DNA of 64,000 nucleotides from assembly GCF_008329605.1 (NCBI RefSeq), contig NZ_NPKO01000002.1, positions 496,001 to 560,000 of the forward strand. Direction: 5' to 3'. This stretch comes from Mycolicibacterium sp. P9-64. Its GTDB lineage: Bacteria > Actinomycetota > Actinomycetes > Mycobacteriales > Mycobacteriaceae. Both the position numbers and the translations under genes were made by a program. Below are positions 1-64,000 of the stretch, piece after piece (the stretch's first letter is position 1; the number at the start of each line of letters is the position of its first letter). The notes beneath the pieces are model-generated. The model did no database searches. It had not been told where the DNA came from and saw only the letters and a program-made list of their open reading frames with translations.

Positions 1-327
1 CTTGGCAGTGTCCATGTCGCCGTCAACCTCTTCGGGGGAAGGGAAATTCCTCTTTTGGCATGCAATCTACTTGGTGTTTGCACACAATGTGGTGTAGAAA
101 CAAAGCGCTGGACGTCGGGGGTGGTGTGCCTTGGCACTGCAGCCCCGGTCAGCCGTCAAGCACTGTCGCCGTGCGTGTTTGGTGACCGGCGTGTCCCGCC
201 TCGCAACGTCCTCACGTAGTCCCTGTCGCGCGGTCCTACCGCCGAGCAAGGACCGTTGGGTGCGGCGGCGGCTCGCAACCACTCGGCAGCGCGACTGCGT
301 TCCGACCCCACGACGAAGGAGAAGCAC
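1..327. other. Left-edge non-coding region with promoter
   Basis: No convincing gene is seen in the first 327 bases. The stretch carries the first copy of the recurrent 40-bp element (59-98) and the untranslated leader of the MBL-fold gene. The leader would be about 220 bases if transcription begins just after the -10-like hexamer at 95-100. Short open frames here lack a ribosome binding site and recognisable composition. Confidence 0.6.
59..100 (+). promoter_or_regulatory. GntR-type box and promoter, copy A
   Basis: CATGCAAT (59-66), 12 bases, TGCACACAAT (79-88), 2 bases, GGTGTAGA (91-98). The same three blocks at the same spacing occur at 1232, 3639 and 37368. A -35-like TTGGTG (71-76) and -10-like TAGAAA (95-100) are 18 bases apart, so the conserved middle block lies inside the promoter spacer, where a repressor would block polymerase. 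It faces the MBL-fold gene at 328. Binding by the GntR at 1280 is inferred. Confidence 0.7.
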
Positions 328-1071
328 ATGGGGATGACCATTCATCCGCTGGATCTGGGGTCGGGCATCGTGGACAGCAGCTTCCTGGTGCGCGGCTGGA
401 ATCCCGGCACGCCCATCGAGGCGCCGTGCTTGTCCTATCTGATCCTTGGCTCAGAGACGCCGATCGTGGTGGACGCCAGTTATCGAGACGCCGCGGCGAT
501 GAATGCGAGTCCGGGATCGAACTTCGCCGAGCGCAGCGAGGAGCAGAGCTTCGCCGGCCAGCTGGCCAAATTCGATCTCCGCCCCGAGGACGTTGGTTTG
601 TTCATCTCCACCCATCTACATCGCGACCACACCGGACTGATCGACAAGCTGCCCAACGCGCGGATCGCGGTGCAGCGTCGAGAGCTGGAGCACGCGGCCA
701 CGACGGCGGGCTTCGATCGCGTGGACATCGCCAAGCTGGTCGGCCCGCTGTTCGAGAGAATCGAGTTCGTCGAGGAACGCGACGGTGACAAGGAGCTGGC
801 ACCGGGCGTCTCGGTCGTATGGACCGGCGGACACTCACCGGGGCATCAAATCGTGTACGTCGAACTCGATTCCGGGCTGGCGGTCATCACCGGCGATCTC
901 GTCAACCGGAAGAATCCTGGGCTGGATCTGCAACTTCCACCCGGCTGGATCACCAACCTGACCGAGGCCATGCTGGGACTCAAGCGCATCACGCGAGACG
1001 CCCCCACCCACGTTCTCCCCATGCATGATTCAAACGTGTGGGTCGAGTATCCCGACGGGGTAATCGCCTAG
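328..1071 (+). CDS. MBL-fold metallo-hydrolase, AHL-lactonase-like
   Basis: A 247-residue metallo-beta-lactamase-fold hydrolase. The metal motif is visible as H96-L-H98-R-D100-H101, followed by a GGHSPGH histidine near 171, the bridging aspartate in ITGDLV near 191 and a late histidine in LPMHD. This set is typical of the N-acyl-homoserine lactonase-like branch, which opens lactone rings with two zinc ions. The start at 328 is preceded by an AAGGAGAAG-type binding site at about 315-323; an in-frame start at 256 has none. It is the first gene behind regulatory box A and probably hydrolyses a lactone or ester in the catabolic block rather than a quorum signal, but the substrate is unknown. Confidence 0.85.
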   Translation: MGMTIHPLDLGSGIVDSSFLVRGWNPGTPIEAPCLSYLILGSETPIVVDASYRDAAAMNASPGSNFAERSEEQSFAGQLAKFDLRPEDVGLFISTHLHRDHTGLIDKLPNARIAVQRRELEHAATTAGFDRVDIAKLVGPLFERIEFVEERDGDKELAPGVSVVWTGGHSPGHQIVYVELDSGLAVITGDLVNRKNPGLDLQLPPGWITNLTEAMLGLKRITRDAPTHVLPMHDSNVWVEYPDGVIA

Positions 1072-1231
1072 GGGCTGGGCCGCACCCCGCGGTCACCCTC
1101 GACGTGTCTGCACTGGACGCAGTCGACCGGCCGGAAGGAGGGGGGTCGGCGACGGTGCCGCCGTGCACCCGGGAGAGGTCGCCGCGACGGCGCCGACCTG
1201 GAGGTCAGCACGCAACAGACACAAGAAGTTA

Positions 1232-1273
1232 CATGCAATTCGGCTTGCAAATGTACACAATTTGGTGTAGAGA
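1232..1273 (+). promoter_or_regulatory. GntR-type box and promoter, copy B (autoregulatory)
   Basis: CATGCAAT (1232-1239), TGTACACAAT (1252-1261) and GGTGTAGA (1264-1271). TTGCAA (1245-1250) and TAGAGA (1268-1273) form a 17-base-spaced promoter. Transcription would begin near 1280, exactly at the GTG of the GntR gene, so this looks like a leaderless, self-controlled promoter. TGTACAC and GGTGTA form an imperfect inverted repeat across the spacer. Confidence 0.75.
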
Positions 1274-1279
1274 TGAGCC

Positions 1280-1972
1280 GTGACTTCAGTGACCGATACC
1301 GGCTCGGCGCGTAGAACCACCGAGCAAGTCGTCGCCACTCTGCGCGATGAGATTCTCATGGGCCACCTTCGGGGCGGGCACCCGGTGCGGGAGCAGGAGA
1401 TCGCCCAGCGACTCGGGGTCAGCCGCACGCCGGTGCGCGAAGCCCTGGCACGCCTGGTCACCGAGGGTCTGCTCGTCAAGGACGAGAACAAGTCGGCGCA
1501 CGTCTTCCAGCCCTCGCTGCAGGAATTGCTGGAGATTTACGAGATCCGCACTCCGCTGGAGTCGTTGTCCGCGCGCATCGCGTGCGAGGACCCGACACCT
1601 GCCTACCTGGAGCGGTTGCGCGACGCCGCCCGAGCCCTCGACGCCGTCCACGATCTGGGCGATTGGGTGGCCCGGCACGAGGACTTTCACCGCGCTCTCT
1701 TCGAGAGCGGTCGCCGGCCCCGCTTGGAGGGCATGGTGCGGACGCTGCGTGCGCAGTCCGAGCCCTACGTGCGCTTCGCCGCTGCGGACAACGGACTCCG
1801 CGCGAAGGCCGGACACGACCACGTGAAGCTGACGGCGCTGGCCGAGGCCGGCGACGGTCGCGGCGTGGAAGCTACCGTGAAGACCCACCTGCTTCGGACG
1901 ACCAAGCACGTGACTGCGCTGCTGAACAACTACCAGTCGGCAGGCTTGTCCCTGCGGGATGCGCTGCGCTGA
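1280..1972 (+). CDS. GntR-family (FadR/FCD) transcriptional regulator
   Basis: A 230-residue regulator with an N-terminal winged helix-turn-helix (about residues 12-80, including VSRTPVREAL) and a C-terminal FCD ligand domain with histidines in the HEDFHRAL region, near 195 and around 207, which usually bind a metal and a carboxylate effector. The GTG at 1280 coincides with the predicted transcription start of box B, so the message is probably leaderless. No other FCD regulator lies in the left catabolic block, and four boxes of one type surround it and its neighbours. It is the most likely owner of that regulon. FCD regulators usually sense organic acids or CoA-pathway intermediates; the effector here is unknown. 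Confidence 0.9.
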   Translation: MTSVTDTGSARRTTEQVVATLRDEILMGHLRGGHPVREQEIAQRLGVSRTPVREALARLVTEGLLVKDENKSAHVFQPSLQELLEIYEIRTPLESLSARIACEDPTPAYLERLRDAARALDAVHDLGDWVARHEDFHRALFESGRRPRLEGMVRTLRAQSEPYVRFAAADNGLRAKAGHDHVKLTALAEAGDGRGVEATVKTHLLRTTKHVTALLNNYQSAGLSLRDALR

Positions 1973-2002
1973 CACCGGCGAGCAGTGGGCGCTGGTGCAG
2001 CG

Positions 2003-3577
2003 CTAATTGACCTGGCGCTTCTGGCCTGCCCAAAAGGGTTCCCGCAGCTTGAACTTCTGCAGCTTGCCCGTCGCCGTCCGGGCTAATGCGTCGCGGAACT
2101 GCACCGACGTGGGGGCTTTGTATCCGGCCGCCCTGTCTTTGCACCAGGCGATCAGGTCGGCCTCGGAGACGTCCTCTCCCGCGGCGAGAACGACCAGGGC
2201 GCAGATGGTTTCACCCCACTTCTCGTGCGGCACGCCGATGACGGCGACTTCGGCGACGGCGGGATGGGAGAAGATGACGTCCTCGACTTCGATGGAGGAG
2301 ACGTTCTCCCCTCCGGTGATGATGACGTCCTTCTTGCGGTCGGAGATCGTCAGGTAGCCGTCGTCGCCGATGACGCCACCGTCGCCGGTGTGAAACCAGC
2401 CCTCGCGCAGCGCGCGCTCGGTCTCCTCGGGTTGCTCCCAGTAGCCTTCCAGACACACGTTCGACCGGGCGAGCACCTCTCCGGTGCCGTGACCGTCGTC
2501 GTCGTCCTCAGGTGCCTGGATCTTGAGGGTCACCCCCAGTGCCGGAGCGCCGGCGCGGGTCAGCTTTTCGGCGCGTTCCTGTGAGGACAGGCCATCCCAT
2601 TCCGCGCGTGTGCGGTTGATCGTGAGCAGCGGGCTGGTCTCGGTGAGTCCATAGATTTGGACGAACTTCCAGCCGAGTTCGTCCTCGACGCGAGCGACGG
2701 TCTTGGTGGGCGGCGGGGCGCCGGCCATGATGATGCGTACCCGATTGCGGCCGGGGATCTCACCCTCCCACCGTTGGGCCGCCTCGAGTACCGCTGCTGC
2801 CACGGTGGGCGCGGCGCACATGACGGTGACCCCATGCTTGTCGACTCGACGCAGAATCTCGGCGCCGTCGATCTTGCGGAGAACGATGTGTTGGGCGCCC
2901 ATGCCGGTCATCGCGAACGGCATTCCCCAACCGTTGGCGTGAAACATCGGCAGGGTGTGCAAGTAGACGTCGCGGTCGGTGACCCCCGCGTGCAGTGCGA
3001 ACGTGACCGCGTTGGCCCAGATGCTGCGGTGAGTGATCTGCACTCCCTTGGGTCGGCCGGTGGTGCCCGAGGTGTAGTTGATGGTGGCCGTCGCGTTCTC
3101 GTCGTGCTCCCATGGCACGGGCTCGGCATGGCTCACCCCGCCCAGGGGTGGCCCGAAGAGGTCGCCGTCATCGCCCAGGACGAAGCGGTGCTTGGCCGTC
3201 ACGCCCTTGAGCGCGTCGTCGAGTTCAGGGTCGACGTAGAGCACGTCGGCGCCGGAATGCGCCACGATGTACTGCACCTCGTCGGCGCGGAGCCGGAAGT
3301 TCACCGGCACGAGCACCCGGCCGAATCCGGAGACGCCGAAGAACGAGGTAAGCAGGCGCGCGCTGTTGTGGCTGACCACGGCGACGCGATCACCTGGGCC
3401 CACCCCAAGCGCGTCGAGGTGGGCGGCCTGGCGCCGGACCAGCTCGCCGAACCTCGCGTAGGTCAGATCGCCCAAGGACGTTGCCGGCTGGTCGGGCTCG
3501 TCGATGACACCGACCCGCTGGCCATAGACCTGCACGGCGCGGTCGATGAAGTCGGCGACGCTGAACGGAACGATCAC
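2003..3577 (-). CDS. AMP-forming acyl-CoA synthetase
   Basis: A 524-residue ANL-superfamily ligase that would activate a carboxylic acid to its CoA thioester through an acyl-adenylate. The P-loop-like motif YTSGTTGRPKG is at about 168-178, YGLTETSP and the GWFHTGD hinge region follow, and the catalytic lysine lies in TATGKLQK near the C-terminus. The start is a GTG at 3577 preceded by AAGGAGG six bases upstream; upstream in-frame starts lie within the regulatory element and lack a binding site. It is divergent from the EthD/Hyu operon across box C, so it may belong to the same regulon. Its substrate is probably the acid intermediate of this pathway, not a long-chain fatty acid, but this is inferred from context only. 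Confidence 0.88.
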   Translation of the reverse strand: MIVPFSVADFIDRAVQVYGQRVGVIDEPDQPATSLGDLTYARFGELVRRQAAHLDALGVGPGDRVAVVSHNSARLLTSFFGVSGFGRVLVPVNFRLRADEVQYIVAHSGADVLYVDPELDDALKGVTAKHRFVLGDDGDLFGPPLGGVSHAEPVPWEHDENATATINYTSGTTGRPKGVQITHRSIWANAVTFALHAGVTDRDVYLHTLPMFHANGWGMPFAMTGMGAQHIVLRKIDGAEILRRVDKHGVTVMCAAPTVAAAVLEAAQRWEGEIPGRNRVRIIMAGAPPPTKTVARVEDELGWKFVQIYGLTETSPLLTINRTRAEWDGLSSQERAEKLTRAGAPALGVTLKIQAPEDDDDGHGTGEVLARSNVCLEGYWEQPEETERALREGWFHTGDGGVIGDDGYLTISDRKKDVIITGGENVSSIEVEDVIFSHPAVAEVAVIGVPHEKWGETICALVVLAAGEDVSEADLIAWCKDRAAGYKAPTSVQFRDALARTATGKLQKFKLREPFWAGQKRQVN

Positions 3578-3638
3578 GGAGGTCCTCCTTGACGGGGGTT
3601 GGACGGTGGACAGTCGATGCCCAGACCATGCTGTATTA

Positions 3639-3680
3639 CATGCAATGTGCCTTGCAAGTGCACACAATCCGGTGTACAAC
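3639..3680 (+). promoter_or_regulatory. GntR-type box and promoter, copy C
   Basis: CATGCAAT (3639-3646), TGCACACAAT (3659-3668) and GGTGTACA (3671-3678), the best palindromic copy: TGCACAC facing GTGTACA. TTGCAA (3652-3657) and TACAAC (3675-3680) are 17 bases apart. The promoter faces the EthD and hyuAB genes, with a leader of about 140 bases. The element also sits between the divergent acyl-CoA ligase and that operon. Confidence 0.75.
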
Positions 3681-3826
3681 AGATCCTATGCGACTGTGAC
3701 GGATGGCACTGCAGCAGGCCAGGAATCACCCACCCAGCGCCCTCCTGGCAGCGGCAACACCTCGAACACCGTCACCCGGAGCAGTTCCGCCGCAGCGGCG
3801 CCGCGCTAAGAGAAAGAAGTCGAACA

Positions 3827-4159
3827 ATGAGCAGCTTTGACCTTGGACGGGGCCTGGTCGTGGTCGGCACGGACGTGGTGCCTGCGGCCGAAGCCGAGTA
3901 CCACGCGTGGTACAACGACGAGCACTTTCCTGAGCGCGCCGCCATCGACGGAATCCTCTGGGGACAGCGCTACCGGTTGGTCGACGGCGACGGGGTCCGC
4001 TTCCTGGCGTTGTTCGGGATGCGCGACGTGAACGTGGTGAAGGAAGAACAGTTCACCTCCCTTGCGGTGACTCCCCGCACGCAGAGCCTCAAGCCGCACC
4101 TGACGACCTTCACCCGCGGGGTGTACGAGTTTCTGCCCCCGTCCACCTTCGCCAAGTAG
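3827..4159 (+). CDS. EthD-like dimeric alpha/beta-barrel protein
   Basis: A 110-residue protein with the small ferredoxin-like fold expected for EthD/ABM proteins; the motif YHAWYNDEHFPER (about residues 23-35) is typical of this group, where the histidines line a small pocket. Such proteins act as dimers in degradative pathways, as cofactor-free oxygenases, isomerases or accessory factors. The ATG at 3827 is preceded by AGAAAGAAG. It is the first gene after box C, 208 bases upstream of hyuA, and probably in the same transcript. A specific reaction cannot be given. Confidence 0.75.
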   Translation: MSSFDLGRGLVVVGTDVVPAAEAEYHAWYNDEHFPERAAIDGILWGQRYRLVDGDGVRFLALFGMRDVNVVKEEQFTSLAVTPRTQSLKPHLTTFTRGVYEFLPPSTFAK

Positions 4160-4367
4160 CCCAGGTGCGTGCCGCACGTGGCGGGGCCGGGGGTCAGCGC
4201 CAGCCCCGTCCGCATCGCGACCGCGCCGATACCCACTGGCGGCACAGCGCTGTCGTGGCACCTGGCGGCGCGGCCGGACCAGGTCTGATCGTGGCCGACG
4301 GCCCCGATCAACCGCACACGCACCTTTCCGTGACCGGACGGCGTGTCCGAGCACAGAGGAGATCACC

Positions 4368-6428
4368 ATGCTGAAGATCGGTATCGACGTCGGGGGCACC
4401 TTCACCGATGGCTTGATGGTCGACGAGTCGACGGGCCACATCGTGACCTGCAAGGTGCCCTCGACGCGAGACGATCCCAGCATCGGCGTTACACGCGCGC
4501 TCGAAGCCCTTATGGCACAACGGGACTGGGCCGAGGTGGGCTTCCTGGCCCACGCGACGACCGTCGCCACCAACGCCGTCATCGAAGCCCGCGGCCCCAA
4601 GACTGCCCTGCTCACCACACGTGGTTTCCGCGACGCCATCGAGATCGGTCGACTCTCCCGCCCGGCCGCCCTGCTCTACGACTATCGCTCGCCGATGCCA
4701 CCTCCGCTCATCCCGCGGCGCCTGCGGTTCGAGGTAACCGAACGACTCGACGCCTCCGGTGAGGTGCTCACTGCCATCGACGAAGACGAACTGCGTGCCC
4801 TGGCCTACCAGTTCAAGGGGGCGGGCGTCGAAGCGATCGCGGTCTGCTTCCTGCACTCCTACGCCAACTCGGCGCACGAACGCCGCGCCGGGGAAATACT
4901 CACCGAGATCCTCGACGACGTGGCGATCTCGTTGTCGTCAGACGTGCTCCCCGAGGCCGGGGAATTCGAGCGGGCCAGCACGACGGCGGCCAACGCGTTC
5001 CTGCAACCCTTGATGAGTCGCTACCTCGTCGCCCTCGGCGAGCGAACGGCCCAGGCGCGGGCGCACTCCGGAATGCAGTGGCATGTCATGCAATCCAACG
5101 GCGGCATGGCCCGCATCGATCACACCCGACGCTACCCCGTGCACACCCTCATCTCGGGGCCGGCCGCCGGGGTGGCAGGCGGTGCACACCTGGGCCGGCT
5201 GCTCGGTCTGGATCGCATCATCACCGCCGACATGGGGGGCACCAGCCTCGACGTGGCGTTGATCTCCGACGGCGTGGTCGAAGTAACCACCGCCGGAGAA
5301 ATCGCGTTCCGACCGGTCAAAGTTCCGATGCTCGACCTGGAGACGGTGGGAGCCGGCGGGGGAAGCATCGCCTGGATCGACGCCTCCGGCGGGCTTCGCA
5401 TCGGACCCGACAGCGCGGGATCCACACCTGGGCCAGCCTGCTACGGGCACGGCGGCCAGGACGCCACCGTGTCCGACGCCGACATCGTCTTGGGATATCT
5501 GCCCCCTGACGGCCTGCTCGGCGACGAGATTCAGCTACGACGCGACCTCGCCGAAGCGGCCTGCGGGCGCATCGGGGCCCAGCTCGGGATGGACGCCGTG
5601 CAGGCAGCGGACGCCATCGTCGCGATCGTCAATCACACAATGTCCGACGCCATCGCCACGGTGTCGATCCGCCGCGGACATGAGCCCCAAGACTTTGCGC
5701 TGTGCGCATTCGGCGGGGCCGGGGGCATGCACGCGGTAGCCATGGCCGAATCGCTGGGCATCCCGTGGGTCGTCATTCCGCCCACCGCCGGATGCTTTTC
5801 CGCCCTGGGGCTGACCGTCGCGGACCTGACCCACACCTACGTGCAGACACTCGCCGGATCCGGGCCGGTCACCGATGGATCAGTGCGTGGCGCCTTGGAC
5901 GTGCTGAGCGCGCGCGCGGAGGACGACCTGCGCTCCGGAGGTGTGGCAGCCACTGATTGCGAGATCCGCGAGGAAGTCGACGCCCGTTACGTCGGGCAGC
6001 TCGAAACCCTGACCGTGCCCTACACCGACTCGCTGGAAAAGACCGCGCACAACTTCGAAGCCGAGTACATGCGCAAGTACGGCTACATGCGCACCGGGCA
6101 CGCCGTCGAACTGGTCAACGCCCGTGTGCACGCCATCGGCAGGATGCACCGCGAGGCCGTCCGCGCGGACTGGACAGTGGCCGGGCGCGCCGGCGACGAC
6201 ACGGGCCACCGGCAGCGTCGTGTGTTCTTCCACGACCTCGGGTGGATGGACACCGTGATCGTGGACCGCAGCACCCTCAGTTCGTCGACCGTCGTCACGG
6301 GACCGGCGATCGTCGAACAAAGTGATGCCACCACCGTGGTGCCACCGGGATACGTCGCCGTCACCGACGAAACGACCAAGTCGCTGATCATCGGACGCCA
6401 CGCATGGAAGAGGTCGGGAAATGTCTGA
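4368..6428 (+). CDS. Hydantoinase/oxoprolinase family protein, subunit A (HyuA-like)
   Basis: A 686-residue member of the hydantoinase A / acetone carboxylase beta-type family, close to the usual 690. The N-terminal actin-like ATPase half begins with IDVGGTFTDG (residues 5-14); a second phosphate loop is visible as DMGGTSLDVA. These enzymes couple ATP hydrolysis to opening of a cyclic amide or imide (N-methylhydantoinase, oxoprolinase) or, with homologous partners, to carboxylation of ketones. The ATG has a strong AGAGGAG site at about 4355. The gene overlaps hyuB by 8 bases, so the two form an obligate pair. Without a gamma subunit, the hydantoinase-type activity looks somewhat more likely than acetone carboxylation, but both remain open. 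Confidence 0.87.
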   Translation: MLKIGIDVGGTFTDGLMVDESTGHIVTCKVPSTRDDPSIGVTRALEALMAQRDWAEVGFLAHATTVATNAVIEARGPKTALLTTRGFRDAIEIGRLSRPAALLYDYRSPMPPPLIPRRLRFEVTERLDASGEVLTAIDEDELRALAYQFKGAGVEAIAVCFLHSYANSAHERRAGEILTEILDDVAISLSSDVLPEAGEFERASTTAANAFLQPLMSRYLVALGERTAQARAHSGMQWHVMQSNGGMARIDHTRRYPVHTLISGPAAGVAGGAHLGRLLGLDRIITADMGGTSLDVALISDGVVEVTTAGEIAFRPVKVPMLDLETVGAGGGSIAWIDASGGLRIGPDSAGSTPGPACYGHGGQDATVSDADIVLGYLPPDGLLGDEIQLRRDLAEAACGRIGAQLGMDAVQAADAIVAIVNHTMSDAIATVSIRRGHEPQDFALCAFGGAGGMHAVAMAESLGIPWVVIPPTAGCFSALGLTVADLTHTYVQTLAGSGPVTDGSVRGALDVLSARAEDDLRSGGVAATDCEIREEVDARYVGQLETLTVPYTDSLEKTAHNFEAEYMRKYGYMRTGHAVELVNARVHAIGRMHREAVRADWTVAGRAGDDTGHRQRRVFFHDLGWMDTVIVDRSTLSSSTVVTGPAIVEQSDATTVVPPGYVAVTDETTKSLIIGRHAWKRSGNV

Positions 6429-8130
6429 TGCCGCTGATGCCATCACCGAGCAGGTCGTGCAGAGCGCACTGATTCACGCCACACTGCAGATGAAGGGCCT
6501 GGTCATGCGGGCCGCCTACTCCCCCCTGTGGAAAGAGGCAGGAGACATGGCCTGCGCGTTACTCGACAAGCACGGCCGCTTGATCGCCCAAGGGCCAGGC
6601 GACATTCCGGGCATGCTGGCCACCATCCCCTTGACGGTGCAGAGCATGATCGACGAGGGGTGCGAATTTCAGCCCGGGGACGTCATCTTGCACAACGATC
6701 CCTACCGGGGCAGCAACCACCTGCCCGACGTGCTCATGGCCAAGCCGGTCTTCGTCGACACTCGGTTGATCGGGTTCAGCGCCGTGCGCGGTCACTGGCT
6801 CGACGTCGGGGGGTCAACGCCAGGCAGCTTCAACGCCGCAATGGGCGACATCCACGCCGAGGGACTGCGTTTCGGACCGGTGTACCTCTACGAAGCCGGC
6901 GTCTACAACCGCACCCTGCACCACATCCTGGAACTCAACCTACGCCGCCCCAGTGACCGATTCGGCGACATCAACGCCCAGCTCGCGGGCTGCGACATGG
7001 GTGAGCGGCGACTGCTGGAGGTGGCGACCCGCTACGGGGTCGACAAACTAGAAGCCATCATCGAGAGGTTCCTGGAGAATTCGGCGACGTTGATGCGCAC
7101 GGCGCTGACACGAATCCCCAACGGCACCTACGAATTCACCGACTACCTCGACCTCGACGGGATCGGTGGTGAGGACATCCGATTGCACTGCGCCCTAACC
7201 GCGCACGACGGATCGGTCACCGTGGACTTCGAGGGCACCAGCCCCCAATCCAAGACCGGTCTCAACGCGCCCTGGTCGGTGACCGCGGCCGGGGTGTACT
7301 TCGCGCTGAAGTCCTTCGTCGACGCCGACACCCCCTCCAATTCCGGAACCTACGCCCCCGTCGAGGTAAAAGCACCCGCCGCGTCGGCGGTCAACGCCGC
7401 CTACCCGGCGGCGACCATCGTCGGCAGCACCGAGGTAGGCGCTCGAGTGGTCGACGTGGTGTGGGGCGCTCTGAACAAGGCACTCGGAGGTTCTGAACTC
7501 GCCTTCGGCAACGGCAGTTCCTGCGTGGTGTCGCTTTCGGGTGTCGACGAGCGATACGACGACGCCCGCCAATTCATCATCGGAGAGGTCAACGGAGCCG
7601 CCGGAGGCGCCTCGGCCCAATGCGACGGCATCAACGCCATGCGCAGCGGGTTGGGCAACGCCGGAACCACCAGCGCCGAAGGTCTGGAGCTTCGCTTTCC
7701 CCTGCGCATCGAGAGCCACGAAATCGTGCCCGACACGGGGGGAGCCGGTCAGTTCCGCGGCGGGTGCGCTGTGCGACGCACCTTCAGGCTGTCGCAAGAC
7801 ACCCTGGTCACCATTGCCATGGACCGCGGACGGTATGCACCAGAAGGCGCCGCAGGAGGGCGTCCGGGTGCCGTCGCCGACGCGAGCGTGGAGCTGCACG
7901 GCGACGTCGAAGCTCTACCGACCAAGAACCCTCCCACGCAGTGGCCGGCGGACACATTGGTCACCGTGACCAGCGCCGGCGGTGGCGGCGTCGGCACGCC
8001 CCGATCACGACCGCCACAGGCGGTACTGGCTGACGTCGCCGACGGCTATGTCAGCGCCGCGGCCGCTGTGGAGATCTATGGGTTGGCCGAGGACCCGCTC
8101 AGCCCATCAACCGAAGGGATTTCACGATGA
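6421..8130 (+). CDS. Hydantoinase B/oxoprolinase family protein (HyuB-like)
   Basis: A 569-residue partner of the preceding gene, of the hydantoinase B family (acetone/acetophenone carboxylase alpha-like). Typical segments are DMACALLD, GDVILHNDPYRGSNHLPD, which carries the metal-binding region of this family, and the glycine-rich GGAGQFRGG near the C-terminus. It starts inside the hyuA stop region and ends with a 4-base ATGA overlap into the CoA-transferase gene, so translation of hyuA, hyuB and the transferase is tightly coupled. It should form an A/B complex using ATP. The direct coupling to a family III CoA-transferase suggests that the ring-opening or carboxylation product is a free acid that is immediately converted to a CoA thioester. 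Confidence 0.87.
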   Translation: MSDAADAITEQVVQSALIHATLQMKGLVMRAAYSPLWKEAGDMACALLDKHGRLIAQGPGDIPGMLATIPLTVQSMIDEGCEFQPGDVILHNDPYRGSNHLPDVLMAKPVFVDTRLIGFSAVRGHWLDVGGSTPGSFNAAMGDIHAEGLRFGPVYLYEAGVYNRTLHHILELNLRRPSDRFGDINAQLAGCDMGERRLLEVATRYGVDKLEAIIERFLENSATLMRTALTRIPNGTYEFTDYLDLDGIGGEDIRLHCALTAHDGSVTVDFEGTSPQSKTGLNAPWSVTAAGVYFALKSFVDADTPSNSGTYAPVEVKAPAASAVNAAYPAATIVGSTEVGARVVDVVWGALNKALGGSELAFGNGSSCVVSLSGVDERYDDARQFIIGEVNGAAGGASAQCDGINAMRSGLGNAGTTSAEGLELRFPLRIESHEIVPDTGGAGQFRGGCAVRRTFRLSQDTLVTIAMDRGRYAPEGAAGGRPGAVADASVELHGDVEALPTKNPPTQWPADTLVTVTSAGGGGVGTPRSRPPQAVLADVADGYVSAAAAVEIYGLAEDPLSPSTEGISR

Positions 8131-9323
8131 ATAACGGACCGCTGTCGGACATTCGGATCCTGTCCGTGTCGGAATACGGTGCAGGACCGCTCACCACACA
8201 ACTGTTCGCCGACCTCGGTGCCGACGTCATCAAGATCGAGAACACCACGTTGGGTGACAGCGGCCGCTACGTGCCCCCGTATCAGTCCGGCGACGACAGC
8301 CTGTTCTTCCAGTCGGTCAACCGCGGTGCGCGAAGTGTGGCCATCGACCTGAAAACACCGGAGGGACAAGAGATTCTGGGCGCGTTGGCCGCCAAGGCCG
8401 ACGCGGTGTTCACCAACATTCGGCCCCGCGCCGCGGAGAAGCTCGGCCTGACCTACGAGTCGCTCAAAGCGTCCAACCCGGGGATCGTGGCGTTCCTGCT
8501 CACCGGCTGGGGACGTAACGGACCCGACTCCGCCCGGCCCGCCTACGACTACCTCGTCCAGGCAGCTGGCGGACAGATGGACCTCAACGCCGAAGAGGGG
8601 GAGAAACCACGTCGATCCGCCACCCCGTGGGTCGACACCTCGACGTCCTATGTCTCCGCGTTCGGCCTGCTCACCGCTATCCATCACGCCCGGCGGACCG
8701 GTGTCGGCTACGACGCCGAGTCGTCGATGTTGAACACCGCCATGACCCAATGGATGTACTTGAGTACCTGGTACCTCACCCACGGGTACGAACCGGACCG
8801 GCTGGCCGACTCCTCGCACCCCTCGATCGTTCCGTGCCAAGTCTTCAAGCTGGCCGACGGTCACGTCATGGTGACCTGCATGACCCAGCAGTTCTGGCGC
8901 AACCTGTGTGAGGCATTGCAGGTGCCCGGCCTCGCCGACGACCCGCGCTTCGCCACCTTCACTGATCGCCGCGAGAACAAGAAGGAACTGGTGGAGTTGC
9001 TCAACGACGCGTTCGAGAAGTTCACCCGAGACGACATTCGCACCGCCCTGGACGGACGGGTCCCGATGGAGATCGTGCGCTCCTTCGCCGAGGGGTTGGA
9101 CGAATATCGGACCAAGCATCCCGAAGCCATCGTGACCGTTGACCACCCGGAGTTCGGTCGCATCGAGATGGCCAGCGCGGCGATCTCGTCGCAGGGGTGG
9201 GAAACACATCCCACCAGGGGTCCCCGGTGGGGCGAGCACACCCGCTCTGTCCTGCTGGAAGCAGGCCTGGCCGAGGACGTCATCGGTTCCTACGTCGACA
9301 AGGGGATCGTCAAAGTCGACTGA
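8127..9323 (+). CDS. CaiB/BaiF family III CoA-transferase
   Basis: A 398-residue family III CoA-transferase. It shows the N-terminal GPLTTQLFADLGADVIKIE region and the segment RPAYDYLVQAAGG, whose aspartate is the expected residue for the aspartyl-CoA mixed anhydride. These enzymes move CoA between carboxylic acids, for example to oxalate, carnitine, itaconate or mesaconate. It begins in the stop codon of hyuB (ATGA overlap) and is followed by a double-MaoC hydratase and a CitE-like lyase. That order is known from itaconate and mesaconate breakdown (CoA-transferase, hydratase, citramalyl-CoA lyase). A C4/C5 dicarboxylate acceptor is therefore the best guess. Confidence 0.88.
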   Translation: MNNGPLSDIRILSVSEYGAGPLTTQLFADLGADVIKIENTTLGDSGRYVPPYQSGDDSLFFQSVNRGARSVAIDLKTPEGQEILGALAAKADAVFTNIRPRAAEKLGLTYESLKASNPGIVAFLLTGWGRNGPDSARPAYDYLVQAAGGQMDLNAEEGEKPRRSATPWVDTSTSYVSAFGLLTAIHHARRTGVGYDAESSMLNTAMTQWMYLSTWYLTHGYEPDRLADSSHPSIVPCQVFKLADGHVMVTCMTQQFWRNLCEALQVPGLADDPRFATFTDRRENKKELVELLNDAFEKFTRDDIRTALDGRVPMEIVRSFAEGLDEYRTKHPEAIVTVDHPEFGRIEMASAAISSQGWETHPTRGPRWGEHTRSVLLEAGLAEDVIGSYVDKGIVKVD

Positions 9324-9527
9324 TCGGCCCGAGCGGGCGGCGATAACAGCGTGCGCGTCGCCGCAGCACACATAGGTACGACCGACGATCGGCCCGACCG
9401 CGATCCCCGGGCCCGCTTGGCACACCGGTGTCGGAACGGACACGACGGCAGTTTTCCGGCCCGAGCCAGGCAGGTCGCGGCCGACGGGGGAGGCACATCC
9501 CCACCGGCTCACAGAGAGGCATCACAC

Positions 9528-10598
9528 ATGAACACCGTTCAACAGGCCGTCAAGCGCGGGCACTACTACGAAGAATTCGAACCGGGCCGATCCTTCCGTC
9601 ACCACTGGGGTCGGACGATGACCGATTTCGACGCGGTCTGGTTCAGCAACCTGACCACCCAGCTCAATCCGCTGTACTTCAACGCCGAATACGCCAAGGC
9701 CATGGGACATCCCGGCATGGTCGTACACCCGTTGTGGGTGGCGTGCACGTTCATGGGCCTGGCCGTGGAAGACCTCACCGAACTCGGCGGCCCCTTCCTC
9801 GGCGTCGACGACTTGAAGGTGCACCGCGAGACCTACGCCGGTGACACCATTTACAGCGAGACCGAAGTCCTCGACCGGCGGCCCACCAAGTCCCGGCCCG
9901 GGTGGGGGATCGTGCACTGGAAATGTCGGGCCTTCAACCAACACGACGAACTCGTCATGGATTGCGAGCGACGCAATTTCGTCCGCATCCTCGATCCCGA
10001 CAAGCTTCCGGCGGAAGCCACCGCGCCGACGTCGGGAGCCGGCAACGCCACCGCGGCGAGCATCGAGTCGGTCACGCGCCCACCGCTGACCGAGGCGCAC
10101 GTCCCGCCGTCGCGGGCCAGGACGGCGGACTTCGGATACTTCGAAGACTTCAGCGTCGGTCAAGTCTTGGAGCACCACCGCGGCCGGACACTCACCGAGC
10201 TGGACAACTACCTGCTGACCCTGCTGTCGATGAACACCGCCGCCGGCCACGTCGACGACCAGGCCCTCGGCCAGCAGCCAGAAGGGGTCTTCGTCCAGCG
10301 GCGCCCCATCAACGGCTGGGCGACGGTCTCCATCGCCTTCGGCCTCACCTCAGAAGACATGTCCGAAAACGCCATCGCCGATCTCGGCTATGACAACGTC
10401 AAGATCAAGTCGCCGATGTTTCATGGTGACTCCATCCGGGCGCGCAGCGAGGTGTTGTCGCTGGTCGACGCCGAAGGCAACCCGCACTGCGGCGTGCTGC
10501 GCTACCGCATGACAGCGCAGAAACCGGACGGCACCGTCGTCGTCGAGGCCGAACGCGTCGTGTTGCTCAAGCGGCGGTCATGGCAGGGTCTGCCGTGA
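9528..10598 (+). CDS. Double MaoC-domain enoyl-CoA hydratase, mesaconyl/itaconyl-CoA hydratase-like
   Basis: A 356-residue protein made of two hot-dog MaoC domains (about 10-155 and 198-345), each beginning with a YFEDF/YEEF-type segment. The hydratase motif is recognisable in the first domain as N-P-L-Y-F-N...GHPGMVVH. The arrangement and length match beta-methylmalyl-CoA dehydratase / mesaconyl-CoA hydratase and itaconyl-CoA hydratase. The ATG at 9528 is chosen because homology begins a few residues later; the binding site (AGAGAGG, about 9512) is moderate. Its 3' end overlaps the lyase gene. It probably adds water to an unsaturated dicarboxylyl-CoA made by the upstream transferase. Confidence 0.85.
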   Translation: MNTVQQAVKRGHYYEEFEPGRSFRHHWGRTMTDFDAVWFSNLTTQLNPLYFNAEYAKAMGHPGMVVHPLWVACTFMGLAVEDLTELGGPFLGVDDLKVHRETYAGDTIYSETEVLDRRPTKSRPGWGIVHWKCRAFNQHDELVMDCERRNFVRILDPDKLPAEATAPTSGAGNATAASIESVTRPPLTEAHVPPSRARTADFGYFEDFSVGQVLEHHRGRTLTELDNYLLTLLSMNTAAGHVDDQALGQQPEGVFVQRRPINGWATVSIAFGLTSEDMSENAIADLGYDNVKIKSPMFHGDSIRARSEVLSLVDAEGNPHCGVLRYRMTAQKPDGTVVVEAERVVLLKRRSWQGLP

Positions 10599-11452
10599 CC
10601 TCGGTGCCCGATCGCCGTCGCCGCCGCTCGCTGCTGGTATTTCCCGCAACCGAACTGCGGATGGCCCGCAAAGCGGCTGCATCCAACGCCGACTGCGTCA
10701 TCTTCGACCTGGAAGACGCTGTGACCCTGGACAAGAAGTCCCAAGCGCGGGCAGTACTGGAAGAGGCGCTCGCCGAGATCGACTTCGGCGGAAAGGAAAT
10801 CTGCGTCCGGATCAACAGCGTCAACTCAGCCGAGTTCGCCGACGACGTGAACGTCGTCAACCGCCTGCCGATTCACGCCGTGGTGGTCCCGAAGGTGGAG
10901 ACTTCCGATGACGTACGCACCGTGGATGCCGCGCTGTCCGGAAATCCTGGACCCACCCTGCATCTGGCCGTGGAAAGCCCGCGGGGACTACTGGATTGCC
11001 GCGACTTCGCCCAAGCCAGCCCACGGGTGGCGGCGCTGCTGTTCGGCTCCGGGGACTTCGTTGCCGCGTCGGGATTCTCTTCCGACGAAAGCGCGCTGGC
11101 GGTTCCCCGCAGTCTCCTGTCCCTGGCTGCCAGCTCGTTGGGCATCGACGCGCTCGACCTGGTGTTCGGCAACGTCGCCGACCTCGACGGCCTTGGCCGC
11201 AGCGCCGCCGCGGGCCGCGCGCTGGGCTACAGCGGCAAGTGGGTCATTCACCCCGGCCAAGTGAACACGGTCAACGACGCGTTCACCCCCAACGCGGACG
11301 AAGTGGAACGCGCGCACAGGACCTTGGCGGCGATGTCGCAGGCCCAAGAACAAGGCAAGGGTGCCGCCACACTCGACGGCGTACTGATCGACGAAGCGTC
11401 GATCCGATGGGCCGAAGTCGTGGTCGCCCGCAGCGCACCGACGGTCACCTAG
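10580..11452 (+). CDS. CitE-like HpcH/HpaI-family acyl-CoA lyase
   Basis: A 290-residue (beta/alpha)8-barrel protein of the citrate-lyase-beta family. Visible landmarks are CVIFDLEDAV, where the acidic pair binds magnesium, VVVPKVET, and the conserved C-terminal GYSGKWVIHPGQV. Relatives cleave malyl-CoA, beta-methylmalyl-CoA or citramalyl-CoA into acetyl- or propionyl-CoA plus glyoxylate or pyruvate. It follows the hydratase with an overlap. The ATG at 10580 gives a 19-base overlap, but a GTG at 10595 preceded by GGCAGGG and overlapping the upstream stop as GTGA is an equally good start, five residues shorter. It should be the carbon-releasing last step of this branch. Confidence 0.85.
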   Translation: MAGSAVTSVPDRRRRRSLLVFPATELRMARKAAASNADCVIFDLEDAVTLDKKSQARAVLEEALAEIDFGGKEICVRINSVNSAEFADDVNVVNRLPIHAVVVPKVETSDDVRTVDAALSGNPGPTLHLAVESPRGLLDCRDFAQASPRVAALLFGSGDFVAASGFSSDESALAVPRSLLSLAASSLGIDALDLVFGNVADLDGLGRSAAAGRALGYSGKWVIHPGQVNTVNDAFTPNADEVERAHRTLAAMSQAQEQGKGAATLDGVLIDEASIRWAEVVVARSAPTVT

Positions 11453-11548
11453 CCGGTACGCCACGGCGCGCCCCCGCGTCATGCGGCGAGCAACCGTCAC
11501 CGTCTGCGCCCTCCGATCACCATCTCGACAGAAAGCGTTCCGGCAGAA

Positions 11549-12586
11549 ATGAAATCGGTCGTCTACACACGCCTGGGCCCCCCGTCGGTCCTCGAACTCG
11601 TCGAGCGCCCACTGCCCGCACCGGGGCCCGGCGAAGTGCGCGTCCGCGTCGCCGTGTCGGGGGTGAACCCCTCGGACGCCAAACGCCGGCAAGCGGGAAT
11701 CTTCAACACCGCCATGCCCTTTCCCGAGGTGACACCCAACCAGGATGGGGCCGGCGTCGTCGATGCTATCGGTGACGGGGTGCACCACCTGTCGGTCGGT
11801 CAACGGGTCTGGGTCTACATGGCCGTCTTCGGTCGTCCCACCGGGACCGCACAGCAGTACACGGTGATCCCCGCGGAGCGCGCCGTGCCGCTACCCGATG
11901 TCGCCTCATTCGACGTCGGCGCCTCACTCGGGGTGCCGGCCATGACCGCCCACCGCGCACTCACGGTTCACGAGGACGGCCCGTCGCGGCTGGGCCCGGG
12001 CGCACTCGACGGGAAGACCGTCCTCGTCGCGGGCGGTGCCGGCGCGGTCGGGCACGCCGCGATCCAGCTGGCCCGTTGGGCCGGGGCCACCGTCATCACC
12101 ACGGTCTCCTCACTGGAGAAGGCGGCGCTCGCGGCGGCTGCCGGTGCACACCACACGGTCAACTACCGATTCGACGGTGCCGCCGAGACCATCCGGGGAA
12201 ACGCCGCCGACGGTGTCGACGTCGTCGTGGAGGTGGGCGTCGTCCGAAACGCTGAACTGCTGTCGGCTGTGGTGGCCGATCGGGCGGTGGTGTCGGTGTA
12301 CGCCAACGACGGCGGCACCGACGCGTCGCTGCCGATCACGCCGAACTGGACTGCGGCCAACGTCCGGTTCCAATTCGTGCTCGTCTACACGATGGGCCAG
12401 ACAGCCCTCGACGCCGCTGCCGAGGACATCACCGCCGCGCTCACCGAGCGGGTGCTGGAGGTGGGACAGGACGCAGGTTTGCCGATCACGCGCTTTGCGC
12501 TGGCGCACACCCCGCAAGCACACGCGGCCGTCGAGGACGGCGTCGTCGGCAAGATCCTCATCGAAGTCGACGACGCGGTCGCCTAA
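11549..12586 (+). CDS. Zinc-independent MDR-family NADPH:quinone/enoyl reductase
   Basis: A 345-residue medium-chain dehydrogenase/reductase of the quinone oxidoreductase branch. The N-terminal GroES-like domain lacks the catalytic zinc ligands of alcohol dehydrogenases, and the Rossmann fold shows VLVAGGAGAVGHAAIQLA (about 154-171), the NADPH-binding glycine motif. Members reduce quinones, enones or enoyl thioesters. It lies 96 bases after the lyase gene on the same strand and probably belongs to the same transcript. It could reduce an alpha,beta-unsaturated intermediate; no specific substrate is visible. Confidence 0.85.
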   Translation: MKSVVYTRLGPPSVLELVERPLPAPGPGEVRVRVAVSGVNPSDAKRRQAGIFNTAMPFPEVTPNQDGAGVVDAIGDGVHHLSVGQRVWVYMAVFGRPTGTAQQYTVIPAERAVPLPDVASFDVGASLGVPAMTAHRALTVHEDGPSRLGPGALDGKTVLVAGGAGAVGHAAIQLARWAGATVITTVSSLEKAALAAAAGAHHTVNYRFDGAAETIRGNAADGVDVVVEVGVVRNAELLSAVVADRAVVSVYANDGGTDASLPITPNWTAANVRFQFVLVYTMGQTALDAAAEDITAALTERVLEVGQDAGLPITRFALAHTPQAHAAVEDGVVGKILIEVDDAVA

Positions 12587-12989
12587 CCTCCCCGCGAAAT
12601 GCGTTGCCTGCCAGGAGGAGTGGGCTCCGCCCGTCAAGTCAGCTTCCAGTGCCAGGTCCGGCGTGAACGACGTCGCCCGACAGTGGCACGGGGCCGGTGT
12701 GAGGGGCCACTGACGTGTTGCTTCTGCTCGACGCGCAGGACGACGGCGCCCTCGAAAGTCAGCCGGAGTCGGCGAGCGGCGCCGCCCTGCGGACGCCTCG
12801 GTCTGTGGTGCCCGCCCACTCGTCCGGAGCCGGCGCAGAGTGCGCCCGGCCGCGGTCTGGCGGCTGCCCTTCTGACCGGTTGGTGCGGCGGGCGCGGACG
12901 GCTCGCGGCCAATCTCGTTCGCCGCGAACGCGGTTAGCGTCTGTCGGCTCGACCCAACGGAGTTGGGCATCCTTGCGCGATCTAGTGGT

Positions 12990-13007
12990 GTACACGCCAG
13001 CGTATAC
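12990..13007 (+). promoter_or_regulatory. TetR-type operator, nitroreductase copy 1
   Basis: GTACACG, four bases, CGTATAC: an imperfect 7-base inverted repeat (one mismatch). It matches the operator in front of the tetR gene at 26365 in half-sites and spacing. Its centre is 48 bases from copy 2. Confidence 0.7.
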
Positions 13008-13037
13008 ATAGCACGGGCGATCCGATACCGTGAGACT

Positions 13038-13055
13038 GTAAACGTATCCGTATAC
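13038..13055 (+). promoter_or_regulatory. TetR-type operator, nitroreductase copy 2
   Basis: GTAAACG, four bases, CGTATAC, ending 8 bases before the nitroreductase ATG. The reverse complement of the site at 26373-26390 has the same outer seven bases on both sides, so the two sites should bind the same protein. Confidence 0.78.
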
Positions 13056-13063
13056 CTAAGGGG

Positions 13064-13780
13064 ATGGCTGTGGACGCGGTGACCGGTGAGCTTGTCCAGG
13101 CGGCGGAAGAACTCATCCGTGGCCGCCGCGCAACCCGGGCGTTTCTCCCCACCCCCGTTCCGGACGGGACCATCCGCGCCGTCTTCAGTTTGGCTGGCGC
13201 CGCGCCGTCGAACTCGAACGCGCAGCCCTGGCGGGCCGAGGTGCTCAGCGGGGCAGCACGCGATGAACTCGCCGCGGCCCTGATCGTCGCCGATGCGGCC
13301 GGGCGGCGGACCGTCGACTTTCCGTACAGCGACGACATCTACTCGGGCGAGCACCATCGCCGGCGAGCGGCATGGGGTGCTGCGATGTACGGCGCTCTCG
13401 GCATCGGGCGCAGCGACGCCGACCTGCTCGCCGAGTACAACACCAGAAGTCTGAATTTCTATGGCGCGCCCCACGTTGCGTTGCTCTACGCCCCCGATTC
13501 TGGCGACCCCCGGCTGACCGCGGACGTGGGAATGTATGCGCAGACGTTGCTGCTGGCGATGGCCGCCTACGGCGTGGCCAGCTGCCCTCAGGCGCAGCTG
13601 AGCTTCTACTCCGACGCCGTGCGTCAGATCCTCGGTGTGACCGACGGGAAGCTGCTCCTGGGCGTCTCGTTCGGCTACGCCGACCCCGACGCCGTGATCA
13701 ACACGATCGTCGTGGGCCGCGAGCCGCTTACGGAAACGACGCGCTTCCACGACGGTATCGGGGGACCGGACCGGGAGTGA
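13064..13780 (+). CDS. Nitroreductase-family oxidoreductase
   Basis: A 238-residue FMN-binding nitroreductase-like protein. RGRRATRAF near residue 20 is the usual N-terminal FMN phosphate contact, GAAPSNSNAQPW (about 45-56) is the hallmark segment, and LLLGVSFGYADPD near the C-terminus is the second FMN region. It would reduce nitro groups, quinones or enones with NAD(P)H. The ATG at 13064 lies just behind two operator copies and has weak ribosome-binding signal (AAGGGG at 13058). It is probably controlled by the TetR encoded at 25745-26365, beyond the defence island, rather than by the GntR. Confidence 0.87.
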   Translation: MAVDAVTGELVQAAEELIRGRRATRAFLPTPVPDGTIRAVFSLAGAAPSNSNAQPWRAEVLSGAARDELAAALIVADAAGRRTVDFPYSDDIYSGEHHRRRAAWGAAMYGALGIGRSDADLLAEYNTRSLNFYGAPHVALLYAPDSGDPRLTADVGMYAQTLLLAMAAYGVASCPQAQLSFYSDAVRQILGVTDGKLLLGVSFGYADPDAVINTIVVGREPLTETTRFHDGIGGPDRE

Positions 13781-13912
13781 GCACGGGAAAGATGTGCTCC
13801 GCGTGTATTCGCCGAGCCCCACCGTGCGTCGACATGCAAGCGACGCCGCTGGCACACCTGATCCACGCGCCCGTCACCGCCCCCACCTTCGGGGCCCGGG
13901 TAGCCGGACGGG

Positions 13913-14170
13913 GTGTCGGCGCACGAGATCGGTCCGGGAGACGCGGGGCTTCACCGAAGCGCCGCAGCCGAGAAGGGCGCCGTACTGGTCGTCCAGATCG
14001 CCGCGGGCGGTGTGGGTTTGAACATTCAAGCGGCGTCAGTGGTCGTGATATGCGAACCACAGCTGAAGCCGCTCGCCGAATGGCGGGCCATCGCTCGCGC
14101 ACACCGTAGGGGACAGCGGGAGTCCGTGGCAGGTGCACCGTCTCCTGTCCGATGAGGGCGTCGCAGCACC
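13913..14170 (+). pseudogene. SNF2-type helicase C-terminal remnant
   Basis: One frame from about 13960 reads through helicase motifs V and VI: QIAAGGVGLNIQAA, then CEPQLKP, and WRAIARAHRRGQ. These are diagnostic for SNF2/superfamily 2 proteins. About 14128 the reading must shift by one base to continue as QVHRLLSDEGV, the usual next segment. No N-terminal helicase half is present and the fragment ends within about 50 residues. It is therefore a broken leftover of a larger helicase gene. Full-length relatives are common in defence islands, and it sits at the left edge of one here. Confidence 0.75.
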
Positions 14171-14204
14171 CGGCGGGACCGGCCGAGCACCAATGACGGT
14201 GCGA

Positions 14205-14603
14205 TCACATCGCACCGATACCGTCCATGATCCGCACCGGTAGCGGTCTGCCAAGTGCGTAGTACATCGCCACGCGATGGTGCCCGTCGACGATGTGCAG
14301 GTCGCCGTTCTCGTCACGCCAGAGTTTGGTTACGTACCCCTCGCGGATGGGCTCGGCGCCGCTGGTGACCGCGTCGATGCTGCTTCGCTTTAGGGTTTCC
14401 TCATTGGCCTGCAGCATCACGCCGACAGGCAGTAACTCGACTGGTAGCTCATTCCACCTTGCCTCAGCCACGCTGCGCGCGCGCTCGACGACGTAGACGT
14501 TTTTCGAGGCGTAGCACATTCCGTACTCTTCAGAGCGCACACGCTCATCCGTTGTCACAGTTGTTGCCTTACTATGGATTTGGCTGCCACCGAAGCGGAC
14601 CAC
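14205..14603 (-). CDS. ParB/Srx-like small protein
   Basis: A 132-residue protein whose C-terminal half contains LHIVDGHHRVAMYYALGR. The DGHHR signature is typical of the ParB N-terminal / sulfiredoxin-like fold, which binds or hydrolyses nucleotides (CTP in ParB) and sometimes acts as a nuclease or kinase. No helix-turn-helix partition domain is present. The start used is a GTG at 14603; an ATG at 14522 (residue 28) is an alternative. It lies 74 bases downstream of the alarmone synthetase on the same strand and is probably its operon partner. The function is unknown; nucleotide handling fits an alarmone neighbour. Confidence 0.65.
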   Translation of the reverse strand: MVRFGGSQIHSKATTVTTDERVRSEEYGMCYASKNVYVVERARSVAEARWNELPVELLPVGVMLQANEETLKRSSIDAVTSGAEPIREGYVTKLWRDENGDLHIVDGHHRVAMYYALGRPLPVRIMDGIGAM

Positions 14604-14677
14604 CTTTCACGGGAGACCGCCATCTCTAGCGCCTCACCGCAGCATCTAGACAAGGCGGGAAGGCTCACCATCGCGTA

Positions 14678-15622
14678 TTAGCCGCCCCAAATGGCTTCAA
14701 GGATGTCCAGTTCATCGGAGGGCAGACGTTCGTCCCAGGCCGCGCGAAGCGTGTGGCGGTCGGCTTCTAGCCGCTCGAAGATGATAACGGCTTCGGGCTG
14801 ATGCACCAGCTGTGAACTATCGCTGTCGCGGTAGCGGTCGAAGATGCCGGCGAGCTTAACCTCATGCTCGTCGGCGAAGGCCTGAAGCCGTGTGTCGTAC
14901 CCAGGGGAGAGATCGCTGGGTAGCGTTTCGGCAATCTCGGACAGGATGAACATGCTGAGCGCGCGGTCATACTTGACGTCGGCGAACCGGTAAAACTGTG
15001 CCTGGGCAGCATTAATCAGTTCATGGACGGGGTATCCGGCGCTGGACACGATGAGCTTCACACGACGTGTCACCTCCTCATCGAAAATCTCCATGAGCAC
15101 AGCAAGACGCAGCAGCGCACGCTGTGTTTCAGGATCAGGCTCGACGCCCGGTTTGTACAGCAGCTTGTGCGACATCTCCGACCACACGTTCTGCGCTGCG
15201 GTTCTGACCTGAATCTCGCACTCGCCACCGACGGTGTCGGCGTCGGCATTCACCCGGATCTGCACGTGGACGCCGCCGTAGCCGATTCGCTCGTGCTCGC
15301 GCAATTCCTCGTTTTTGTTCTCGACCCGCACTGTTTCATAGCGCTCCGACAACAGACTCACAACGGCGTCGATGTTGCTCGGGTCGCTGACGATGACGCG
15401 CACACCGACCTTGTCGGTGACCTGATTCCACGGGTCGGCGTATCCCCGTAGCAGGCATTTGCTGGCGAAGCTGGCAACATCCTTGGCTCGGCCGTTGACC
15501 TGGCAGTCCAGCCCATGCGAGCCCACCAGCGACCGGATCTCTGCCTCGACGCGCTGTGCGACGAGCACGAACTGCGGGCGCTCCTCTTTGAACCGTTGGC
15601 GTGCTTCAGCGATGGCGCTCAT
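14678..15622 (-). CDS. RelA/SpoT-domain alarmone synthetase
   Basis: A 314-residue single-domain (p)ppGpp-synthetase-like protein without HD hydrolase, TGS or ACT domains. Conserved synthetase elements are all present: GRAKDVASFASK (about 44-55), DKVGVRVIV, GYGGVHV, and CEIQVRTAAQNVWSEMSHKL. A helical C-terminal extension of about 110 residues follows. Such stand-alone synthetases include housekeeping small alarmone synthetases and toxic or anti-phage types (toxSAS, CapRel) that alter nucleotides or tRNA. Its ATG overlaps the stop of the NdpA-like gene by 4 bases, so the two are translationally coupled. The genomic setting favours a defence or toxin role over stringent response; no cognate antitoxin is recognised. 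Confidence 0.8.
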   Translation of the reverse strand: MSAIAEARQRFKEERPQFVLVAQRVEAEIRSLVGSHGLDCQVNGRAKDVASFASKCLLRGYADPWNQVTDKVGVRVIVSDPSNIDAVVSLLSERYETVRVENKNEELREHERIGYGGVHVQIRVNADADTVGGECEIQVRTAAQNVWSEMSHKLLYKPGVEPDPETQRALLRLAVLMEIFDEEVTRRVKLIVSSAGYPVHELINAAQAQFYRFADVKYDRALSMFILSEIAETLPSDLSPGYDTRLQAFADEHEVKLAGIFDRYRDSDSSQLVHQPEAVIIFERLEADRHTLRAAWDERLPSDELDILEAIWGG

Positions 15623-16656
15623 CCGCGGCTGTTGAGCTTCTTCAGGTTATCGACGACCTGTAATTCGGTTCGGCCGTCGGCGCGCCCGCTGACGCTTACG
15701 ACATCGTCGGGAGTGTCAGCGGGATAGCTGACCTTGACACCCTGCATGAACTCGTACTGGACCCGGGCCAGTTTGGTCTGACTGGTGTCTTTGACGAAAC
15801 TCCGCGCGACCCCCGCGGTGGTGACCGCCTTCTCGAAGGGAGCGCGGTCGTGCAGGTCGAGGTGGCGGGCAGCGAACGATCGGATGTTGATCTCGGTGGA
15901 GTTTCCCTGCAGCTCGGCGACCAAGGCGGTTTCATAGCGCATCTTGGTTGCCGGATCCGCGACGCGATTGTTGATGAAACTCTCTGCTTCTGTGTGGAAT
16001 TGGCGCGTGGTGATTCTCGGGTCGTCAACCAGTGCGCAGCCGAGGAAAACATCCAGAAAGAAGTCGGCAACTGCGATGCCCCGGGACTGCGGATCGCTGA
16101 TCCAGCCGCGAAGCTTTGGCGGGTCGGCATCACCGACCATGAACACCGACACCTTGAACACGCGGGTGCGGCCAGTGAGGAAGAGATCCTTCATGTATTC
16201 GACCGAGAAGGTGGACCGGCCGTCGATCTCGGTCGTGGCTGCGCGGGCACCCTCCTCCTTCTCCAGTTTCAGGACTGCGAGGAACGGCGCCGCACTCCGG
16301 TAGGTGCCCTCCATGACTACGAGCAGCCCCGGAGACATCGCGCCGGATTGTGCGGCGAACAAGTGCCCGGCCAGGGATGTCGACGCGTCGAGAAGCCCGT
16401 CCTTGGGATCGGCCAATTGTTCTGCAATCAGGATGGGGACGCGGCGCTCGTCGTCGGCGGGCTGGATCGCGTGCTTGGATTTGCTGAGGCTTTCACTGAT
16501 CTTGCGTTCGAAGAAACGTGCGACCTCTGCGTCGTAGGGCGACACGATTTCGCTAAGTTTCGGTCTGACGTTGTCGCGATCGCGGATCGCCTTCGGGATC
16601 TCGTGGATGACCCACCGCGTCACTTTCATGTTGCCCGTGTCCAGTGTCGCCGGCAC
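15619..16656 (-). CDS. NdpA/YejK-like nucleoid-associated protein
   Basis: A 345-residue protein resembling the 37-kDa nucleoid-associated family (NdpA, YejK). The best visible match is GIAVADFFLDVFLGC (about 200-214), which corresponds to the family's VADFFMDFLG core, followed by a helical region rich in charged residues. Family members bind nucleoid DNA, and homologues are often found on plasmids and islands. The start is a GTG at 16656, supported by AAAAGGAGG four bases upstream; an ATG ten codons in has no such site. It is the first gene of a probable three-gene operon with the alarmone synthetase and the ParB-like gene, divergent from the Avs-like gene. A role as phage or DNA-state sensor is inference. 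Confidence 0.65.
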   Translation of the reverse strand: MPATLDTGNMKVTRWVIHEIPKAIRDRDNVRPKLSEIVSPYDAEVARFFERKISESLSKSKHAIQPADDERRVPILIAEQLADPKDGLLDASTSLAGHLFAAQSGAMSPGLLVVMEGTYRSAAPFLAVLKLEKEEGARAATTEIDGRSTFSVEYMKDLFLTGRTRVFKVSVFMVGDADPPKLRGWISDPQSRGIAVADFFLDVFLGCALVDDPRITTRQFHTEAESFINNRVADPATKMRYETALVAELQGNSTEINIRSFAARHLDLHDRAPFEKAVTTAGVARSFVKDTSQTKLARVQYEFMQGVKVSYPADTPDDVVSVSGRADGRTELQVVDNLKKLNSRG

Positions 16657-16939
16657 CCATCCTCCTTTTCGCTGAGTCGATCGCGGCCCGTCGCTGGCCG
16701 TGGTCGTTCATCCCGTGGAGCATTATCGTCAGTCGTGTTGCCTGAAGGAGCATGTTGGCTGAGAAGGCGGCCCGTCGTCTGGGCGAGGTCGGCGGTTTCC
16801 TCGGCATCGTCGGGCTTGAATCAACCTGCGGGCGGCATCTCGACCCGAAGCCGGGTACGACGCCTGTGCTGAGCGGCTCGATTGCGAATGCGCGGCCGGA
16901 GTAGTGCCACCACTTGGGATTTAGCTGTTTAATGACCCC
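16657..16939. other. Divergent control region between NdpA-like and Avs-like genes
   Basis: These 283 bases contain the strong ribosome binding site of the NdpA-like gene at 16661-16669. On the other strand a possible -10 hexamer TTTAAT (about 16928) would place the start of transcription at the GTG of the Avs-like gene. No clear operator palindrome is seen. Confidence 0.45.
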
Positions 16940-19900
16940 GTGGGCGCTGACATCGCACGCGACGCCAGCGAGCCGGAGACCAACCCCGCCATCGCCTGGG
17001 CTGGTGCGCATCCGGGCCGATCGGGCGGACGATCGGGCGCAGCAGGCTATCGCTTCCAGGATCAGTACGTTGCCCTGCACTTGGCCAGGATGCTCATCGG
17101 TGTCGGGGAGCAACCGCTGCGCGAGGTGCTATGGGAGAAAAAGGCACTGCGCCTCAATCGCCACCCAGACATCCTCACACTGATCGTCGATGACGTCGCT
17201 CTCGTTCATTCCGACGGCGCCATTGTTCTCGTTGAGGTCAAGCAGAGCGCCCCGGCAGCCTCATGGACCATCAACGGGCTGTTCCGCGAGGGTGTGCTGC
17301 CCGACTTCTGGGCTCAATGGGCCAGCCTCACTCCGCCTGTGCGGAACCGAACGACCCTGCAATTGGCTTCCGCGCGCCGCGCGGACGCCCTGAACCTGGT
17401 CATCGACAACGCCAAGCGTGCGCGCAATATGACCGAACTGCTCGGCGGTGATGGATCGGCGGCGGTGCACGCGGACACCGCAGCGATCATCGAAAAGCTC
17501 GGTGTTTCCGCCGATTCCGATGCGATCCTGCCTTTTCTGCAACATTTGAGCGTGCACGTCGTTCCCGATGGCAACGAGCTCACGGAGCGGATCGAGCAGT
17601 GCCTTCCTGACCGTGCCGACAGGAGCCGACTGGCGCAGAACATGATCACCCTGGTGGAGCGCAGCAAGAACGCCGACCGAGATGCACGCGCGTCATACAC
17701 CGCGGCGACGCTGGCCCGCGATTTGAGCGCCCTGGGCACGGCGTGCGATGTTGCCGACTTCGGCAGCACTGGCGATGGCCGGCGCGGGGCCGCACGACTG
17801 CTATCGCTGTCGGAATATTTCGTCAACGACATCACGGCGACGTTGACGATCGCCGCGGACAACCCAGACACAACACTGTACGTCCGCCGCGACATCGAGG
17901 ATGACCTCGTGGCGCAGCTTCAGGCTAATCGCGATGCCGCGACGCGCACGATCATCGTCGGACCGGCAGGGCACGGCAAGACCACTCTGTTGTGGGCGCT
18001 GCACAACCGCTTACGCGATGACGGTTTGACGCCCGTTCTGGTGTCGGCTTCCTGGCTGACTGGCAGCACACCGGCGATGTCAGTAGACGACCTGTTGACT
18101 TCGCTGCGCGCGCTCTCGACGCCGGTCCTACTACTTGACACCGCGGATCTGCTGTTACATGACGAAATGCTGCGCTTGGCACTGCTTGCGGGACTAGATG
18201 ATGCCGATGCCGCCCACATCAGCTGGGTGCTCAGTACTCGTCCGGAGGAAGCCACGCTCCTGCCGCTACGGCGCGGCAAAATAGTCACGCTGGAGGTCTA
18301 CCACGTCGAATCGGAGCTGCCAGAAGCCGTGGCGCGGCTGGTCCGACGCTATTGCCCCGAACGCGCACCTGCCGATGCCCATACCCGGATCAGTGCCGCG
18401 GTGGCTCGCGGCCTGCCGGTTGCCGAGGTATGTCTGCGGCCCTTATTACTCAGACTGCTCTTCGACCTGGCTGCACCCGAATTTCCGGTGTTCGCCGAGC
18501 TCGACGTCACGGGCTTGTTCCTGCGGTTCTGGAGTCAGCGAGTTGCCGCCGACCAACGCGCAGGCATAGCAGTCGCACCCGACACCGATCTGTCGCTACG
18601 GGCCGGTGGTGCGGGAGTGGCGCTGCTGGCCGAGGGAAGCCCGACAGCACAGCCCGACGTGCTCGCCGAGTTGATCGACGATGTCCTCGCCAAGTGGGCC
18701 CGGCCGACCGCCACAGGTCCGCCCGGCCCCGAAGCCGACGCTGCGCTGCTGCGCCGTGGGATCTTGCAGCGCCAGGCAACTGAGGTTGGGTTTTTACATC
18801 AGACTCTGTTTGAGTTCGCCGCCGCCAAAGGACTCATTCTCCGAGACGGTGGGCGCAGCACCGCACGATTCCTCACCCACCTGGATACCGATCCAGCCGA
18901 CCTGTTCGCCGGCGCAGTGTTCGAGCAGTATTTGATCCTGTTGGGCCGGCGCCGGTCTGAACACGAGAGGCTCACGGACAGCATCGCAACACTTTTGAGG
19001 TCCCCGCACAGTCCGCTCCGTGGCGTCGGGTACGCGGTGTGGGCCCACTACCCGGCACTCGTCGGCGATGCGACGGTGCGACAGCTGTTGGGCGCGTTCG
19101 AACCCGATGAGTTACGCCGCTTCGCTGATATAGCACCGACTGTGGCGCTAAAGAACCTCGACGACGTCCTGCGGCATGTGCAGCTGCTGTGGTCCTTCGA
19201 GCCCGATCTCGTTCGCGAAACCGACGAGGACCACGAAGCACGTCAACGCCACCAGCGGACGCGGCGGATGATCGCCTTGGAGCTGCTAGAGCGATTCGCG
19301 CGCCGCGATCCCACTGCAGTGGCCGGTGTCGTCAGCGGCCTTGGCTGCGTCGGTGCGCTGTTGGCCTCGGATCTTGCCTATGTGCGATCCCAAACCGTGC
19401 TGACGGACATGATCGGCCACATCGCCCTCGTGGACCCCGCGTCGGCACGGACCTACGCGCTCGAAGTGATCGCGGCAGTGATTAGCGACGGCAGCGGCCG
19501 CGAGACCATTCGCAGGCTGCTGGCACTGCTGGCCCGGCCCGCCGTGTGGAATGAGTTGCGCGACAACGACTTCCTGATCTCGCTCGAATCGCATTTCGCA
19601 AGCCGCAATAGCGACGCACGGGCATTGCGGAGCAGCCTGGGGGCGATCTATGCCAGTGAATGGGGACGCACGATGCGCACCGCCGCAGACGAAGTTCGTG
19701 GGCCGATGTGGTCAACAATCGTCGACCAGGTGTGCAGGAACCTGGAAGACGATGACCAAAGTCCGCTCGCGGGGGCCAAAGCCGTTGGTGTTGCCATCCT
19801 GGCAGGGAGCGGAGACCTCGGGCCATTGCTCACGTCGACCACGGTGCAGCGCCTGCTGACCGTGGTCGGGCCAGGAGCGCCAAGGGAGTTAGCTCGTGGT

Positions 19901-21268
19901 GCGTTTCCACTGATGCTCTCAGGTACGGGACTCGCGGCTGACTTGCTCCGCCACGAACTCAGTGGGCGACTCGCAGGATTGCCGGTATCAAAGAACAATC
20001 CGCCGCCCGGCCCGAAAACTTGGGCGGCCGTTGCGCGAGACAGCATTCTCTCCCAGGATGTTTCCGAAGCGGTGTGCACCGCGATAGTCACCGGTTGCCA
20101 CGTCACCGAGCACCGAGATATGTGGCTCGACCCAGAGGGAATGTTGGCAGTGCTGTCCAAAGCCGCTGTCGGTGGGCATCGCCTGGCCGCAGAGCTGTTA
20201 GAAGAGATCGCCGACCAGCCTGATCAGCTCGACGCACAGGCCCAAGGTGTGCTGCTGGACTTCTGCGGTCCGATAGCGGTGAGCCACCCGCGTCAAGCGG
20301 CCCCCGCAGCGATCGCTCTGGCGTTGAAACTGGGACGAGTCAAGCCTCTGGAGAAGCTCACACGGGTACCCGGCTCGACCGCGGCCCTCTCGGCAGCCCA
20401 CGACGCGATCCAGGCCATGATCGACCGACTGCTCGCTTCCTCCGCAGAAAGGCAGGCGGAGGCGGCGCGGCTGTGGCAGGCCTTGATCACAATGGGCGTG
20501 CTCACCGCGACGACGGGGGATGTCATCGCGGCATACGACGCTACGCCTCATCCGAAGGCGCGCGCGGCGCTGATCAACACCCTCGCAGCGGCGGCCGCGG
20601 ACGGGAACGACCCCGACGGCAGCGCGGTCGCGATGTTCGGCCGGATTCTCGAGCTCGATAAGGGCCTGCGTGTCGTGCACCCGACCGCGTACGGATGGCA
20701 ACAGAGTCCTCAAGTCCGAGAGTTTGCGCGCATGGGGTGGCTACGAGTCGTCGCCACCGATCCAGCTACAACACCGGAATGCTGGCCGACTCTGCGCGGC
20801 TTATTATTTCGGCCGACGTTCTTCGCCAAGGAACAGGTGAACGACATCGCGGGCGTCGGGTACATCTCCCACTTCATCACGGGAGTGGTGAAAAACGGAT
20901 ATACCGACGAGGGCATCGCGGTTCTGATCGAGGCGGCGGCCTGCGTTAGTGGCGGTCCATACGCGGCCAAACAGCAAGCCAACGCCTCCAATAGGTGGTT
21001 GCGTGCGATCGAAGAGATAGTGGCGACGGCGACTTCCGCTCAGATCCAGGCACTGTTGTTAGAGATCGATAAATTTCCTGCAGTTGCAGCACAACTGGTG
21101 ATCAGCACCCTCACCCGCACCGCATTCGTACGACACCGCGACGACCTGAACGATCTTCTCAACCACCCCCTGCCCGCGAAGGCGCGCAACGTGCTGCAGC
21201 GGCACTTGCAACGCAAAGCGCGCGAACTGGGCACTAGAGCATGGCCCGATATTCTTGACCCGGCCTGA
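16940..21268 (+). CDS. Avs-like STAND NTPase with N-terminal nuclease-like domain
   Basis: A 1442-residue three-part protein. The N-terminus (about 35-215) begins with GYRFQDQY and carries an acidic residue D92 before VLVEVK (E99, K101), the pattern of a PD-(D/E)XK nuclease of the Cap4/DUF4297 type. The centre is a STAND-type NTPase: Walker A GPAGHGKTT at 341-349, Walker B VLLLD ending at D400, and a sensor-like LSTRPEE near 431-437. The remaining 800 residues are alpha-helical and repeat-like. This plan matches Avs immune proteins, which recognise phage proteins through C-terminal repeats, oligomerise and degrade DNA. The GTG start is probably leaderless. The C-terminus does not obviously match a named Avs type by eye, so the target is unknown. 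Confidence 0.8.
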   Translation: MGADIARDASEPETNPAIAWAGAHPGRSGGRSGAAGYRFQDQYVALHLARMLIGVGEQPLREVLWEKKALRLNRHPDILTLIVDDVALVHSDGAIVLVEVKQSAPAASWTINGLFREGVLPDFWAQWASLTPPVRNRTTLQLASARRADALNLVIDNAKRARNMTELLGGDGSAAVHADTAAIIEKLGVSADSDAILPFLQHLSVHVVPDGNELTERIEQCLPDRADRSRLAQNMITLVERSKNADRDARASYTAATLARDLSALGTACDVADFGSTGDGRRGAARLLSLSEYFVNDITATLTIAADNPDTTLYVRRDIEDDLVAQLQANRDAATRTIIVGPAGHGKTTLLWALHNRLRDDGLTPVLVSASWLTGSTPAMSVDDLLTSLRALSTPVLLLDTADLLLHDEMLRLALLAGLDDADAAHISWVLSTRPEEATLLPLRRGKIVTLEVYHVESELPEAVARLVRRYCPERAPADAHTRISAAVARGLPVAEVCLRPLLLRLLFDLAAPEFPVFAELDVTGLFLRFWSQRVAADQRAGIAVAPDTDLSLRAGGAGVALLAEGSPTAQPDVLAELIDDVLAKWARPTATGPPGPEADAALLRRGILQRQATEVGFLHQTLFEFAAAKGLILRDGGRSTARFLTHLDTDPADLFAGAVFEQYLILLGRRRSEHERLTDSIATLLRSPHSPLRGVGYAVWAHYPALVGDATVRQLLGAFEPDELRRFADIAPTVALKNLDDVLRHVQLLWSFEPDLVRETDEDHEARQRHQRTRRMIALELLERFARRDPTAVAGVVSGLGCVGALLASDLAYVRSQTVLTDMIGHIALVDPASARTYALEVIAAVISDGSGRETIRRLLALLARPAVWNELRDNDFLISLESHFASRNSDARALRSSLGAIYASEWGRTMRTAADEVRGPMWSTIVDQVCRNLEDDDQSPLAGAKAVGVAILAGSGDLGPLLTSTTVQRLLTVVGPGAPRELARGAFPLMLSGTGLAADLLRHELSGRLAGLPVSKNNPPPGPKTWAAVARDSILSQDVSEAVCTAIVTGCHVTEHRDMWLDPEGMLAVLSKAAVGGHRLAAELLEEIADQPDQLDAQAQGVLLDFCGPIAVSHPRQAAPAAIALALKLGRVKPLEKLTRVPGSTAALSAAHDAIQAMIDRLLASSAERQAEAARLWQALITMGVLTATTGDVIAAYDATPHPKARAALINTLAAAAADGNDPDGSAVAMFGRILELDKGLRVVHPTAYGWQQSPQVREFARMGWLRVVATDPATTPECWPTLRGLLFRPTFFAKEQVNDIAGVGYISHFITGVVKNGYTDEGIAVLIEAAACVSGGPYAAKQQANASNRWLRAIEEIVATATSAQIQALLLEIDKFPAVAAQLVISTLTRTAFVRHRDDLNDLLNHPLPAKARNVLQRHLQRKARELGTRAWPDILDPA

Positions 21269-21543
21269 CGGACGCTCCGGCAGCGCTACCTGGCCGCATG
21301 GCCGACGCGACGCCGCGGTCCCACCGCCGCGTCCAAGCGCCGTGGAATCATTCAATGCCGGAGCCGCCGGCCGGGTCTCGGCGATCTTTGGTCACAAGAG
21401 CTGAAGGCAGTTGGAGCTTTTAAGACCCGCTGACACCCGTAACTGCCCGGGAACATCGGCGGGTCGTGCCGCCAGCGGGAACGTAGACTGCGTCGAGTGC
21501 CAGCCGCCACCGAGGCGGCGCTGGACGAAATGGGGGACAACCC

Positions 21544-22974
21544 TTGCATCCGGATTGGCTAGTCCTCGCGCTCTCCGTCACCGCGGTGATCGTGGCCTAC
21601 GTCGCCGGAGAGAGACGGAAGTCGCTTCTCAGACGGTTCCGCCGTGGACTGCAGGTTGCCGCCGAACGTCGACGCGCCGACAAGCTACGTGGTTACGACA
21701 AGAAGCTCGACCACCTGAGGCCTCCGGAGGTCAGCGGGCACGACTTCGACCGTCGGCTTCCGAGCCCAAGTGTGGAGGACCCGTATTTCTACATCACTCA
21801 GCTGCGACTCCAGAACTTCCGGTGCTTCTCGGATTCGCAGCTGGACTTTCGTTTCCCCGGTGAGAGTAATCGCCGACTTGAGTACCCGAACGTCAACCTT
21901 CTTCTCGGCAACAACGGATCCGGGAAGTCGAGCGTGCTTCGGGCGGTCGCGATCGTCGCGCTCGGCCAGATCCTCAGCAGCTCGGGGTTCCTGCCCTATC
22001 GCCTCGTACGGCAGGGCGCCGACCGCGCGCGCATCACCGCGGCGTTCGCGTCCGGACATCCGAACGGCGCGGACGCCCTTGTCGGCGAGGTTCGAATCGA
22101 CCGACTCGGATCCGGCACGCTGGAGCGCGCCGAACCGACTTCCACCGGCTTCTGGCGGGGGATCTTCGAGGACCAGACACCACAGTTCCTCGTCGTCGCC
22201 TACGGCGCGAACCGACGGATGGCGCAGTCGACAAAGGACATTTCACTCGACGGCGGATCGCAGGCGTTTCGCTTCAACCGGGTGCGCGGACTGTTCAACG
22301 ACGGGGTCGCACTGAGCCCGCTCGGCGACTGGCTGCCGTCCGCGATCAAACGCCGACCGGACGAGGTCGAGGAGATGCTTAGTGCCCTGCTGCCGGAGGG
22401 GACGCGACTGACCCGTAAAACCGAGGACGAGCAACCAGTGTTCCGACGAAAGGGTGTCGAGGTCCCCCTCCGCGCGCTCTCCGACGGAATGCAGTCGTAC
22501 ATCGGTTGGCTCGGCGACCTTCTGCGTCAGTTAGACCTGGTTGCGGGCCACCGAGAACTCCGCGAGGTTGGGGGGATTGTCATGGTCGACGAGATCGACC
22601 TCTTGCTGCACCCATCCTGGCAACGCGAAGTGGTGCCCGCTGTCAGTGCCATGTTCCCGAAGATCCAATTCATCTTCACCACGCACAGCCCCATCGTCAC
22701 GGGCACGCTGGAGTCGGGGAACATCACCGTGGCCAACGAGGACCCCGACTCAGGGGTGTCGACACTACGAACAATCGACGCCGAGGTGCGCGGCCTCAGC
22801 GCCGAGCAGGTGCTACTCAGTTCGTACTTCGAGCTTCCGTCAACGCGCGCGCAGGGCGTCACGGAGTCGCTGAGCTCGCTCGCTCGACATGCAGTCGAAG
22901 GCGACGCCGCCGCCCGCCGCAAGTATCTACAAGCCCTCGTTGAGGGTTGGGGTTCCGAGGAAGCTCCGCGGTGA
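21544..22974 (+). CDS. ptuA: Septu-like ATPase PtuA with N-terminal membrane helix
   Basis: A 476-residue SMC/ABC-like ATPase. LRLQNFRCF and Walker A LLGNNGSGKSS (about 120-130) open the ATPase, LSDGMQS (312-318) is the ABC signature equivalent, IVMVDEID (345-352) is Walker B, and TTHSP (379-383) is the switch histidine. This is the OLD/PtuA-type set. Unusually, residues 3-20 form a hydrophobic segment followed by many arginines, predicting a membrane anchor with the ATPase in the cytoplasm. Translation starts at a TTG (21544) after GGGGGAC. Its stop overlaps the GTG of the HNH nuclease gene, the standard Septu arrangement. PtuA and PtuB form an anti-phage complex that cuts DNA when nucleotide pools fall. 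Confidence 0.85.
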   Translation: MHPDWLVLALSVTAVIVAYVAGERRKSLLRRFRRGLQVAAERRRADKLRGYDKKLDHLRPPEVSGHDFDRRLPSPSVEDPYFYITQLRLQNFRCFSDSQLDFRFPGESNRRLEYPNVNLLLGNNGSGKSSVLRAVAIVALGQILSSSGFLPYRLVRQGADRARITAAFASGHPNGADALVGEVRIDRLGSGTLERAEPTSTGFWRGIFEDQTPQFLVVAYGANRRMAQSTKDISLDGGSQAFRFNRVRGLFNDGVALSPLGDWLPSAIKRRPDEVEEMLSALLPEGTRLTRKTEDEQPVFRRKGVEVPLRALSDGMQSYIGWLGDLLRQLDLVAGHRELREVGGIVMVDEIDLLLHPSWQREVVPAVSAMFPKIQFIFTTHSPIVTGTLESGNITVANEDPDSGVSTLRTIDAEVRGLSAEQVLLSSYFELPSTRAQGVTESLSSLARHAVEGDAAARRKYLQALVEGWGSEEAPR

Positions 22975-23831
22975 TCCGCGTCGAGCAGGCCACTGAGGAG
23001 CTGCTTCGCAATACCGACGTGAAGCATGCGAACTGGCTTACGCTGGCGGCGACTCGGACGATTGTCAACGAGACGGCCGGATGCCACGTCGACAGTGACA
23101 TCTGGCGCAAGATCAAGCCATTGTTGTCCCGGCTCCAATTGGGTAAGTGCGGGTACTGCGAGCGCTACCTCAGCACGGCGGGCAACGAACTTGCCGTCGA
23201 CCACTTCCGGCCGAAGCGACGCGTGGACGCGTGGCCGAGTCCCATCGCCGGGGCCACCGATGAGGGCGGCGAAAACTCGCACGGATATTTCCGGATCGCA
23301 TTCGCGCTACACAACTACGTAGCCGCCTGCGACTCATGCAACAGCCGGAACAAGAGGAACTACTTCCCAACCGCGGCCGCACGCCGGTTCGGAACGCGCT
23401 CCGCGGACGAATTGTGGGGCGAACAGCCGTATCTCATCAACCCTGCCGACCCACGCGAAGACGACCCCACCAGCCTGATCGAGTGGAGCGGGATATGGCC
23501 GCAGGCCGCCCACCGAGGCGGCCGACAGCGACTTCGGGCTCTCGCGACGATCGAAGTACTCGGATTGGCTCGCGACGAACTGCTGGTCGAGCGCGCACGT
23601 GTGATCCGCGAGGTATACAACACCTTCCATGGCCGCGCCCCCGGCAGGCAGGAAGACCACCGGCTCGCATCACTCGACATGATCTGCCGCGACGATAGTC
23701 CGCACGCGACGTGTGCACGGACGTTCCGCCGCGCGTGTGAAGAAGAGCCCGACCGCGCATTGGAACACTTCGAGGAGGCGATGGAGCTACTCGAGAGCGT
23801 CGAAAAGAGCCGTCGCCGCGGAGGTCCCTGA
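22971..23831 (+). CDS. ptuB: Septu-like HNH endonuclease PtuB
   Basis: A 286-residue HNH nuclease. C60-G-Y-C63 and C120-D-S-C123 would bind the structural zinc; the catalytic region is AVDHFRPK (about 75-82) with NSRNKRNYF (125 onward). This spacing is that of PtuB, the effector of Septu, and of related HNH proteins coupled to OLD-type ATPases. The GTG at 22971 overlaps the ptuA stop (GTGA); an upstream in-frame ATG at 22947 would lie inside ptuA and is less likely. The gene is at the upper end of PtuB length, with a helical acidic tail. It ends 80 bases before the convergent ApeA-like gene. Confidence 0.85.
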   Translation: MIRVEQATEELLRNTDVKHANWLTLAATRTIVNETAGCHVDSDIWRKIKPLLSRLQLGKCGYCERYLSTAGNELAVDHFRPKRRVDAWPSPIAGATDEGGENSHGYFRIAFALHNYVAACDSCNSRNKRNYFPTAAARRFGTRSADELWGEQPYLINPADPREDDPTSLIEWSGIWPQAAHRGGRQRLRALATIEVLGLARDELLVERARVIREVYNTFHGRAPGRQEDHRLASLDMICRDDSPHATCARTFRRACEEEPDRALEHFEEAMELLESVEKSRRRGGP

Positions 23832-23911
23832 CGCCGAGCGCGTCCAATCCGGAGGCTGGCTATAGCTCTATACCTGCGTGGTCCCGAACTGCGCACACCC
23901 AGCAGAATGGT

Positions 23912-25456
23912 TCATGAATTCGTACTGGAAGCTGCGTCTTGAAGTGCGTGGCGAAATTGGCGGGCGCGATGACCCCACACGCCGTCGTCGTCTGCCAGGC
24001 GTTGTTGGGTGTCAGTATCCAGGCCGAGTTCCGCGAGAAGCACAAGCAGCAAGAGAGCTCTCGTCACCGACATCAGATGGAAAAGAGCGTCTTCTGGAAT
24101 CTTCTTCAAGTCGTCGGCATTCACGTGGCCCACGGCATTGCGCGCAGTGCGCAACCACGATGCCCAGGTCTCGACATCTGTCAGGAGCAACTTCACAGCC
24201 GTTGGGTCCGCCTTCGTCGTGGCCAGCTCGACGTAACGCAGATGCAGGCCCGGTCGGTTATCTCCCACTCTGTTAGATACCCATGAGCGATGGTCGCGCG
24301 AGCTTAACCCCGCCAACAGGCGACTGACCCTGTCCTGCAACGATTTATCGACATCGGCATCTTCAAGTGCCTGGAGAACCTGTTGCCGATCACGCTCGTT
24401 GCATCCTCGAGTAACCGTTCGTATCAGTTGTTTGATGGCGGCGTGTTCGTCGGGAGCGAGGTCGGTGCTTTTCGGACACAGAGCTGCATGGAATCCCTCA
24501 GCGGCGGAAGCGACGTCAAACAGCTGGTTCAGGTAGTAGCCGCCCCGGTAGTAGTCAACACCCAGGACCAGGTCGAGGGACAGCCCGAGCGATTCGCGCA
24601 GGGCAAACCACTTTTCCAGGACCTCTGTGAAGGCATCGCCCGCAAGGGGAAAGATCACCTCGTGGGGGTCAAACTCGCGGATCGCACGGGGCGTGTCGTC
24701 TGAGGTGGTGTAGTACAAGGCTACCTTCGCCGGCGGACCGTCGCTCGCATCGTCGATCCAGAGGGTGCGGGACGTGATGGCGGCCGGGTGCCGAGTCGCA
24801 ACCGTGACGAGATCGCGCACGCCCGTCCACGGCGCTTGAAAAGCATCCCATGTTTGAGGTGTCGTCGAAGTTGCTCGAAGCGCCAATGTTTCGACGATTG
24901 AATAGCTGCGCGAGATCGCGTCGATGGTGGGCTGCCCGTTAAAAGGATGATGCCAGTCGAGACTGAACTTCCAATGCGCGGAGTCGGTCAAGTCGGCTTC
25001 TAGCGAATCAACCCGGTGGGCTTCCATCCGTACCTCCACCGATGAATCTCGCTCGGGAAAGGGGACGATTGAAATGCCGCGCCGGGTCGCCCAGGCTGTT
25101 AAGCCTGTGATGGTCACTTCCCCGCTATCAAATGCCGCGTCTGAGCCGCTATCCAAGTGAACACCTACTAGCACAACGCGGGTTCGGAGGACTTGGACGC
25201 GAGTGACTTCCTGCCCGACGGTCAGCTTGCTACCACCGGATAGCCAGCAATCGAGAAGAGTGACTGACCTACCTGCGGCCGCACCCCAAATCACCGGTGC
25301 TGTGGGTACCGGTCCGACCGAGTAGTCGTCCTTCACAAGCGATTCTGTCAATTGGAGGAGCAACGGCTTGGAAGTGTCGATCTCTAGGACCCCACCGACC
25401 GCCAGCTCGGGTGTCGTCGGCAACCACCATCGGCCGATTAACCGCACTGGCTCCAT
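23912..25456 (-). CDS. ApeA-like HEPN-domain anti-phage protein
   Basis: A 514-residue protein. The N-terminal half, starting PVRLIGRWWLP, resembles the ApeA N-terminal domain, rich in beta strands. The C-terminal half is a helical HEPN domain with the RNase signature R439-N-A-V-G-H444. HEPN proteins of this layout (Apea-HEPN) protect against phages, probably by cleaving RNA after infection. The ATG at 25456 is chosen because homology starts directly after it; the longer frame upstream lies in a decayed nuclease fragment. The gene is alone, convergent with ptuB. Its base composition looks lower in GC than the flanking catabolic genes, in line with acquisition by transfer. Confidence 0.78.
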   Translation of the reverse strand: MEPVRLIGRWWLPTTPELAVGGVLEIDTSKPLLLQLTESLVKDDYSVGPVPTAPVIWGAAAGRSVTLLDCWLSGGSKLTVGQEVTRVQVLRTRVVLVGVHLDSGSDAAFDSGEVTITGLTAWATRRGISIVPFPERDSSVEVRMEAHRVDSLEADLTDSAHWKFSLDWHHPFNGQPTIDAISRSYSIVETLALRATSTTPQTWDAFQAPWTGVRDLVTVATRHPAAITSRTLWIDDASDGPPAKVALYYTTSDDTPRAIREFDPHEVIFPLAGDAFTEVLEKWFALRESLGLSLDLVLGVDYYRGGYYLNQLFDVASAAEGFHAALCPKSTDLAPDEHAAIKQLIRTVTRGCNERDRQQVLQALEDADVDKSLQDRVSRLLAGLSSRDHRSWVSNRVGDNRPGLHLRYVELATTKADPTAVKLLLTDVETWASWLRTARNAVGHVNADDLKKIPEDALFHLMSVTRALLLLVLLAELGLDTDTQQRLADDDGVWGHRARQFRHALQDAASSTNS

Positions 25457-25538
25457 GCCGTCTAGCTTGCCACAAGGGACGGGCGGCCATCGCTCGATAA
25501 TGTGTCGGCACTCCCCGCTCTTGTCAGGTGAGTTTCCT

Positions 25539-25744
25539 TCAGCAGGCCGTTGCGTCGCGAGGATCAATCGGTGTGACGAAACACCGAGATCTGATGGCAC
25601 ACAAGCGAGTATCGTCACGGCACTGGATGACGCCGGAGGCCCTGAACTCGTCGTCGAACTTAGTGCGAGCCTGCTCGACCCACTTAACATCTGGTTTGCG
25701 TTGCCAGTCGCGGCATTCGATGAATACCGCCGCCGCGGCTGTCG
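25539..25744 (-). pseudogene. Restriction-endonuclease-like fragment
   Basis: On the minus strand one frame reads AVFIECRDW, then KPDVKWVEQARTKFDDEF. This resembles the core of PD-(D/E)XK restriction endonucleases, where a hydrophobic strand with E-C-(K/R) is followed by DVKWIEEL. The frame has no plausible start, overlaps the end of the tetR gene and stops at 25539 after a further 35 unrelated residues. It lies directly upstream of the ApeA-like gene on the same strand. It is most likely a remnant of an older defence gene. Confidence 0.5.
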
Positions 25745-26365
25745 TCAAGGGCTTGGCCGGGTGATGACAGGGCTGCCCGCGCCGGGTCGCCGTGGAGCGC
25801 CATCGAGTAGCGCTTCGGCGGCCGCACGGGCATGGCGGCCGTAGTCGGGATCGTTGAGCACCATTGCCCGGCTCGCGACCCCGTCGGCCAGTATGACGAG
25901 TTGCTCGGCAAGTGACGCGGGCTCGTCGACGCCCAGTTGCTCCACGAGTCCGGTGACCAACGCGAGCATGACCAGCTTCTGTTCGCGCGCAAAGGCATGC
26001 ACCCTGCCGTCGGGGTTGGGATCCTCGGTCGCGGCTTGGATGAACGGGCATCCCCGAACGACGTCATCAGGCCATGGCCCCACCACATACATTGCCAGAA
26101 TCCGGTCGCGGGCCGGCAGATCGGTCCGCCCCAGGGTCTGCACCAGCGTGTGCCCCGACCCCAGCAGGTGCTCGAGGTGGGCCACTACGAGATCCTCCTT
26201 GGTGGGGAAGTGCGCGTAGAGGGTCCGCTTGGAGACCGGCGCGCGGGCGGCGATGTCTTCCATCGTCGTCGCGGTGATGCCGCGGGTGGCGAACAACGTG
26301 GTCGCGGCGACGAGCACGCGATCGCGGCCACCCCGACCGGCTCGACGCGCACGAACCTCACTCAT
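25745..26365 (-). CDS. TetR-family repressor (probable regulator of the nitroreductase)
   Basis: A 206-residue TetR regulator. The N-terminal helix-turn-helix (about 16-62) contains TTLFATRGITATTMEDIAARAPVSKRTLYAHFPTKEDLV, broken here into the usual T-L-F...G...T-T-M and S-K-R-T-L-Y-x-H-F elements. The C-terminal domain resembles that of regulators for oxidoreductases. Its ATG is 8 bases from the operator GTATACG N4 CGTTTAC, so it should repress itself. The same operator occurs twice before the nitroreductase gene 13 kb away, which makes that gene its likely second target. The ligand is unknown. Confidence 0.88.
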   Translation of the reverse strand: MSEVRARRAGRGGRDRVLVAATTLFATRGITATTMEDIAARAPVSKRTLYAHFPTKEDLVVAHLEHLLGSGHTLVQTLGRTDLPARDRILAMYVVGPWPDDVVRGCPFIQAATEDPNPDGRVHAFAREQKLVMLALVTGLVEQLGVDEPASLAEQLVILADGVASRAMVLNDPDYGRHARAAAEALLDGAPRRPGAGSPVITRPSP

Positions 26366-26372
26366 CCACCCA

Positions 26373-26390
26373 GTATACGAAAGCGTTTAC
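26373..26390 (-). promoter_or_regulatory. TetR operator, autoregulatory
   Basis: GTATACG, four bases, CGTTTAC, an imperfect 7-base inverted repeat (one mismatch) directly upstream of the tetR start. Read on the minus strand it is GTAAACG N4 CGTATAC, identical in both half-sites to 13038-13055. Confidence 0.8.
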
Positions 26391-26540
26391 ATAGTGGGGT
26401 GCGCGGGCCATGCCCGTTCACCACCGTGGCGACGCGCTGGACTGCACTACATTGCCGGCAGCTCGCCGCGGGGACCCGTCGCCGCACGGTCCCCGGCGAC
26501 GGACCCGTGGTTGCGGCGAAAGGTCGGTCGATCGAAACAA

Positions 26541-26580
26541 AAGTCACTGACGTGTGCTGAGCGACTGGCTGAGACTGGCA
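26541..26580 (+). promoter_or_regulatory. Recurrent element E, copy 1
   Basis: AAGTCACTGAC (26541-26551) followed after 17 bases by CTGAGACTGG (26569-26578). Copies at 28405 and 29968 share both blocks and their spacing of 25 to 26 bases. It lies about 150 bases before the CMD-like gene. Confidence 0.6.
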
Positions 26581-26727
26581 CCGACCTTGCGCCACCTCAC
26601 GGCAGCGCTCATGGGCGATCTGCCGAGGCAGGCAATGTCGCGGCGGTTGCCGGCAGGGGCGTGAACGTCGCGGGTGGGCATGGCTGCGGGCACGGGTGCA
26701 CGACGCTGACGACAGAAGGGCCAGGGC

Positions 26728-27357
26728 ATGAGTGAAGTGGAAACCGACGTGAGGATCTCACCCCTTCGGCCGCCGTTCTCCCCTGCCGCGGCAGCGCTTC
26801 TGCGGCGGATGACGGTGCCGGCCGGCAAGGAAGATGATCCCGTCTACGAGGCGTTCGCGGAACGTGCGCCGGCGATCTTTGCGATCCTCGCTCGCAACGA
26901 GGCGCTCGCGGAACTGATGGCTCACGTGCGGGCATTCACCCACGGCGGGTCGGGCATCCCCACCCGCGAACGCGAGCTCTTGGTTCACCGTGTGACGGCC
27001 CGGCTGAACGCGGAGTACGAGTGGTCGATGCATGCCGCCGTCTTGGGTGTCGCAGTCGGTCTGGACCAAGCCACCATCGACGCCACCGTGACAGCAGAGG
27101 GCTCTGATCCCTGCTGGGCGGGCGTCGACGCGTTGATCATCCGCCTCGTCGACGAACTGATCGACACCAACGAGGTCAGCGACGAGCTGTGGTCCGCGCT
27201 GAGCGTCCACTACGAACAATCCGAGGTGTTGTCGCTGCTCTTCCTCACCGGGCTGTACACGACCTACAGCTGGCTGGGCAACGGCGTACGCGTCCAGGTC
27301 GAGCCAGGCACCCCTCGGTTTCCGCGCAGGGCTCGCGCGCGCACGACGGTGACCTGA
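26728..27357 (+). CDS. Carboxymuconolactone decarboxylase-like protein
   Basis: A 209-residue helical protein of the AhpD/CMD fold. The family core is recognisable as the segment around ERELLVHRVTARLNAEYEWSMH (about 88-109; broken as E-R-E-L-L...E-Y-E-W-x-x-H), although the CXXC thiol motif of AhpD is missing, so a peroxidase role is unlikely. Homologues are common in degradative clusters. The ATG at 26728 is preceded by GGGCCAGGGC, a modest binding site. It follows element E copy 1 and may belong to the oxidative regulon with the two LLM genes downstream. The reaction is not assignable. Confidence 0.72.
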   Translation: MSEVETDVRISPLRPPFSPAAAALLRRMTVPAGKEDDPVYEAFAERAPAIFAILARNEALAELMAHVRAFTHGGSGIPTRERELLVHRVTARLNAEYEWSMHAAVLGVAVGLDQATIDATVTAEGSDPCWAGVDALIIRLVDELIDTNEVSDELWSALSVHYEQSEVLSLLFLTGLYTTYSWLGNGVRVQVEPGTPRFPRRARARTTVT

Positions 27358-27771
27358 AAACGGGCCATGGCCCAAAGGCATTGCGCTGCAACAAGTCAAA
27401 TGCTGCGGACACGTCGGTGGCAGCTGATGCGACACGCGGAGCGCGCACACCGTGGGAGTGCCACGGCAGGGTCGAGGTGCGGTGTCTAGCCCGTGAGTGA
27501 CCGCCGCGGCCAAGACGTCATGACGGCGCACCAAGTCCCGCAGCAGTCACACCGTTGCTGAGGGAGGTGCGGGCCTCGCCCGCATCGCGTTTCCCTCGGC
27601 GCGCGCGTGGCGAGGAACCTCAGCCCGCGGTGAAGCACGAAACCCCCGCTGCTGATGACCTCGGTGCGGGTAAAGAGGAACCGGCGCAGACGCTTTCAGC
27701 GTAGCGGTGTGGACCGGTGGTGCGCGGGCGGGTCATGGGATGGGGATGAACGTCAGCATCACGTTGGAGAT
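27358..27771. other. Intergenic region, no gene seen
   Basis: These 414 bases separate the CMD-like gene from the convergent flavin reductase gene. No RNA gene, terminator with a T-tract or convincing open frame is visible. A very short frame on the plus strand near 27745 ends at 27796 and is not supported. Confidence 0.5.
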
Positions 27772-28272
27772 CTACGCCGACGAGACGGTGCTGTAGCTGC
27801 CCCGGTGGAAGATCAGCGGAGGGCTGGCTGTCGGCGGTCGCGACAAGTCCGTCACGCGGGCCAAGACGATGTCATGGTCACCACCGTCATGGATGGCGAC
27901 GACCTCGCAGTCGACGACACCCGCGGCGCCCACGATGTGGGGGTTGCCCCACGCGGAGGGCTCCCAGGCGATGTCTGCGAGCTTGTCGGCCTTGCGCAGC
28001 GCGACCGCCGCACCCACGTCTTGCTGATGGGCCGCAAGGAAATTGACTGCGAAACTGACGCCGGTGGACCGTAGCGCCGCCCACGACGACGACGTCTTGG
28101 ACGGCAGAAACGCCACCAGGGGCGGGTCGATCGACACCGAGGTGAACGAGCCGATCGTCATGCCCAACGGTTCACCGTCGGCGCTGAGGGCGGTGACCAC
28201 CACGACACCGGTGGGGAATTCGCCCAGCACCGCTCTGAATGTGCGTGGATCGATGCGGGTGTCCAGTGCCAT
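27772..28272 (-). CDS. Flavin reductase-like protein
   Basis: A 166-residue split-barrel flavin reductase, the HpaC/DszD type. FRAVLGEFPTGVVVVTA at the start, GMTIGSFTSVSIDPPLVAF (about 37-55) and GDHDIVLARV near the C-terminus are the standard elements; the T-S-V-S-x-D-P-P segment binds FMN. It would supply reduced flavin to partner monooxygenases. The ATG at 28272 is the first where homology begins; longer frames run into the promoter of the divergent LLM gene. It is divergent from that monooxygenase, its obvious partner. Confidence 0.87.
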   Translation of the reverse strand: MALDTRIDPRTFRAVLGEFPTGVVVVTALSADGEPLGMTIGSFTSVSIDPPLVAFLPSKTSSSWAALRSTGVSFAVNFLAAHQQDVGAAVALRKADKLADIAWEPSAWGNPHIVGAAGVVDCEVVAIHDGGDHDIVLARVTDLSRPPTASPPLIFHRGSYSTVSSA

Positions 28273-28404
28273 CACGGTTGCCCTTGCTCTCGAAGCGACT
28301 CGGCCGGTATGCGCCGAGGAACGGTATCGAACAGTTAGCGGTGCAGATCGTCTGCGCGGCAAGAACATTTGTCACTCGTCGTGACCTTCTGGTGGGGACT
28401 ACCA

Positions 28405-28448
28405 AAGTCACTGACGATGTGCTTTAGGTCACTGAGACTGGCGTCACA
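28405..28448 (+). promoter_or_regulatory. Recurrent element E, copy 2
   Basis: AAGTCACTGAC (28405-28415), then GGTCACTGAGACTGG (28427-28441). The octamer GTCACTGA is repeated at 28407 and 28428, 21 bases apart, two helical turns, suggesting a protein bound twice on one face. GTCACA follows at 28443. The element ends about 30 bases before the LLM gene start. Confidence 0.65.
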
Positions 28449-28473
28449 CCACTGGCCCAACCGAAGGATGTTC

Positions 28474-29889
28474 ATGACGTCAGCCACCAGCCCCGTCCCC
28501 AGCGGTGAGGGGCGCGGCCCGAAACAGATTCTGACAAATGCGTTTTGGATGGCCTCACCGGCGCAGCACTGGACCGGCCTGTGGGCCCACCCGGACTCCA
28601 CCAGTGAGAACTACAACGAGTTGGGCTTTTGGCTCGACTTGGCGCGCACCGCCGAGCGTGGCCTGATCGACGCAGTGTTCATGGCCGACGGGATCGGCGT
28701 CCTGGACGTCTACGAGGGCAAGCCGGACGCGGTGATGCGGGCAGGGGGCATGTTCCCGGCCAACGACCCGATGATGGTGATCCCGGCGATGGCCGCGGTG
28801 ACCGAGAACCTTGGATTCGGCATCACCGGCAACACCTCGTATGAGACGCCGTATCTGCTGGCCCGACGGTTCTCCACGTTGGACCACCTCACCCGCGGGC
28901 GCGTCAGCTGGAACGTCGTGACCGGCTGCTTCACCTCGGTGCCCAAGACCATGGGCACCGAACCGGTGCGCCACGACCAGCGGTATGACTTCGCCGATGA
29001 GTACATGGACTTGATGTACAAGCTGTGGGAGCAAAGCTGGGAAGACGGTGCCGTGCTGCGCGACAAGGAGGGAGGCGTCTTCGTCGACCCGTCGCGGGTG
29101 CACCCGGTGCATCACGAAGGCCGGTATCCCTGCGAGGGGATCTACGTGTGCGAACCCTCGCCGCAGCGCACCCCGTATCTGTACTCGGCGGGCGCCTCCG
29201 CGCGTGGGGTGGCCTTCGCCGGCAAGCATGCTGAAGCGGTCTTCTTCGCCGCCCACGACAAGGCCTATGGGCGCCAGCTCGTCGACGGCTACCGCCAGGC
29301 AGCAGTGGACGCGGGTCGCGCCGCCGACGACATCAAGATCTTCAACGCGATTACGATCATCGTCGCGCCGACGGAGGCCGAGGCCCGCGACATCGAGGCC
29401 GAATGTCGCCAGTACAGCAACAGCACGGGCAACCTGGCGATGCTCTCCGGCCTGGCCGGGGTGGATCTGTCGAAGTACGGCTGGGACGACCCGATCGAGT
29501 ACGTCGAGAGCAACGCCATCCAGTCGCTGGTCGATGCGATGACACCGGAGAAGGGTGGCCGCGCCGTGCGGCTGCGCGAGCTGGCCGAATTCACCGGTCT
29601 GCCCGGGCGCGACGCCTATGTGGTGGGGTCGACCGCCCAGGTCTGTGACGAGCTGATCTCCTGGGTCGACGAAGTCGGTATCGACGGCTTCAATTTGGTT
29701 CGCACCATCGAGCCGCGCGGCCTGCAGTCCTTCGTCGACCTGGTGGTACCCGAACTGCAGAACCGGGGCCGCTACAAGACCGAGTACGCACAGGGGACGT
29801 TGCGCCAGAAGATGGGCGCTGCCAGCCCCCGTCTCCCCGACACTCACCACGGCGCATCATTTCGGCCGCTCACGGCGGGCCGGGCATAG
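28474..29889 (+). CDS. LLM-class FMNH2-dependent monooxygenase (NtaA/SnaA/DszA type)
   Basis: A 471-residue flavin monooxygenase of the nitrilotriacetate / dibenzothiophene-sulfone type. Family elements include NAFWMASPAQHWTGLW at the start, the segment GRVSWNVVTG, and the conserved RHDQRYDFADEYMDL helix. The usual family length is 440 to 470. Such enzymes need FMNH2 from a separate reductase and cleave C-N or C-S bonds, or hydroxylate. The start at 28474 has GAAGGA six bases ahead; ATG 28468 is an alternative. The divergent flavin reductase gene is the expected partner. Its own substrate cannot be told from sequence. Confidence 0.88.
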   Translation: MTSATSPVPSGEGRGPKQILTNAFWMASPAQHWTGLWAHPDSTSENYNELGFWLDLARTAERGLIDAVFMADGIGVLDVYEGKPDAVMRAGGMFPANDPMMVIPAMAAVTENLGFGITGNTSYETPYLLARRFSTLDHLTRGRVSWNVVTGCFTSVPKTMGTEPVRHDQRYDFADEYMDLMYKLWEQSWEDGAVLRDKEGGVFVDPSRVHPVHHEGRYPCEGIYVCEPSPQRTPYLYSAGASARGVAFAGKHAEAVFFAAHDKAYGRQLVDGYRQAAVDAGRAADDIKIFNAITIIVAPTEAEARDIEAECRQYSNSTGNLAMLSGLAGVDLSKYGWDDPIEYVESNAIQSLVDAMTPEKGGRAVRLRELAEFTGLPGRDAYVVGSTAQVCDELISWVDEVGIDGFNLVRTIEPRGLQSFVDLVVPELQNRGRYKTEYAQGTLRQKMGAASPRLPDTHHGASFRPLTAGRA

Positions 29890-29967
29890 AAACCCCAGCT
29901 ACACACGCACCCACCCCGTGGTCGCACCGGCGGGAGCCTGACCGCCGAACGTGCCAGCGGACTACCG

Positions 29968-30014
29968 AAGTTACAGACGCCTGTGGCGCCGCTCACTGAG
30001 ACTGGTGTTACAGA
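29968..30014 (+). promoter_or_regulatory. Recurrent element E, copy 3
   Basis: AAGTTACAGAC (29968-29978), then CTCACTGAGACTGG (29992-30005), and a further GTTACAGA at 30007-30014. The repeated octamer has the form GTYACWGA. It ends about 20 bases before the second LLM gene. The 12 bases CACTGAGACTGG are identical to copy 2. Confidence 0.65.
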
Positions 30015-30034
30015 TCGCCGATGGAAGGACCTAG

Positions 30035-31216
30035 ATGAACGCCGTGAGCAATCCCATTTACAACGACAATCGCCTCAAACTGGGCATCTTCTGTACCAAC
30101 GGCGGTGGTGCGAACCTGACGCTGGTGCCCGAGGCGACGCGGACGTCATGGGATTTCGCCTTGCGCACCGCGCGAGTGGCCGACCAAGCCGGTTACGAAG
30201 CGGTGGTGCCGTTCTCCCGCTGGAAGGGCTACCCGCCGAATCGGCCCGAGCACTATTCCGGTGAGGTGTTCGATCCGTTCACCTTCGCGGCAGGCATCGC
30301 TCAAGCCACCGAGCACGTCGGCATCTTCGCCACCTCACACGCCCCCACGATCCACCCGATCGTCGTCGCCAAGCAGTCGGCCACGGTCGACGCCATCTCC
30401 GGTGGACGCTTCTCGCTCAACGTCGTGGCCGGATGGAACAAGCCGGAGCTCGACATGTTCGGTGCCGACATGCGCCAGCACGAACAGCGGTACGCGCAAC
30501 TGGCGGAATGGGTCAAAGTGCTTCGTCTGCTGTGGTCCGAGCGCGAGGAGTTCGACTTCGACGGCGACTTCTACACCATCCGGGGAGCGGTCTCCCAGCC
30601 CAAGCCGATCCAGAAGCGCCCACCGCTGATGAACGCGGGCACCTCGGCCGCCGGCGCCCGGTTCGCCACCGAGAACGCCGACCTGTGTTTCGTGCTCTTA
30701 CAGAGCGAAGACGAGTCACAGATCAAAGCCCAAGTGGACCAGTACAAGAACCAGGCCCGCAACGAGTTCGGCCGCGAGGTCAAGGTGTGGGTGCAGTGTT
30801 TCGTCGTGCAGCGTGACAGTCAGGGCGAAGCCGACGACTACCTGCAGCGCTACGCCGTTGACTATCAGGATCGGGAAGGGGTTGACGCCTGGATGTCGTT
30901 GGTGATGGCCAACACCCAGGGGATACCCCCGGAGGTGCTGCAGCAGCTGCGCCTGCGGTTCGCTGCCGGATGCGGCGGCTACCCCTTGGTCGGGACCACG
31001 GAAAGGATCGGCCGCGAACTGGAGAAGCTTTCCCGCGCCGGTCTCGACGGGGTGCTGTTGACCTGGGTCGACTACGACCAGGGCATGGCACAGTTCAACC
31101 GCACGGTCCTGCCGGCCCTGGAAGTGGCTGGCCTGCGCCAGCCGTTTCGCCCGTCCGCCGGCAGCAATGGGCTGCGCCGCGACGAGCATTCGCTCCACAC
31201 CGTCGGTGCCGTGTGA
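30035..31216 (+). CDS. LLM-class monooxygenase, RutA/SfnG-like
   Basis: A 393-residue FMN-dependent monooxygenase. The N-terminal GIFCTNGGGAN is close to that of pyrimidine oxygenase RutA and dimethylsulfone monooxygenase SfnG, and GGRFSLNVVAGWNKPELDMFG (broken as G-R-F-S-L-N-V-V-A-G-W...E) is the FMN region of the SsuD/RutA branch. It would use FMNH2 and oxygen to open a ring or cleave a C-S or C-N bond. The ATG at 30035 follows GGAAGGA. It lies 145 bases after the DszA-type gene and has its own element E. Two LLM oxygenases in one regulon suggest two successive oxidations. Confidence 0.87.
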   Translation: MNAVSNPIYNDNRLKLGIFCTNGGGANLTLVPEATRTSWDFALRTARVADQAGYEAVVPFSRWKGYPPNRPEHYSGEVFDPFTFAAGIAQATEHVGIFATSHAPTIHPIVVAKQSATVDAISGGRFSLNVVAGWNKPELDMFGADMRQHEQRYAQLAEWVKVLRLLWSEREEFDFDGDFYTIRGAVSQPKPIQKRPPLMNAGTSAAGARFATENADLCFVLLQSEDESQIKAQVDQYKNQARNEFGREVKVWVQCFVVQRDSQGEADDYLQRYAVDYQDREGVDAWMSLVMANTQGIPPEVLQQLRLRFAAGCGGYPLVGTTERIGRELEKLSRAGLDGVLLTWVDYDQGMAQFNRTVLPALEVAGLRQPFRPSAGSNGLRRDEHSLHTVGAV

Positions 31217-31297
31217 GCAGCGATCCAACAGCGTGTAGCCACAACGATTGATGCGTCAACGCACGCACCAGTCGCACGATAGAAAGGCCGTTACCCA

Positions 31298-31996
31298 ATG
31301 CCAAAGTTGATGGCGCCGCGCAGCGCTCATAGCGCGTTGATGACCAGCACGCTCATGACGGAGACCCTGGGCGGTGTCGATGATCGGAGTGCAGATCGAC
31401 CTGAGGCGCTGAGTGTGCCCCGCACCATGCACCAGTCGCAGAGCCTTTTGGCTACCGGCGTGGGACACAACCGTTCCGTCGCCGCGCCATTCATCGCCAT
31501 GCTGCCGTTCGACATCGACGTCGATCCCAGCATCCTTGGCCCCGAACAACGTCTGTGGGCAAGCAAACCCGTTCTGGGAGTGCCTCATCGGCCACCGTCG
31601 ATCGATGTGGGCGGGATGCTCTGTGATTGCGTCCGTGTTCAGGCGACCGATTTGCGGGACGCGCGCCGCCAGGCCCAGCAGGCCCGTGAGAACAGACGAG
31701 ACGGTGATGGCGACACCGTCGCGGTCGTCGTCGACATCGAAGTGCTCATCGGCCAGACGTCGGCTGACGCGCGGGCATCGCTGGCTCAGCGGGGCAGTCG
31801 TGGCGTCACCGATGATCGGCGACCACCGCCCATGAGGTATGTCGGGACGGCCTCCGGTCTGCGGTCACTCATCGACGACATCCACACGCTGAGGATCGCC
31901 GACGGCGTCATGTTGTTGCCGCTGGGTGGGGCCAGCATGATCTACGATCTCATCGGCGACGTCCTGTGCACACTGAACATGGCTCCCGTGGATTGA
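31298..31996 (+). pseudogene. Degenerate LLM-like frame
   Basis: An open frame of 232 residues whose second half resembles the C-terminal part of LLM oxidoreductases: TVAVVVDIEVLIGQTSADAR, then YVGTASGLRSLIDDI and ADGVMLLPLGG. The first half lacks the N-terminal flavin-binding barrel entirely and is of odd composition. It is most likely a truncated and partly scrambled fourth LLM gene still open by chance. A short expressed protein cannot be excluded. It directly follows the RutA/SfnG-like gene. Confidence 0.45.
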
Positions 31997-32359
31997 TCCG
32001 GCGCTCCGTCAAGCCAACCCCACAAATCTCCAATGCTGCAGGATAGAGCGATATTTCGGGTAGGCGGGCAACACACCATCAGTGTGGCGGGATCGACCAC
32101 GTGACGAGGACGCCAACACGGATCGTCGTTCGGTGCCTCGGTGACAGATGTCAAGCATGACCTCGGCGTAAATGGGAATTAATCTGTGACGCAACCACAT
32201 TGACGACGATGAGATGACGCTACACACCGACGGGTGGACGGTGAGTCTCACCGCGGGCTATCGATTGTGAGGGGCCGTTTCGCGATCGCCACACAGGGTC
32301 CGCCATGGCATGACGGGCCGAACCTAAGAATGTCGGACAACAACTCAAAGGAGATTTAC
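31997..32359. other. Intergenic region, no gene seen
   Basis: These 363 bases have visibly lower GC than the neighbours and no supported reading frame. The right end holds the strong AAGGAG site of the ABM gene. No operator repeat is obvious. Confidence 0.5.
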
Positions 32360-32653
32360 ATGTCTGTCGCTGCACTTCTCGAACTGCGGTTCAAGAGCGA
32401 ATCCGTCGCGGAGGCAACGGAAGTGTTTCGCCGTGAACTGGTCGTCACGCGGGCGTTGGCCGGCCACGTCCGCACGGAGGTCCTCGTCGACCCCGACGAT
32501 GACGCGCATTGGATCATCCATTTGGTGTGGGAGTCCGTTGAGGCCGAACAGGCTTACACCGCATTTCGTGCAGGGGAGGGCAAGATCACCGAACTGCCAG
32601 GACTGCTCGCCGCCCCGCCGGTGAAGACCATCTTCACCGTCTCCGACATCTGA
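32360..32653 (+). CDS. ABM-domain small protein
   Basis: A 97-residue antibiotic-biosynthesis-monooxygenase-type ferredoxin-like protein. The pattern of an N-terminal LLELRFK strand, a helix with R and L, VLVDPDDDAHWIIHLVWES and a C-terminal helix is typical of these dimeric proteins. They oxidise quinol-like compounds without cofactors or degrade haem, and many are of unknown role in degradation clusters. The ATG at 32360 has a perfect AAGGAG seven bases upstream. It is the second small barrel protein in the window, next to the EthD-like gene at 3827. Confidence 0.78.
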   Translation: MSVAALLELRFKSESVAEATEVFRRELVVTRALAGHVRTEVLVDPDDDAHWIIHLVWESVEAEQAYTAFRAGEGKITELPGLLAAPPVKTIFTVSDI

Positions 32654-32942
32654 GGACAGGGGCATAGTCGGATCCCGCGACGCCGGCTGCGTTCGATGGC
32701 CTCCTCGTCGAGCGCAGCCCGCACCCGGGGCCGCGCCCGACTGAAGGCCGGGAACGTGGGCTGGCGCAGACGGGGTGCTGAGGACCGGGGCAGCACGCCC
32801 CACGCAGCGGACGGCCCGGGTACGAGCCGCGACCGATTGAGCTGTATCGGGCCTCGGGCAGGGTGGGGCATCCAATCCGCCTCGCAGCGGCGGTGATTCG
32901 GAGTGCGAGGCCCAGCACGGTCAGCGTCGGGCAAAGGGTCGT

Positions 32943-33815
32943 TCAGGCGGTGGGGGCCTCGATGCAGAGCTGCTTGATGACTCCGACACCTTCGATGCGG
33001 CTGACCACCGTGTCGCCGGGTGAGAGGTAACGCGGGGGTGTCCGGCCCACCCCGACACCGGACGGTGTTCCGGTGAAGACGACGTCCCCCGGTGACAACG
33101 GGCAGATGCTCGACAGCGTGGCGATGAGTTCGGGTATCGACCAGATCATTTCCGATGTGCGGCCCTTCTGGACCTGTTCGCCGTTGATTTCGCAGATCAG
33201 TTCGAGATCGTCGCGGTTGGCGAGTTCATCGGGGGTGACCAACCACGGTCCGATGGGCCCGAAACCGGTGTAGGACTTACCGAGCGAGAATTGCGGTGCG
33301 GCGCCTACGAATTGGACGGTGCGTTCGGAGTAGTCCTGTCCGACTGCGACGCCGGCGATGTGATACCACGCATCAGACTGGTGGATGTGTGAGCCGCCGG
33401 AACCGATGACGGCGACCAGTTCGACTTCCCAATCCACCGTCGCGCCCACCAGCGGCACGGGGTCGAAGGGCCCCGAGAGGCACGACTGGTATTTGGTGAA
33501 TGTCGGCGGGACCAGCCCCCGCTCGCTGACGAGGTTCGCCTCCTGCGCGTGTTCGGCATAGTTCAGGCCGATGGCGAAGAGTTGAGACGGCCGCGGTGCT
33601 GGATTGCCGAGCAGCGCCGGGTCGATGGGTTCGCCGGCGTTCTTCGCGACAGCTGACTCCCAATCCCGAAAGTCGTCCCACACGGGGTACAGCGAGACGA
33701 TGTCGCTGGAAAAGCGTCCCTCGCTCGCCGCCGCCACGTCGATACCTCGCGCAGCATCGTCGAGGTCGTCCCCCGTCACGATGGTCGCTCTGCCGTTCAC
33801 TGCCGCTATTCGCAC
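32943..33815 (-). CDS. Fumarylacetoacetate hydrolase-family protein
   Basis: A 290-residue FAH-fold enzyme. The conserved FAIGLNYAEHAQE (about 85-97) is the family entrance motif, VDWEVELVAVIG carries metal-binding acidic residues, and the C-terminal GDVVFTGTPSGVGVGR is diagnostic. Members hydrolyse C-C bonds of acylpyruvates or decarboxylate/isomerise hydroxymuconate-type intermediates. The start used is a GTG at 33815, where family homology (VRIAAVNGR) begins; the longer frame reads into the divergent gntR promoter. It probably performs a late step after ring opening and is likely to be controlled by the divergent GntR. Confidence 0.85.
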   Translation of the reverse strand: MRIAAVNGRATIVTGDDLDDAARGIDVAAASEGRFSSDIVSLYPVWDDFRDWESAVAKNAGEPIDPALLGNPAPRPSQLFAIGLNYAEHAQEANLVSERGLVPPTFTKYQSCLSGPFDPVPLVGATVDWEVELVAVIGSGGSHIHQSDAWYHIAGVAVGQDYSERTVQFVGAAPQFSLGKSYTGFGPIGPWLVTPDELANRDDLELICEINGEQVQKGRTSEMIWSIPELIATLSSICPLSPGDVVFTGTPSGVGVGRTPPRYLSPGDTVVSRIEGVGVIKQLCIEAPTA

Positions 33816-33880
33816 TATCTGTCCCGTCGGTGTAGAGCCGCCCGACCCGCAACTCAAGAAGGGCGTTTTCGCAGAGTCAA

Positions 33881-33898
33881 CAAAATATCGCAATTTTG
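33881..33898. promoter_or_regulatory. Operator-like inverted repeat between FAH and gntR genes
   Basis: CAAAAT, six bases, ATTTTG: a perfect 6-base inverted repeat in an AT-rich patch in the middle of the 115-base divergent intergenic region. It is the natural candidate for binding by the GntR encoded at 33931. Confidence 0.55.
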
Positions 33899-33930
33899 CC
33901 AAATGTGCGAGTTTCTGGTGTACTTCGGAC

Positions 33931-34611
33931 ATGATTCGGCCCACGCGCGTGGACGACGCGTACAACCGGCTGCGCGCGGCCATCTTGCACGGCCGGCACC
34001 GTCCGGGCAGCCGGCTGCTGCTGACTGCTCTGTGCGTGGAATACGAGATCAGCAGCGGCGTGCTTCGGGAGGTGTTGCCTCGACTGCTGGGCGAAGGGCT
34101 CGTCGTCGCCGAGCCGCAACGCGGATTTCGTGTCGTCGAGGTGTCGGCCGAGGACCTGCGCGCATTGACCGAATCCCGCGTCCTCGTCGAGGCGGCAGCT
34201 CTGCGTCAAGCGATCAACTGCGGCGATCTGCAGTGGGAGTCCGCGTTGGTCGCAGCCCATCACACCCTGACCGGTCAGTCGCTGCGCGCCGAGGACGGTT
34301 CACTGCGGCGGGAGTGGTTCGTCGCGCATAGTGATTTCCACCGCGCCCTGCTCGCCGGCAGTCCCAATCACCGCCTGCAGGAAATCGCCGATCGGCTCCG
34401 CGACGCCACGGAAATCTATCGGTACTGGTCTGAATCGATCGGCGATGACCATGATCGTGACATCGCCGGCGAGCATGCCAGCATTCTCGAGGCCACGCTG
34501 GCGCGCGACGCGGAGCGTGCCGTCGCCCTGTTGACATCGCACTACGAACGTACGAGAGACATTCTGCTGCGCGTACAGAACGAGGCGGGCATTGCAGAGC
34601 AGGCGGGATGA
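33931..34611 (+). CDS. GntR-family (FCD) transcriptional regulator, second copy
   Basis: A 226-residue FadR-type regulator: winged helix (about 5-70, with SSGVLREVLPRLLGEGL) and FCD domain containing HSDFHRALL and a late histidine triad region. It differs clearly from the GntR at 1280, so it should recognise another operator. It is divergent from the FAH gene across a palindromic AT-rich patch and upstream of the F420/LLM gene on the same strand, which mark its probable targets. The ATG at 33931 is chosen since the helix-turn-helix starts within ten residues; no clear binding site precedes it. Confidence 0.87.
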   Translation: MIRPTRVDDAYNRLRAAILHGRHRPGSRLLLTALCVEYEISSGVLREVLPRLLGEGLVVAEPQRGFRVVEVSAEDLRALTESRVLVEAAALRQAINCGDLQWESALVAAHHTLTGQSLRAEDGSLRREWFVAHSDFHRALLAGSPNHRLQEIADRLRDATEIYRYWSESIGDDHDRDIAGEHASILEATLARDAERAVALLTSHYERTRDILLRVQNEAGIAEQAG

Positions 34612-34722
34612 CCACCGAGACCGCTGCCCCGCCGATGCAGCGGCGCGCCGGGACCATCGACACCTCGTGACGCGCCGCCCGGGTTGCCACATATCCACCA
34701 CCACAAAGGGATTGAGTCACAC

Positions 34723-35667
34723 ATGACTGCTGCATTCGAGGCCGCCGAGACCGATGCCCCCGGCCGGACCCGCCCCGCGATCGACTTTGCGAGTCGGGTC
34801 GGCGTCTGGTGGGCCAGCGACTTCCAGCCCCTCGCCGATGCGCAGGAGGTCGCCCGCGAAATCGAGGCGCTGGGCTACGGGTCGCTGTTCATCGGCGAGG
34901 GCGGCTTCAAAGAGGTGTTCACCCAGTCAAGCGGACTGCTCAGCGCCACCACAACGCTCGTCGTCGGTACCGGAGTGGCCAACGTTCACGCGCGAATCCC
35001 CGCGGCAGCCGAAGCGGCGGGGCGCACCATCAACGCCCAGTATCCGCAACGCTTCGTGCTGGGTCTCGGCGTCAGCCACGGGCCGCTAGTCGAACAGCAG
35101 TTGGGCGGCACCTATGCCAAGCCGCTGTCGACGATGCGGCGGTATCTAGAGGCCATGGACGCGCTGCCTGATGCGGTCGAACCGGGTAACGCCCGGCCAG
35201 CCCGGCTGGTAGCCGCTCTGGGGCCGAAGATGATCGAACTCGCAGGTGCCCATGCCGACGGCGTGCATCCCACCCTCGTCCTCCCCGAATACACCGCGGC
35301 TACCCGCACGGCGCTGGGACTGGACAAGTGGATCGTACCCATCCAGGCCGTTGCCCTGGACGGCACCGCAGCCGATCGGATGCGGTGGGCCCATCGAGGC
35401 TTGGAGTACACCGTTCAGCTACCCAACTACCGGAATTCGTTGTTACGGCAGGGATTCGACGAGCTCGATCTCATCCCGGGGGGCTCAGACCGGCTGGTCC
35501 GCACCATGGTCGCCACGGAGGCGGACGAGGCCGCCGAGGCAGTGCAGCGCCATCTCGACGCCGGCGCCGACCACGTACTGGTGCAGGTCTACGGCGAGGC
35601 CTCGGTGGGATCCGACGATCCACGGCCCACGCTGCGTGCACTCGCCGCGGCCCTCAACTTTGGGTGA
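34723..35667 (+). CDS. LLM-class F420/flavin-dependent oxidoreductase
   Basis: A 314-residue LLM-fold protein of the mycobacterial F420-type subfamily (shorter than the SsuD type). GVWWASDFQPLADAQEVARE, the segment GYGSLFIGEGG, LGLGVSHGPLVEQQ and AGADHVLVQVYG follow the usual order. F420-dependent members perform hydride transfer rather than oxygenation. It begins at ATG 34723, 111 bases after the gntR, with a weak AAAGGGA site. Together with the PPOX proteins at 37.5 and 40.9 kb it indicates that deazaflavin chemistry contributes to this block. Confidence 0.83.
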   Translation: MTAAFEAAETDAPGRTRPAIDFASRVGVWWASDFQPLADAQEVAREIEALGYGSLFIGEGGFKEVFTQSSGLLSATTTLVVGTGVANVHARIPAAAEAAGRTINAQYPQRFVLGLGVSHGPLVEQQLGGTYAKPLSTMRRYLEAMDALPDAVEPGNARPARLVAALGPKMIELAGAHADGVHPTLVLPEYTAATRTALGLDKWIVPIQAVALDGTAADRMRWAHRGLEYTVQLPNYRNSLLRQGFDELDLIPGGSDRLVRTMVATEADEAAEAVQRHLDAGADHVLVQVYGEASVGSDDPRPTLRALAAALNFG

Positions 35668-35803
35668 ATTCGACTGCGTTGCGCAGCCAGTGACGGCACG
35701 CCTCGCCAGTGGCCTGCCCCCCCGGTCGGTGTCGCGTCACTCACCGCGAGGCGGCAGGGTCGACGTGCGCTGCGGCGACGCCAACGCCCACCGCCGAACC
35801 TGG

Positions 35804-37360
35804 TCAGTCCTCGGCAGCCGCACGTTCCACTAGCGGGGCGCCCGCTATCAGCGAGTCTTGACCGTGGATGACGATCCCACGTGGCCTACCGCCCTGGTCT
35901 TCGTCCCCGGTGACTTGGCGAGATGCGCGGCGCGTCGCGGGGATCGCGAAGGCCACCAGCGTGGCCAACACTGCCGAGCCACATAGGAACACGAACCCGT
36001 GGACGTAGCCAGCCTCCACCGGTGTGCCATCGGTCATGGCATTGGCGGTCACGAGGGTCGCGGTGGTCGCCGTCCCGACCGCCCCACCGATGGTGCGGAT
36101 GTTGGCGTTCATCCCGCTGGCCACACCGACCTGCGAGGCGGGCACCGCGTCCACGATGAGGTTCGCCATGGCAGCGAAGACGAAGCCGAGACCGGCGCCG
36201 ACAGCGGCGGAAAAAGCGAAGATCGCCCACCGGTCATCGTGTGCGACGACGAGCAGTGCGCACGACGCCGCGGTCAGTGCAGAACCGTTGACGACCACCA
36301 CCTTCGCACCGCAGCGGTTGGTCAACGACGTCGAAAGCAACCCCGTCGCAAACATCGCCGCCGTCAACGGCAGCAGGAACAGTCCCGATTCGCTCACGCT
36401 GGCACCGAAGCCGTACCCGGCGGCACGGGGGGTCTGAACGAACGCGGGAAGAAACACGAACACCGAGTACATCCCCACGCCGAACAACAGCGCCACCACA
36501 TTCGTCGCCCACACCGCCCGCCTCCGCATCATGGCCACGTCGACGAGCGGATGGTCGGCGCGCGCCTCGCTCAGTAGCCACAACGGCACCAGGAGCACAC
36601 CCACGACGAGCAGGACCACCACCGTCGGTGAGGACCAACGCCACTGACTGCCCTTGCTGACCGCGAGCAATAGCGCCGAGAGCAAGGCGGCCAGCGAGAC
36701 CGCGGGCAGGACACTGATGCGGCCCCCGCCCGGGTCCTTGGACGCGGGAACCAAGACCGCGACGGCGAACACCGACAACACGATCACCGTCAACGGGATC
36801 CAGAACAGGAAGTGGTAACTCATCCAGGACACGATCGGCCCCGCTACGACCGTTCCCAGTCCGAGACCGGCAGCCAGGATCGCCGCCAAGGCGCTGATGC
36901 CGCCAGCCACCTTCTCCGTGGGGAATTCGTCGCGGATGATGCCGAAGGCCAGCGGCAGAATTGCGCCGCCTATGCCCTGAATGGCCCGTGCGGCCAGCAA
37001 CACCTCGATGGAGCTGGCAAGTGCGGCGAGCAGCGTGCCACATGCCAGTACCGCCAACACTGCAACGAGAACCCGCTTCCTGCCCATGATGTCACCGAGG
37101 CGACCGAGGATGGGTGTCGCGATCGACGCGGTCAGCAGGTAGGCCGTCATGACCCACGTCACCGTCGACTGCGAGGTGTGCATCTCGTCTTGGATCGTCG
37201 CTAGCACCGGTGTGACTGCTGACTGAAGGATGGTGAACGGGATGGTGGCGATGATCAGGACCGCGAAGGTCACGCGGAAGGTCGACCTGTGCGGGACACC
37301 CGTCGTAACCGGCAACAGGACTCCTATCTTCTTCAGCAGACGGGGCCATGCCGATGCCAC
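35804..37360 (-). CDS. MFS transporter, DHA2 (14-TM) type
   Basis: A 518-residue major facilitator with about fourteen hydrophobic segments, the length and layout of the DHA2 drug-proton antiporters. GRLGDIMGRKRV after the second helix is motif A and the segment around residues 150-165 resembles antiporter motif C (glycine- and proline-rich). It would export, or import, a hydrophobic or anionic compound with proton exchange. The start is uncertain: GTG 37360, or a TTG 15 codons on preceded by ATAGGAG. It is divergent from the PPOX gene across box D, so it may be in the GntR regulon, as transporter for the pathway's substrate. Confidence 0.85.
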   Translation of the reverse strand: MASAWPRLLKKIGVLLPVTTGVPHRSTFRVTFAVLIIATIPFTILQSAVTPVLATIQDEMHTSQSTVTWVMTAYLLTASIATPILGRLGDIMGRKRVLVAVLAVLACGTLLAALASSIEVLLAARAIQGIGGAILPLAFGIIRDEFPTEKVAGGISALAAILAAGLGLGTVVAGPIVSWMSYHFLFWIPLTVIVLSVFAVAVLVPASKDPGGGRISVLPAVSLAALLSALLLAVSKGSQWRWSSPTVVVLLVVGVLLVPLWLLSEARADHPLVDVAMMRRRAVWATNVVALLFGVGMYSVFVFLPAFVQTPRAAGYGFGASVSESGLFLLPLTAAMFATGLLSTSLTNRCGAKVVVVNGSALTAASCALLVVAHDDRWAIFAFSAAVGAGLGFVFAAMANLIVDAVPASQVGVASGMNANIRTIGGAVGTATTATLVTANAMTDGTPVEAGYVHGFVFLCGSAVLATLVAFAIPATRRASRQVTGDEDQGGRPRGIVIHGQDSLIAGAPLVERAAAED

Positions 37361-37367
37361 TTAATAG

Positions 37368-37409
37368 TATGCAATGACTGTTGCCATTGCACACAATCCA
37401 GTGTACAAA
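37368..37409 (+). promoter_or_regulatory. GntR-type box and promoter, copy D
   Basis: TATGCAAT (37368-37375), TGCACACAAT (37388-37397) and AGTGTACA (37400-37407), spaced as in copies A to C. TTGCCA (37381-37386) and TACAAA (37404-37409) are 17 bases apart. It lies between the divergent MFS gene and the PPOX gene, 34 kb from copy C and beyond the defence island. Confidence 0.75.
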
Positions 37410-37501
37410 CAAAGAGCCTTTGGTGGCTGTGTGGACAGCATCACGGGCTACCAATACCGACAATCTGCCGCGTGCAGCGGCGCCGACGAGAGACTCAGCC
37501 G

Positions 37502-37945
37502 ATGAAGCTTGGTGACGCTGCCCGCGCATTGATCGGAGGCATCGCCGAAGCGACGCTGGTGACGCTGAACCGGGACGGCAGTCCGCAGGTCAGTGTCGTG
37601 TGGGCCGAACTGCAGTCCGACGCCGACGGCGAGGACGAGCTGGTGTTGGCGCATTCGGCCGAACACCAGAAGGTCCGCAACGCGCGCCGCGATCCCCGAG
37701 TCGCCCTGACGATCATGGCGCAAGGCGTCACCGGGGGCCCCACGCCGTATCTGGCCATCAAGGGCACCGCACGCATCATCGAAGGTGGTGCACCCGAGTT
37801 GCTTCGCAGATGGACCAAGACCATCTACGGCCCCGAGGTCGTCTACCCGCCGGGTGACAACCCCCCAGCAGGGTTCGTGACCCGCATCCGCATCGACTCC
37901 GTCAATGAAGTCACCCCACGGTCCTTCGGCACCGCGAGCACGTAG
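37502..37945 (+). CDS. PPOX-class F420-dependent enzyme
   Basis: A 147-residue split-barrel protein of the pyridoxamine-phosphate-oxidase-like / F420 group. LVTLNRDGSPQVSVVW near the start and HQKVRNARRDPRVALTI (about 55-70) are the hallmark strands. Mycobacterial relatives bind F420 or FMN and reduce unsaturated compounds. The ATG at 37502 follows box D by about 90 bases, so the gene should respond to the GntR at 1280. It offers a reductive step linked to the left catabolic block. Confidence 0.84.
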   Translation: MKLGDAARALIGGIAEATLVTLNRDGSPQVSVVWAELQSDADGEDELVLAHSAEHQKVRNARRDPRVALTIMAQGVTGGPTPYLAIKGTARIIEGGAPELLRRWTKTIYGPEVVYPPGDNPPAGFVTRIRIDSVNEVTPRSFGTAST

Positions 37946-38604
37946 GGCGTTCGGTCCTGCGAAAGCTACTGCCCGGCAACGGGTGTGACAGCTGTTCCGC
38001 CAGGGGCGGACAAGATCCGACCGGTTTTCCCACCACCCTGTGGCTGCGCATGTCACCGTCACCACGCATCCCCCGTGGGCGTGGCCTTCAGGGCAGCGAT
38101 TCAACGCGTCCTGCCGCTATCGGCCGAAGCTCGTGGGCGAGCAGCTGACATCGCCATACCGCGTTCGCCGGAGCGTTGAAATGGCGGCAGCCCCCATCGT
38201 GTTGTCCCGCCGTGAACCCGCTTACCTTGCAGCCTGTTTCGGTGCATGCGGTGAAGCGGCCGGCCTCCATCCCGCCATGACGTGAGGGCCCGTGCTGGCG
38301 CTCGGGAGGAAGAGGTAGGTGATCGAGCCCTGCCGGGTGATTCCGCGCGTGTTCATCGATCCGCGAGGTTGCATGCCGACGTCGCCCTACTTCTTGACTG
38401 CACGTGTAGGAAGTCCTACAGTCACTGTGTAGAACTTCTTGAACGATCGCACGGAAGTGTAGGCGCAGGCTCGGAAGGCCTTGGTTCTGCCGGGCCATAG
38501 TTCACCAAACACGTTCTCCTGCAATGGAGTCAACCGATCAAGCGGCACACCCGCCGACGCTGAGCAAGGTCTGGCGGTCCGACCAAATCACGTGAGGAGC
38601 ACAC
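37946..38604. other. Intergenic region with SDR promoter
   Basis: These 659 bases contain no supported gene. The notable part is 38389-38450, with a TetR-operator-like region before the SDR gene. The rest is featureless by eye, and reading frames on both strands lack a start with a binding site. Confidence 0.5.
38388..38448 (+). promoter_or_regulatory. TetR-operator-like region of the SDR promoter
   Basis: The 28 bases from 38388 read TACTTCTTGACTG, two or more variable bases, then a right arm ending GGAAGTC. They match the operator of the tetR at 40055 at 21 of 28 positions. A further half-site ACTTCTTG follows at 38433-38440. TTGACT at 38394 can serve as -35. Binding by the TetR of 39456-40055 is inferred. 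Confidence 0.65.
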
Positions 38605-39372
38605 ATGCCCAGGCTGGCAGGAAAGCACGCATTGATTACCGGAGGAACCAGCGGCATCGGTCTGGAGACGGCATGCCGCTTCTTGGCCGAAGGTGCCACG
38701 GTTGCCATCACCGGCCGCTCGCAGGAAAGGCTCGACGCCGTCCGCGAGGACCTCCACGGATCAGTGCTGACGATATGCAGCGATGCCGGCGACGTCGCAG
38801 GGCAAGAGCACGTTGCGGCCGTCCTCAAGGACACCTGGCCGAAGCTCGACATCCTGGTAGCCAATGCTGCCGATGTCACTCACCGCCCAATCGAAGAATG
38901 GGACGAGAAGGCGTTCGACACCATGATGGCCACCAACCTCAAGGGGCCGTTCTTCTTGGTTCGCGCGCTGCTTCCGCTGTTCTCACAGCAGACCTCGGTC
39001 ATCCTGGTCGGCTCGGTATCGGCATTCATCGGACACACACATGCCGCCGTCTACGGGGCGTCCAAGGCGGGATTGTTCGCCCTGGCCCGCCAGCTCAGCT
39101 ACGAACTGAAAGATCGCGGTATCAGAGTCAACGGGTTGAGCCCCGGGCCGACGTCGACCAATGCGCTCAAGGTCCATGGCCCGGCGCGAGAAGCTGAACT
39201 GCAGCAGACATACGGGCGCATGGTGCCGATCCAACGGATGGGCCAGGCAGCAGAAATCGCCAGCGCCGCAGTCTATCTCGCCTCCGACGAGGCTGCCTTC
39301 ACCGTTGCCACCGTGCTGCGAGTGGACGGCGGGCTGGGAGAACTCATCGATGAACCCGCCGCGGTGTCCTAG
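38605..39372 (+). CDS. Short-chain dehydrogenase/reductase
   Basis: A 255-residue classical SDR. The cofactor motif is TGGTSGIG (about 11-18), LVANAADV takes the place of NNAG-like motif, the catalytic serine is in VGSVSAF, and the Y-x-x-x-K pair is YGASKAG. RSQ after the second strand favours NADP(H). It would oxidise an alcohol or reduce a ketone. A plausible GAGGAG site lies upstream of ATG 38605. It is convergent with a tetR whose operator sequence recurs in its promoter, so it is probably induced when that repressor binds its ligand. Confidence 0.88.
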   Translation: MPRLAGKHALITGGTSGIGLETACRFLAEGATVAITGRSQERLDAVREDLHGSVLTICSDAGDVAGQEHVAAVLKDTWPKLDILVANAADVTHRPIEEWDEKAFDTMMATNLKGPFFLVRALLPLFSQQTSVILVGSVSAFIGHTHAAVYGASKAGLFALARQLSYELKDRGIRVNGLSPGPTSTNALKVHGPAREAELQQTYGRMVPIQRMGQAAEIASAAVYLASDEAAFTVATVLRVDGGLGELIDEPAAVS

Positions 39373-39455
39373 GTGGTCGCTGGCGACAGCTGCGGCGATT
39401 CACAGGTGCCGTGCAGATAGCGCCCTGTGGTCACGTCGTCGCCGGGGCGCAGGGC

Positions 39456-40055
39456 TCACACCCGGAGAGAATCAATCGCCGCGTCTACGGCGGCAAGGGA
39501 AAGTGCCTTGTCCGGGCCCGCTCGAGAGACCAGAGAAAAACCCTGGACGAAGAACAGCAACATCTGTGCTTGGGCAGACGCGGGCGCCGTGTCGACGACC
39601 TCGCCGCGTTCCTGTGCCAGTTGCAGCGCGTCGGAGACGATGTCGACGAAGCGCTGATACGAATGCGCCACGATGACTTGAGCGTCGGTATCGCGAGGGA
39701 GCAGCTCAGCGGACGTGTTGCCCATCAGGCATCCCTGAGGCACTCCCAGGTCGGTGGCGAACTGCTCAAGGTGCACGGGATTGGTCAGCGCCCAGCGCAA
39801 AGCAGGCAGCAACGGAACTGAACGCATGGCAGTCTCCAGCTCCACCTCATACTGGCGCCAGTAAAGTTTCACCGCTTCCAGATAGAGATCCCGCTTGTCC
39901 CCGAACGCCGCGTAAATGCTGCCCCGCTCGACGCCCAGGGCGTCGACGAGGTCCTGAACCGATGTGGCGGCGTAGCCCCGCGACCAGAATAGGTTGAGTG
40001 CGGCGGCGAGCTTCTCGTCCTTGTCGAAGGCGCGTGGCCGCCCCGTTCTCGCCAT
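39456..40055 (-). CDS. TetR-family regulator (probable repressor of the SDR)
   Basis: A 199-residue TetR regulator starting MARTGRPRAFDKDE, with the helix-turn-helix at about 10-55 (GYAATSVQDLV and ERGSIYAAFGDK). The C-terminal TetR domain includes GCLMGNTS, typical of the AcrR/YxaF subgroup. The ATG at 40055 is used; the longer frame is the promoter region. A perfect palindrome lies 14 bases upstream. Its related sequence before the SDR gene identifies the likely target. Confidence 0.88.
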   Translation of the reverse strand: MARTGRPRAFDKDEKLAAALNLFWSRGYAATSVQDLVDALGVERGSIYAAFGDKRDLYLEAVKLYWRQYEVELETAMRSVPLLPALRWALTNPVHLEQFATDLGVPQGCLMGNTSAELLPRDTDAQVIVAHSYQRFVDIVSDALQLAQERGEVVDTAPASAQAQMLLFFVQGFSLVSRAGPDKALSLAAVDAAIDSLRV

Positions 40056-40068
40056 AAGCCGAGTGTAT

Positions 40069-40096
40069 GACTTCTTGACTGGGTGTACAAGAAGTC
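40069..40096 (-). promoter_or_regulatory. TetR operator, 28-base palindrome
   Basis: GACTTCTTG, ten bases, CAAGAAGTC: perfect 9-base arms just upstream of the tetR start. The spacing and arm sequence recur, less perfectly, before the SDR gene at 38388. Confidence 0.82.
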
Positions 40097-40167
40097 GCGC
40101 GCAACGGTGCGCGGACGAGCGGCGCTGCGCGCGGCCCTGCACCCGCCCAATGCACTCGCGCCCTGAA

Positions 40168-40779
40168 CTACCGTCGCAGAAGTCGATAAGTGAAGCCGCG
40201 CAGTTCACCGGCGATGCGGGTGGCCGACAGATTCTCGTTCGTCGCCAAATGCTCGATAAGGTCGATCCGGGTCGGTGCCAACAAGGCATGCGCAGTCCAT
40301 CCGACGTTCAGTGACCAGTCCATGTCCAGAAGCGATTCGGTGATGAGATCGTGTATTTCGCGGTACTGCGCTGAGCTGTAGAGGCTGGTTGCGCCATTGC
40401 GTGCGTCCTCGACGGCGCGCATGAGGCGCCGGTTGCGAAGCTTGAACAACACGATCGCTTCCAGGATGTCGGCAATGCGTTCGACGGGATCGTCGGCTGC
40501 CGCCGGCACCGATGTGCGCATGGCGTCCCGCAGCTCGCTGAGCCGCTGATCGTAGACGGCGAGAAGCAGCGCTGACCGGTCACCGAATCGGCGGAACAGT
40601 GTGCCCTTGCCTACCCCAGCCGCTTCGGCAATCGCGTCCATCGGCACACCGGCCGGGTCGGTGGCGTCGTCGAACAACTGACTCGCCGCGGCCAAGATTG
40701 CGACGCGATTGCGTGCCGCGTCGGCGCGTTCGGCGATGAGACCCCCTAGCAGAATCGGACTAATGGTCCGTATAGTCAA
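40168..40779 (-). CDS. TetR-family regulator, divergent from PPOX-SnoaL gene
   Basis: A 203-residue TetR regulator; the helix-turn-helix is at about 25-70 with VPMDAIAEAAGVGKGTLFRRFGDRSAL (key elements G-V-P-M-D-A-I-A and G-K-G-T-L-F-R-R-F). No ATG or GTG occurs before this domain, so translation must begin at the TTG 40779 or an unusual codon nearby. A possible -10 (TACTAT) on the minus strand near 40803 would give a very short leader. The divergent intergenic region is full of GGACC/GGTCC inverted repeats, its probable operators. Confidence 0.85.
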   Translation of the reverse strand: MTIRTISPILLGGLIAERADAARNRVAILAAASQLFDDATDPAGVPMDAIAEAAGVGKGTLFRRFGDRSALLLAVYDQRLSELRDAMRTSVPAAADDPVERIADILEAIVLFKLRNRRLMRAVEDARNGATSLYSSAQYREIHDLITESLLDMDWSLNVGWTAHALLAPTRIDLIEHLATNENLSATRIAGELRGFTYRLLRR

Positions 40780-40810
40780 GCGGACCGTCGGTCCTCATAG
40801 TACTGGACCG
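40757..40810. promoter_or_regulatory. Cluster of GGACC/GGTCC operators
   Basis: Three inverted repeats overlap in 54 bases: GGAC N5 GTCC at 40757-40769, GGACC GTC GGTCC at 40782-40794, and CGGTCC N10 GGACCG at 40789-40810. In addition GACTA (40758) and TAGTC (40773) are inverted. The cluster covers the start of the tetR and the promoter of the divergent gene. Confidence 0.72.
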
Positions 40811-40862
40811 ACGCCGGGGTGACGCAAATACCGCCCAGACACTCAAAGAAATGGAAGGCCAC

Positions 40863-41705
40863 ATGGTCGCAATACCCGAAGAAGCACGACACCTGTTCCA
40901 GGGCAGAGAAATTGCCCATCTCGCAACCCTCAATGCCGACGGATCACCGCAAGTTTCGGCGATGTGGGTCGATCTCGACGGGGACCTCGTCATCGTCAAC
41001 ACCACCGAAGGTCTCGTGAAGACGAAAAACATGCGAGCTAACCCGCGCGTCGGAATCTCGATTGTGGCGCAATCGAATCCCTACGAAAGTCTGCAGATTC
41101 AAGGCCACGTCGTGGAAGTCACTACTGACGGCGCCGACGAAGGGATCGACGGACTCGCACGGCGCTACTTCGGAACGGATACATTCGCCCATCGGCAGCC
41201 CGGCGACCGGCGCGTCATCGTCAAGATCGCGCCATCGAAGGTCCACCACCGGAACGTGCCTGACCCGTCGACGTCGGCTGTGTTGCAGCTTCACCAAGAT
41301 CAGCTGCGACATCTACTGAACAAAGACATGTCGGCTTGGGTCGACACCTTCGCCGAGGACGCCGTGTTCGAGTTGCCCTTCGCGCCAGGTGGCTACCCGC
41401 AGCGCCTCGTCGGCAAAGCGGCGATACGCGAGTACGTGAAGGACTACGCCAAACACATTGACCTATACCACTTCCACGATGTCGTCGTCCATGCCGGGCA
41501 CGACCCGAACACTCTCGTCGTCGAGGCCGTTGTCGAAGGCCGCGTCCTTGCCACCGGCGGCCCGTACCGGGTCCGCTACGTGTGGGTCTACACCGAGGAG
41601 AACGGCAAAATCGTCAGGCAGCGTGACTACTGGAATCCCAGAGCAGTCGGCGAAGCACTCGGGGGCGAAGCCGCCATGCGCGACACCTTCAACGTCACGT
41701 CCTGA
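40863..41705 (+). CDS. Fusion of PPOX-type F420/flavin domain and SnoaL-like domain
   Basis: A 280-residue two-domain protein. Residues 1-130 form a PPOX-like split barrel (IAHLATLNADGSPQVSAMW, then KTKNMRANPRVGISIV). Residues about 140-275 form a SnoaL-like/NTF2 barrel (LLNKDMSAWVDTFAEDAVFELPF..., ending with RQRDYWNP). The first would bind F420 or flavin; the second usually holds a small polar substrate for isomerisation, cyclisation or dehydration. The start at 40863 has GGAAGG just upstream; ATG 40851 is possible. It is divergent from a tetR over a cluster of palindromes and is probably induced by that regulator's ligand. Confidence 0.83.
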   Translation: MVAIPEEARHLFQGREIAHLATLNADGSPQVSAMWVDLDGDLVIVNTTEGLVKTKNMRANPRVGISIVAQSNPYESLQIQGHVVEVTTDGADEGIDGLARRYFGTDTFAHRQPGDRRVIVKIAPSKVHHRNVPDPSTSAVLQLHQDQLRHLLNKDMSAWVDTFAEDAVFELPFAPGGYPQRLVGKAAIREYVKDYAKHIDLYHFHDVVVHAGHDPNTLVVEAVVEGRVLATGGPYRVRYVWVYTEENGKIVRQRDYWNPRAVGEALGGEAAMRDTFNVTS

Positions 41706-42248
41706 CCGCACGTTCCGTCAGCGAATGAGGCGAAATTGAAGAATTGAAGAACTAACTCGAACGCCTTTGGAATGCCCTGAGCGCCGGTGGCACCGACTAC
41801 GAAGATGGTGGGGCGGCGGTGTTCGGTTCGCGGGGGAGGCAAGCCGCGGTGCAGGCCATCAGGCGGATCGCCAATGCCTATCCGGCACATGGCGCACGGC
41901 TGCTTGGACTCACGGACGACCTCAGCGTAGATGGCGACGTTGAATGAGCCAGTCGGGTCGTGGATTTGCTTCACCCATATGCAGGGCAAACGCTCATGGC
42001 TCGCCGACGTCTGCAGATATGACCCGAGAAGCCGCGGGTCTAACGTTGAACCGCACAGGGCTGAACTACCCGGAGAACCGAGCTATCCGAAGATGCCGGG
42101 CGAGCCGCCGCGGGTGCAGCCGAGCAAGAAGGTGGCGGCGAACTGGGATGACGAGGGGAACAGGGCGTGACGCGCGGTCGCTAGCGCCGCCCAGGCCGCG
42201 ACGACTCGGCGCACGTCAGCGGCGTGCCCAGACGTTCGTCGCCAGAAG
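41706..42248. other. Intergenic region with possible NmrA-like scrap
   Basis: No intact gene is supported in these 543 bases. On the minus strand near 41780-41825 a short stretch reads TIFVVGATGAQG, the dinucleotide-binding start of NmrA-like proteins, but it dissolves after about 13 residues. This region marks the junction between the accessory segment and the core genome. Confidence 0.45.
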
Positions 42249-42500
42249 TCAGCGCAACGTGACGACGACCTCGCGGGCATAGTCATCCGGGGCCTTGACG
42301 AGCGTGGTGTAAGCCATCACGGAACTGAGCTCGACCACGCCGAGCAGAAGCAGCGGCCAGAACGCGCCGGCCAGCACGCTGATGAAGGCGGCGTCCGAGA
42401 CCGGGGCCGGTTGGGATCGATCCCCAAGGCGTCGGCTGGCCACGAACGTCACCGCGGTGGTCACCGCTGATGCCGCTACGTAAATCCAAACCCAAGTCAT
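42249..42500 (-). CDS. Small two-helix membrane protein
   Basis: An 83-residue protein beginning MTWVWIYVAASAVTTA, with two strongly hydrophobic segments (about 2-20 and 38-60) and a short charged link. The start at ATG 42500 is chosen because the upstream extension is charged and unlike a membrane protein. It lies 177 bases downstream of the serine protease gene on the same strand. No family is recognised and no function can be given. Confidence 0.55.
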   Translation of the reverse strand: MTWVWIYVAASAVTTAVTFVASRRLGDRSQPAPVSDAAFISVLAGAFWPLLLLGVVELSSVMAYTTLVKAPDDYAREVVVTLR

Positions 42501-42677
42501 GAACACGGCGTCCTCCCCCTGGCCGGGTGGTCGGACCCTGTGTTCCCGATCACACGACGTCCCAAACATATCGGGTCGCCGGATTCGTAAGACTGCAGGG
42601 CCTCGCAACCAAGGCCAAACTGGACGTTACCTGGTAATCGCGACCTAGCGAGTCAAGACCACCGGTACGAGCGGGTA

Positions 42678-43703
42678 TCAGTCACCCGTGGAGAGCGTTG
42701 CCTTGCCGTTGAGCTGGTGACCGTTTCGATCGATCCAGACGAGGTCGACGACGTCGCCGGGGTAATGCCGGTCCAGCACGTCGGTGAGCGCGGTGGCCGA
42801 ATTCAACTGCTCACCGTTGATGCTGAGCAGCACGTCGCCGTCCAGCAGGCCTGCCTGCTGTGCGGGACCGCCGCGGAGCACCTCGCGCAACAGGACGCCT
42901 GGCAGCGATGCGCTCTGGTCGCTGGCGCTGACGCCAACGCCGAGCAACGTCGGCGGGCCGATGTGCACGGTGGCCGACGGCGTGCGGGATCGGATCTGGC
43001 CCGCCACCGCCAACGCGTCGTTGATCGGGATGGCAAAACCCTCCCCGCCAGGGCCCATCCGGAAGTTGACCGACGCTGCCGTCGTGACGCCGACGACCTC
43101 GCCCCGGCTGTTGATCAGTGGCCCGCCGGAGTCACCCGCCCGCACCGGAGCGGCGACCTCGATCAGCCCGGTCATCTGCTCGGCGCTGCCGGTGAGCTCG
43201 TCCTTGGCGTTGATGGTGCGGCCGAAGCCCGTCACCGTGCCTGCCTCGTTGGTGAGCGGATTGCCCGAACCGCGGGCATTGCCGAGCGCCACCACGGGAT
43301 CGCCGACCGCGAGCGCCGACGAGTCGCCGATCACTGCTGCAGGAAGACCACCCGACGTGCCTCGCATCTGCAGCACGGCGATGTCGTGGCCCCGGTCGTA
43401 GCCGACCAGGTCGACGGGGTACGGCACCCCAAGTGCCGTCGCGGTGATGTCGTCCGCGCCCTGCACGACGTGGAAGTTCGTCAAGATGGCGCCGCCGGGA
43501 TCGAGGATGATGCCGGTGCCTGCGCCGATGGCGTGCTGGTAGTTGATGACGGTGTCGATCCGCACGGTTGCGGGTTCCACCTGTGCGATCGCCCCGGACA
43601 GGTCGACGGGTGCCGCACTGGCGGTAGCGGGCATGACCACACTGACGGCGACCGCCGCCGCGATACTGGCGACGACTCGCCAGCGTGATCCGAACGTGCC
43701 CAT
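42678..43703 (-). CDS. Secreted trypsin-like serine protease with PDZ domain (PepA-like)
   Basis: A 341-residue HtrA-type protein. Residues 1-30 form a signal peptide with a likely cut after ATASA. The catalytic triad is H78 (LTNFHVV), D107 (GHDIAVL) and S192 (RAGDSGGPL). A PDZ domain fills the C-terminal 90 residues (GVLLREVLRGGPAQQAGLLDGDVLLSING, in parts). It is close in length and layout to mycobacterial PepA (Rv0125). It would act in the cell envelope or outside the cell. ATG 43703 with AGGTGAGG six bases upstream is preferred to the GTG at 43715. Confidence 0.87.
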   Translation of the reverse strand: MGTFGSRWRVVASIAAAVAVSVVMPATASAAPVDLSGAIAQVEPATVRIDTVINYQHAIGAGTGIILDPGGAILTNFHVVQGADDITATALGVPYPVDLVGYDRGHDIAVLQMRGTSGGLPAAVIGDSSALAVGDPVVALGNARGSGNPLTNEAGTVTGFGRTINAKDELTGSAEQMTGLIEVAAPVRAGDSGGPLINSRGEVVGVTTAASVNFRMGPGGEGFAIPINDALAVAGQIRSRTPSATVHIGPPTLLGVGVSASDQSASLPGVLLREVLRGGPAQQAGLLDGDVLLSINGEQLNSATALTDVLDRHYPGDVVDLVWIDRNGHQLNGKATLSTGD

Positions 43704-43790
43704 GCGCCGCCTCACCTAGATGTTTCCCACAATACTTACGGGAAGTACCCAGGCTGTCGATGAACGCGCTGTGCTGACGGCCGGAGCGGG

Positions 43791-44594
43791 TCAGTCTTCG
43801 AGGGCGACCCCACCGCGGGAGCGCTTGAACAACGACTTACCCGACGGGCGTCGATTGCGCAGCTTGCCTGCGGTTTCCTCGTCGTTGTCAGCTTTATCGT
43901 CGTCGGCTTCTGCGGCGTTAGCCGGTTCGTCGACCTCATTGGTCTCAGTAGTCTCATCGGCCGCAGTGGTCTCGGTGAGCTCGACGGCCCCGGTAGATTC
44001 CGACGGTTCGTCGGCAGCGGCGGGTACCGGAGCCTCGGCGTCGTCCTTCTCGGAGTCGGCGTCGTCCTCGACGGCGTCGGTCACCTCGGACTCGGCGGGA
44101 GCCTCGGCTGCGTCCCCTCGTCCGCGACGACGCTTCTCGGTCTTGGGCTTCAACGGTTTCGGCGGGGGCGGCGGCAACTCGGCGGTGAACGCCAGGTGGA
44201 AGGCCAGCAAGCCGAGCAGTGTGATTGCGGCAGCGGCGCCGTAGATGCCGAACAGCCACTGGCCTGCGGTGTCCAGGCTCAGCCACAGCTCGCTGATGGC
44301 GGTGCCGATGACGAGCAGGCCCGCGAGCACCAATAGCGCGATCGAGATGACCCGCAAGACGAGCGCCAGCCGTGGCGTGCCGAACTCGGGCTTGCGCGTG
44401 CGCAGCAGGGTGAAGACCACCGGCAGTGCAGCCAACCCGATCAGCGCACCCGCGACGATGCGCAGCGCAGTACCCAGCGTGTGGGAGGTATCGCCGAGCA
44501 GCTCGGGCCAGCGCGGCAAGACGAAGAAAAAGTAGAGGACTCCAGCGAGGACCAGGAACGACGTGTTCCACAACACCGCGATCCAGCGCCGCAT
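43791..44594 (-). CDS. lucA: LucA-like membrane protein (Rv3723 orthologue)
   Basis: A 267-residue protein with four hydrophobic segments in its first 150 residues and a cytoplasmic tail that is first proline- and lysine-rich (LPPPPPKPLKPKTEKRRRGR, about 160-180) and then very acidic and alanine/glutamate-rich. Length, layout and position next to tRNA-Ser, SRP RNA and the aminotransferase match M. tuberculosis Rv3723. That protein, LucA, stabilises Mce1 and Mce4 lipid importers by protecting their subunits. The ATG at 44594 has AAGGAGGACC directly upstream. The acidic tail diverges most and may not conserve partners. Confidence 0.82.
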   Translation of the reverse strand: MRRWIAVLWNTSFLVLAGVLYFFFVLPRWPELLGDTSHTLGTALRIVAGALIGLAALPVVFTLLRTRKPEFGTPRLALVLRVISIALLVLAGLLVIGTAISELWLSLDTAGQWLFGIYGAAAAITLLGLLAFHLAFTAELPPPPPKPLKPKTEKRRRGRGDAAEAPAESEVTDAVEDDADSEKDDAEAPVPAAADEPSESTGAVELTETTAADETTETNEVDEPANAAEADDDKADNDEETAGKLRNRRPSGKSLFKRSRGGVALED

Positions 44595-44626
44595 GGTCCT
44601 CCTTGACGAATTTGGCGTTCATATGG

Positions 44627-44663
44627 CCGGAGTGCGATCTACCAGGGGTAGATCGCACTCCGG
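44627..44663 (-). terminator. Perfect 16-bp hairpin between tRNA-Ser and lucA
   Basis: CCGGAGTGCGATCTAC (44627-44642) and its exact complement GTAGATCGCACTCCGG (44648-44663) flank a 5-base loop. On the minus strand it follows tRNA-Ser by eight bases and precedes lucA. There is no T-tract, so it would be a tract-less terminator or a tRNA processing/attenuation hairpin. Confidence 0.7.
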
Positions 44664-44671
44664 ACCAAGCG

Positions 44672-44756
44672 CGGAGGATAGGGGATTTGAACCCCTGAGG
44701 GCGTTAACCCAACCCGCGTTCCAGGCGAGCGCCATAGGCCACTAGGCGAATCCTCC
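44672..44756 (-). tRNA. serV: tRNA-Ser (GGA anticodon)
   Basis: The minus strand folds into a class II tRNA: acceptor arms GGAGGAT and ATCCTCC, anticodon loop CTGGAAC (anticodon GGA), a long variable arm and the T-arm with GGTTCAAATCC. The discriminator base is G and CCA is not encoded. Its position between lucA and the SRP RNA matches other mycobacteria; the symbol is taken from that synteny. Confidence 0.93.
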
Positions 44757-44886
44757 GCGCGCAATGGTAGCCGACCGGGCTATGCCGCCCGACCAGCCGC
44801 CGCAGTGCAGCGGTCCCGGGGCGCCGCGTTCTCCCCGGCAAGCGGGGGGACCCGCGGCTCCGAACCCGGGTACTACACTCTGGTTC

Positions 44887-44972
44887 GGACCCCGCGCGGC
44901 GTCCATCCTGTGAACTCCCCCAGGGCCGGAAGGCAGCAAGGGTCAATGGGCTCTGGCGGGTGCGCGGGGTCC
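44887..44972 (+). ncRNA. ffs: Small bacterial SRP RNA (4.5S)
   Basis: The core GGGCCGGAAGGCAGCAAGGG (44923-44942) is the conserved SRP hairpin tip that binds Ffh. An 11-base helix, GGACCCCGCGC (44887-44897) with GCGCGGGGTCC (44962-44972), closes the molecule of about 86 nucleotides. CTTATCTTTT follows directly and would end transcription. The RNA directs ribosomes making membrane proteins to the membrane. Confidence 0.92.
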
Positions 44973-45001
44973 CCTTATCTTTTGCACGGCTTATTGGATG
45001 A

Positions 45002-46315
<1,314 letters not shown>

Positions 46316-46341
46316 TCGGGGCGGCTGGGTAGCCTGCTCTC

Positions 46342-48297
46342 GTGGCTCTCTACCGCAAGTACCGGCCGGCGACGTTCGGTGAAGTAGTCGGCCAGGAACA
46401 CGTCACCGAACCACTGTCGACGGCGCTGTCGTCGGGCCGGATCAACCACGCGTACCTGTTCTCCGGCCCGCGTGGGTGTGGCAAGACGTCCTCGGCCCGC
46501 ATCCTGGCCCGCTCGCTGAACTGTGAGCAGGGTCCAACGCCCACGCCGTGCGGCGTGTGTGACTCCTGCGTCGCGCTTGCCCCCAACGGTCCCGGCAACG
46601 TCGACGTCGTCGAACTCGACGCGGCCAGCCACGGCGGCGTCGACGACACCCGCGAGCTGCGCGACCGGGCGTTCTACGCGCCCGCCCAGTCCCGGTACCG
46701 CATCTTCATCATCGACGAAGCGCACATGGTGACGAATGCAGGCTTCAACGCGCTGCTCAAGATCGTTGAGGAGCCGCCCGAGCACCTGATCTTCGTGTTC
46801 GCCACCACCGAACCCGAGAAGGTGCTGCCGACCATCCGCTCGCGCACCCACCACTACCCGTTCCGCCTTCTCGCCCCCAAGACCATGCGGCCCCTGCTGG
46901 AGCGGATCTGCGCGCAGGAGAACGTCACCGTCGACGACGCGGTGTACCCGTTGGTGATCCGCGCGGGTGGCGGCTCGCCGCGCGACACGCTTTCGGTACT
47001 CGATCAGCTGCTCGCCGGTGCCGACGATTCCCGCGTCGCCTATCCGCGGGCCCTTGCGCTACTGGGGGCCACCGACCTTGCGCTCATCGACGCTTCGGTC
47101 GACGCGCTGGCCGCAGGCGACGCCGGGGCACTGTTCGGGGCCATCGAGGCTCTGATCGACGCGGGCCATGATCCCCGCCGGTTCGCAATCGACCTGCTCG
47201 AGCGGTTCCGCGACCTCATCGTTCTGCAGGCCGTTCCCGACGCCGCGGCACGCGGTGTGGTCGATGCGCCCGACGACGTGTTGGAGCGGATGCGCAGCCA
47301 GGCCGAGCGCCTTGGTACCGCCACGTTGGCCCGCTACGCCGAAGTGGTGCACGCCGGTCTCGGCGAGATGCGTGGTGCCACTGCGCCTCGTCTGCTGCTC
47401 GAAGTGGTGTGCGCGCGGCTGCTGCTGCCGTCGGCGAGCGACACCGAAGCGGCTCTGCTGCAACGGATCGAGCGTCTCGAGACGCGACTGGACGTGTCGA
47501 TACCCGCCGATGAGGCGGCACCGCGGGCCGCGGCGTCGTCGACGGGCAAGAGTTTCGTCCGGCGGAGCCAGGCGCCCGAGCCTGTGCCTGCGGCTGCTGT
47601 CGAGCCACCCAAGGCACCCGTCGCGCCTCTGCCCGTGCCACCTCCTGCCGCGGTGCCTCGCGCCGAAGCGCCGCCTGTCGCAGCACCACCCGCAGCACCA
47701 CCCGCCGAAGCGCCTCGCGAGGAGGGCCCGCCCGCACCGGAACCCGCGCGGCCGGAGCCCACGCCGCCTGCACCACCGCCGGCAGAGCCCGCGCCGCCGC
47801 CGCCTGCCGCCGCGGCACCAGCCGTCGCGCCGCCACCGGTCACCGGAGGGCAACCCGACGCGGGCGCGGTGCGGTCCATGTGGACGACGGTCAGGGAGAA
47901 GGTGCGTGAGCGCAGGCGTACCACCGACGTCATGCTCGACGGCGCCATCGTGGTGGCCGTCGAGGGCGACACGCTGGTGCTCAGCCACGTGTCCGCTCCG
48001 CTGGCCAAGCGGCTCAACGAGCCGAACAACGTCGAGATCATCCGCGACGCGCTCAAGGACGCGCTCGGCGTGAACTGGTCCGTCCGCTGTGAGGCGGGCT
48101 CCCCGACCGCGGCCGGGCCTGCCGAACGCGCAAAGCCATCCGCCGCCCCGCCGCCACCACCGGATGAAGACGACGAGGAGAGCATGCTCGCCGAGGCCGA
48201 GCACGCCGAGACCGCACCCCGGCGCGACCCCGAGGAGGTCGCGCTCGAGCTACTGCAGAACGAACTGGGTGCCCGTCCGATCGACCCCGCTCGCTAG
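46342..48297 (+). CDS. dnaX: DNA polymerase III subunits gamma/tau
   Basis: A 651-residue clamp-loader ATPase. Walker A is GPRGCGKTSS (42-51), four cysteines (C61, C70, C73, C76) form the zinc module, and FIIDEAHMV carries Walker B. Domains I to III cover about 1-370. A linker of about 120 residues (about 400-515) consists almost wholly of proline, alanine and glutamate, and a conserved C-terminal domain follows. It loads the sliding clamp and holds polymerase cores. It begins at GTG 46342, 26 bases after the aminotransferase. Confidence 0.95.
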   Translation: MALYRKYRPATFGEVVGQEHVTEPLSTALSSGRINHAYLFSGPRGCGKTSSARILARSLNCEQGPTPTPCGVCDSCVALAPNGPGNVDVVELDAASHGGVDDTRELRDRAFYAPAQSRYRIFIIDEAHMVTNAGFNALLKIVEEPPEHLIFVFATTEPEKVLPTIRSRTHHYPFRLLAPKTMRPLLERICAQENVTVDDAVYPLVIRAGGGSPRDTLSVLDQLLAGADDSRVAYPRALALLGATDLALIDASVDALAAGDAGALFGAIEALIDAGHDPRRFAIDLLERFRDLIVLQAVPDAAARGVVDAPDDVLERMRSQAERLGTATLARYAEVVHAGLGEMRGATAPRLLLEVVCARLLLPSASDTEAALLQRIERLETRLDVSIPADEAAPRAAASSTGKSFVRRSQAPEPVPAAAVEPPKAPVAPLPVPPPAAVPRAEAPPVAAPPAAPPAEAPREEGPPAPEPARPEPTPPAPPPAEPAPPPPAAAAPAVAPPPVTGGQPDAGAVRSMWTTVREKVRERRRTTDVMLDGAIVVAVEGDTLVLSHVSAPLAKRLNEPNNVEIIRDALKDALGVNWSVRCEAGSPTAAGPAERAKPSAAPPPPPDEDDEESMLAEAEHAETAPRRDPEEVALELLQNELGARPIDPAR

Positions 48298-48500
48298 AGC
48301 GGTGCATCGGTTTGCATCAAAATCCCTGAATGGCAATGTATTTCACCTCCACGGCCCAACCCATTCTTGTTCAACTGGGTGAGGGGAGCGCCAGCTCGGG
48401 CGGCTGCCGTGATCCAGTTCCATCGCCACGGGTCTGACAGACTCGGTCCGCGGGCCCGAGGCGCGATCGAGCCAAAGCGGACTGCGGCAATACTGGCAGC

Positions 48501-49400
48501 ATGTTGATCGGTGTGATCGCCGCGTTGTTGGCGTGCTTCGGCTACGGGACGGCCACCGTCCTGCAGTCCTACGGCGCGCGCAGCGCCGCCGCGGCGGACG
48601 CCGAACGTGGAACTGACGCGGTTGGCGGCTCGGGTGCCCCTTCGTTGGGGGCCACTGTCCGTGCCGCGCTGACGCCGGCGTTCCTCGCCGGGATGGCGCT
48701 CGACGGCGTGGGCTTCGTGGGAAGTGTCGTCTCGGCCCGCCTGATACCGCTTTTCCTGTCGCAGACGATCATCAGCGCCAATCTCGTGGTGACGGCCGTA
48801 CTCGGCGTCTCGATGCTCGGGGTGCGCCTGCGCACCCGCGACTGGGTGGCCATCGTGATGGTCGTCGTGTCCCTCTGCGTATTGGGACTCACCGCCGGTC
48901 ATGTAGGTGACGACGTGGCGAGCCGCGGGATGCACTGGGGCGTGCTGGCGTTCTCAGCCGTGATCCTGCTGGTCGGACTCGGACTGATCCACCTGCTCGG
49001 CGGCCGCGCCGCCGTGGCCGCCGGACTTGCCGCGGGTGTCTTGTTCGGAGCCATGGCGGTCGCGGTGCGGGTGGTCGATGGAATCGACCCGCTGCGGCCC
49101 GCATTGCTGTTGGCCGACCCGGCGGCGTACGCGGTGGCGCTCGCTGGGGTTGGCGGCTTCTATCTGTTCACCGTGGCACTGCAGATCGGTTCCGTCACCG
49201 GAGCCTCGGCCGCACTCGTCGCCGGCGAGACGGTGATTCCTGGAATCGTCGGCGTGGTGCTGCTCGGTGACACGTCGGCACCCGGCATGGGCTGGCTGGT
49301 GGCAGTGGCGTTCATCGGTGCGGTCGCGGGTGCAGTGGCGGTGGCGTTGTTCGGTGCCGCGGACGTGGAGACCACCGAGCCCAGTACCAGCGCCGGGTGA
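48501..49400 (+). CDS. DMT-superfamily-like membrane protein
   Basis: A 299-residue protein with about nine or ten hydrophobic segments in the pattern of EamA/DMT-type transporters, including glycine-rich helices such as LAAGVLFGAMAVAVR and GETVIPGIVGVVLLGD, the latter typical of the second EamA half. It would move a small metabolite across the inner membrane. It begins MLIGVIAALLACFGYG at ATG 48501, with weak binding signal. It has no clear counterpart in the M. tuberculosis arrangement around dnaX. Confidence 0.72.
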   Translation: MLIGVIAALLACFGYGTATVLQSYGARSAAAADAERGTDAVGGSGAPSLGATVRAALTPAFLAGMALDGVGFVGSVVSARLIPLFLSQTIISANLVVTAVLGVSMLGVRLRTRDWVAIVMVVVSLCVLGLTAGHVGDDVASRGMHWGVLAFSAVILLVGLGLIHLLGGRAAVAAGLAAGVLFGAMAVAVRVVDGIDPLRPALLLADPAAYAVALAGVGGFYLFTVALQIGSVTGASAALVAGETVIPGIVGVVLLGDTSAPGMGWLVAVAFIGAVAGAVAVALFGAADVETTEPSTSAG

Positions 49401-49436
49401 TCTACGCGGCACCGCCTCAGTGCTGCGCGGTGCCCG

Positions 49437-50753
49437 CTAGGGCGTCCACCACGGACGCAGCGGCAGGTCGCCGTCGCCGCCCTTGGCATTGAGCTTGACA
49501 GCCAGTACCTGGTGCAGCTGAACGACATTCGACTCGAAGCCGAGGCGTGACCCTGCCATGTACAACCCCCACACCTTCGCGGTGGGCAGGCCGACCTCCT
49601 CGACTGCTTCGTCCCAGTGCTCGACGAGGTTGGCGCACCAGTCCCGCAGCGTCAGCGCGTAGTGGTGGCGCAGGTTCTCCTCGTGCACCACCTCGAGGCC
49701 GATGTCCTGCGCCTCGCTGATGATGCGGCCCGACCCGGTGAGCTCGCCGTCAGGGAACACGTAGCGGTCGATGAAGCCGCCCGCGGACGCGCCCGTCCTG
49801 TTGTCCGGCCGGGTGATGCAGTGGTTCAGCAGCAGGGCGCCGCTGCGCATCTTCGACTTGAGGAAGCGGAAGTACGACGGGTAGTTGTGCACACCGATGT
49901 GCTCGGTGAGCCCGATCGAGGACACCGCGTCGAACCCGGACTCCCGCACGTCGCGGTAGTCACCGTGGCGCACCTCGGCCAGGTCGGAAAGGCCCTGCTC
50001 GGCGATGGCGTTCTGCGCCCACGCCGCCTGCTCCTTCGACAGCGTCACGCCGATGGTCTTGACGCCGCGCTTGGCCGCGTAGCGCACCATGCTGCCCCAG
50101 CCGCAGCCGACGTCGAGCAGCCGATCGCCCGGCTGCAGCCGCAGCTTCTCGAACACCAGGCGGTACTTGTTCTCCTGCGCGTCCTCCAGCGACTGGTCGG
50201 GGCTGGTGTAGGCCGCGCAGGTGTAGGTCATCGACGGACCGAGCACCCATTCGTAGAACGCGTTCGACACGTCGTAGTGGTGGTGGATGGCATCGGCGTC
50301 GCGAGTCTTGCTGTGTCGCAAGCCCTCCGCGATGCGCCGCCAGCGGGGCAGCGCCTCCTGCGGCGGCGGCGCGATCGGCATGAGCCGCTCGAGTCCGATC
50401 GACCGCACGATGTTGGCGAGCACCCGCGCAGGTGGGCGCTTGAAGTCGAGCTTGTCGGCGAGCGCACACAGCAACTCGTACGGATCGCCGGGGTGCACGC
50501 CCTGCGGCTCCAGATCCCCTGAGACGTAGGCGCGGGCCAGCCCCAGATCGCCCGGCGCGGTGGCCAGGTAGGTGGTGCCGCGCGGCGTGCGCAGGTTGAG
50601 GCCGAGCTGAGCATCGTCGGGCCCGGCCGTGCTGCCGTCGTATGCGGTGAACTTCAGTGGAAGTTCGTTTCCTGCGGTGAAGATCTCGAGGATCTCGGCC
50701 AGGGTCAGCCGGTCGGACTCCCTGCCCGTCGTCGCGTCCTTGTATGTCGTCAT
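49437..50753 (-). CDS. Cyclopropane-fatty-acyl-phospholipid synthase-like methyltransferase (Rv3720 orthologue)
   Basis: A 438-residue SAM-dependent methyltransferase. The SAM motif LLDVGCGWGSM is at about 213-223 and the cyclopropane-synthase segment with GLTEHIGVHNY follows. An N-terminal 140-residue extension resembles E. coli Cfa rather than mycolic-acid enzymes, pointing to phospholipid acyl chains as substrate. Its ATG overlaps the stop of the FAD-linked oxidase by four bases (ATGA). The pair is conserved in mycobacteria (Rv3719-Rv3720) and, with related C19:0 pathways (BfaAB), may make methyl-branched acyl chains such as 10-methylstearate. Confidence 0.87.
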   Translation of the reverse strand: MTTYKDATTGRESDRLTLAEILEIFTAGNELPLKFTAYDGSTAGPDDAQLGLNLRTPRGTTYLATAPGDLGLARAYVSGDLEPQGVHPGDPYELLCALADKLDFKRPPARVLANIVRSIGLERLMPIAPPPQEALPRWRRIAEGLRHSKTRDADAIHHHYDVSNAFYEWVLGPSMTYTCAAYTSPDQSLEDAQENKYRLVFEKLRLQPGDRLLDVGCGWGSMVRYAAKRGVKTIGVTLSKEQAAWAQNAIAEQGLSDLAEVRHGDYRDVRESGFDAVSSIGLTEHIGVHNYPSYFRFLKSKMRSGALLLNHCITRPDNRTGASAGGFIDRYVFPDGELTGSGRIISEAQDIGLEVVHEENLRHHYALTLRDWCANLVEHWDEAVEEVGLPTAKVWGLYMAGSRLGFESNVVQLHQVLAVKLNAKGGDGDLPLRPWWTP

Positions 50754-52129
50754 CGTCTCTGTACCGCCTTCGCATAAAGATCAAGCAGTCGTGAATCCGG
50801 GTCGTAGATCTTCTTGACTGTTTTGTAGGTTTCCCCGCCGTAGAGCTCGTCGAACTCCTCAGCCGAGTAGTAGGCATCCGAGTACAGCGACTTGTGCCCG
50901 TCGAACTCGCTGACCTTCGTCTCGATCATCCTGTTGGTATACCCATCCGTCGGACCAATGGGCACCGACGACCAGAATCCGACGTTGACGTAGGTGTGAT
51001 GCCCGCCGATCGGGTACAGCGGCCAGCCCGCGTCGTCGCGGAGCCGCAGCGGACACAGCCAGAGCGGCTCGATCGGCACGTTGGTCAGGAACCAGTCCAG
51101 GAACGCCGCGGTCCGTTCGATCGGTACCTCGACGTCCTGCACCACGCGCTCGCGTGGCGGGCGCCCATTGCGCTTCTCGATCCGGTCGGCGATGTCGTAC
51201 TTCTGGTCGTAACCGATGAGCTTCCAGTAGAAGCTGCTGCGTCGAAGGCGTCGCGGCCAGAACTTCCGGATCGTGGGGTTCTGCGCGCCGAAGGCCCGCG
51301 AGCACCAGAACCAGTCGGTGTCCCAGCGCCACAGGTAGTCGTGGATGGTCAGCCGGTCGTGCTTCTCGCCTGACGCGTGCTGGATGGACCGGTAGTAGAT
51401 GTCCTTGCCGGTGTAGTCACTGGCGGGGCCGGGCGTCGACGTCTGCACGCCGAGGCACAGGTAGCTCTCGTCGGCGCTGAACACCACTCCGTCGAGATAG
51501 TCGATCGGTGCGCCGTCGTACCCGCCCGTCTCGATGATGCGTTCCATCGTGGCAACCAGATCCGTCAACGAGGTGAACCGCAGGTGTCGAAGGCTGACGA
51601 ACGGCTTGACCGGCTCGAGTTCGATCTTGAGCCGCACCGAATATCCCAGCGTGCCGTAGGAATTCGGGAACGACCTGAACAGATCCGCATGCTGATCGCG
51701 TGACGCGGTGACGACTTCGCCGGCGCCGGTGATGATGTCCAGCTCCAGAACCGATTCGTGCGGCAGCCCGTTGCGGAACGACGCCGACTCGATGCCGAGC
51801 CCGGTGACGGCGCCACCCAGCGTGATGGTCTTGAGCTGGGGGACCACCAGAGGCGACAGCCCAAAGGGCAGCGTGGCGGCGACGAGGTCCTCGTAGGTAC
51901 ACATTCCGGCGACGTCGGCGGACCGTGCTTCGGGGTCGACGGAGATCACACCCGTCAGGCCCGACGAATCCAGTCCCTTGGCGGACGTCTTGGCGCGGGC
52001 CCGAAACAGGTTGGAAGTAGGTTTGGCCAGCCGAACGGTGGCGTTCGGCGGGATGGCACGGTAGCTGGCGAGCAGCCTCTCCACGCCTAGGGCGTGGGTA
52101 GCCTGTGCGTCAGTTGATACGACAGACAC
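50750..52129 (-). CDS. FAD-binding oxidoreductase (Rv3719 orthologue)
   Basis: A 459-residue FAD-linked enzyme of the PCMH/DHCR24-like type. The FAD-binding half (about 30-210) contains DVAGMCTYEDLVAATLPFGL, where the family binds the pyrophosphate, and LGGAVTGLGIESASFRNGLPHESV. It is translationally coupled to the methyltransferase, and together they form a two-step lipid modification pair: methyl transfer to an unsaturated acyl chain, then reduction of the methylene. A GTG at 52129 is the start and probably lies near the transcription start. Confidence 0.83.
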   Translation of the reverse strand: MSVVSTDAQATHALGVERLLASYRAIPPNATVRLAKPTSNLFRARAKTSAKGLDSSGLTGVISVDPEARSADVAGMCTYEDLVAATLPFGLSPLVVPQLKTITLGGAVTGLGIESASFRNGLPHESVLELDIITGAGEVVTASRDQHADLFRSFPNSYGTLGYSVRLKIELEPVKPFVSLRHLRFTSLTDLVATMERIIETGGYDGAPIDYLDGVVFSADESYLCLGVQTSTPGPASDYTGKDIYYRSIQHASGEKHDRLTIHDYLWRWDTDWFWCSRAFGAQNPTIRKFWPRRLRRSSFYWKLIGYDQKYDIADRIEKRNGRPPRERVVQDVEVPIERTAAFLDWFLTNVPIEPLWLCPLRLRDDAGWPLYPIGGHHTYVNVGFWSSVPIGPTDGYTNRMIETKVSEFDGHKSLYSDAYYSAEEFDELYGGETYKTVKKIYDPDSRLLDLYAKAVQRR

Positions 52130-52220
52130 GCATATACGCTAGTCCGCGGTGGAACCCGATGCGACACCAGCAAGCGGGAATCACACTGCAACGCCAACTC
52201 AATTCAAGGAGTCTTCACCG

Positions 52221-52661
52221 ATGGGACAGGTCAGCGCGTCCAGCACCGTCTTGATCAACGCCGAGCCGGAAGCTGTACTGGCCGCCGTCGCGGACTATCA
52301 GACGGTTCGCCCCAAGATCCTCTCCGCGCACTACAGCGGGTACAAAGTCCTCGAGGGCGGTCAGGGTGCCGGCACCGTAGCCACCTGGAAGCTGCAGGCC
52401 ACCGAATCGCGCGTGCGTGACGTCAAAGCCGAGGTCGACGTCGCGGGGCACTCCGTCATCGAGAAGGACGCCAACTCGACGATGGTGACCACGTGGACCG
52501 TCGCGCCGGCGGGAACGGGGTCGACCGTGACCACCAAGACGGCCTGGGTCGGCGCCGGGGGAGTGAAGGGCTTCTTCGAGAAGACGTTCGCGCCGTTGGG
52601 GCTGCGCAAGATTCAGGCCGAGGTGCTGGAGAACCTGAAGAAGGCGGTCGAGGGCGCGTAA
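52221..52661 (+). CDS. SRPBCC-family protein (Rv3718c orthologue)
   Basis: A 146-residue START/polyketide-cyclase-like helix-grip protein: an N-terminal strand (VSASSTVLINAEPEAVLAAVADY), alternating strands and a long C-terminal helix (RKIQAEVLENLKKAVEG). It should bind a hydrophobic ligand in its cavity. The ATG at 52221 has AAGGAG ten bases upstream. It is divergent from the FAD oxidase and conserved at this place in mycobacteria. No reaction is known. Confidence 0.85.
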   Translation: MGQVSASSTVLINAEPEAVLAAVADYQTVRPKILSAHYSGYKVLEGGQGAGTVATWKLQATESRVRDVKAEVDVAGHSVIEKDANSTMVTTWTVAPAGTGSTVTTKTAWVGAGGVKGFFEKTFAPLGLRKIQAEVLENLKKAVEGA

Positions 52662-52688
52662 GCGGCCGACGTCAGATCGGATGGCGGC

Positions 52689-53453
52689 TCAACTCGCCGC
52701 GCGCGCCGGGCGTGTCGCAAGGAACGCGGCGATTCCGCGCACTACGGCGTCGGCGTACTTCTGCCTGCCGTCGGGACTCTCGATCAGCGCTGCGTCGGCG
52801 GGGTTCTTCATGTTGCCCATCTCCACCAGGATCGACGGGTACTGGGCCAGATTCAGCCCGGTCAGGTCGGAGCGGCCATAGAGCCCGCCCTGGCCGATGT
52901 AGGTGGCGGGCACCAGGCCGGAGGCCTGCAACTGATCCCGCATCGTCTGGGCGAACTGGATGGCAGGCCCCGACTGCGCCTGGTTGAGCGGCGGCGACGA
53001 GTAGTTGACGTGGAAGCCACGCCCGCTCTCCGGACCTCCGTCGGCGTGGATCGACACGATGGCGTCGGGTTGCAGGGCGTTGGCCATCGCTGCGCGCTCG
53101 TCGACGCATGGCGCGACGGCGTCGTCGTTGCCGCGTGACATGGCAGTGCGCACCCCGAGCTGGGTCAGCTCGGCACGGATGCGCAGCACCGTCTCCCAGT
53201 TGAACGTGTGCTCGGGATAGCCCCTGTTGGTCGACGTCCCGCTGGTCTGGCAGTCCTTCGTCCCGCCGCGGCCCGTGGGCACCTGTTTGGTCAGCGACGC
53301 GTCGTTGGCGCCGTTGTGGCCGGGGTCAAGGAAGACGATCCGCCCGGCGATGCTGGGTGCGGCGGTCGCGGTGGGAGCCGCGGACACCGAGGTGGCGACG
53401 AGGAGGCCGACAGCCAACGCGGCGCCGACACGAATACTTGCTCGGACGTGCAC
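52689..53453 (-). CDS. N-acetylmuramoyl-L-alanine amidase (Rv3717/Ami1 orthologue)
   Basis: A 254-residue secreted amidase_3 enzyme. A signal peptide ends near residue 32 ([10 protein letters not shown]). The zinc histidine is in FLDPGHNG (about 41-48), the second ligand glutamate in [18 protein letters not shown] carries the next histidine, and the catalytic glutamate is in ILVEMGN. It cleaves peptide stems from peptidoglycan during cell separation. Length and neighbours match Rv3717, which lacks a separate cell-wall binding domain. The start is a GTG at 53453. Confidence 0.9.
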
Positions 53454-53576
53454 GCCGCAACGCTAGTCCGCGAGGCGACTACGCTTGGAACTCAAATCGC
53501 CTTGTCCGCACATGCGAAATCAAGTCGAGACCGACCCGGTACCAACCCGATTTCAGATGTGAAGGGGTCCCACGTC

Positions 53577-53909
53577 ATGCAACCCGGTCAACCGCCCGAC
53601 ATGTCGGCGCTCCTGGCGCAGGCCCAGCAGGTGCAACAGCAGTTGATGGAGGCCCAGGAGTCGCTCGCCAACTCCGAGGTGCACGGCCAGGCCGGCGGGG
53701 GGCTGGTCCAGATCACGATGAAGGGCAGTGGCGAGGTGGTCGGCGTCGCCATCGATCCGAAGGTCGTCGACCCGAGCGACATCGAGACCCTGCAGGACCT
53801 CATCGTCGGCGCCCTCGCCGACGCCTCCAAGCAGGTCACCATCCTCGCGCAGACCAGACTGGGTCCGCTCGCCGGCGGCCTCGGCGGCCTGGGTCTGCCG
53901 GGGCTCTGA
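53577..53909 (+). CDS. YbaB/EbfC nucleoid-associated protein
   Basis: A 110-residue YbaB/EbfC protein: a coiled helix ([19 protein letters not shown]), the core with [20 protein letters not shown] and a C-terminal helix, then a glycine/leucine-rich tail. It binds DNA as a dimer. It lies one base before the start of recR, with which it is co-transcribed in most bacteria. ATG at 53577 follows AAGGGG. Confidence 0.92.
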
Positions 53910-53910
53910 C

Positions 53911-54522
53911 TTGTTCGAGGGACCGGTCCAGGACCTGATCGATGAACTGGGCAAGCTGCCAGGGATCGGTCCGAAGAGTGCGCAACGCATTGCGTTCCAC
54001 TTGCTGTCGGTCGAGCCGCCGGACATCGACCGACTGACCGCCGTGCTCGGCAAGGTCCGCGACGGCGTGAAGTTCTGCTCGGTGTGCGGCAACGTCTCCG
54101 ACGACGACCGCTGCCGGATCTGCTCGGACTCCCGGCGCGACGCCTCGCTGGTGTGCGTCGTGGAGGAACCGAAGGACGTCCAGGCCGTCGAGCGCACCCG
54201 CGAGTTCCGCGGCCGCTACCACGTGTTGGGCGGCGCGCTCGATCCGTTGTCCGGCATTGGGCCCGACCAGCTGCGCATCCGCGAGCTGCTCACCAGGATC
54301 GGCGAGCGCGTCGACGGTGTCGACGTCGCCGAGGTCATCATCGCCACCGATCCGAACACCGAGGGTGAAGCCACCGCGACGTACCTGATGCGGATGCTCC
54401 GCGACATCCCGGGACTCAGCGTGACGCGCATCGCGTCGGGCCTGCCGATGGGTGGGGATCTGGAGTTCGCCGACGAGCTGACGTTGGGTAGGGCGTTGGT
54501 CGGCCGCCGCGCCATGGCCTGA
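53911..54522 (+). CDS. recR: Recombination protein RecR
   Basis: A 203-residue RecR, the usual mycobacterial length. The helix-hairpin-helix [13 protein letters not shown] (about 15-27), the zinc finger C-x-x-C...C-x-x-C ([16 protein letters not shown]) and the Toprim domain with EPKDVQAVE follow in order. With RecF and RecO it loads RecA at gaps. It begins at a TTG directly after ebfC. Its stop lies within the first unit of a tandem repeat. Confidence 0.94.
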
Positions 54523-54592
54523 TTCGCGCTGATCGCGCGGTGGCCTGATTCGCGCTGATCGCGCCGTGGCCTGATTCGCGCTGATCGCGCGG
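54515..54592 (+). repeat. Three tandem copies of a 26-base repeat
   Basis: Units at 54515-54540, 54541-54566 and 54567-54592, each beginning TGGCCTGATTCGCGCTGATC and ending GCGCGG or GCGCCG; a partial fourth follows. Only one base differs between units. The first overlaps the last codons and stop of recR. It resembles MIRU/VNTR loci and may vary in copy number between strains. Confidence 0.92.
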
Positions 54593-54610
54593 TGGCTTAG
54601 GGTGGCGCCC

Positions 54611-55009
54611 ATGGCAGACGAAGAGTTCAAGGTCGAGGTCGAACTAGGCAGCGACGAGCACGGCCTGTCGTTCCTGGAGCGGCTGCGGACGCTCGACTTG
54701 GACGACGACGCACGCAAGCGCCTCGGCGCGCGGGTGACCGTGACGCGGGACGGCAACTTCGTTCAGCTGTACACGCATTCATTGGCCGACGCCCAAGAGG
54801 CCGAGACCACGGTGCGTCAGCTGGTGTCCGACGATCACGTGAGCGCCGAGTACACGGTGAGCCGGTGGGATGCCACGGCGGAGGAGTGGGTCGACCCCGC
54901 GAGCGGTGAGGCCGTCGCCGACGAAGCCCCCGAGACGGCTGCGCCGGACCCGAGCTACGTGATCCTCGAGGCGTACAAGCCGGAGTTCCTCCGAGACCTG
55001 GGGCTGTAG
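54611..55009 (+). CDS. Conserved hypothetical acidic protein
   Basis: A 132-residue acidic protein beginning MADEEFKVEVELG. One domain of mixed strands and helices (GLSFLERLRTLDLDDDARKRLG, VTVTRDGNFVQLYTHS) is followed by a C-terminal tail. The repeated ...SADDHVSAEYTVSRW pattern suggests a small alpha/beta fold, but no family can be named. It follows recR on the same strand, separated by the tandem repeat. It is probably cytoplasmic. Confidence 0.7.
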   Translation: MADEEFKVEVELGSDEHGLSFLERLRTLDLDDDARKRLGARVTVTRDGNFVQLYTHSLADAQEAETTVRQLVSDDHVSAEYTVSRWDATAEEWVDPASGEAVADEAPETAAPDPSYVILEAYKPEFLRDLGL

Positions 55010-55104
55010 CGCTCTCTGGCTTTCGCGGGCTCCTCTGCTTCCCGAGATTGATGCCACGCAACAGCGCTCTTGCGCTTTCGTCGACTCAGTTCAATGTCGC
55101 GGAG

Positions 55105-55941
55105 TCACGGTCGCCAGCCGCGGGCTACCAGCGCGTCGCGGACGCTGCGGACGACTTCGTTCGGGCGGTCCTCCTTGATCACGTAGGTGACGTTCCAACC
55201 CATCCACGCGACCTTTCGCTTGACGCGTACGTCCTTGGCGTACACCCTGCGATCGGTCCGGTGATGGTCACCGTCGTACTCTGCGCCGACGAAGTAGTCC
55301 TTCCATCCCAGGTCGAGAACCTTGATCAGCGATTGGCCATCGAAGACGCGGACCTGGCTGGTGGGCTGCGGTAAACCGGCGTCCACGAGCAGCAGTCGCA
55401 ACCAGGTTTCGCGCGGTGACTCGGCGCCCCGATCGACCAGTGGCAGCACATTCCTCAGAGACTTGAGGCCACGAGATCCGGGATACCGCTCGATCAAGGC
55501 CAGGACGTCGGCGTCCTGGTAGGCCGTCGCGCGCTTGAGCGCATCGAGCCGCGCGACGGCGTCGCCCCGGTTCAGCCGTCTGCCCAAGTCGAACGCCGTC
55601 CGCGTCCGCGTCGTCACCGGGATGCCCGCCACCTTGGTGGTCTCGTCGTCGGCGATCGCGTCGTTCCTGACGATCACCCCGGCCGGCGGACGGCCGTTGT
55701 TCCAGATGAGCTCAATGGGCGCGGTGGCGTCGACCCAGCTGGCGCCGTGCAGCGCCGCCGCTGCTGCACCCGCGACGACGGCGCGGCGCTTGGACCACAG
55801 CCATGCCGCCACCGTCCGGTCGCGCAGCGTCGGGTGCCACGGCTTCGGCACGTAGACATCGGGCAGCAGCCGTTGGTGATGGCGCGCCAGTTCGTACCGG
55901 GTGAGGCCCGACTCGCTGCCCACGAAGACTGCCGACCGCAT
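55105..55941 (-). CDS. DUF559-like/AbiEi-like protein
   Basis: A 278-residue protein of a type widespread in mycobacteria. The first part (about 1-110) resembles the AbiEi antitoxin-like winged region (TRYELARHHQRLLPDVYVPK). The C-terminal part contains VGAEYDGDHHRTDRRVYAKD and a following K-R strand, the pattern of the DUF559/very-short-patch-repair-like nuclease fold. It has no AbiEii partner next to it. A solitary housekeeping role is as likely as defence. It is divergent from nothing visible and lies 95 bases from the previous gene, convergently. Confidence 0.7.
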   Translation of the reverse strand: MRSAVFVGSESGLTRYELARHHQRLLPDVYVPKPWHPTLRDRTVAAWLWSKRRAVVAGAAAAALHGASWVDATAPIELIWNNGRPPAGVIVRNDAIADDETTKVAGIPVTTRTRTAFDLGRRLNRGDAVARLDALKRATAYQDADVLALIERYPGSRGLKSLRNVLPLVDRGAESPRETWLRLLLVDAGLPQPTSQVRVFDGQSLIKVLDLGWKDYFVGAEYDGDHHRTDRRVYAKDVRVKRKVAWMGWNVTYVIKEDRPNEVVRSVRDALVARGWRP

Positions 55942-56039
55942 GGCATGAACCTGCCACCCGGGTCGGACATCGCGCGAGATTGAAACGGCGCAACAGACAG
56001 ATGAGAGATCCGTTGCGTCAGTGCAATCTCGCGGAGGAC

Positions 56040-56756
56040 CTACGCCCGACGGGGCGCCGCCAGCCGTTCGCGCCGCAGCTGATCGACCTCGCCCAACTCG
56101 AGCGGAGCAAGGTCACCGACGACGCGCGACAGCAGAAGATCGGCCAGCTGGGGGTTGCGCGCCAGGCATGGACCGTGCAGATAGGTCGCGACGACGCTGC
56201 CCTGCACGGCGCCGTCGAAGCCGTCGCCGTCACGGTTGCCCGCACCGGTGACGACACGCGCCAGCGGTTCCGCCAATGAGCCGAGAACCGTTCCGCCGCG
56301 GTGGTTTTCGAAGCCCGTGAGCCGTTGATCGAGGCCGGGGATCAGCGGCTGCGACACGACCTCGCCGATGGTTCGCTTCGGCTGCGGTGACGTCGTCACG
56401 TCGAGCATCCCGACGCCGTCGACGCGCTCACCCGACGACGTCTCATACCAATGCCCGAGCACCTGGATCGCCGCGCAGATCGCGAGCACGGGTGCTCCAC
56501 GCTCGGCTGCGCGCTGCAGGCCGGGGTACTGGATGAGGTGCTTGGTGGCCAGCCGCTGCGCGTAATCCTCGGCGCCGCCAAGCGTGTACAGGTCCAGCGA
56601 GTCGGGCACCGGGTCGGCCAGTGTGATCTCGACGATCTCGGCGGCGATGTCCCGCAGTCGAAGCCGCTGCCGCAGCACCACCGCGTTGCCGCCGTCGCCG
56701 TAGGTGCCCATGACGTCGGGCAGCACCAGCCCGATCCGGACCGTGGAGTCGGTCAT
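56040..56756 (-). CDS. gatD: Lipid II isoglutaminyl synthase, glutaminase subunit
   Basis: A 238-residue class I glutamine amidotransferase-like protein. The nucleophile is C94 in VLAICAAIQ and the histidine lies in YLHGP near 189. The order GatD after MurT with a 4-base overlap matches the complex that amidates the D-glutamate of lipid II; GatD supplies ammonia. In M. tuberculosis it was named cobQ2 (Rv3713). The ATG at 56756 lies within the murT stop. Confidence 0.9.
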   Translation of the reverse strand: MTDSTVRIGLVLPDVMGTYGDGGNAVVLRQRLRLRDIAAEIVEITLADPVPDSLDLYTLGGAEDYAQRLATKHLIQYPGLQRAAERGAPVLAICAAIQVLGHWYETSSGERVDGVGMLDVTTSPQPKRTIGEVVSQPLIPGLDQRLTGFENHRGGTVLGSLAEPLARVVTGAGNRDGDGFDGAVQGSVVATYLHGPCLARNPQLADLLLSRVVGDLAPLELGEVDQLRRERLAAPRRA

Positions 56757-57973
56757 GCGAGCCGCCGGTTCAGTTGCAGGAACGCGGTGTAGTTCGCGAT
56801 CACCTCGACGTGACCCGGCGGGCACGATGCGATGGCCTTCACGGTGTCGTGTACCAGCGTGTGGTCGACGCCCGCATACCCGAGTCGCACGGCGAGGTCG
56901 GTGCCGCGTTCGCCTGCCGCGACGACCTGGGTGTCGCCGAAGTGCTCGAAGCGCACGTCCCACAGCCACGACAGGTCCTCGCCGTCGGGCACCTGGCCGT
57001 TCACCGAGATCACGACGCCCGCGCCGTGCTTGTCGACCATCGACAGCGCCTCTTGCCAGCCTGCGGGATTCTTGGCGAGCAGCACGCGTGCGGTGTGGTT
57101 CCCGATCCGCACCGTGCGATACCGGCCGGCGACCTCGTCGACCGACGAGACCGCGGCGACGGCCTTCACGGGGTCGGCACCCAGTGCCACGGCGGCCGCG
57201 ATCGCCTGCGCCGCGTTGCCGCGGTTGACGGCGCCGGGCAGTGACAGCGTCATCGGCAGCACCAAACCGTCTGGGCCGTAGACACATCCGTCGTCGAACC
57301 ACCACTGCGGACTGGGCCGCTTGAAATCGGTTCCGGTGGAGTACCAGTCGGCGCCGTCGCGCACGATGATCTCGCCGCTGCGCGGGCAGCTCACCGAGTC
57401 GTTGGCCCAGCTGCCGCCCGCGGCCACCCACACCACGTTGGGGCTGTCGTAGGCGGCTGACGTCATGAGCACGTCGTCGCAGTTGGCCACGACCACGGTG
57501 TCCGGGTGCCCAGCCAGCCCGCCGCGCAGGGTGCGTTCGATGTGGTTGATCTCACCCACCCGGTCGAGCTGATCGCGGGACAGGTTCAACAGGACGACGA
57601 CCGCCGGATCGACGGCGTCGGAGACGTGCGGGACGTGCATCTCGTCGACTTCCAAGGCCGCAAGCCCCGCATGACGGGCATTGGCCAGCGCCGCGATCAG
57701 CCCGGCATCCATGTTGGCGCCCTCGGCGTTGGTGGCGACCGGCCCAATGGTGGCCAGGGCCGCCGCGGTCATCCGGGTGGTCGTCGACTTGCCGTTCGTG
57801 CCGGTCACGACGACCGATCGCTTGCCTTCGCCCAGCTGGCGCAGTAGCGACTTGTCCAGCGTCATCGCGACCAGGCCGCCGATCATTGCGCCCGCGCCGC
57901 GACCGGTGACCCGCGACGCCCAACGCGCCGCAGAACCGGCGCCGAGCGCGACTCGTCCCCGAGTGGTAACCAT
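56753..57973 (-). CDS. murT: Lipid II isoglutaminyl synthase, Mur-ligase subunit
   Basis: A 406-residue Mur-ligase homologue. The P-loop is VTGTNGKSTTTRM (about 56-68), the central domain follows, and DUF1727 makes up the C-terminus. A cysteine-containing segment (SVSCPRSGEIIV) is the insertion of MurT that carries a zinc ribbon. It activates the D-glutamate carboxyl of lipid II for amidation by GatD's ammonia. The ATG at 57973 is preferred over the one 13 codons upstream on conservation. It is divergent from the dnaQ-like gene with 88 bases between. Confidence 0.9.
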   Translation of the reverse strand: MVTTRGRVALGAGSAARWASRVTGRGAGAMIGGLVAMTLDKSLLRQLGEGKRSVVVTGTNGKSTTTRMTAAALATIGPVATNAEGANMDAGLIAALANARHAGLAALEVDEMHVPHVSDAVDPAVVVLLNLSRDQLDRVGEINHIERTLRGGLAGHPDTVVVANCDDVLMTSAAYDSPNVVWVAAGGSWANDSVSCPRSGEIIVRDGADWYSTGTDFKRPSPQWWFDDGCVYGPDGLVLPMTLSLPGAVNRGNAAQAIAAAVALGADPVKAVAAVSSVDEVAGRYRTVRIGNHTARVLLAKNPAGWQEALSMVDKHGAGVVISVNGQVPDGEDLSWLWDVRFEHFGDTQVVAAGERGTDLAVRLGYAGVDHTLVHDTVKAIASCPPGHVEVIANYTAFLQLNRRLA

Positions 57974-58061
57974 TCCCAGCAGTCTAAGTAGGCGAAAGTC
58001 GGGAGGCGACACGCGGCGTTGCCGGTCCAGCGTTGTCAGAGGACCGTGCCATCCTCGAAAT

Positions 58062-59081
58062 GTGAGCGACGCTGATGCTGAATGTCGCGGCCTGGGCGGC
58101 TCCTGGGGCCGGCCGGCGAGTGAGCCCGGCGCGGGCTGGGCCGTCGTCGACGTCGAGACGTCGGGATTTCACCCAGGTCAGGCGCGGGTCGTCAGCGTTG
58201 CTGCGTTGGCACTCGGCGACGACGGCAACGTCGAAGGCACCTTCTCCAGCCTGCTCAATCCAGGCGTCGATCCCGGGCCCACGCACGTGCACGGGCTGAC
58301 CACGGAGATCTTGGCGGGCCAGCCGACGTTCGGCGAGATCGTCGACGAACTCAAGGACGTGCTGCGGGGCCGCACCCTCGTCGCGCACAACGTCGCCTTC
58401 GACTACTCGTTCCTTGCCGCCGAGGCCGAACTGGTCGGCGCCGAGCTGCCCATCGACACCGTGATGTGCACCGTCGAGCTGACCCGGCGACTGCGTCTCG
58501 GTACCGAGAACCTTCGGCTGGAAACCCTTGCCGCGCATTGGGGCATCACGCAGATGCGTCCGCACGACGCGCTCGACGACGCTCTGGTCCTCGCGCAGAT
58601 CCTCAAGCCCGCGCTGGCCGGGGCCCACGACCGGAAGGCCTGGCTGCCGGTGCGCCCCGTGCAGCGGCGCAGCTGGCCCAACGGTCAGATCACCCATGAC
58701 GAACTGCGACCGCTGAAGACCATCGCGGCGCGGCTGCCATGCGCGTATCAGAACCCTGGTCGATTCGTCGCGGGGCGACCTCTGGTGCAGGGCATGTCGG
58801 TGGCGCTCTCCAGCGAGATCGGGCACACCTACGAAGAGCTCATCGAGCGGATCCTGCACGCGGGCATGGCCTACACGGAGTCCGTCGATCAACAGACGTC
58901 GTTGGTGATCTGCGACGAGGCCGAGCCCGACCAGGGCCGTGGTTATCAGGCCAATGAGATGGGCGTCCCGCTGGTTGGCGACGCGGACTTCATGCAGCTG
59001 CTCGAGCGCGTGGTCGGTGGCACGGGGCTCGAGGAGTTCACCGACGCCACCCTCAGCGGCGACCAGTTCGCCCTCTTCTAG
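58062..59081 (+). CDS. DnaQ-like 3'-5' exonuclease with BRCT domain
   Basis: A 339-residue DEDD exonuclease (Rv3711c type). ExoI is WAVVDVETSGF (D and E ligands), ExoII HNVAFDYSF and ExoIII HDALDDA. A C-terminal BRCT-like domain (about 245-330, with VQGMSVALSSEIG) is fused. Mycobacterial replicative proofreading is done by the polymerase's PHP domain, so this enzyme is likely accessory in DNA repair. The GTG at 58062 is the start. Its stop and that of the AraC gene share CTAG. Confidence 0.88.
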   Translation: MSDADAECRGLGGSWGRPASEPGAGWAVVDVETSGFHPGQARVVSVAALALGDDGNVEGTFSSLLNPGVDPGPTHVHGLTTEILAGQPTFGEIVDELKDVLRGRTLVAHNVAFDYSFLAAEAELVGAELPIDTVMCTVELTRRLRLGTENLRLETLAAHWGITQMRPHDALDDALVLAQILKPALAGAHDRKAWLPVRPVQRRSWPNGQITHDELRPLKTIAARLPCAYQNPGRFVAGRPLVQGMSVALSSEIGHTYEELIERILHAGMAYTESVDQQTSLVICDEAEPDQGRGYQANEMGVPLVGDADFMQLLERVVGGTGLEEFTDATLSGDQFALF

Positions 59082-59923
59082 GCGCGCCAGCTCCTCGGCG
59101 AGGCGCCGTGCGTGGTGCGGAACAGTCGCGCGAAGTACCCGGGGTCGGCGATGCCAACGCGGCGGGCGACCTCCGCGATGGGCAGATCGGTGGTGCTGAG
59201 CAATGCGCGCGCATCGGCCATGCGGCGTTCGGTGATCCACTCCTGCACGGTGCGCCCGGTGCGGCGGCGAACGACGGTGGTGAGGTGACCGGGGGTCAGG
59301 CCGAGCTCGCGTGCGACGTCGCTGAGCGATAGTGGCTCGGCGATGCGACGTTCGATCACCGCGAACACGTCGGCGATCAGTGGTTCACCACTGCGCCGTA
59401 GGTCGCCGACCACGTCGTCGGCCATGCGCGCGAGGTCGATCAAGAGCAGGGTCAGGTGTGCGAGCACCGCCTCGCGGTGGCCTTCCCCTCGGTCGACGAG
59501 CTCGGCCTCCATCGATTCGATGGTGTTGTCCCAGAACCTCTTCCGGTGTGATGGCACTACGAGCTGCAGGACTCCTCCGGTATGACCGTGCCGAAACGGG
59601 AACAGAAGCGGATGGTTGCGCCACGTCGGCCACGGGGAGCGCGCGCCGTCGTTGAGGGCGGCAGGATCGAAGAACACGGCGACGCAATCGGTCTGTTCGA
59701 TCGCCCAGATCGGGTCGATCGTTTGGCCGGCCGCGACGACGAGGACCGACCTTGTCGCGGAGAGGTAGACGAGGATCGGAAAGTCGTGGATGTGACGGCC
59801 CTTCTCGGGAAGGCCGCCTGGACCGAACCGGAGCACCGACACCGGCGGTGTCATCGGGTCGGACGGATAGGCGTATATCGGCACGCCATCGCGCTGAGCA
59901 ACCACCCGGACCGCTTGCGTCAT
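59078..59923 (-). CDS. AraC-family transcriptional regulator
   Basis: A 281-residue regulator with an N-terminal cupin-like sensing domain (GRHIHDFPILVYLS) and C-terminal double helix-turn-helix (about 180-280): ELGLTPGHLTTVVRRRTG, and ADPGYFARLFRTTHGASPRSW (in parts), the AraC signature. The ATG at 59923 avoids overlap with the divergent methyltransferase. Its target is probably that methyltransferase, 72 bases away. Its stop overlaps the dnaQ-like gene's stop. Confidence 0.87.
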   Translation of the reverse strand: MTQAVRVVAQRDGVPIYAYPSDPMTPPVSVLRFGPGGLPEKGRHIHDFPILVYLSATRSVLVVAAGQTIDPIWAIEQTDCVAVFFDPAALNDGARSPWPTWRNHPLLFPFRHGHTGGVLQLVVPSHRKRFWDNTIESMEAELVDRGEGHREAVLAHLTLLLIDLARMADDVVGDLRRSGEPLIADVFAVIERRIAEPLSLSDVARELGLTPGHLTTVVRRRTGRTVQEWITERRMADARALLSTTDLPIAEVARRVGIADPGYFARLFRTTHGASPRSWRA

Positions 59924-59995
59924 GACCTGAAGATAGTCCTGGTTTTGCCAAAGATCGCCCAACACCGTTGTCGAGCTGCGACCAATGATGGGGAT

Positions 59996-60631
59996 ATGTC
60001 CAAGGATCATCCACATTCGGAAACCAAGAGCGTGGTCAACCGCCACGATTACATTCCTGCCGCGGGGTTCGACATGTTCCTTCCCGGCTATGACGCGCTC
60101 ACTCGGCTACTCGGCATGCGCCCGGCCTACGACGAGTTCGTCGCGCAGGTCGAGCTCTTCGACGGTGTCCGTGTGCTTGAAATCGGCTGTGGCACAGGCA
60201 ATGTCATGGCTAGGCTGAAGCGCGCTGAACCTGGCGCGCAGTTGACCGGGATGGACCCAGATCCGCGGGCGCTGGCCAGAGCCGGCCGCAAGTTCCGGGG
60301 CGTTGCGGGCGTTCGGTTCGACCGGGGGTACGCGCAGGAAGTGCCATACGCCGACAAATCCTTCGACCGGGTGTTGTCGTCGATGATGCTGCACCACCTC
60401 GACGACGACGTGAAGACGGCTGCGTTGTCAGAAGTGTTCCGGGTGCTGCGACCGGGCGGCAGCATGCACGTCGTCGACATCGTCGGTCACCACGCGGCGT
60501 CGGCACACGACGATTCGGTGATTCCGACGCTGCTGAAGGACCGCGGTTTCGAGGGCGTCGCGGAGCTCGGGTCGCGGCGTCTGCGCTTCGTGGGACCCGT
60601 GCACTTCTACCGCGGCATCCGACCCTTGTAA
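59996..60631 (+). CDS. Class I SAM-dependent methyltransferase
   Basis: A 211-residue methyltransferase. Motif I is VRVLEIGCGTGNVMARL (about 58-74), motif II includes GMDPDPRAL, and FDRVLSSMMLHHL is the post-II helix, as in UbiE/COQ5-like enzymes. It transfers a methyl group from SAM to an unknown small molecule. ATG 59996 has a GGGGAT signal. It is divergent from the AraC regulator, which may control it. It ends 31 bases before the TetR-regulated operon. Confidence 0.85.
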   Translation: MSKDHPHSETKSVVNRHDYIPAAGFDMFLPGYDALTRLLGMRPAYDEFVAQVELFDGVRVLEIGCGTGNVMARLKRAEPGAQLTGMDPDPRALARAGRKFRGVAGVRFDRGYAQEVPYADKSFDRVLSSMMLHHLDDDVKTAALSEVFRVLRPGGSMHVVDIVGHHAASAHDDSVIPTLLKDRGFEGVAELGSRRLRFVGPVHFYRGIRPL

Positions 60632-60632
60632 T

Positions 60633-60648
60633 CACTACATTTGTAGTG
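60633..60648. promoter_or_regulatory. TetR operator, perfect palindrome
   Basis: CACTACA, two bases, TGTAGTG, 15 bases before the membrane-protein start. It is the best operator candidate for the TetR at 61180 in the same operon. Confidence 0.8.
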
Positions 60649-60662
60649 GTACCGTCAGGCTC

Positions 60663-61124
60663 ATGGATACCACTACATCCGTGGTGCAACGAAAGGGTTT
60701 CTGGCAGGTCTATCGCGAGCGCGGGTACTTCTTCCGCGAGATTGCGATGCTGACCATCCTCAGCGGCTTCGCTCTGCACCTCTACCGGGTGATCTTCGGC
60801 GACGAGCTCACGCTGCAATACGCCGTCACGCCGAAGACCGACGTGCTTCTCATGATCCCGATGACCTATGCGGCGATCACCGGGATCCTGACCTACCGCC
60901 GGATGGTGTTCGCCAACCGCGTGCACCAGGTCGCGCTGACGGCATCGCTGGTGTACATCACGGCGAGCGTGCCGCTGCACTTCTACGTCGCGTTCGTGAT
61001 GCAGGACGTCAGCGTCTACGTGCACATGTTCGGCGTGTGGTTCAGCTGGTTGCTGATCTGCCTGGTCTATCCGGCCTTCCTGTTCATGCTGTGGCGCGTG
61101 CGCTACCAGGACGGTGCGAAGTGA
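60663..61124 (+). CDS. Four-helix membrane protein in a TetR operon
   Basis: A 153-residue integral membrane protein with four hydrophobic segments (about 29-45, 60-77, 88-107, 118-143). No family with known function is recognised. Its start overlaps a second operator copy at 60671-60686, so binding of the repressor would cover the initiation region. The tetR gene follows 55 bases downstream on the same strand. The likely role is a small transporter or envelope protein induced by the regulator's ligand. Confidence 0.75.
   Translation: MDTTTSVVQRKGFWQVYRERGYFFREIAMLTILSGFALHLYRVIFGDELTLQYAVTPKTDVLLMIPMTYAAITGILTYRRMVFANRVHQVALTASLVYITASVPLHFYVAFVMQDVSVYVHMFGVWFSWLLICLVYPAFLFMLWRVRYQDGAK
60671..60686. 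promoter_or_regulatory. TetR operator, second copy in the coding region
   Basis: CACTACA, two bases, CGTGGTG: the same palindrome with two mismatches, inside codons 3-8 of the membrane-protein gene, centred 38 bases from the first copy. Confidence 0.6.
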
Positions 61125-61179
61125 CCACGCAGTACCCGGCGTTCCTCGTCACGTTCGCCAAACTGCAATATGGGAACTG

Positions 61180-61797
61180 ATGCCCTCCAACCCCGAACGA
61201 CGAAATCGGATCCTCGACGCCGCGATCGACATCCTGTGCGATGACGGCGTCGGGGGTCTGACGCATCGGCAGGTCGACACCCGCGCAGGCGTCCCCGCAG
61301 GCACCACGTCGAACTACTTCAGGACCCGGCAGGCGCTGATCGAGGCGACCGCGGGCCGCGTGGCGGACCTCCAATGGCAGTACGTCGGAAGGCTGCAGGA
61401 GGGTCTTGGGTCGATGACCCGAGAAACGCTGGCCGCGATGATGACACGGATGGTTACCGACCTCGGCGGGGAGAACGGCCGCCGACAGCTGGCGCGCTTC
61501 GAGTTGTTCAACGAAGGCGTGCGACGTCCTGAGCTTCGGCCCATCCTCTGTGAGATCCAGTCCGCTGCAATTAAATCCGCGGCGTTGATCCTGGAATCGG
61601 CGGGATTGGCGCCAACCGAGGAGCAAGTCGGCGAACTCGCCAGGCTGCTCAACGGTCTGGCTTACAGCAACCTGACCTTCGTCGAGGGCCGGCCGGGTGC
61701 GCAGGATCCGGCCGGCCTCATCGACCGTATGTTGTCGACGGTCCTCGGCTCGGACGCGTGCGCGGCGGTCGCCGGGAAGGATGACAAAACCGACTAG
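61180..61797 (+). CDS. TetR-family regulator
   Basis: A 205-residue TetR with helix-turn-helix at about 8-52 (GVGGLTHRQVDTRAGVPAGTTSNYF; key residues T-H-R-Q-V and G-T-T-S-N-Y-F). It is the second gene of an operon whose promoter bears a perfect palindrome, so it should control itself and the upstream membrane protein. ATG at 61180. The stop codon overlaps that of the convergent SHOCT gene by four bases. Confidence 0.88.
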   Translation: MPSNPERRNRILDAAIDILCDDGVGGLTHRQVDTRAGVPAGTTSNYFRTRQALIEATAGRVADLQWQYVGRLQEGLGSMTRETLAAMMTRMVTDLGGENGRRQLARFELFNEGVRRPELRPILCEIQSAAIKSAALILESAGLAPTEEQVGELARLLNGLAYSNLTFVEGRPGAQDPAGLIDRMLSTVLGSDACAAVAGKDDKTD

Positions 61798-62180
61798 GTC
61801 AGCGCCTTGGCCTTGAGCGAGTCGTACTCGACCTGGTTGATGGTGCCCGCATCAAGCAACTCCTTGGCGTGGGCGATCTCCTCCGCCGGTGAGCGTCCGG
61901 CGGCCTGGCGAATGTAGGCGTCGGCCTGCTTCTTGGCCTCCGCCGCGGCTTCGCGCGATCGCACGGCCATCCCCTGGCCGCGGACGATCAGGTACACGAG
62001 TGCCGTCAGCCACGGGATCAGGAACAGGAAGACGACCCAGACCGCCTTCACGAAGCCCGACGTCTTGTGATCGCGCCAGAACAGGTCCGTGAGGATCTGA
62101 AATAGCACCAACAGGTAGGCGATCCACGCGAAGATGATCAGGAAGTGCCACAGGAAATCCCAAGTCGAGCCCCAGTCCAC
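61794..62180 (-). CDS. SHOCT/PLDc_N-domain membrane protein
   Basis: A 128-residue protein. Two membrane helices (about 8-30 and 43-66) form a PLDc_N-like module, followed by a charged coiled segment and a C-terminal SHOCT domain (EEIAHAKELLDAGTINQVEYDSLKAKAL; key pattern L-L-D-x-G-x-I...E-Y). SHOCT domains occur in membrane proteins where they may bind nucleic acid or partners. It lies between the tetR and leuA and is common in mycobacteria. No function is assigned. Confidence 0.82.
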   Translation of the reverse strand: MDWGSTWDFLWHFLIIFAWIAYLLVLFQILTDLFWRDHKTSGFVKAVWVVFLFLIPWLTALVYLIVRGQGMAVRSREAAAEAKKQADAYIRQAAGRSPAEEIAHAKELLDAGTINQVEYDSLKAKALT

Positions 62181-62226
62181 GTTCGCTCCTCGCCTCGATC
62201 ACCACGCAATTTGCGCAGCCGTCAGT

Positions 62227-64000
<1,774 letters not shown>

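Follow-up and report, generated by a model that had tools for sequence, protein, structure and literature searches.

As judged from sequence comparison, a gene encoding an NdpA/YejK-type protein and one encoding a stand-alone RelA/SpoT-type synthetase form a coupled pair that is found repeatedly across several phyla; it is this pair that constitutes the unit. The copy analysed here lies in a stretch of 64,000 nucleotides from Mycolicibacterium sp. P9-64 (the window; Table 1), in which an AGGAGG ribosome site stands directly 5' of the GTG start of the NdpA-like gene. The original prediction, which described three minus-strand open reading frames, the first two sharing a 4-nt ATGA overlap and the third following after a gap of 74 bases, proved accurate on each of these points. 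It had, however, placed the trio between Avs-, Septu- and ApeA-like genes, whereas all of those lie on one side (16940-25690); the other flank of the pair holds a helicase-C remnant, a nitroreductase gene and a dehydrogenase gene. The divergent stretch that separates the pair from the Avs-like gene is likely, from its coordinates, to hold both promoters.

Table 1. Features of the window around the NdpA-synthetase pair, with the evidence for each.
Feature	Position	Strand	Evidence and remarks
ParB/Srx-like small protein, 132 aa	14205-14603	-	ORF; 74 bases beyond synthetase; facultative in mycobacterial versions
RelA/SpoT-type synthetase, stand-alone, 314 aa	14678-15622	-	Pfam RelA_SpoT 1.5e-15; predicted signal- or poison-making enzyme
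ATGA overlap, NdpA-like stop / synthetase start, 4 nt	15619-15622	-	sequence
NdpA/YejK-type protein, 345 aa, GTG start	15619-16656	-	ORF and Pfam NA37; first gene of pair, predicted sensor/gate
Divergent intergenic stretch, 283 bases, pair / Avs-like gene	16657-16939	.	coordinates
Avs-like STAND NTPase, 1442 aa	16940-21268	+	nSTAND_NTPase5 6.8e-6, below cut-off; LmuA 7.9e-4
Septu PtuA	21544-22974	+	PADLOC 1.5e-114
Septu PtuB	22947-23831	+	3.1e-58
ApeA-type HEPN protein	23912-25690	-	ApeA_NTD1 8.2e-50; HEPN_Apea 5.6e-19; PDC-S58 5e-31

Coupling, spread and setting of the pair

After repeat fetches of the same locus had been removed and locus L012, which lacks a synthetase, had been dropped, 41 NdpA-synthetase pairs were gathered (38 distinct; 19 on viral contigs), from Actinomycetota, Pseudomonadota, Bacillota and Armatimonadota. 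When the nearest in-frame start codon is taken, a junction lying between -30 and +40 nt is possible in 40 of the 41 pairs and a 4-nt overlap in 19. Gene order and coupling are retained down to ~20-25% identity, which argues that the pairing is more than chance. An NdpA-led search of genome contigs found the synthetase as the next gene in 9/10 loci, the tenth (L012) being a contig-start fragment. At the level of the class the synthetase follows in all three NdpA genomes among 394, and the full-length enzyme occurs in exactly these three; at the level of the order it follows in 4/4 NdpA genomes among 397. On viral contigs NdpA precedes the synthetase in 19 of 80 synthetase loci, these NdpA genes having been reached through the synthetase search, while the patterns of NdpA itself yielded no confirmed viral copy. 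Rare co-occurrence, which was to count against the original prediction, is thus not what the genomes hold.

The pair is sporadic and mobile. Plasmids and integrative elements carry it, as do viral contigs. In E. coli it was detected in 3/5426 genomes by a search that would overlook copies below ~65% DNA identity; an integrase and tRNA-Thr are visible at two of the three loci read. The defence-gene setting that had been predicted is evident both in the window, through Septu and ApeA, and beside other pairs, where eight of ten large neighbours, hand-picked and without a random control, gave strong PADLOC matches (Dsr1, DruE, HKD+Snf2, RT-nitrilase, type IIG, type II and type I restriction, PsyrT). 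It could be argued that the pair is a regulatory module of mobile elements and not a defence system, NdpA tuning transcription of the element while the alarmone slows the host. The mobile locations listed above are consistent with such a role, as is the precedent of NdpA2 of the integrative element PAPI-1, which, at least as outlined in PMC8565334, acts with TprA on PAPI-1 transfer by relieving the silencing of transfer genes. Pairs also adjoin Septu, ApeA, Dsr1 and Druantia-type genes, however, and the exchange of SLATT, caspase and membrane genes described below would suit immune effectors better than transfer control, making this explanation improbable.

No named system containing the pair was found in the Pfam, NCBIfam and PADLOC scans, and an NdpA gene beside an alarmone synthetase is not described in the titles and abstract openings of the literature among the matches listed, in agreement with what had been predicted. 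Earlier surveys may mention the pair; that of Burroughs 2015 reportedly deals with SLATT and nucleotide-centric systems, and Jimmy 2020 is said to be a survey of toxSAS.

The two proteins of the pair

The NdpA-like protein belongs to Pfam family NA37 (E 6.7e-9, 36.0 bits against a gathering cut-off of 24.6), and its AlphaFold model (P0001, the 336-aa form; pLDDT 85) matches just one PDB fold significantly, that of E. coli YejK (9be2, E 2.8e-9). Another fold for the protein was rejected, since YejK alone was significant in this comparison. It therefore shares both family and fold with the nucleoid-associated protein YejK/NdpA, but differs from it in sequence, the structure-based alignment with 9be2 showing 16% identity. 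The window protein has no NCBIfam match of any kind, that to the YejK equivalog (PRK00378) included, and the NdpA protein of E. coli SCU-102 reaches 20.7 bits where that equivalog has a cut-off of 341; neither protein matched any PADLOC model. From its family and its fold match to YejK, NdpA is predicted to act as a sensor or brake.

The second protein is, by sequence, a stand-alone RelA/SpoT-type synthetase (SAS), with a SYNTH domain, intact catalytic motifs and predicted activity; as had been anticipated, Pfam and the alignment bear out the motifs and the absence of a hydrolase domain. The conserved core comprises R45, K47, D70, G73, Y115, H119, E136 and Q138. In all 40 rows that reach these positions R45, K47, S51, K55, D70 and G73 are kept, and H119, E136, Q138, H152, Y156 and K157 are kept in 41/41 pair synthetases, with Y115 in 40 of the 41. 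The model of the enzyme (pLDDT 89) has an all-helical C-terminal half, and its fold is closest in the PDB to the small alarmone synthetases 2be3 and 5dec.

Catalytic domain and motifs are common to the synthetase and to the housekeeping enzymes SAS1/RelQ (YjbM) and SAS2/RelP (YwaC). In contrast with these, the window protein carries ~100 additional helical residues at its C terminus, and in the 394 genomes of the class its full-length matches lie solely beside NdpA. Against the NCBIfam YjbM (RelQ) equivalog it scores 45.2 bits, below the cut-off of 320. In a tree of the synthetase domain (136 rows, 38 of them NdpA-linked) the NdpA-linked enzymes are separate from the remaining stand-alone synthetases in the sample, although the uniting branch has a support of 40 and the tree holds no verified RelP/RelQ rows. 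The synthetase is in two pieces at L053 and L092, both of which were omitted from the tree, the former being kept in the pair count and the latter also omitted from the flank count; a second synthetase at L003 was treated as 'other' in the tree and omitted from the flank count.

The two coupled genes, with the enzyme second, could also be read as a toxSAS-like toxin-antitoxin pair, in which the synthetase would be a poison that pyrophosphorylates the tRNA CCA end or drains ATP through ppApp synthesis, NdpA would serve as antitoxin and phage sensor, and the third genes would be passengers. In keeping with this, all seven synthetases scanned match the PADLOC single-gene candidate PDC-S33 (3.2e-12 to 5.3e-9), but the match spans the catalytic part alone (~32-193 of 349). 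The antitoxins of toxSAS enzymes are small, and a partner of ~340 aa of NdpA/YejK type is unlike them. PMC11559606 and PMC11782079 present toxSAS enzymes as established poisons. A close known counterpart is CapRel, likewise a stand-alone SYNTH-domain enzyme without a hydrolase found in defence settings and prophages, to which the synthetase model gives a fold match (7ztb, 2.4e-6); the closest folds are SAS1 and SAS2, however, with CapRel lower in rank, an order that does not settle the substrate. CapRel is marked, according to PMC9712102, by a C-terminal pseudo-zinc-finger antitoxin domain. Such a domain is absent from the window synthetase as judged from its model, which shows no strand beyond residue 141. 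These differences, together with the third genes considered next, leave the toxin-antitoxin reading rather unlikely.

Third genes beside the pair

A SLATT 2TM gene lies beside 10/41 pairs (8/38 distinct) and beside none of 99 other synthetase loci (Fisher 2e-6; 2e-5 for distinct pairs), values that are uncorrected for relatedness, seven of the ten falling in one clade. The profile used to detect SLATT was derived from the very proteins it matched, and more divergent SLATT families among the controls may therefore have escaped it. Flanks of 400 bases or more are available on either side at 88 of the 99 control loci, one of which (L085) is a pair truncated by the contig end. Nine of the ten SLATT proteins were scanned by NCBIfam, all of them scoring above the cut-off, and that of SCU-102 matches PADLOC 'Effector, 2TM' (4e-6), which we take to be a CBASS label. 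SLATT has been predicted, in PMC7159879, to be a nucleotide-responsive pore-forming effector. Two further families of small membrane proteins occur directly downstream of the pair (L040/L041/L052 and L004/L005), and a Peptidase_C14 caspase lies beside L009 (6e-19). Third genes of these kinds, which the original prediction did not foresee, point to a signal-plus-effector design. The repeated association with SLATT has no place in the toxin model.

By hydropathy, 27 of the 40 pairs with full flanks lack a neighbour having at least two membrane segments; these include four with SLATT by profile (L097, L099, L100, L136), one with the caspase (L009) and one with an interrupted membrane gene (L052). 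No SLATT, membrane or caspase partner was seen in 21/40 full-flank pairs, that of the window among them. An effector gene is thus not obligatory, and this proportion also favours the toxin-antitoxin reading. A membrane effector hidden in the window was rejected: six-frame hydropathy over 900 bases on each flank revealed a single weak segment, which lies within the helicase remnant, and a tblastn search of the window with five membrane proteins returned just one alignment of 31 aa, at 34906 (E 0.65). No CD-NTase, the cyclase of CBASS, was found among the matches listed for the 17 window proteins scanned.

The third gene of the window had been predicted to belong to a three-part system, as antidote or auxiliary. 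Its ParB/Srx label derives from the source names of homologues (P0146, P0169); neither Pfam nor NCBIfam recognizes the protein, the PDB offers no significant match either, and the DGxHR motif of the protein is invariant in 22 rows. In favour of an obligatory role, 7/36 clusters of ParB-like homologues show a contig match (equal-sized longest contig) to NdpA/synthetase clusters of close mycobacterial relatives. Such a match, however, extends to just five of the ten close NdpA clusters, phmmer gave no match in the loci searched, L002-L012, and of the two genomes of the genus (among 248) that carry the gene, one (G032) has it on a contig that lacks both NdpA and the synthetase. The gene was thereby ruled out as a core component, and we regard the three-part system as very improbable; by sequence, the ParB/Srx-like gene is a facultative mycobacterial neighbour. 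Screening 50,697 phage records for an origin of the gene in phages turned up no match.

A possible signalling route and its relation to CBASS

Starting from the pairing, the catalytic core, the defence and viral settings and the exchangeable third genes that sequence and comparison reveal, we infer a sensor, an activation step, a product and an output. In the reading we tentatively prefer, which we consider plausible while remaining slightly on the doubtful side, the pair would be an abortive-infection module. In this model the NdpA-like protein would detect DNA altered by infection and then release or activate the synthetase. The enzyme would make a diffusible pyrophosphorylated nucleotide, an alarm signal acting as messenger or poison. 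An adjacent gene for SLATT, for a further small membrane protein or for a caspase may encode the effector that the signal triggers; in pairs without such a gene, as in the window, the alarmone itself, or in the window possibly the ParB/Srx-like protein, would produce the effect. The outcome would be arrest or death of the infected cell.

It is possible, as a more tentative extension, that such abortive-infection pairs represent a widespread class of alarmone-signalled immunity, with a nucleoid-type sensor, a synthetase that makes the messenger and plug-in effectors (SLATT pores, membrane proteins, caspase), and thus an analogue of CBASS built on a RelA/SpoT enzyme. The stand-alone alarmone synthetases so far known are housekeeping enzymes or direct toxins; if this proposal is correct, alarmones would be immune second messengers, and the little-understood NdpA family would gain a role in sensing infection. 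The natural E. coli copies with SLATT, such as those of SCU-102, isolated from a healthy carrier, and of KFu023, isolated from a river, make tests in laboratory strains directly possible.

The window copy has no SLATT, membrane or caspase effector, and NdpA is without a counterpart in CBASS. The pair shares with CBASS a predicted nucleotide-making enzyme and exchangeable effector-type neighbours, the one SLATT protein scanned with PADLOC matching an effector model. In contrast with CBASS, the enzyme is not a CD-NTase but a predicted RelA/SpoT-type pyrophosphotransferase, the product of which is a putative messenger.

The NdpA-synthetase pair and the ParB/Srx-like gene

The unit is a pair formed by an NdpA-type gene and a stand-alone RelA/SpoT-type synthetase gene. 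The original prediction had combined this pair with a small ParB/Srx-like gene in a single defence operon, and all three open reading frames are indeed present on the minus strand of the window (see table). The model of the NdpA-type protein (336-aa form P0001, 41 sequences; pLDDT 85) significantly matches a single solved structure, that of YejK from E. coli (9be2, E 2.8e-9). The synthetase model (pLDDT 89) is exclusively helical beyond residue 141, and Pfam detected no hydrolase domain in the protein. Streptococcus, Bacillus and Staphylococcus supply its closest folds, all of them small alarmone synthetases (2be3 at 1.0e-9, 5dec, 6fgk, 6ewz), with the toxic enzyme CapRel ranking below these (2.4e-6).

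The ParB/Srx-like protein gave no significant match in Pfam, NCBIfam or a PDB fold search; a DGxHR motif is invariant among its homologues. One of these, P0177, displays a longer N-terminus resembling phage virion proteins, and has no Pfam match. The family, which provides the third gene beside mycobacterial pairs, comprises 36 clusters, in seven of which the longest contig is exactly equal in size to that of pair clusters, an agreement also seen for five of ten close NdpA clusters; this is indirect evidence for linkage to the pair. The trio is not supported as a unit: phmmer found no ParB/Srx-like match in loci L002-L012 and the gene, present in 2 of 248 genomes of the genus, stands in one of them (G032) near a Fic gene with the pair absent.

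Genes of the window and of comparison loci
Locus	Feature	Position	Strand	Remarks
Window	NdpA-type gene	15619-16656	-	GTG start preceded by AGGAGG; NA37 by Pfam, 36.0 bits (cut-off 24.6)
Window	Synthetase gene	14678-15622	-	ATGA overlap with NdpA-type gene; RelA_SpoT 1.5e-15 (Pfam)
Window	ParB/Srx-like gene	14205-14603	-	Label from some sources' names for homologues
Window	Helicase C-terminal domain remnant	13913-14155	+	Helicase_C 3.9e-6; at island edge, adjoins ParB-like gene
L003 (Curtobacterium)	Different RelA_SpoT protein	13818-15167	+	449 aa; 2 kb from pair
L003	Dsr1/SIR2-type protein	15251-18820	-	Adjoins 449-aa RelA_SpoT protein
L009 (Bacillota MAG)	RT-nitrilase-type gene	6545-9814	+	Upstream of pair
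L009	Caspase-like gene	12084-13721	+	95 bases downstream of pair; Peptidase_C14 6e-19
L012 (acidobacterial)	NdpA fragment	1-717	+	At contig start; without synthetase match
L048 (window genome, contig C30)	Second synthetase	8714-10495	-	593 aa; DUF429 fused to RelA_SpoT; not NdpA-linked
L053 (gonococcal record)	NdpA and synthetase	8001-10047	+	NdpA open; synthetase frame divided between two ORFs that overlap (9038-9412, 9409-10047)

Coupling and lineage of the synthetase

Co-occurrence of the NdpA and synthetase families, which the original prediction proposed to survey, was borne out: the synthetase lies directly downstream in nine of the ten NdpA loci from genome contigs, the sole exception being the L012 fragment. 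This NdpA was found in 2 of 61 relatives, 3 of 394 class genomes and 4 of 397 order genomes, each time with the synthetase, although the absence counts are not exhaustive because the search's loose first look scored few candidates per genome. In a synthetase-led scan, 100 of the 394 class genomes contained some RSH/SAS match at 1e-20; only three matches reach the C-terminal end of the profile, all in the three NdpA genomes. Five plasmid records carry NdpA (Streptomyces, Klebsiella, Ochrobactrum and two gonococcal records of chromosome size), and the four that were read are all paired, the gonococcal synthetase being in two pieces. Prophage-like genes, judged by eye, lie close to the gonococcal pair. 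On viral contigs NdpA is immediately upstream in 19 of the best 80 synthetase loci of 90 confirmed. The pair loci number 41, or 38 distinct ones once the near-copies L135, L099 and L117 are set aside. Across the 41, the synthetase core residues are invariant or almost so and, assuming the nearest in-frame start codon, 19 pairs show a 4-nt overlap and the junction falls between -30 and +40 nt in 40.

When 136 synthetase domains were placed in a quick tree, the 38 NdpA-linked rows fell on one side of a branch with support of 40, together with L085, which is identical to L084 and truncated by a contig end. An actinobacterial-type half (16 rows including L009 and L006) has support of 87, and a proteobacterial and viral half (23 rows) 100. 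The window synthetase groups with that of Curtobacterium L003 (support 99), and the same genome's second synthetase of this kind (L048, L037 in the tree) is placed away from the NdpA-linked rows. The 449-aa synthetase of L003 forms, with L024, L026 and L133, a separate group neighbouring the NdpA-linked ones. Other stand-alone synthetases lacking NdpA (L054, L055, L058, L060) lie directly 3' of a ~350-aa ORF that by eye resembles phage integrase.

Genomic setting and exchangeable partners

Rather than flanking the window pair, as originally proposed, the Avs-like, PtuA, PtuB and ApeA genes all lie on one side of it. The helicase remnant in the window is likely a decayed helicase gene. At nine other pair loci PADLOC returned strong matches for eight of ten hand-picked large neighbours, a selection without random control (Dsr1, DruE, HKD+Snf2, RT-nitrilase, type IIG, type II restriction, type I methyltransferase and PsyrT); of the other two, one matched weakly and one not at all.

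Ten of the 41 pairs adjoin a gene for SLATT, a nucleotide-responsive pore according to a published prediction (PMC7159879). It is upstream of the pair in Klebsiella L050, E. coli L134, L135 and L136 and viral L090, L097, L099 and L110, downstream in viral L100, and convergent in L161, from a genome of the window's order. All nine SLATT proteins scanned with NCBIfam scored above cut-off, as SLATT_1 or SLATT_4, and the L099 profile score equals that of L097. A search model built from seven of the ten and run over all loci found SLATT at 0 of 99 synthetase loci without NdpA versus the 10 of 41 pairs (Fisher 2e-6, distinct loci only 2e-5; viral loci only, 4/17 versus 0/61, p 0.0017; relatedness ignored throughout). 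Seven of the ten pairs (L050, L134, L135, L090, L097, L099, L110) belong to one clade. The differing SLATT families and positions suggest repeated recruitment. The SLATT-NdpA-synthetase trio was detected in 3 of 5426 E. coli genomes by a search that would miss more diverged copies. In L134 it is part of an island that also carries relaxase and integrase genes and tRNA-Thr; in L136 an integrase gene and tRNA-Thr adjoin it, and genes for a PsyrT-type helicase and DprA are present.

Other partners occur. L040 and L041, from two genomes of one genus, and Streptomyces plasmid L052 share a downstream three-segment membrane protein (37-40% identity; gene interrupted in L052), two actinobacterial MAG loci share a second (62% identity), and L009 carries the caspase-like gene. 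By hydropathy alone, a small neighbour with at least two membrane segments accompanies 13 of 40 pairs versus 8 of 88 other synthetases (p 0.0017). Adding profile-detected SLATT (L097, L099, L100, L136), the caspase and L052 brings effector-type partners to 19 of 40; hydropathy and profiles revealed no membrane or caspase partner in the other 21, the window pair included.

A predicted NdpA-gated synthetase

We propose that NdpA, predicted to monitor DNA, would restrain or activate the synthetase, which would be switched on by infection; its product may be effective alone or serve as a messenger to the partner proteins (SLATT, further membrane proteins, a caspase). The fixed coupling, intact active site and effector-type neighbours argue for such a mechanism. 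Against it is the observation that about half of the pairs have no evident effector, and the strongest alternative is a toxSAS-like pair, built on a toxic small alarmone synthetase. Consistent with the original prediction, no named system comprising NdpA and a synthetase appears among the literature matches listed and the profile models searched. Only a correct messenger model would make the pair categorically new; otherwise it would fall within alarmone-synthetase defence.
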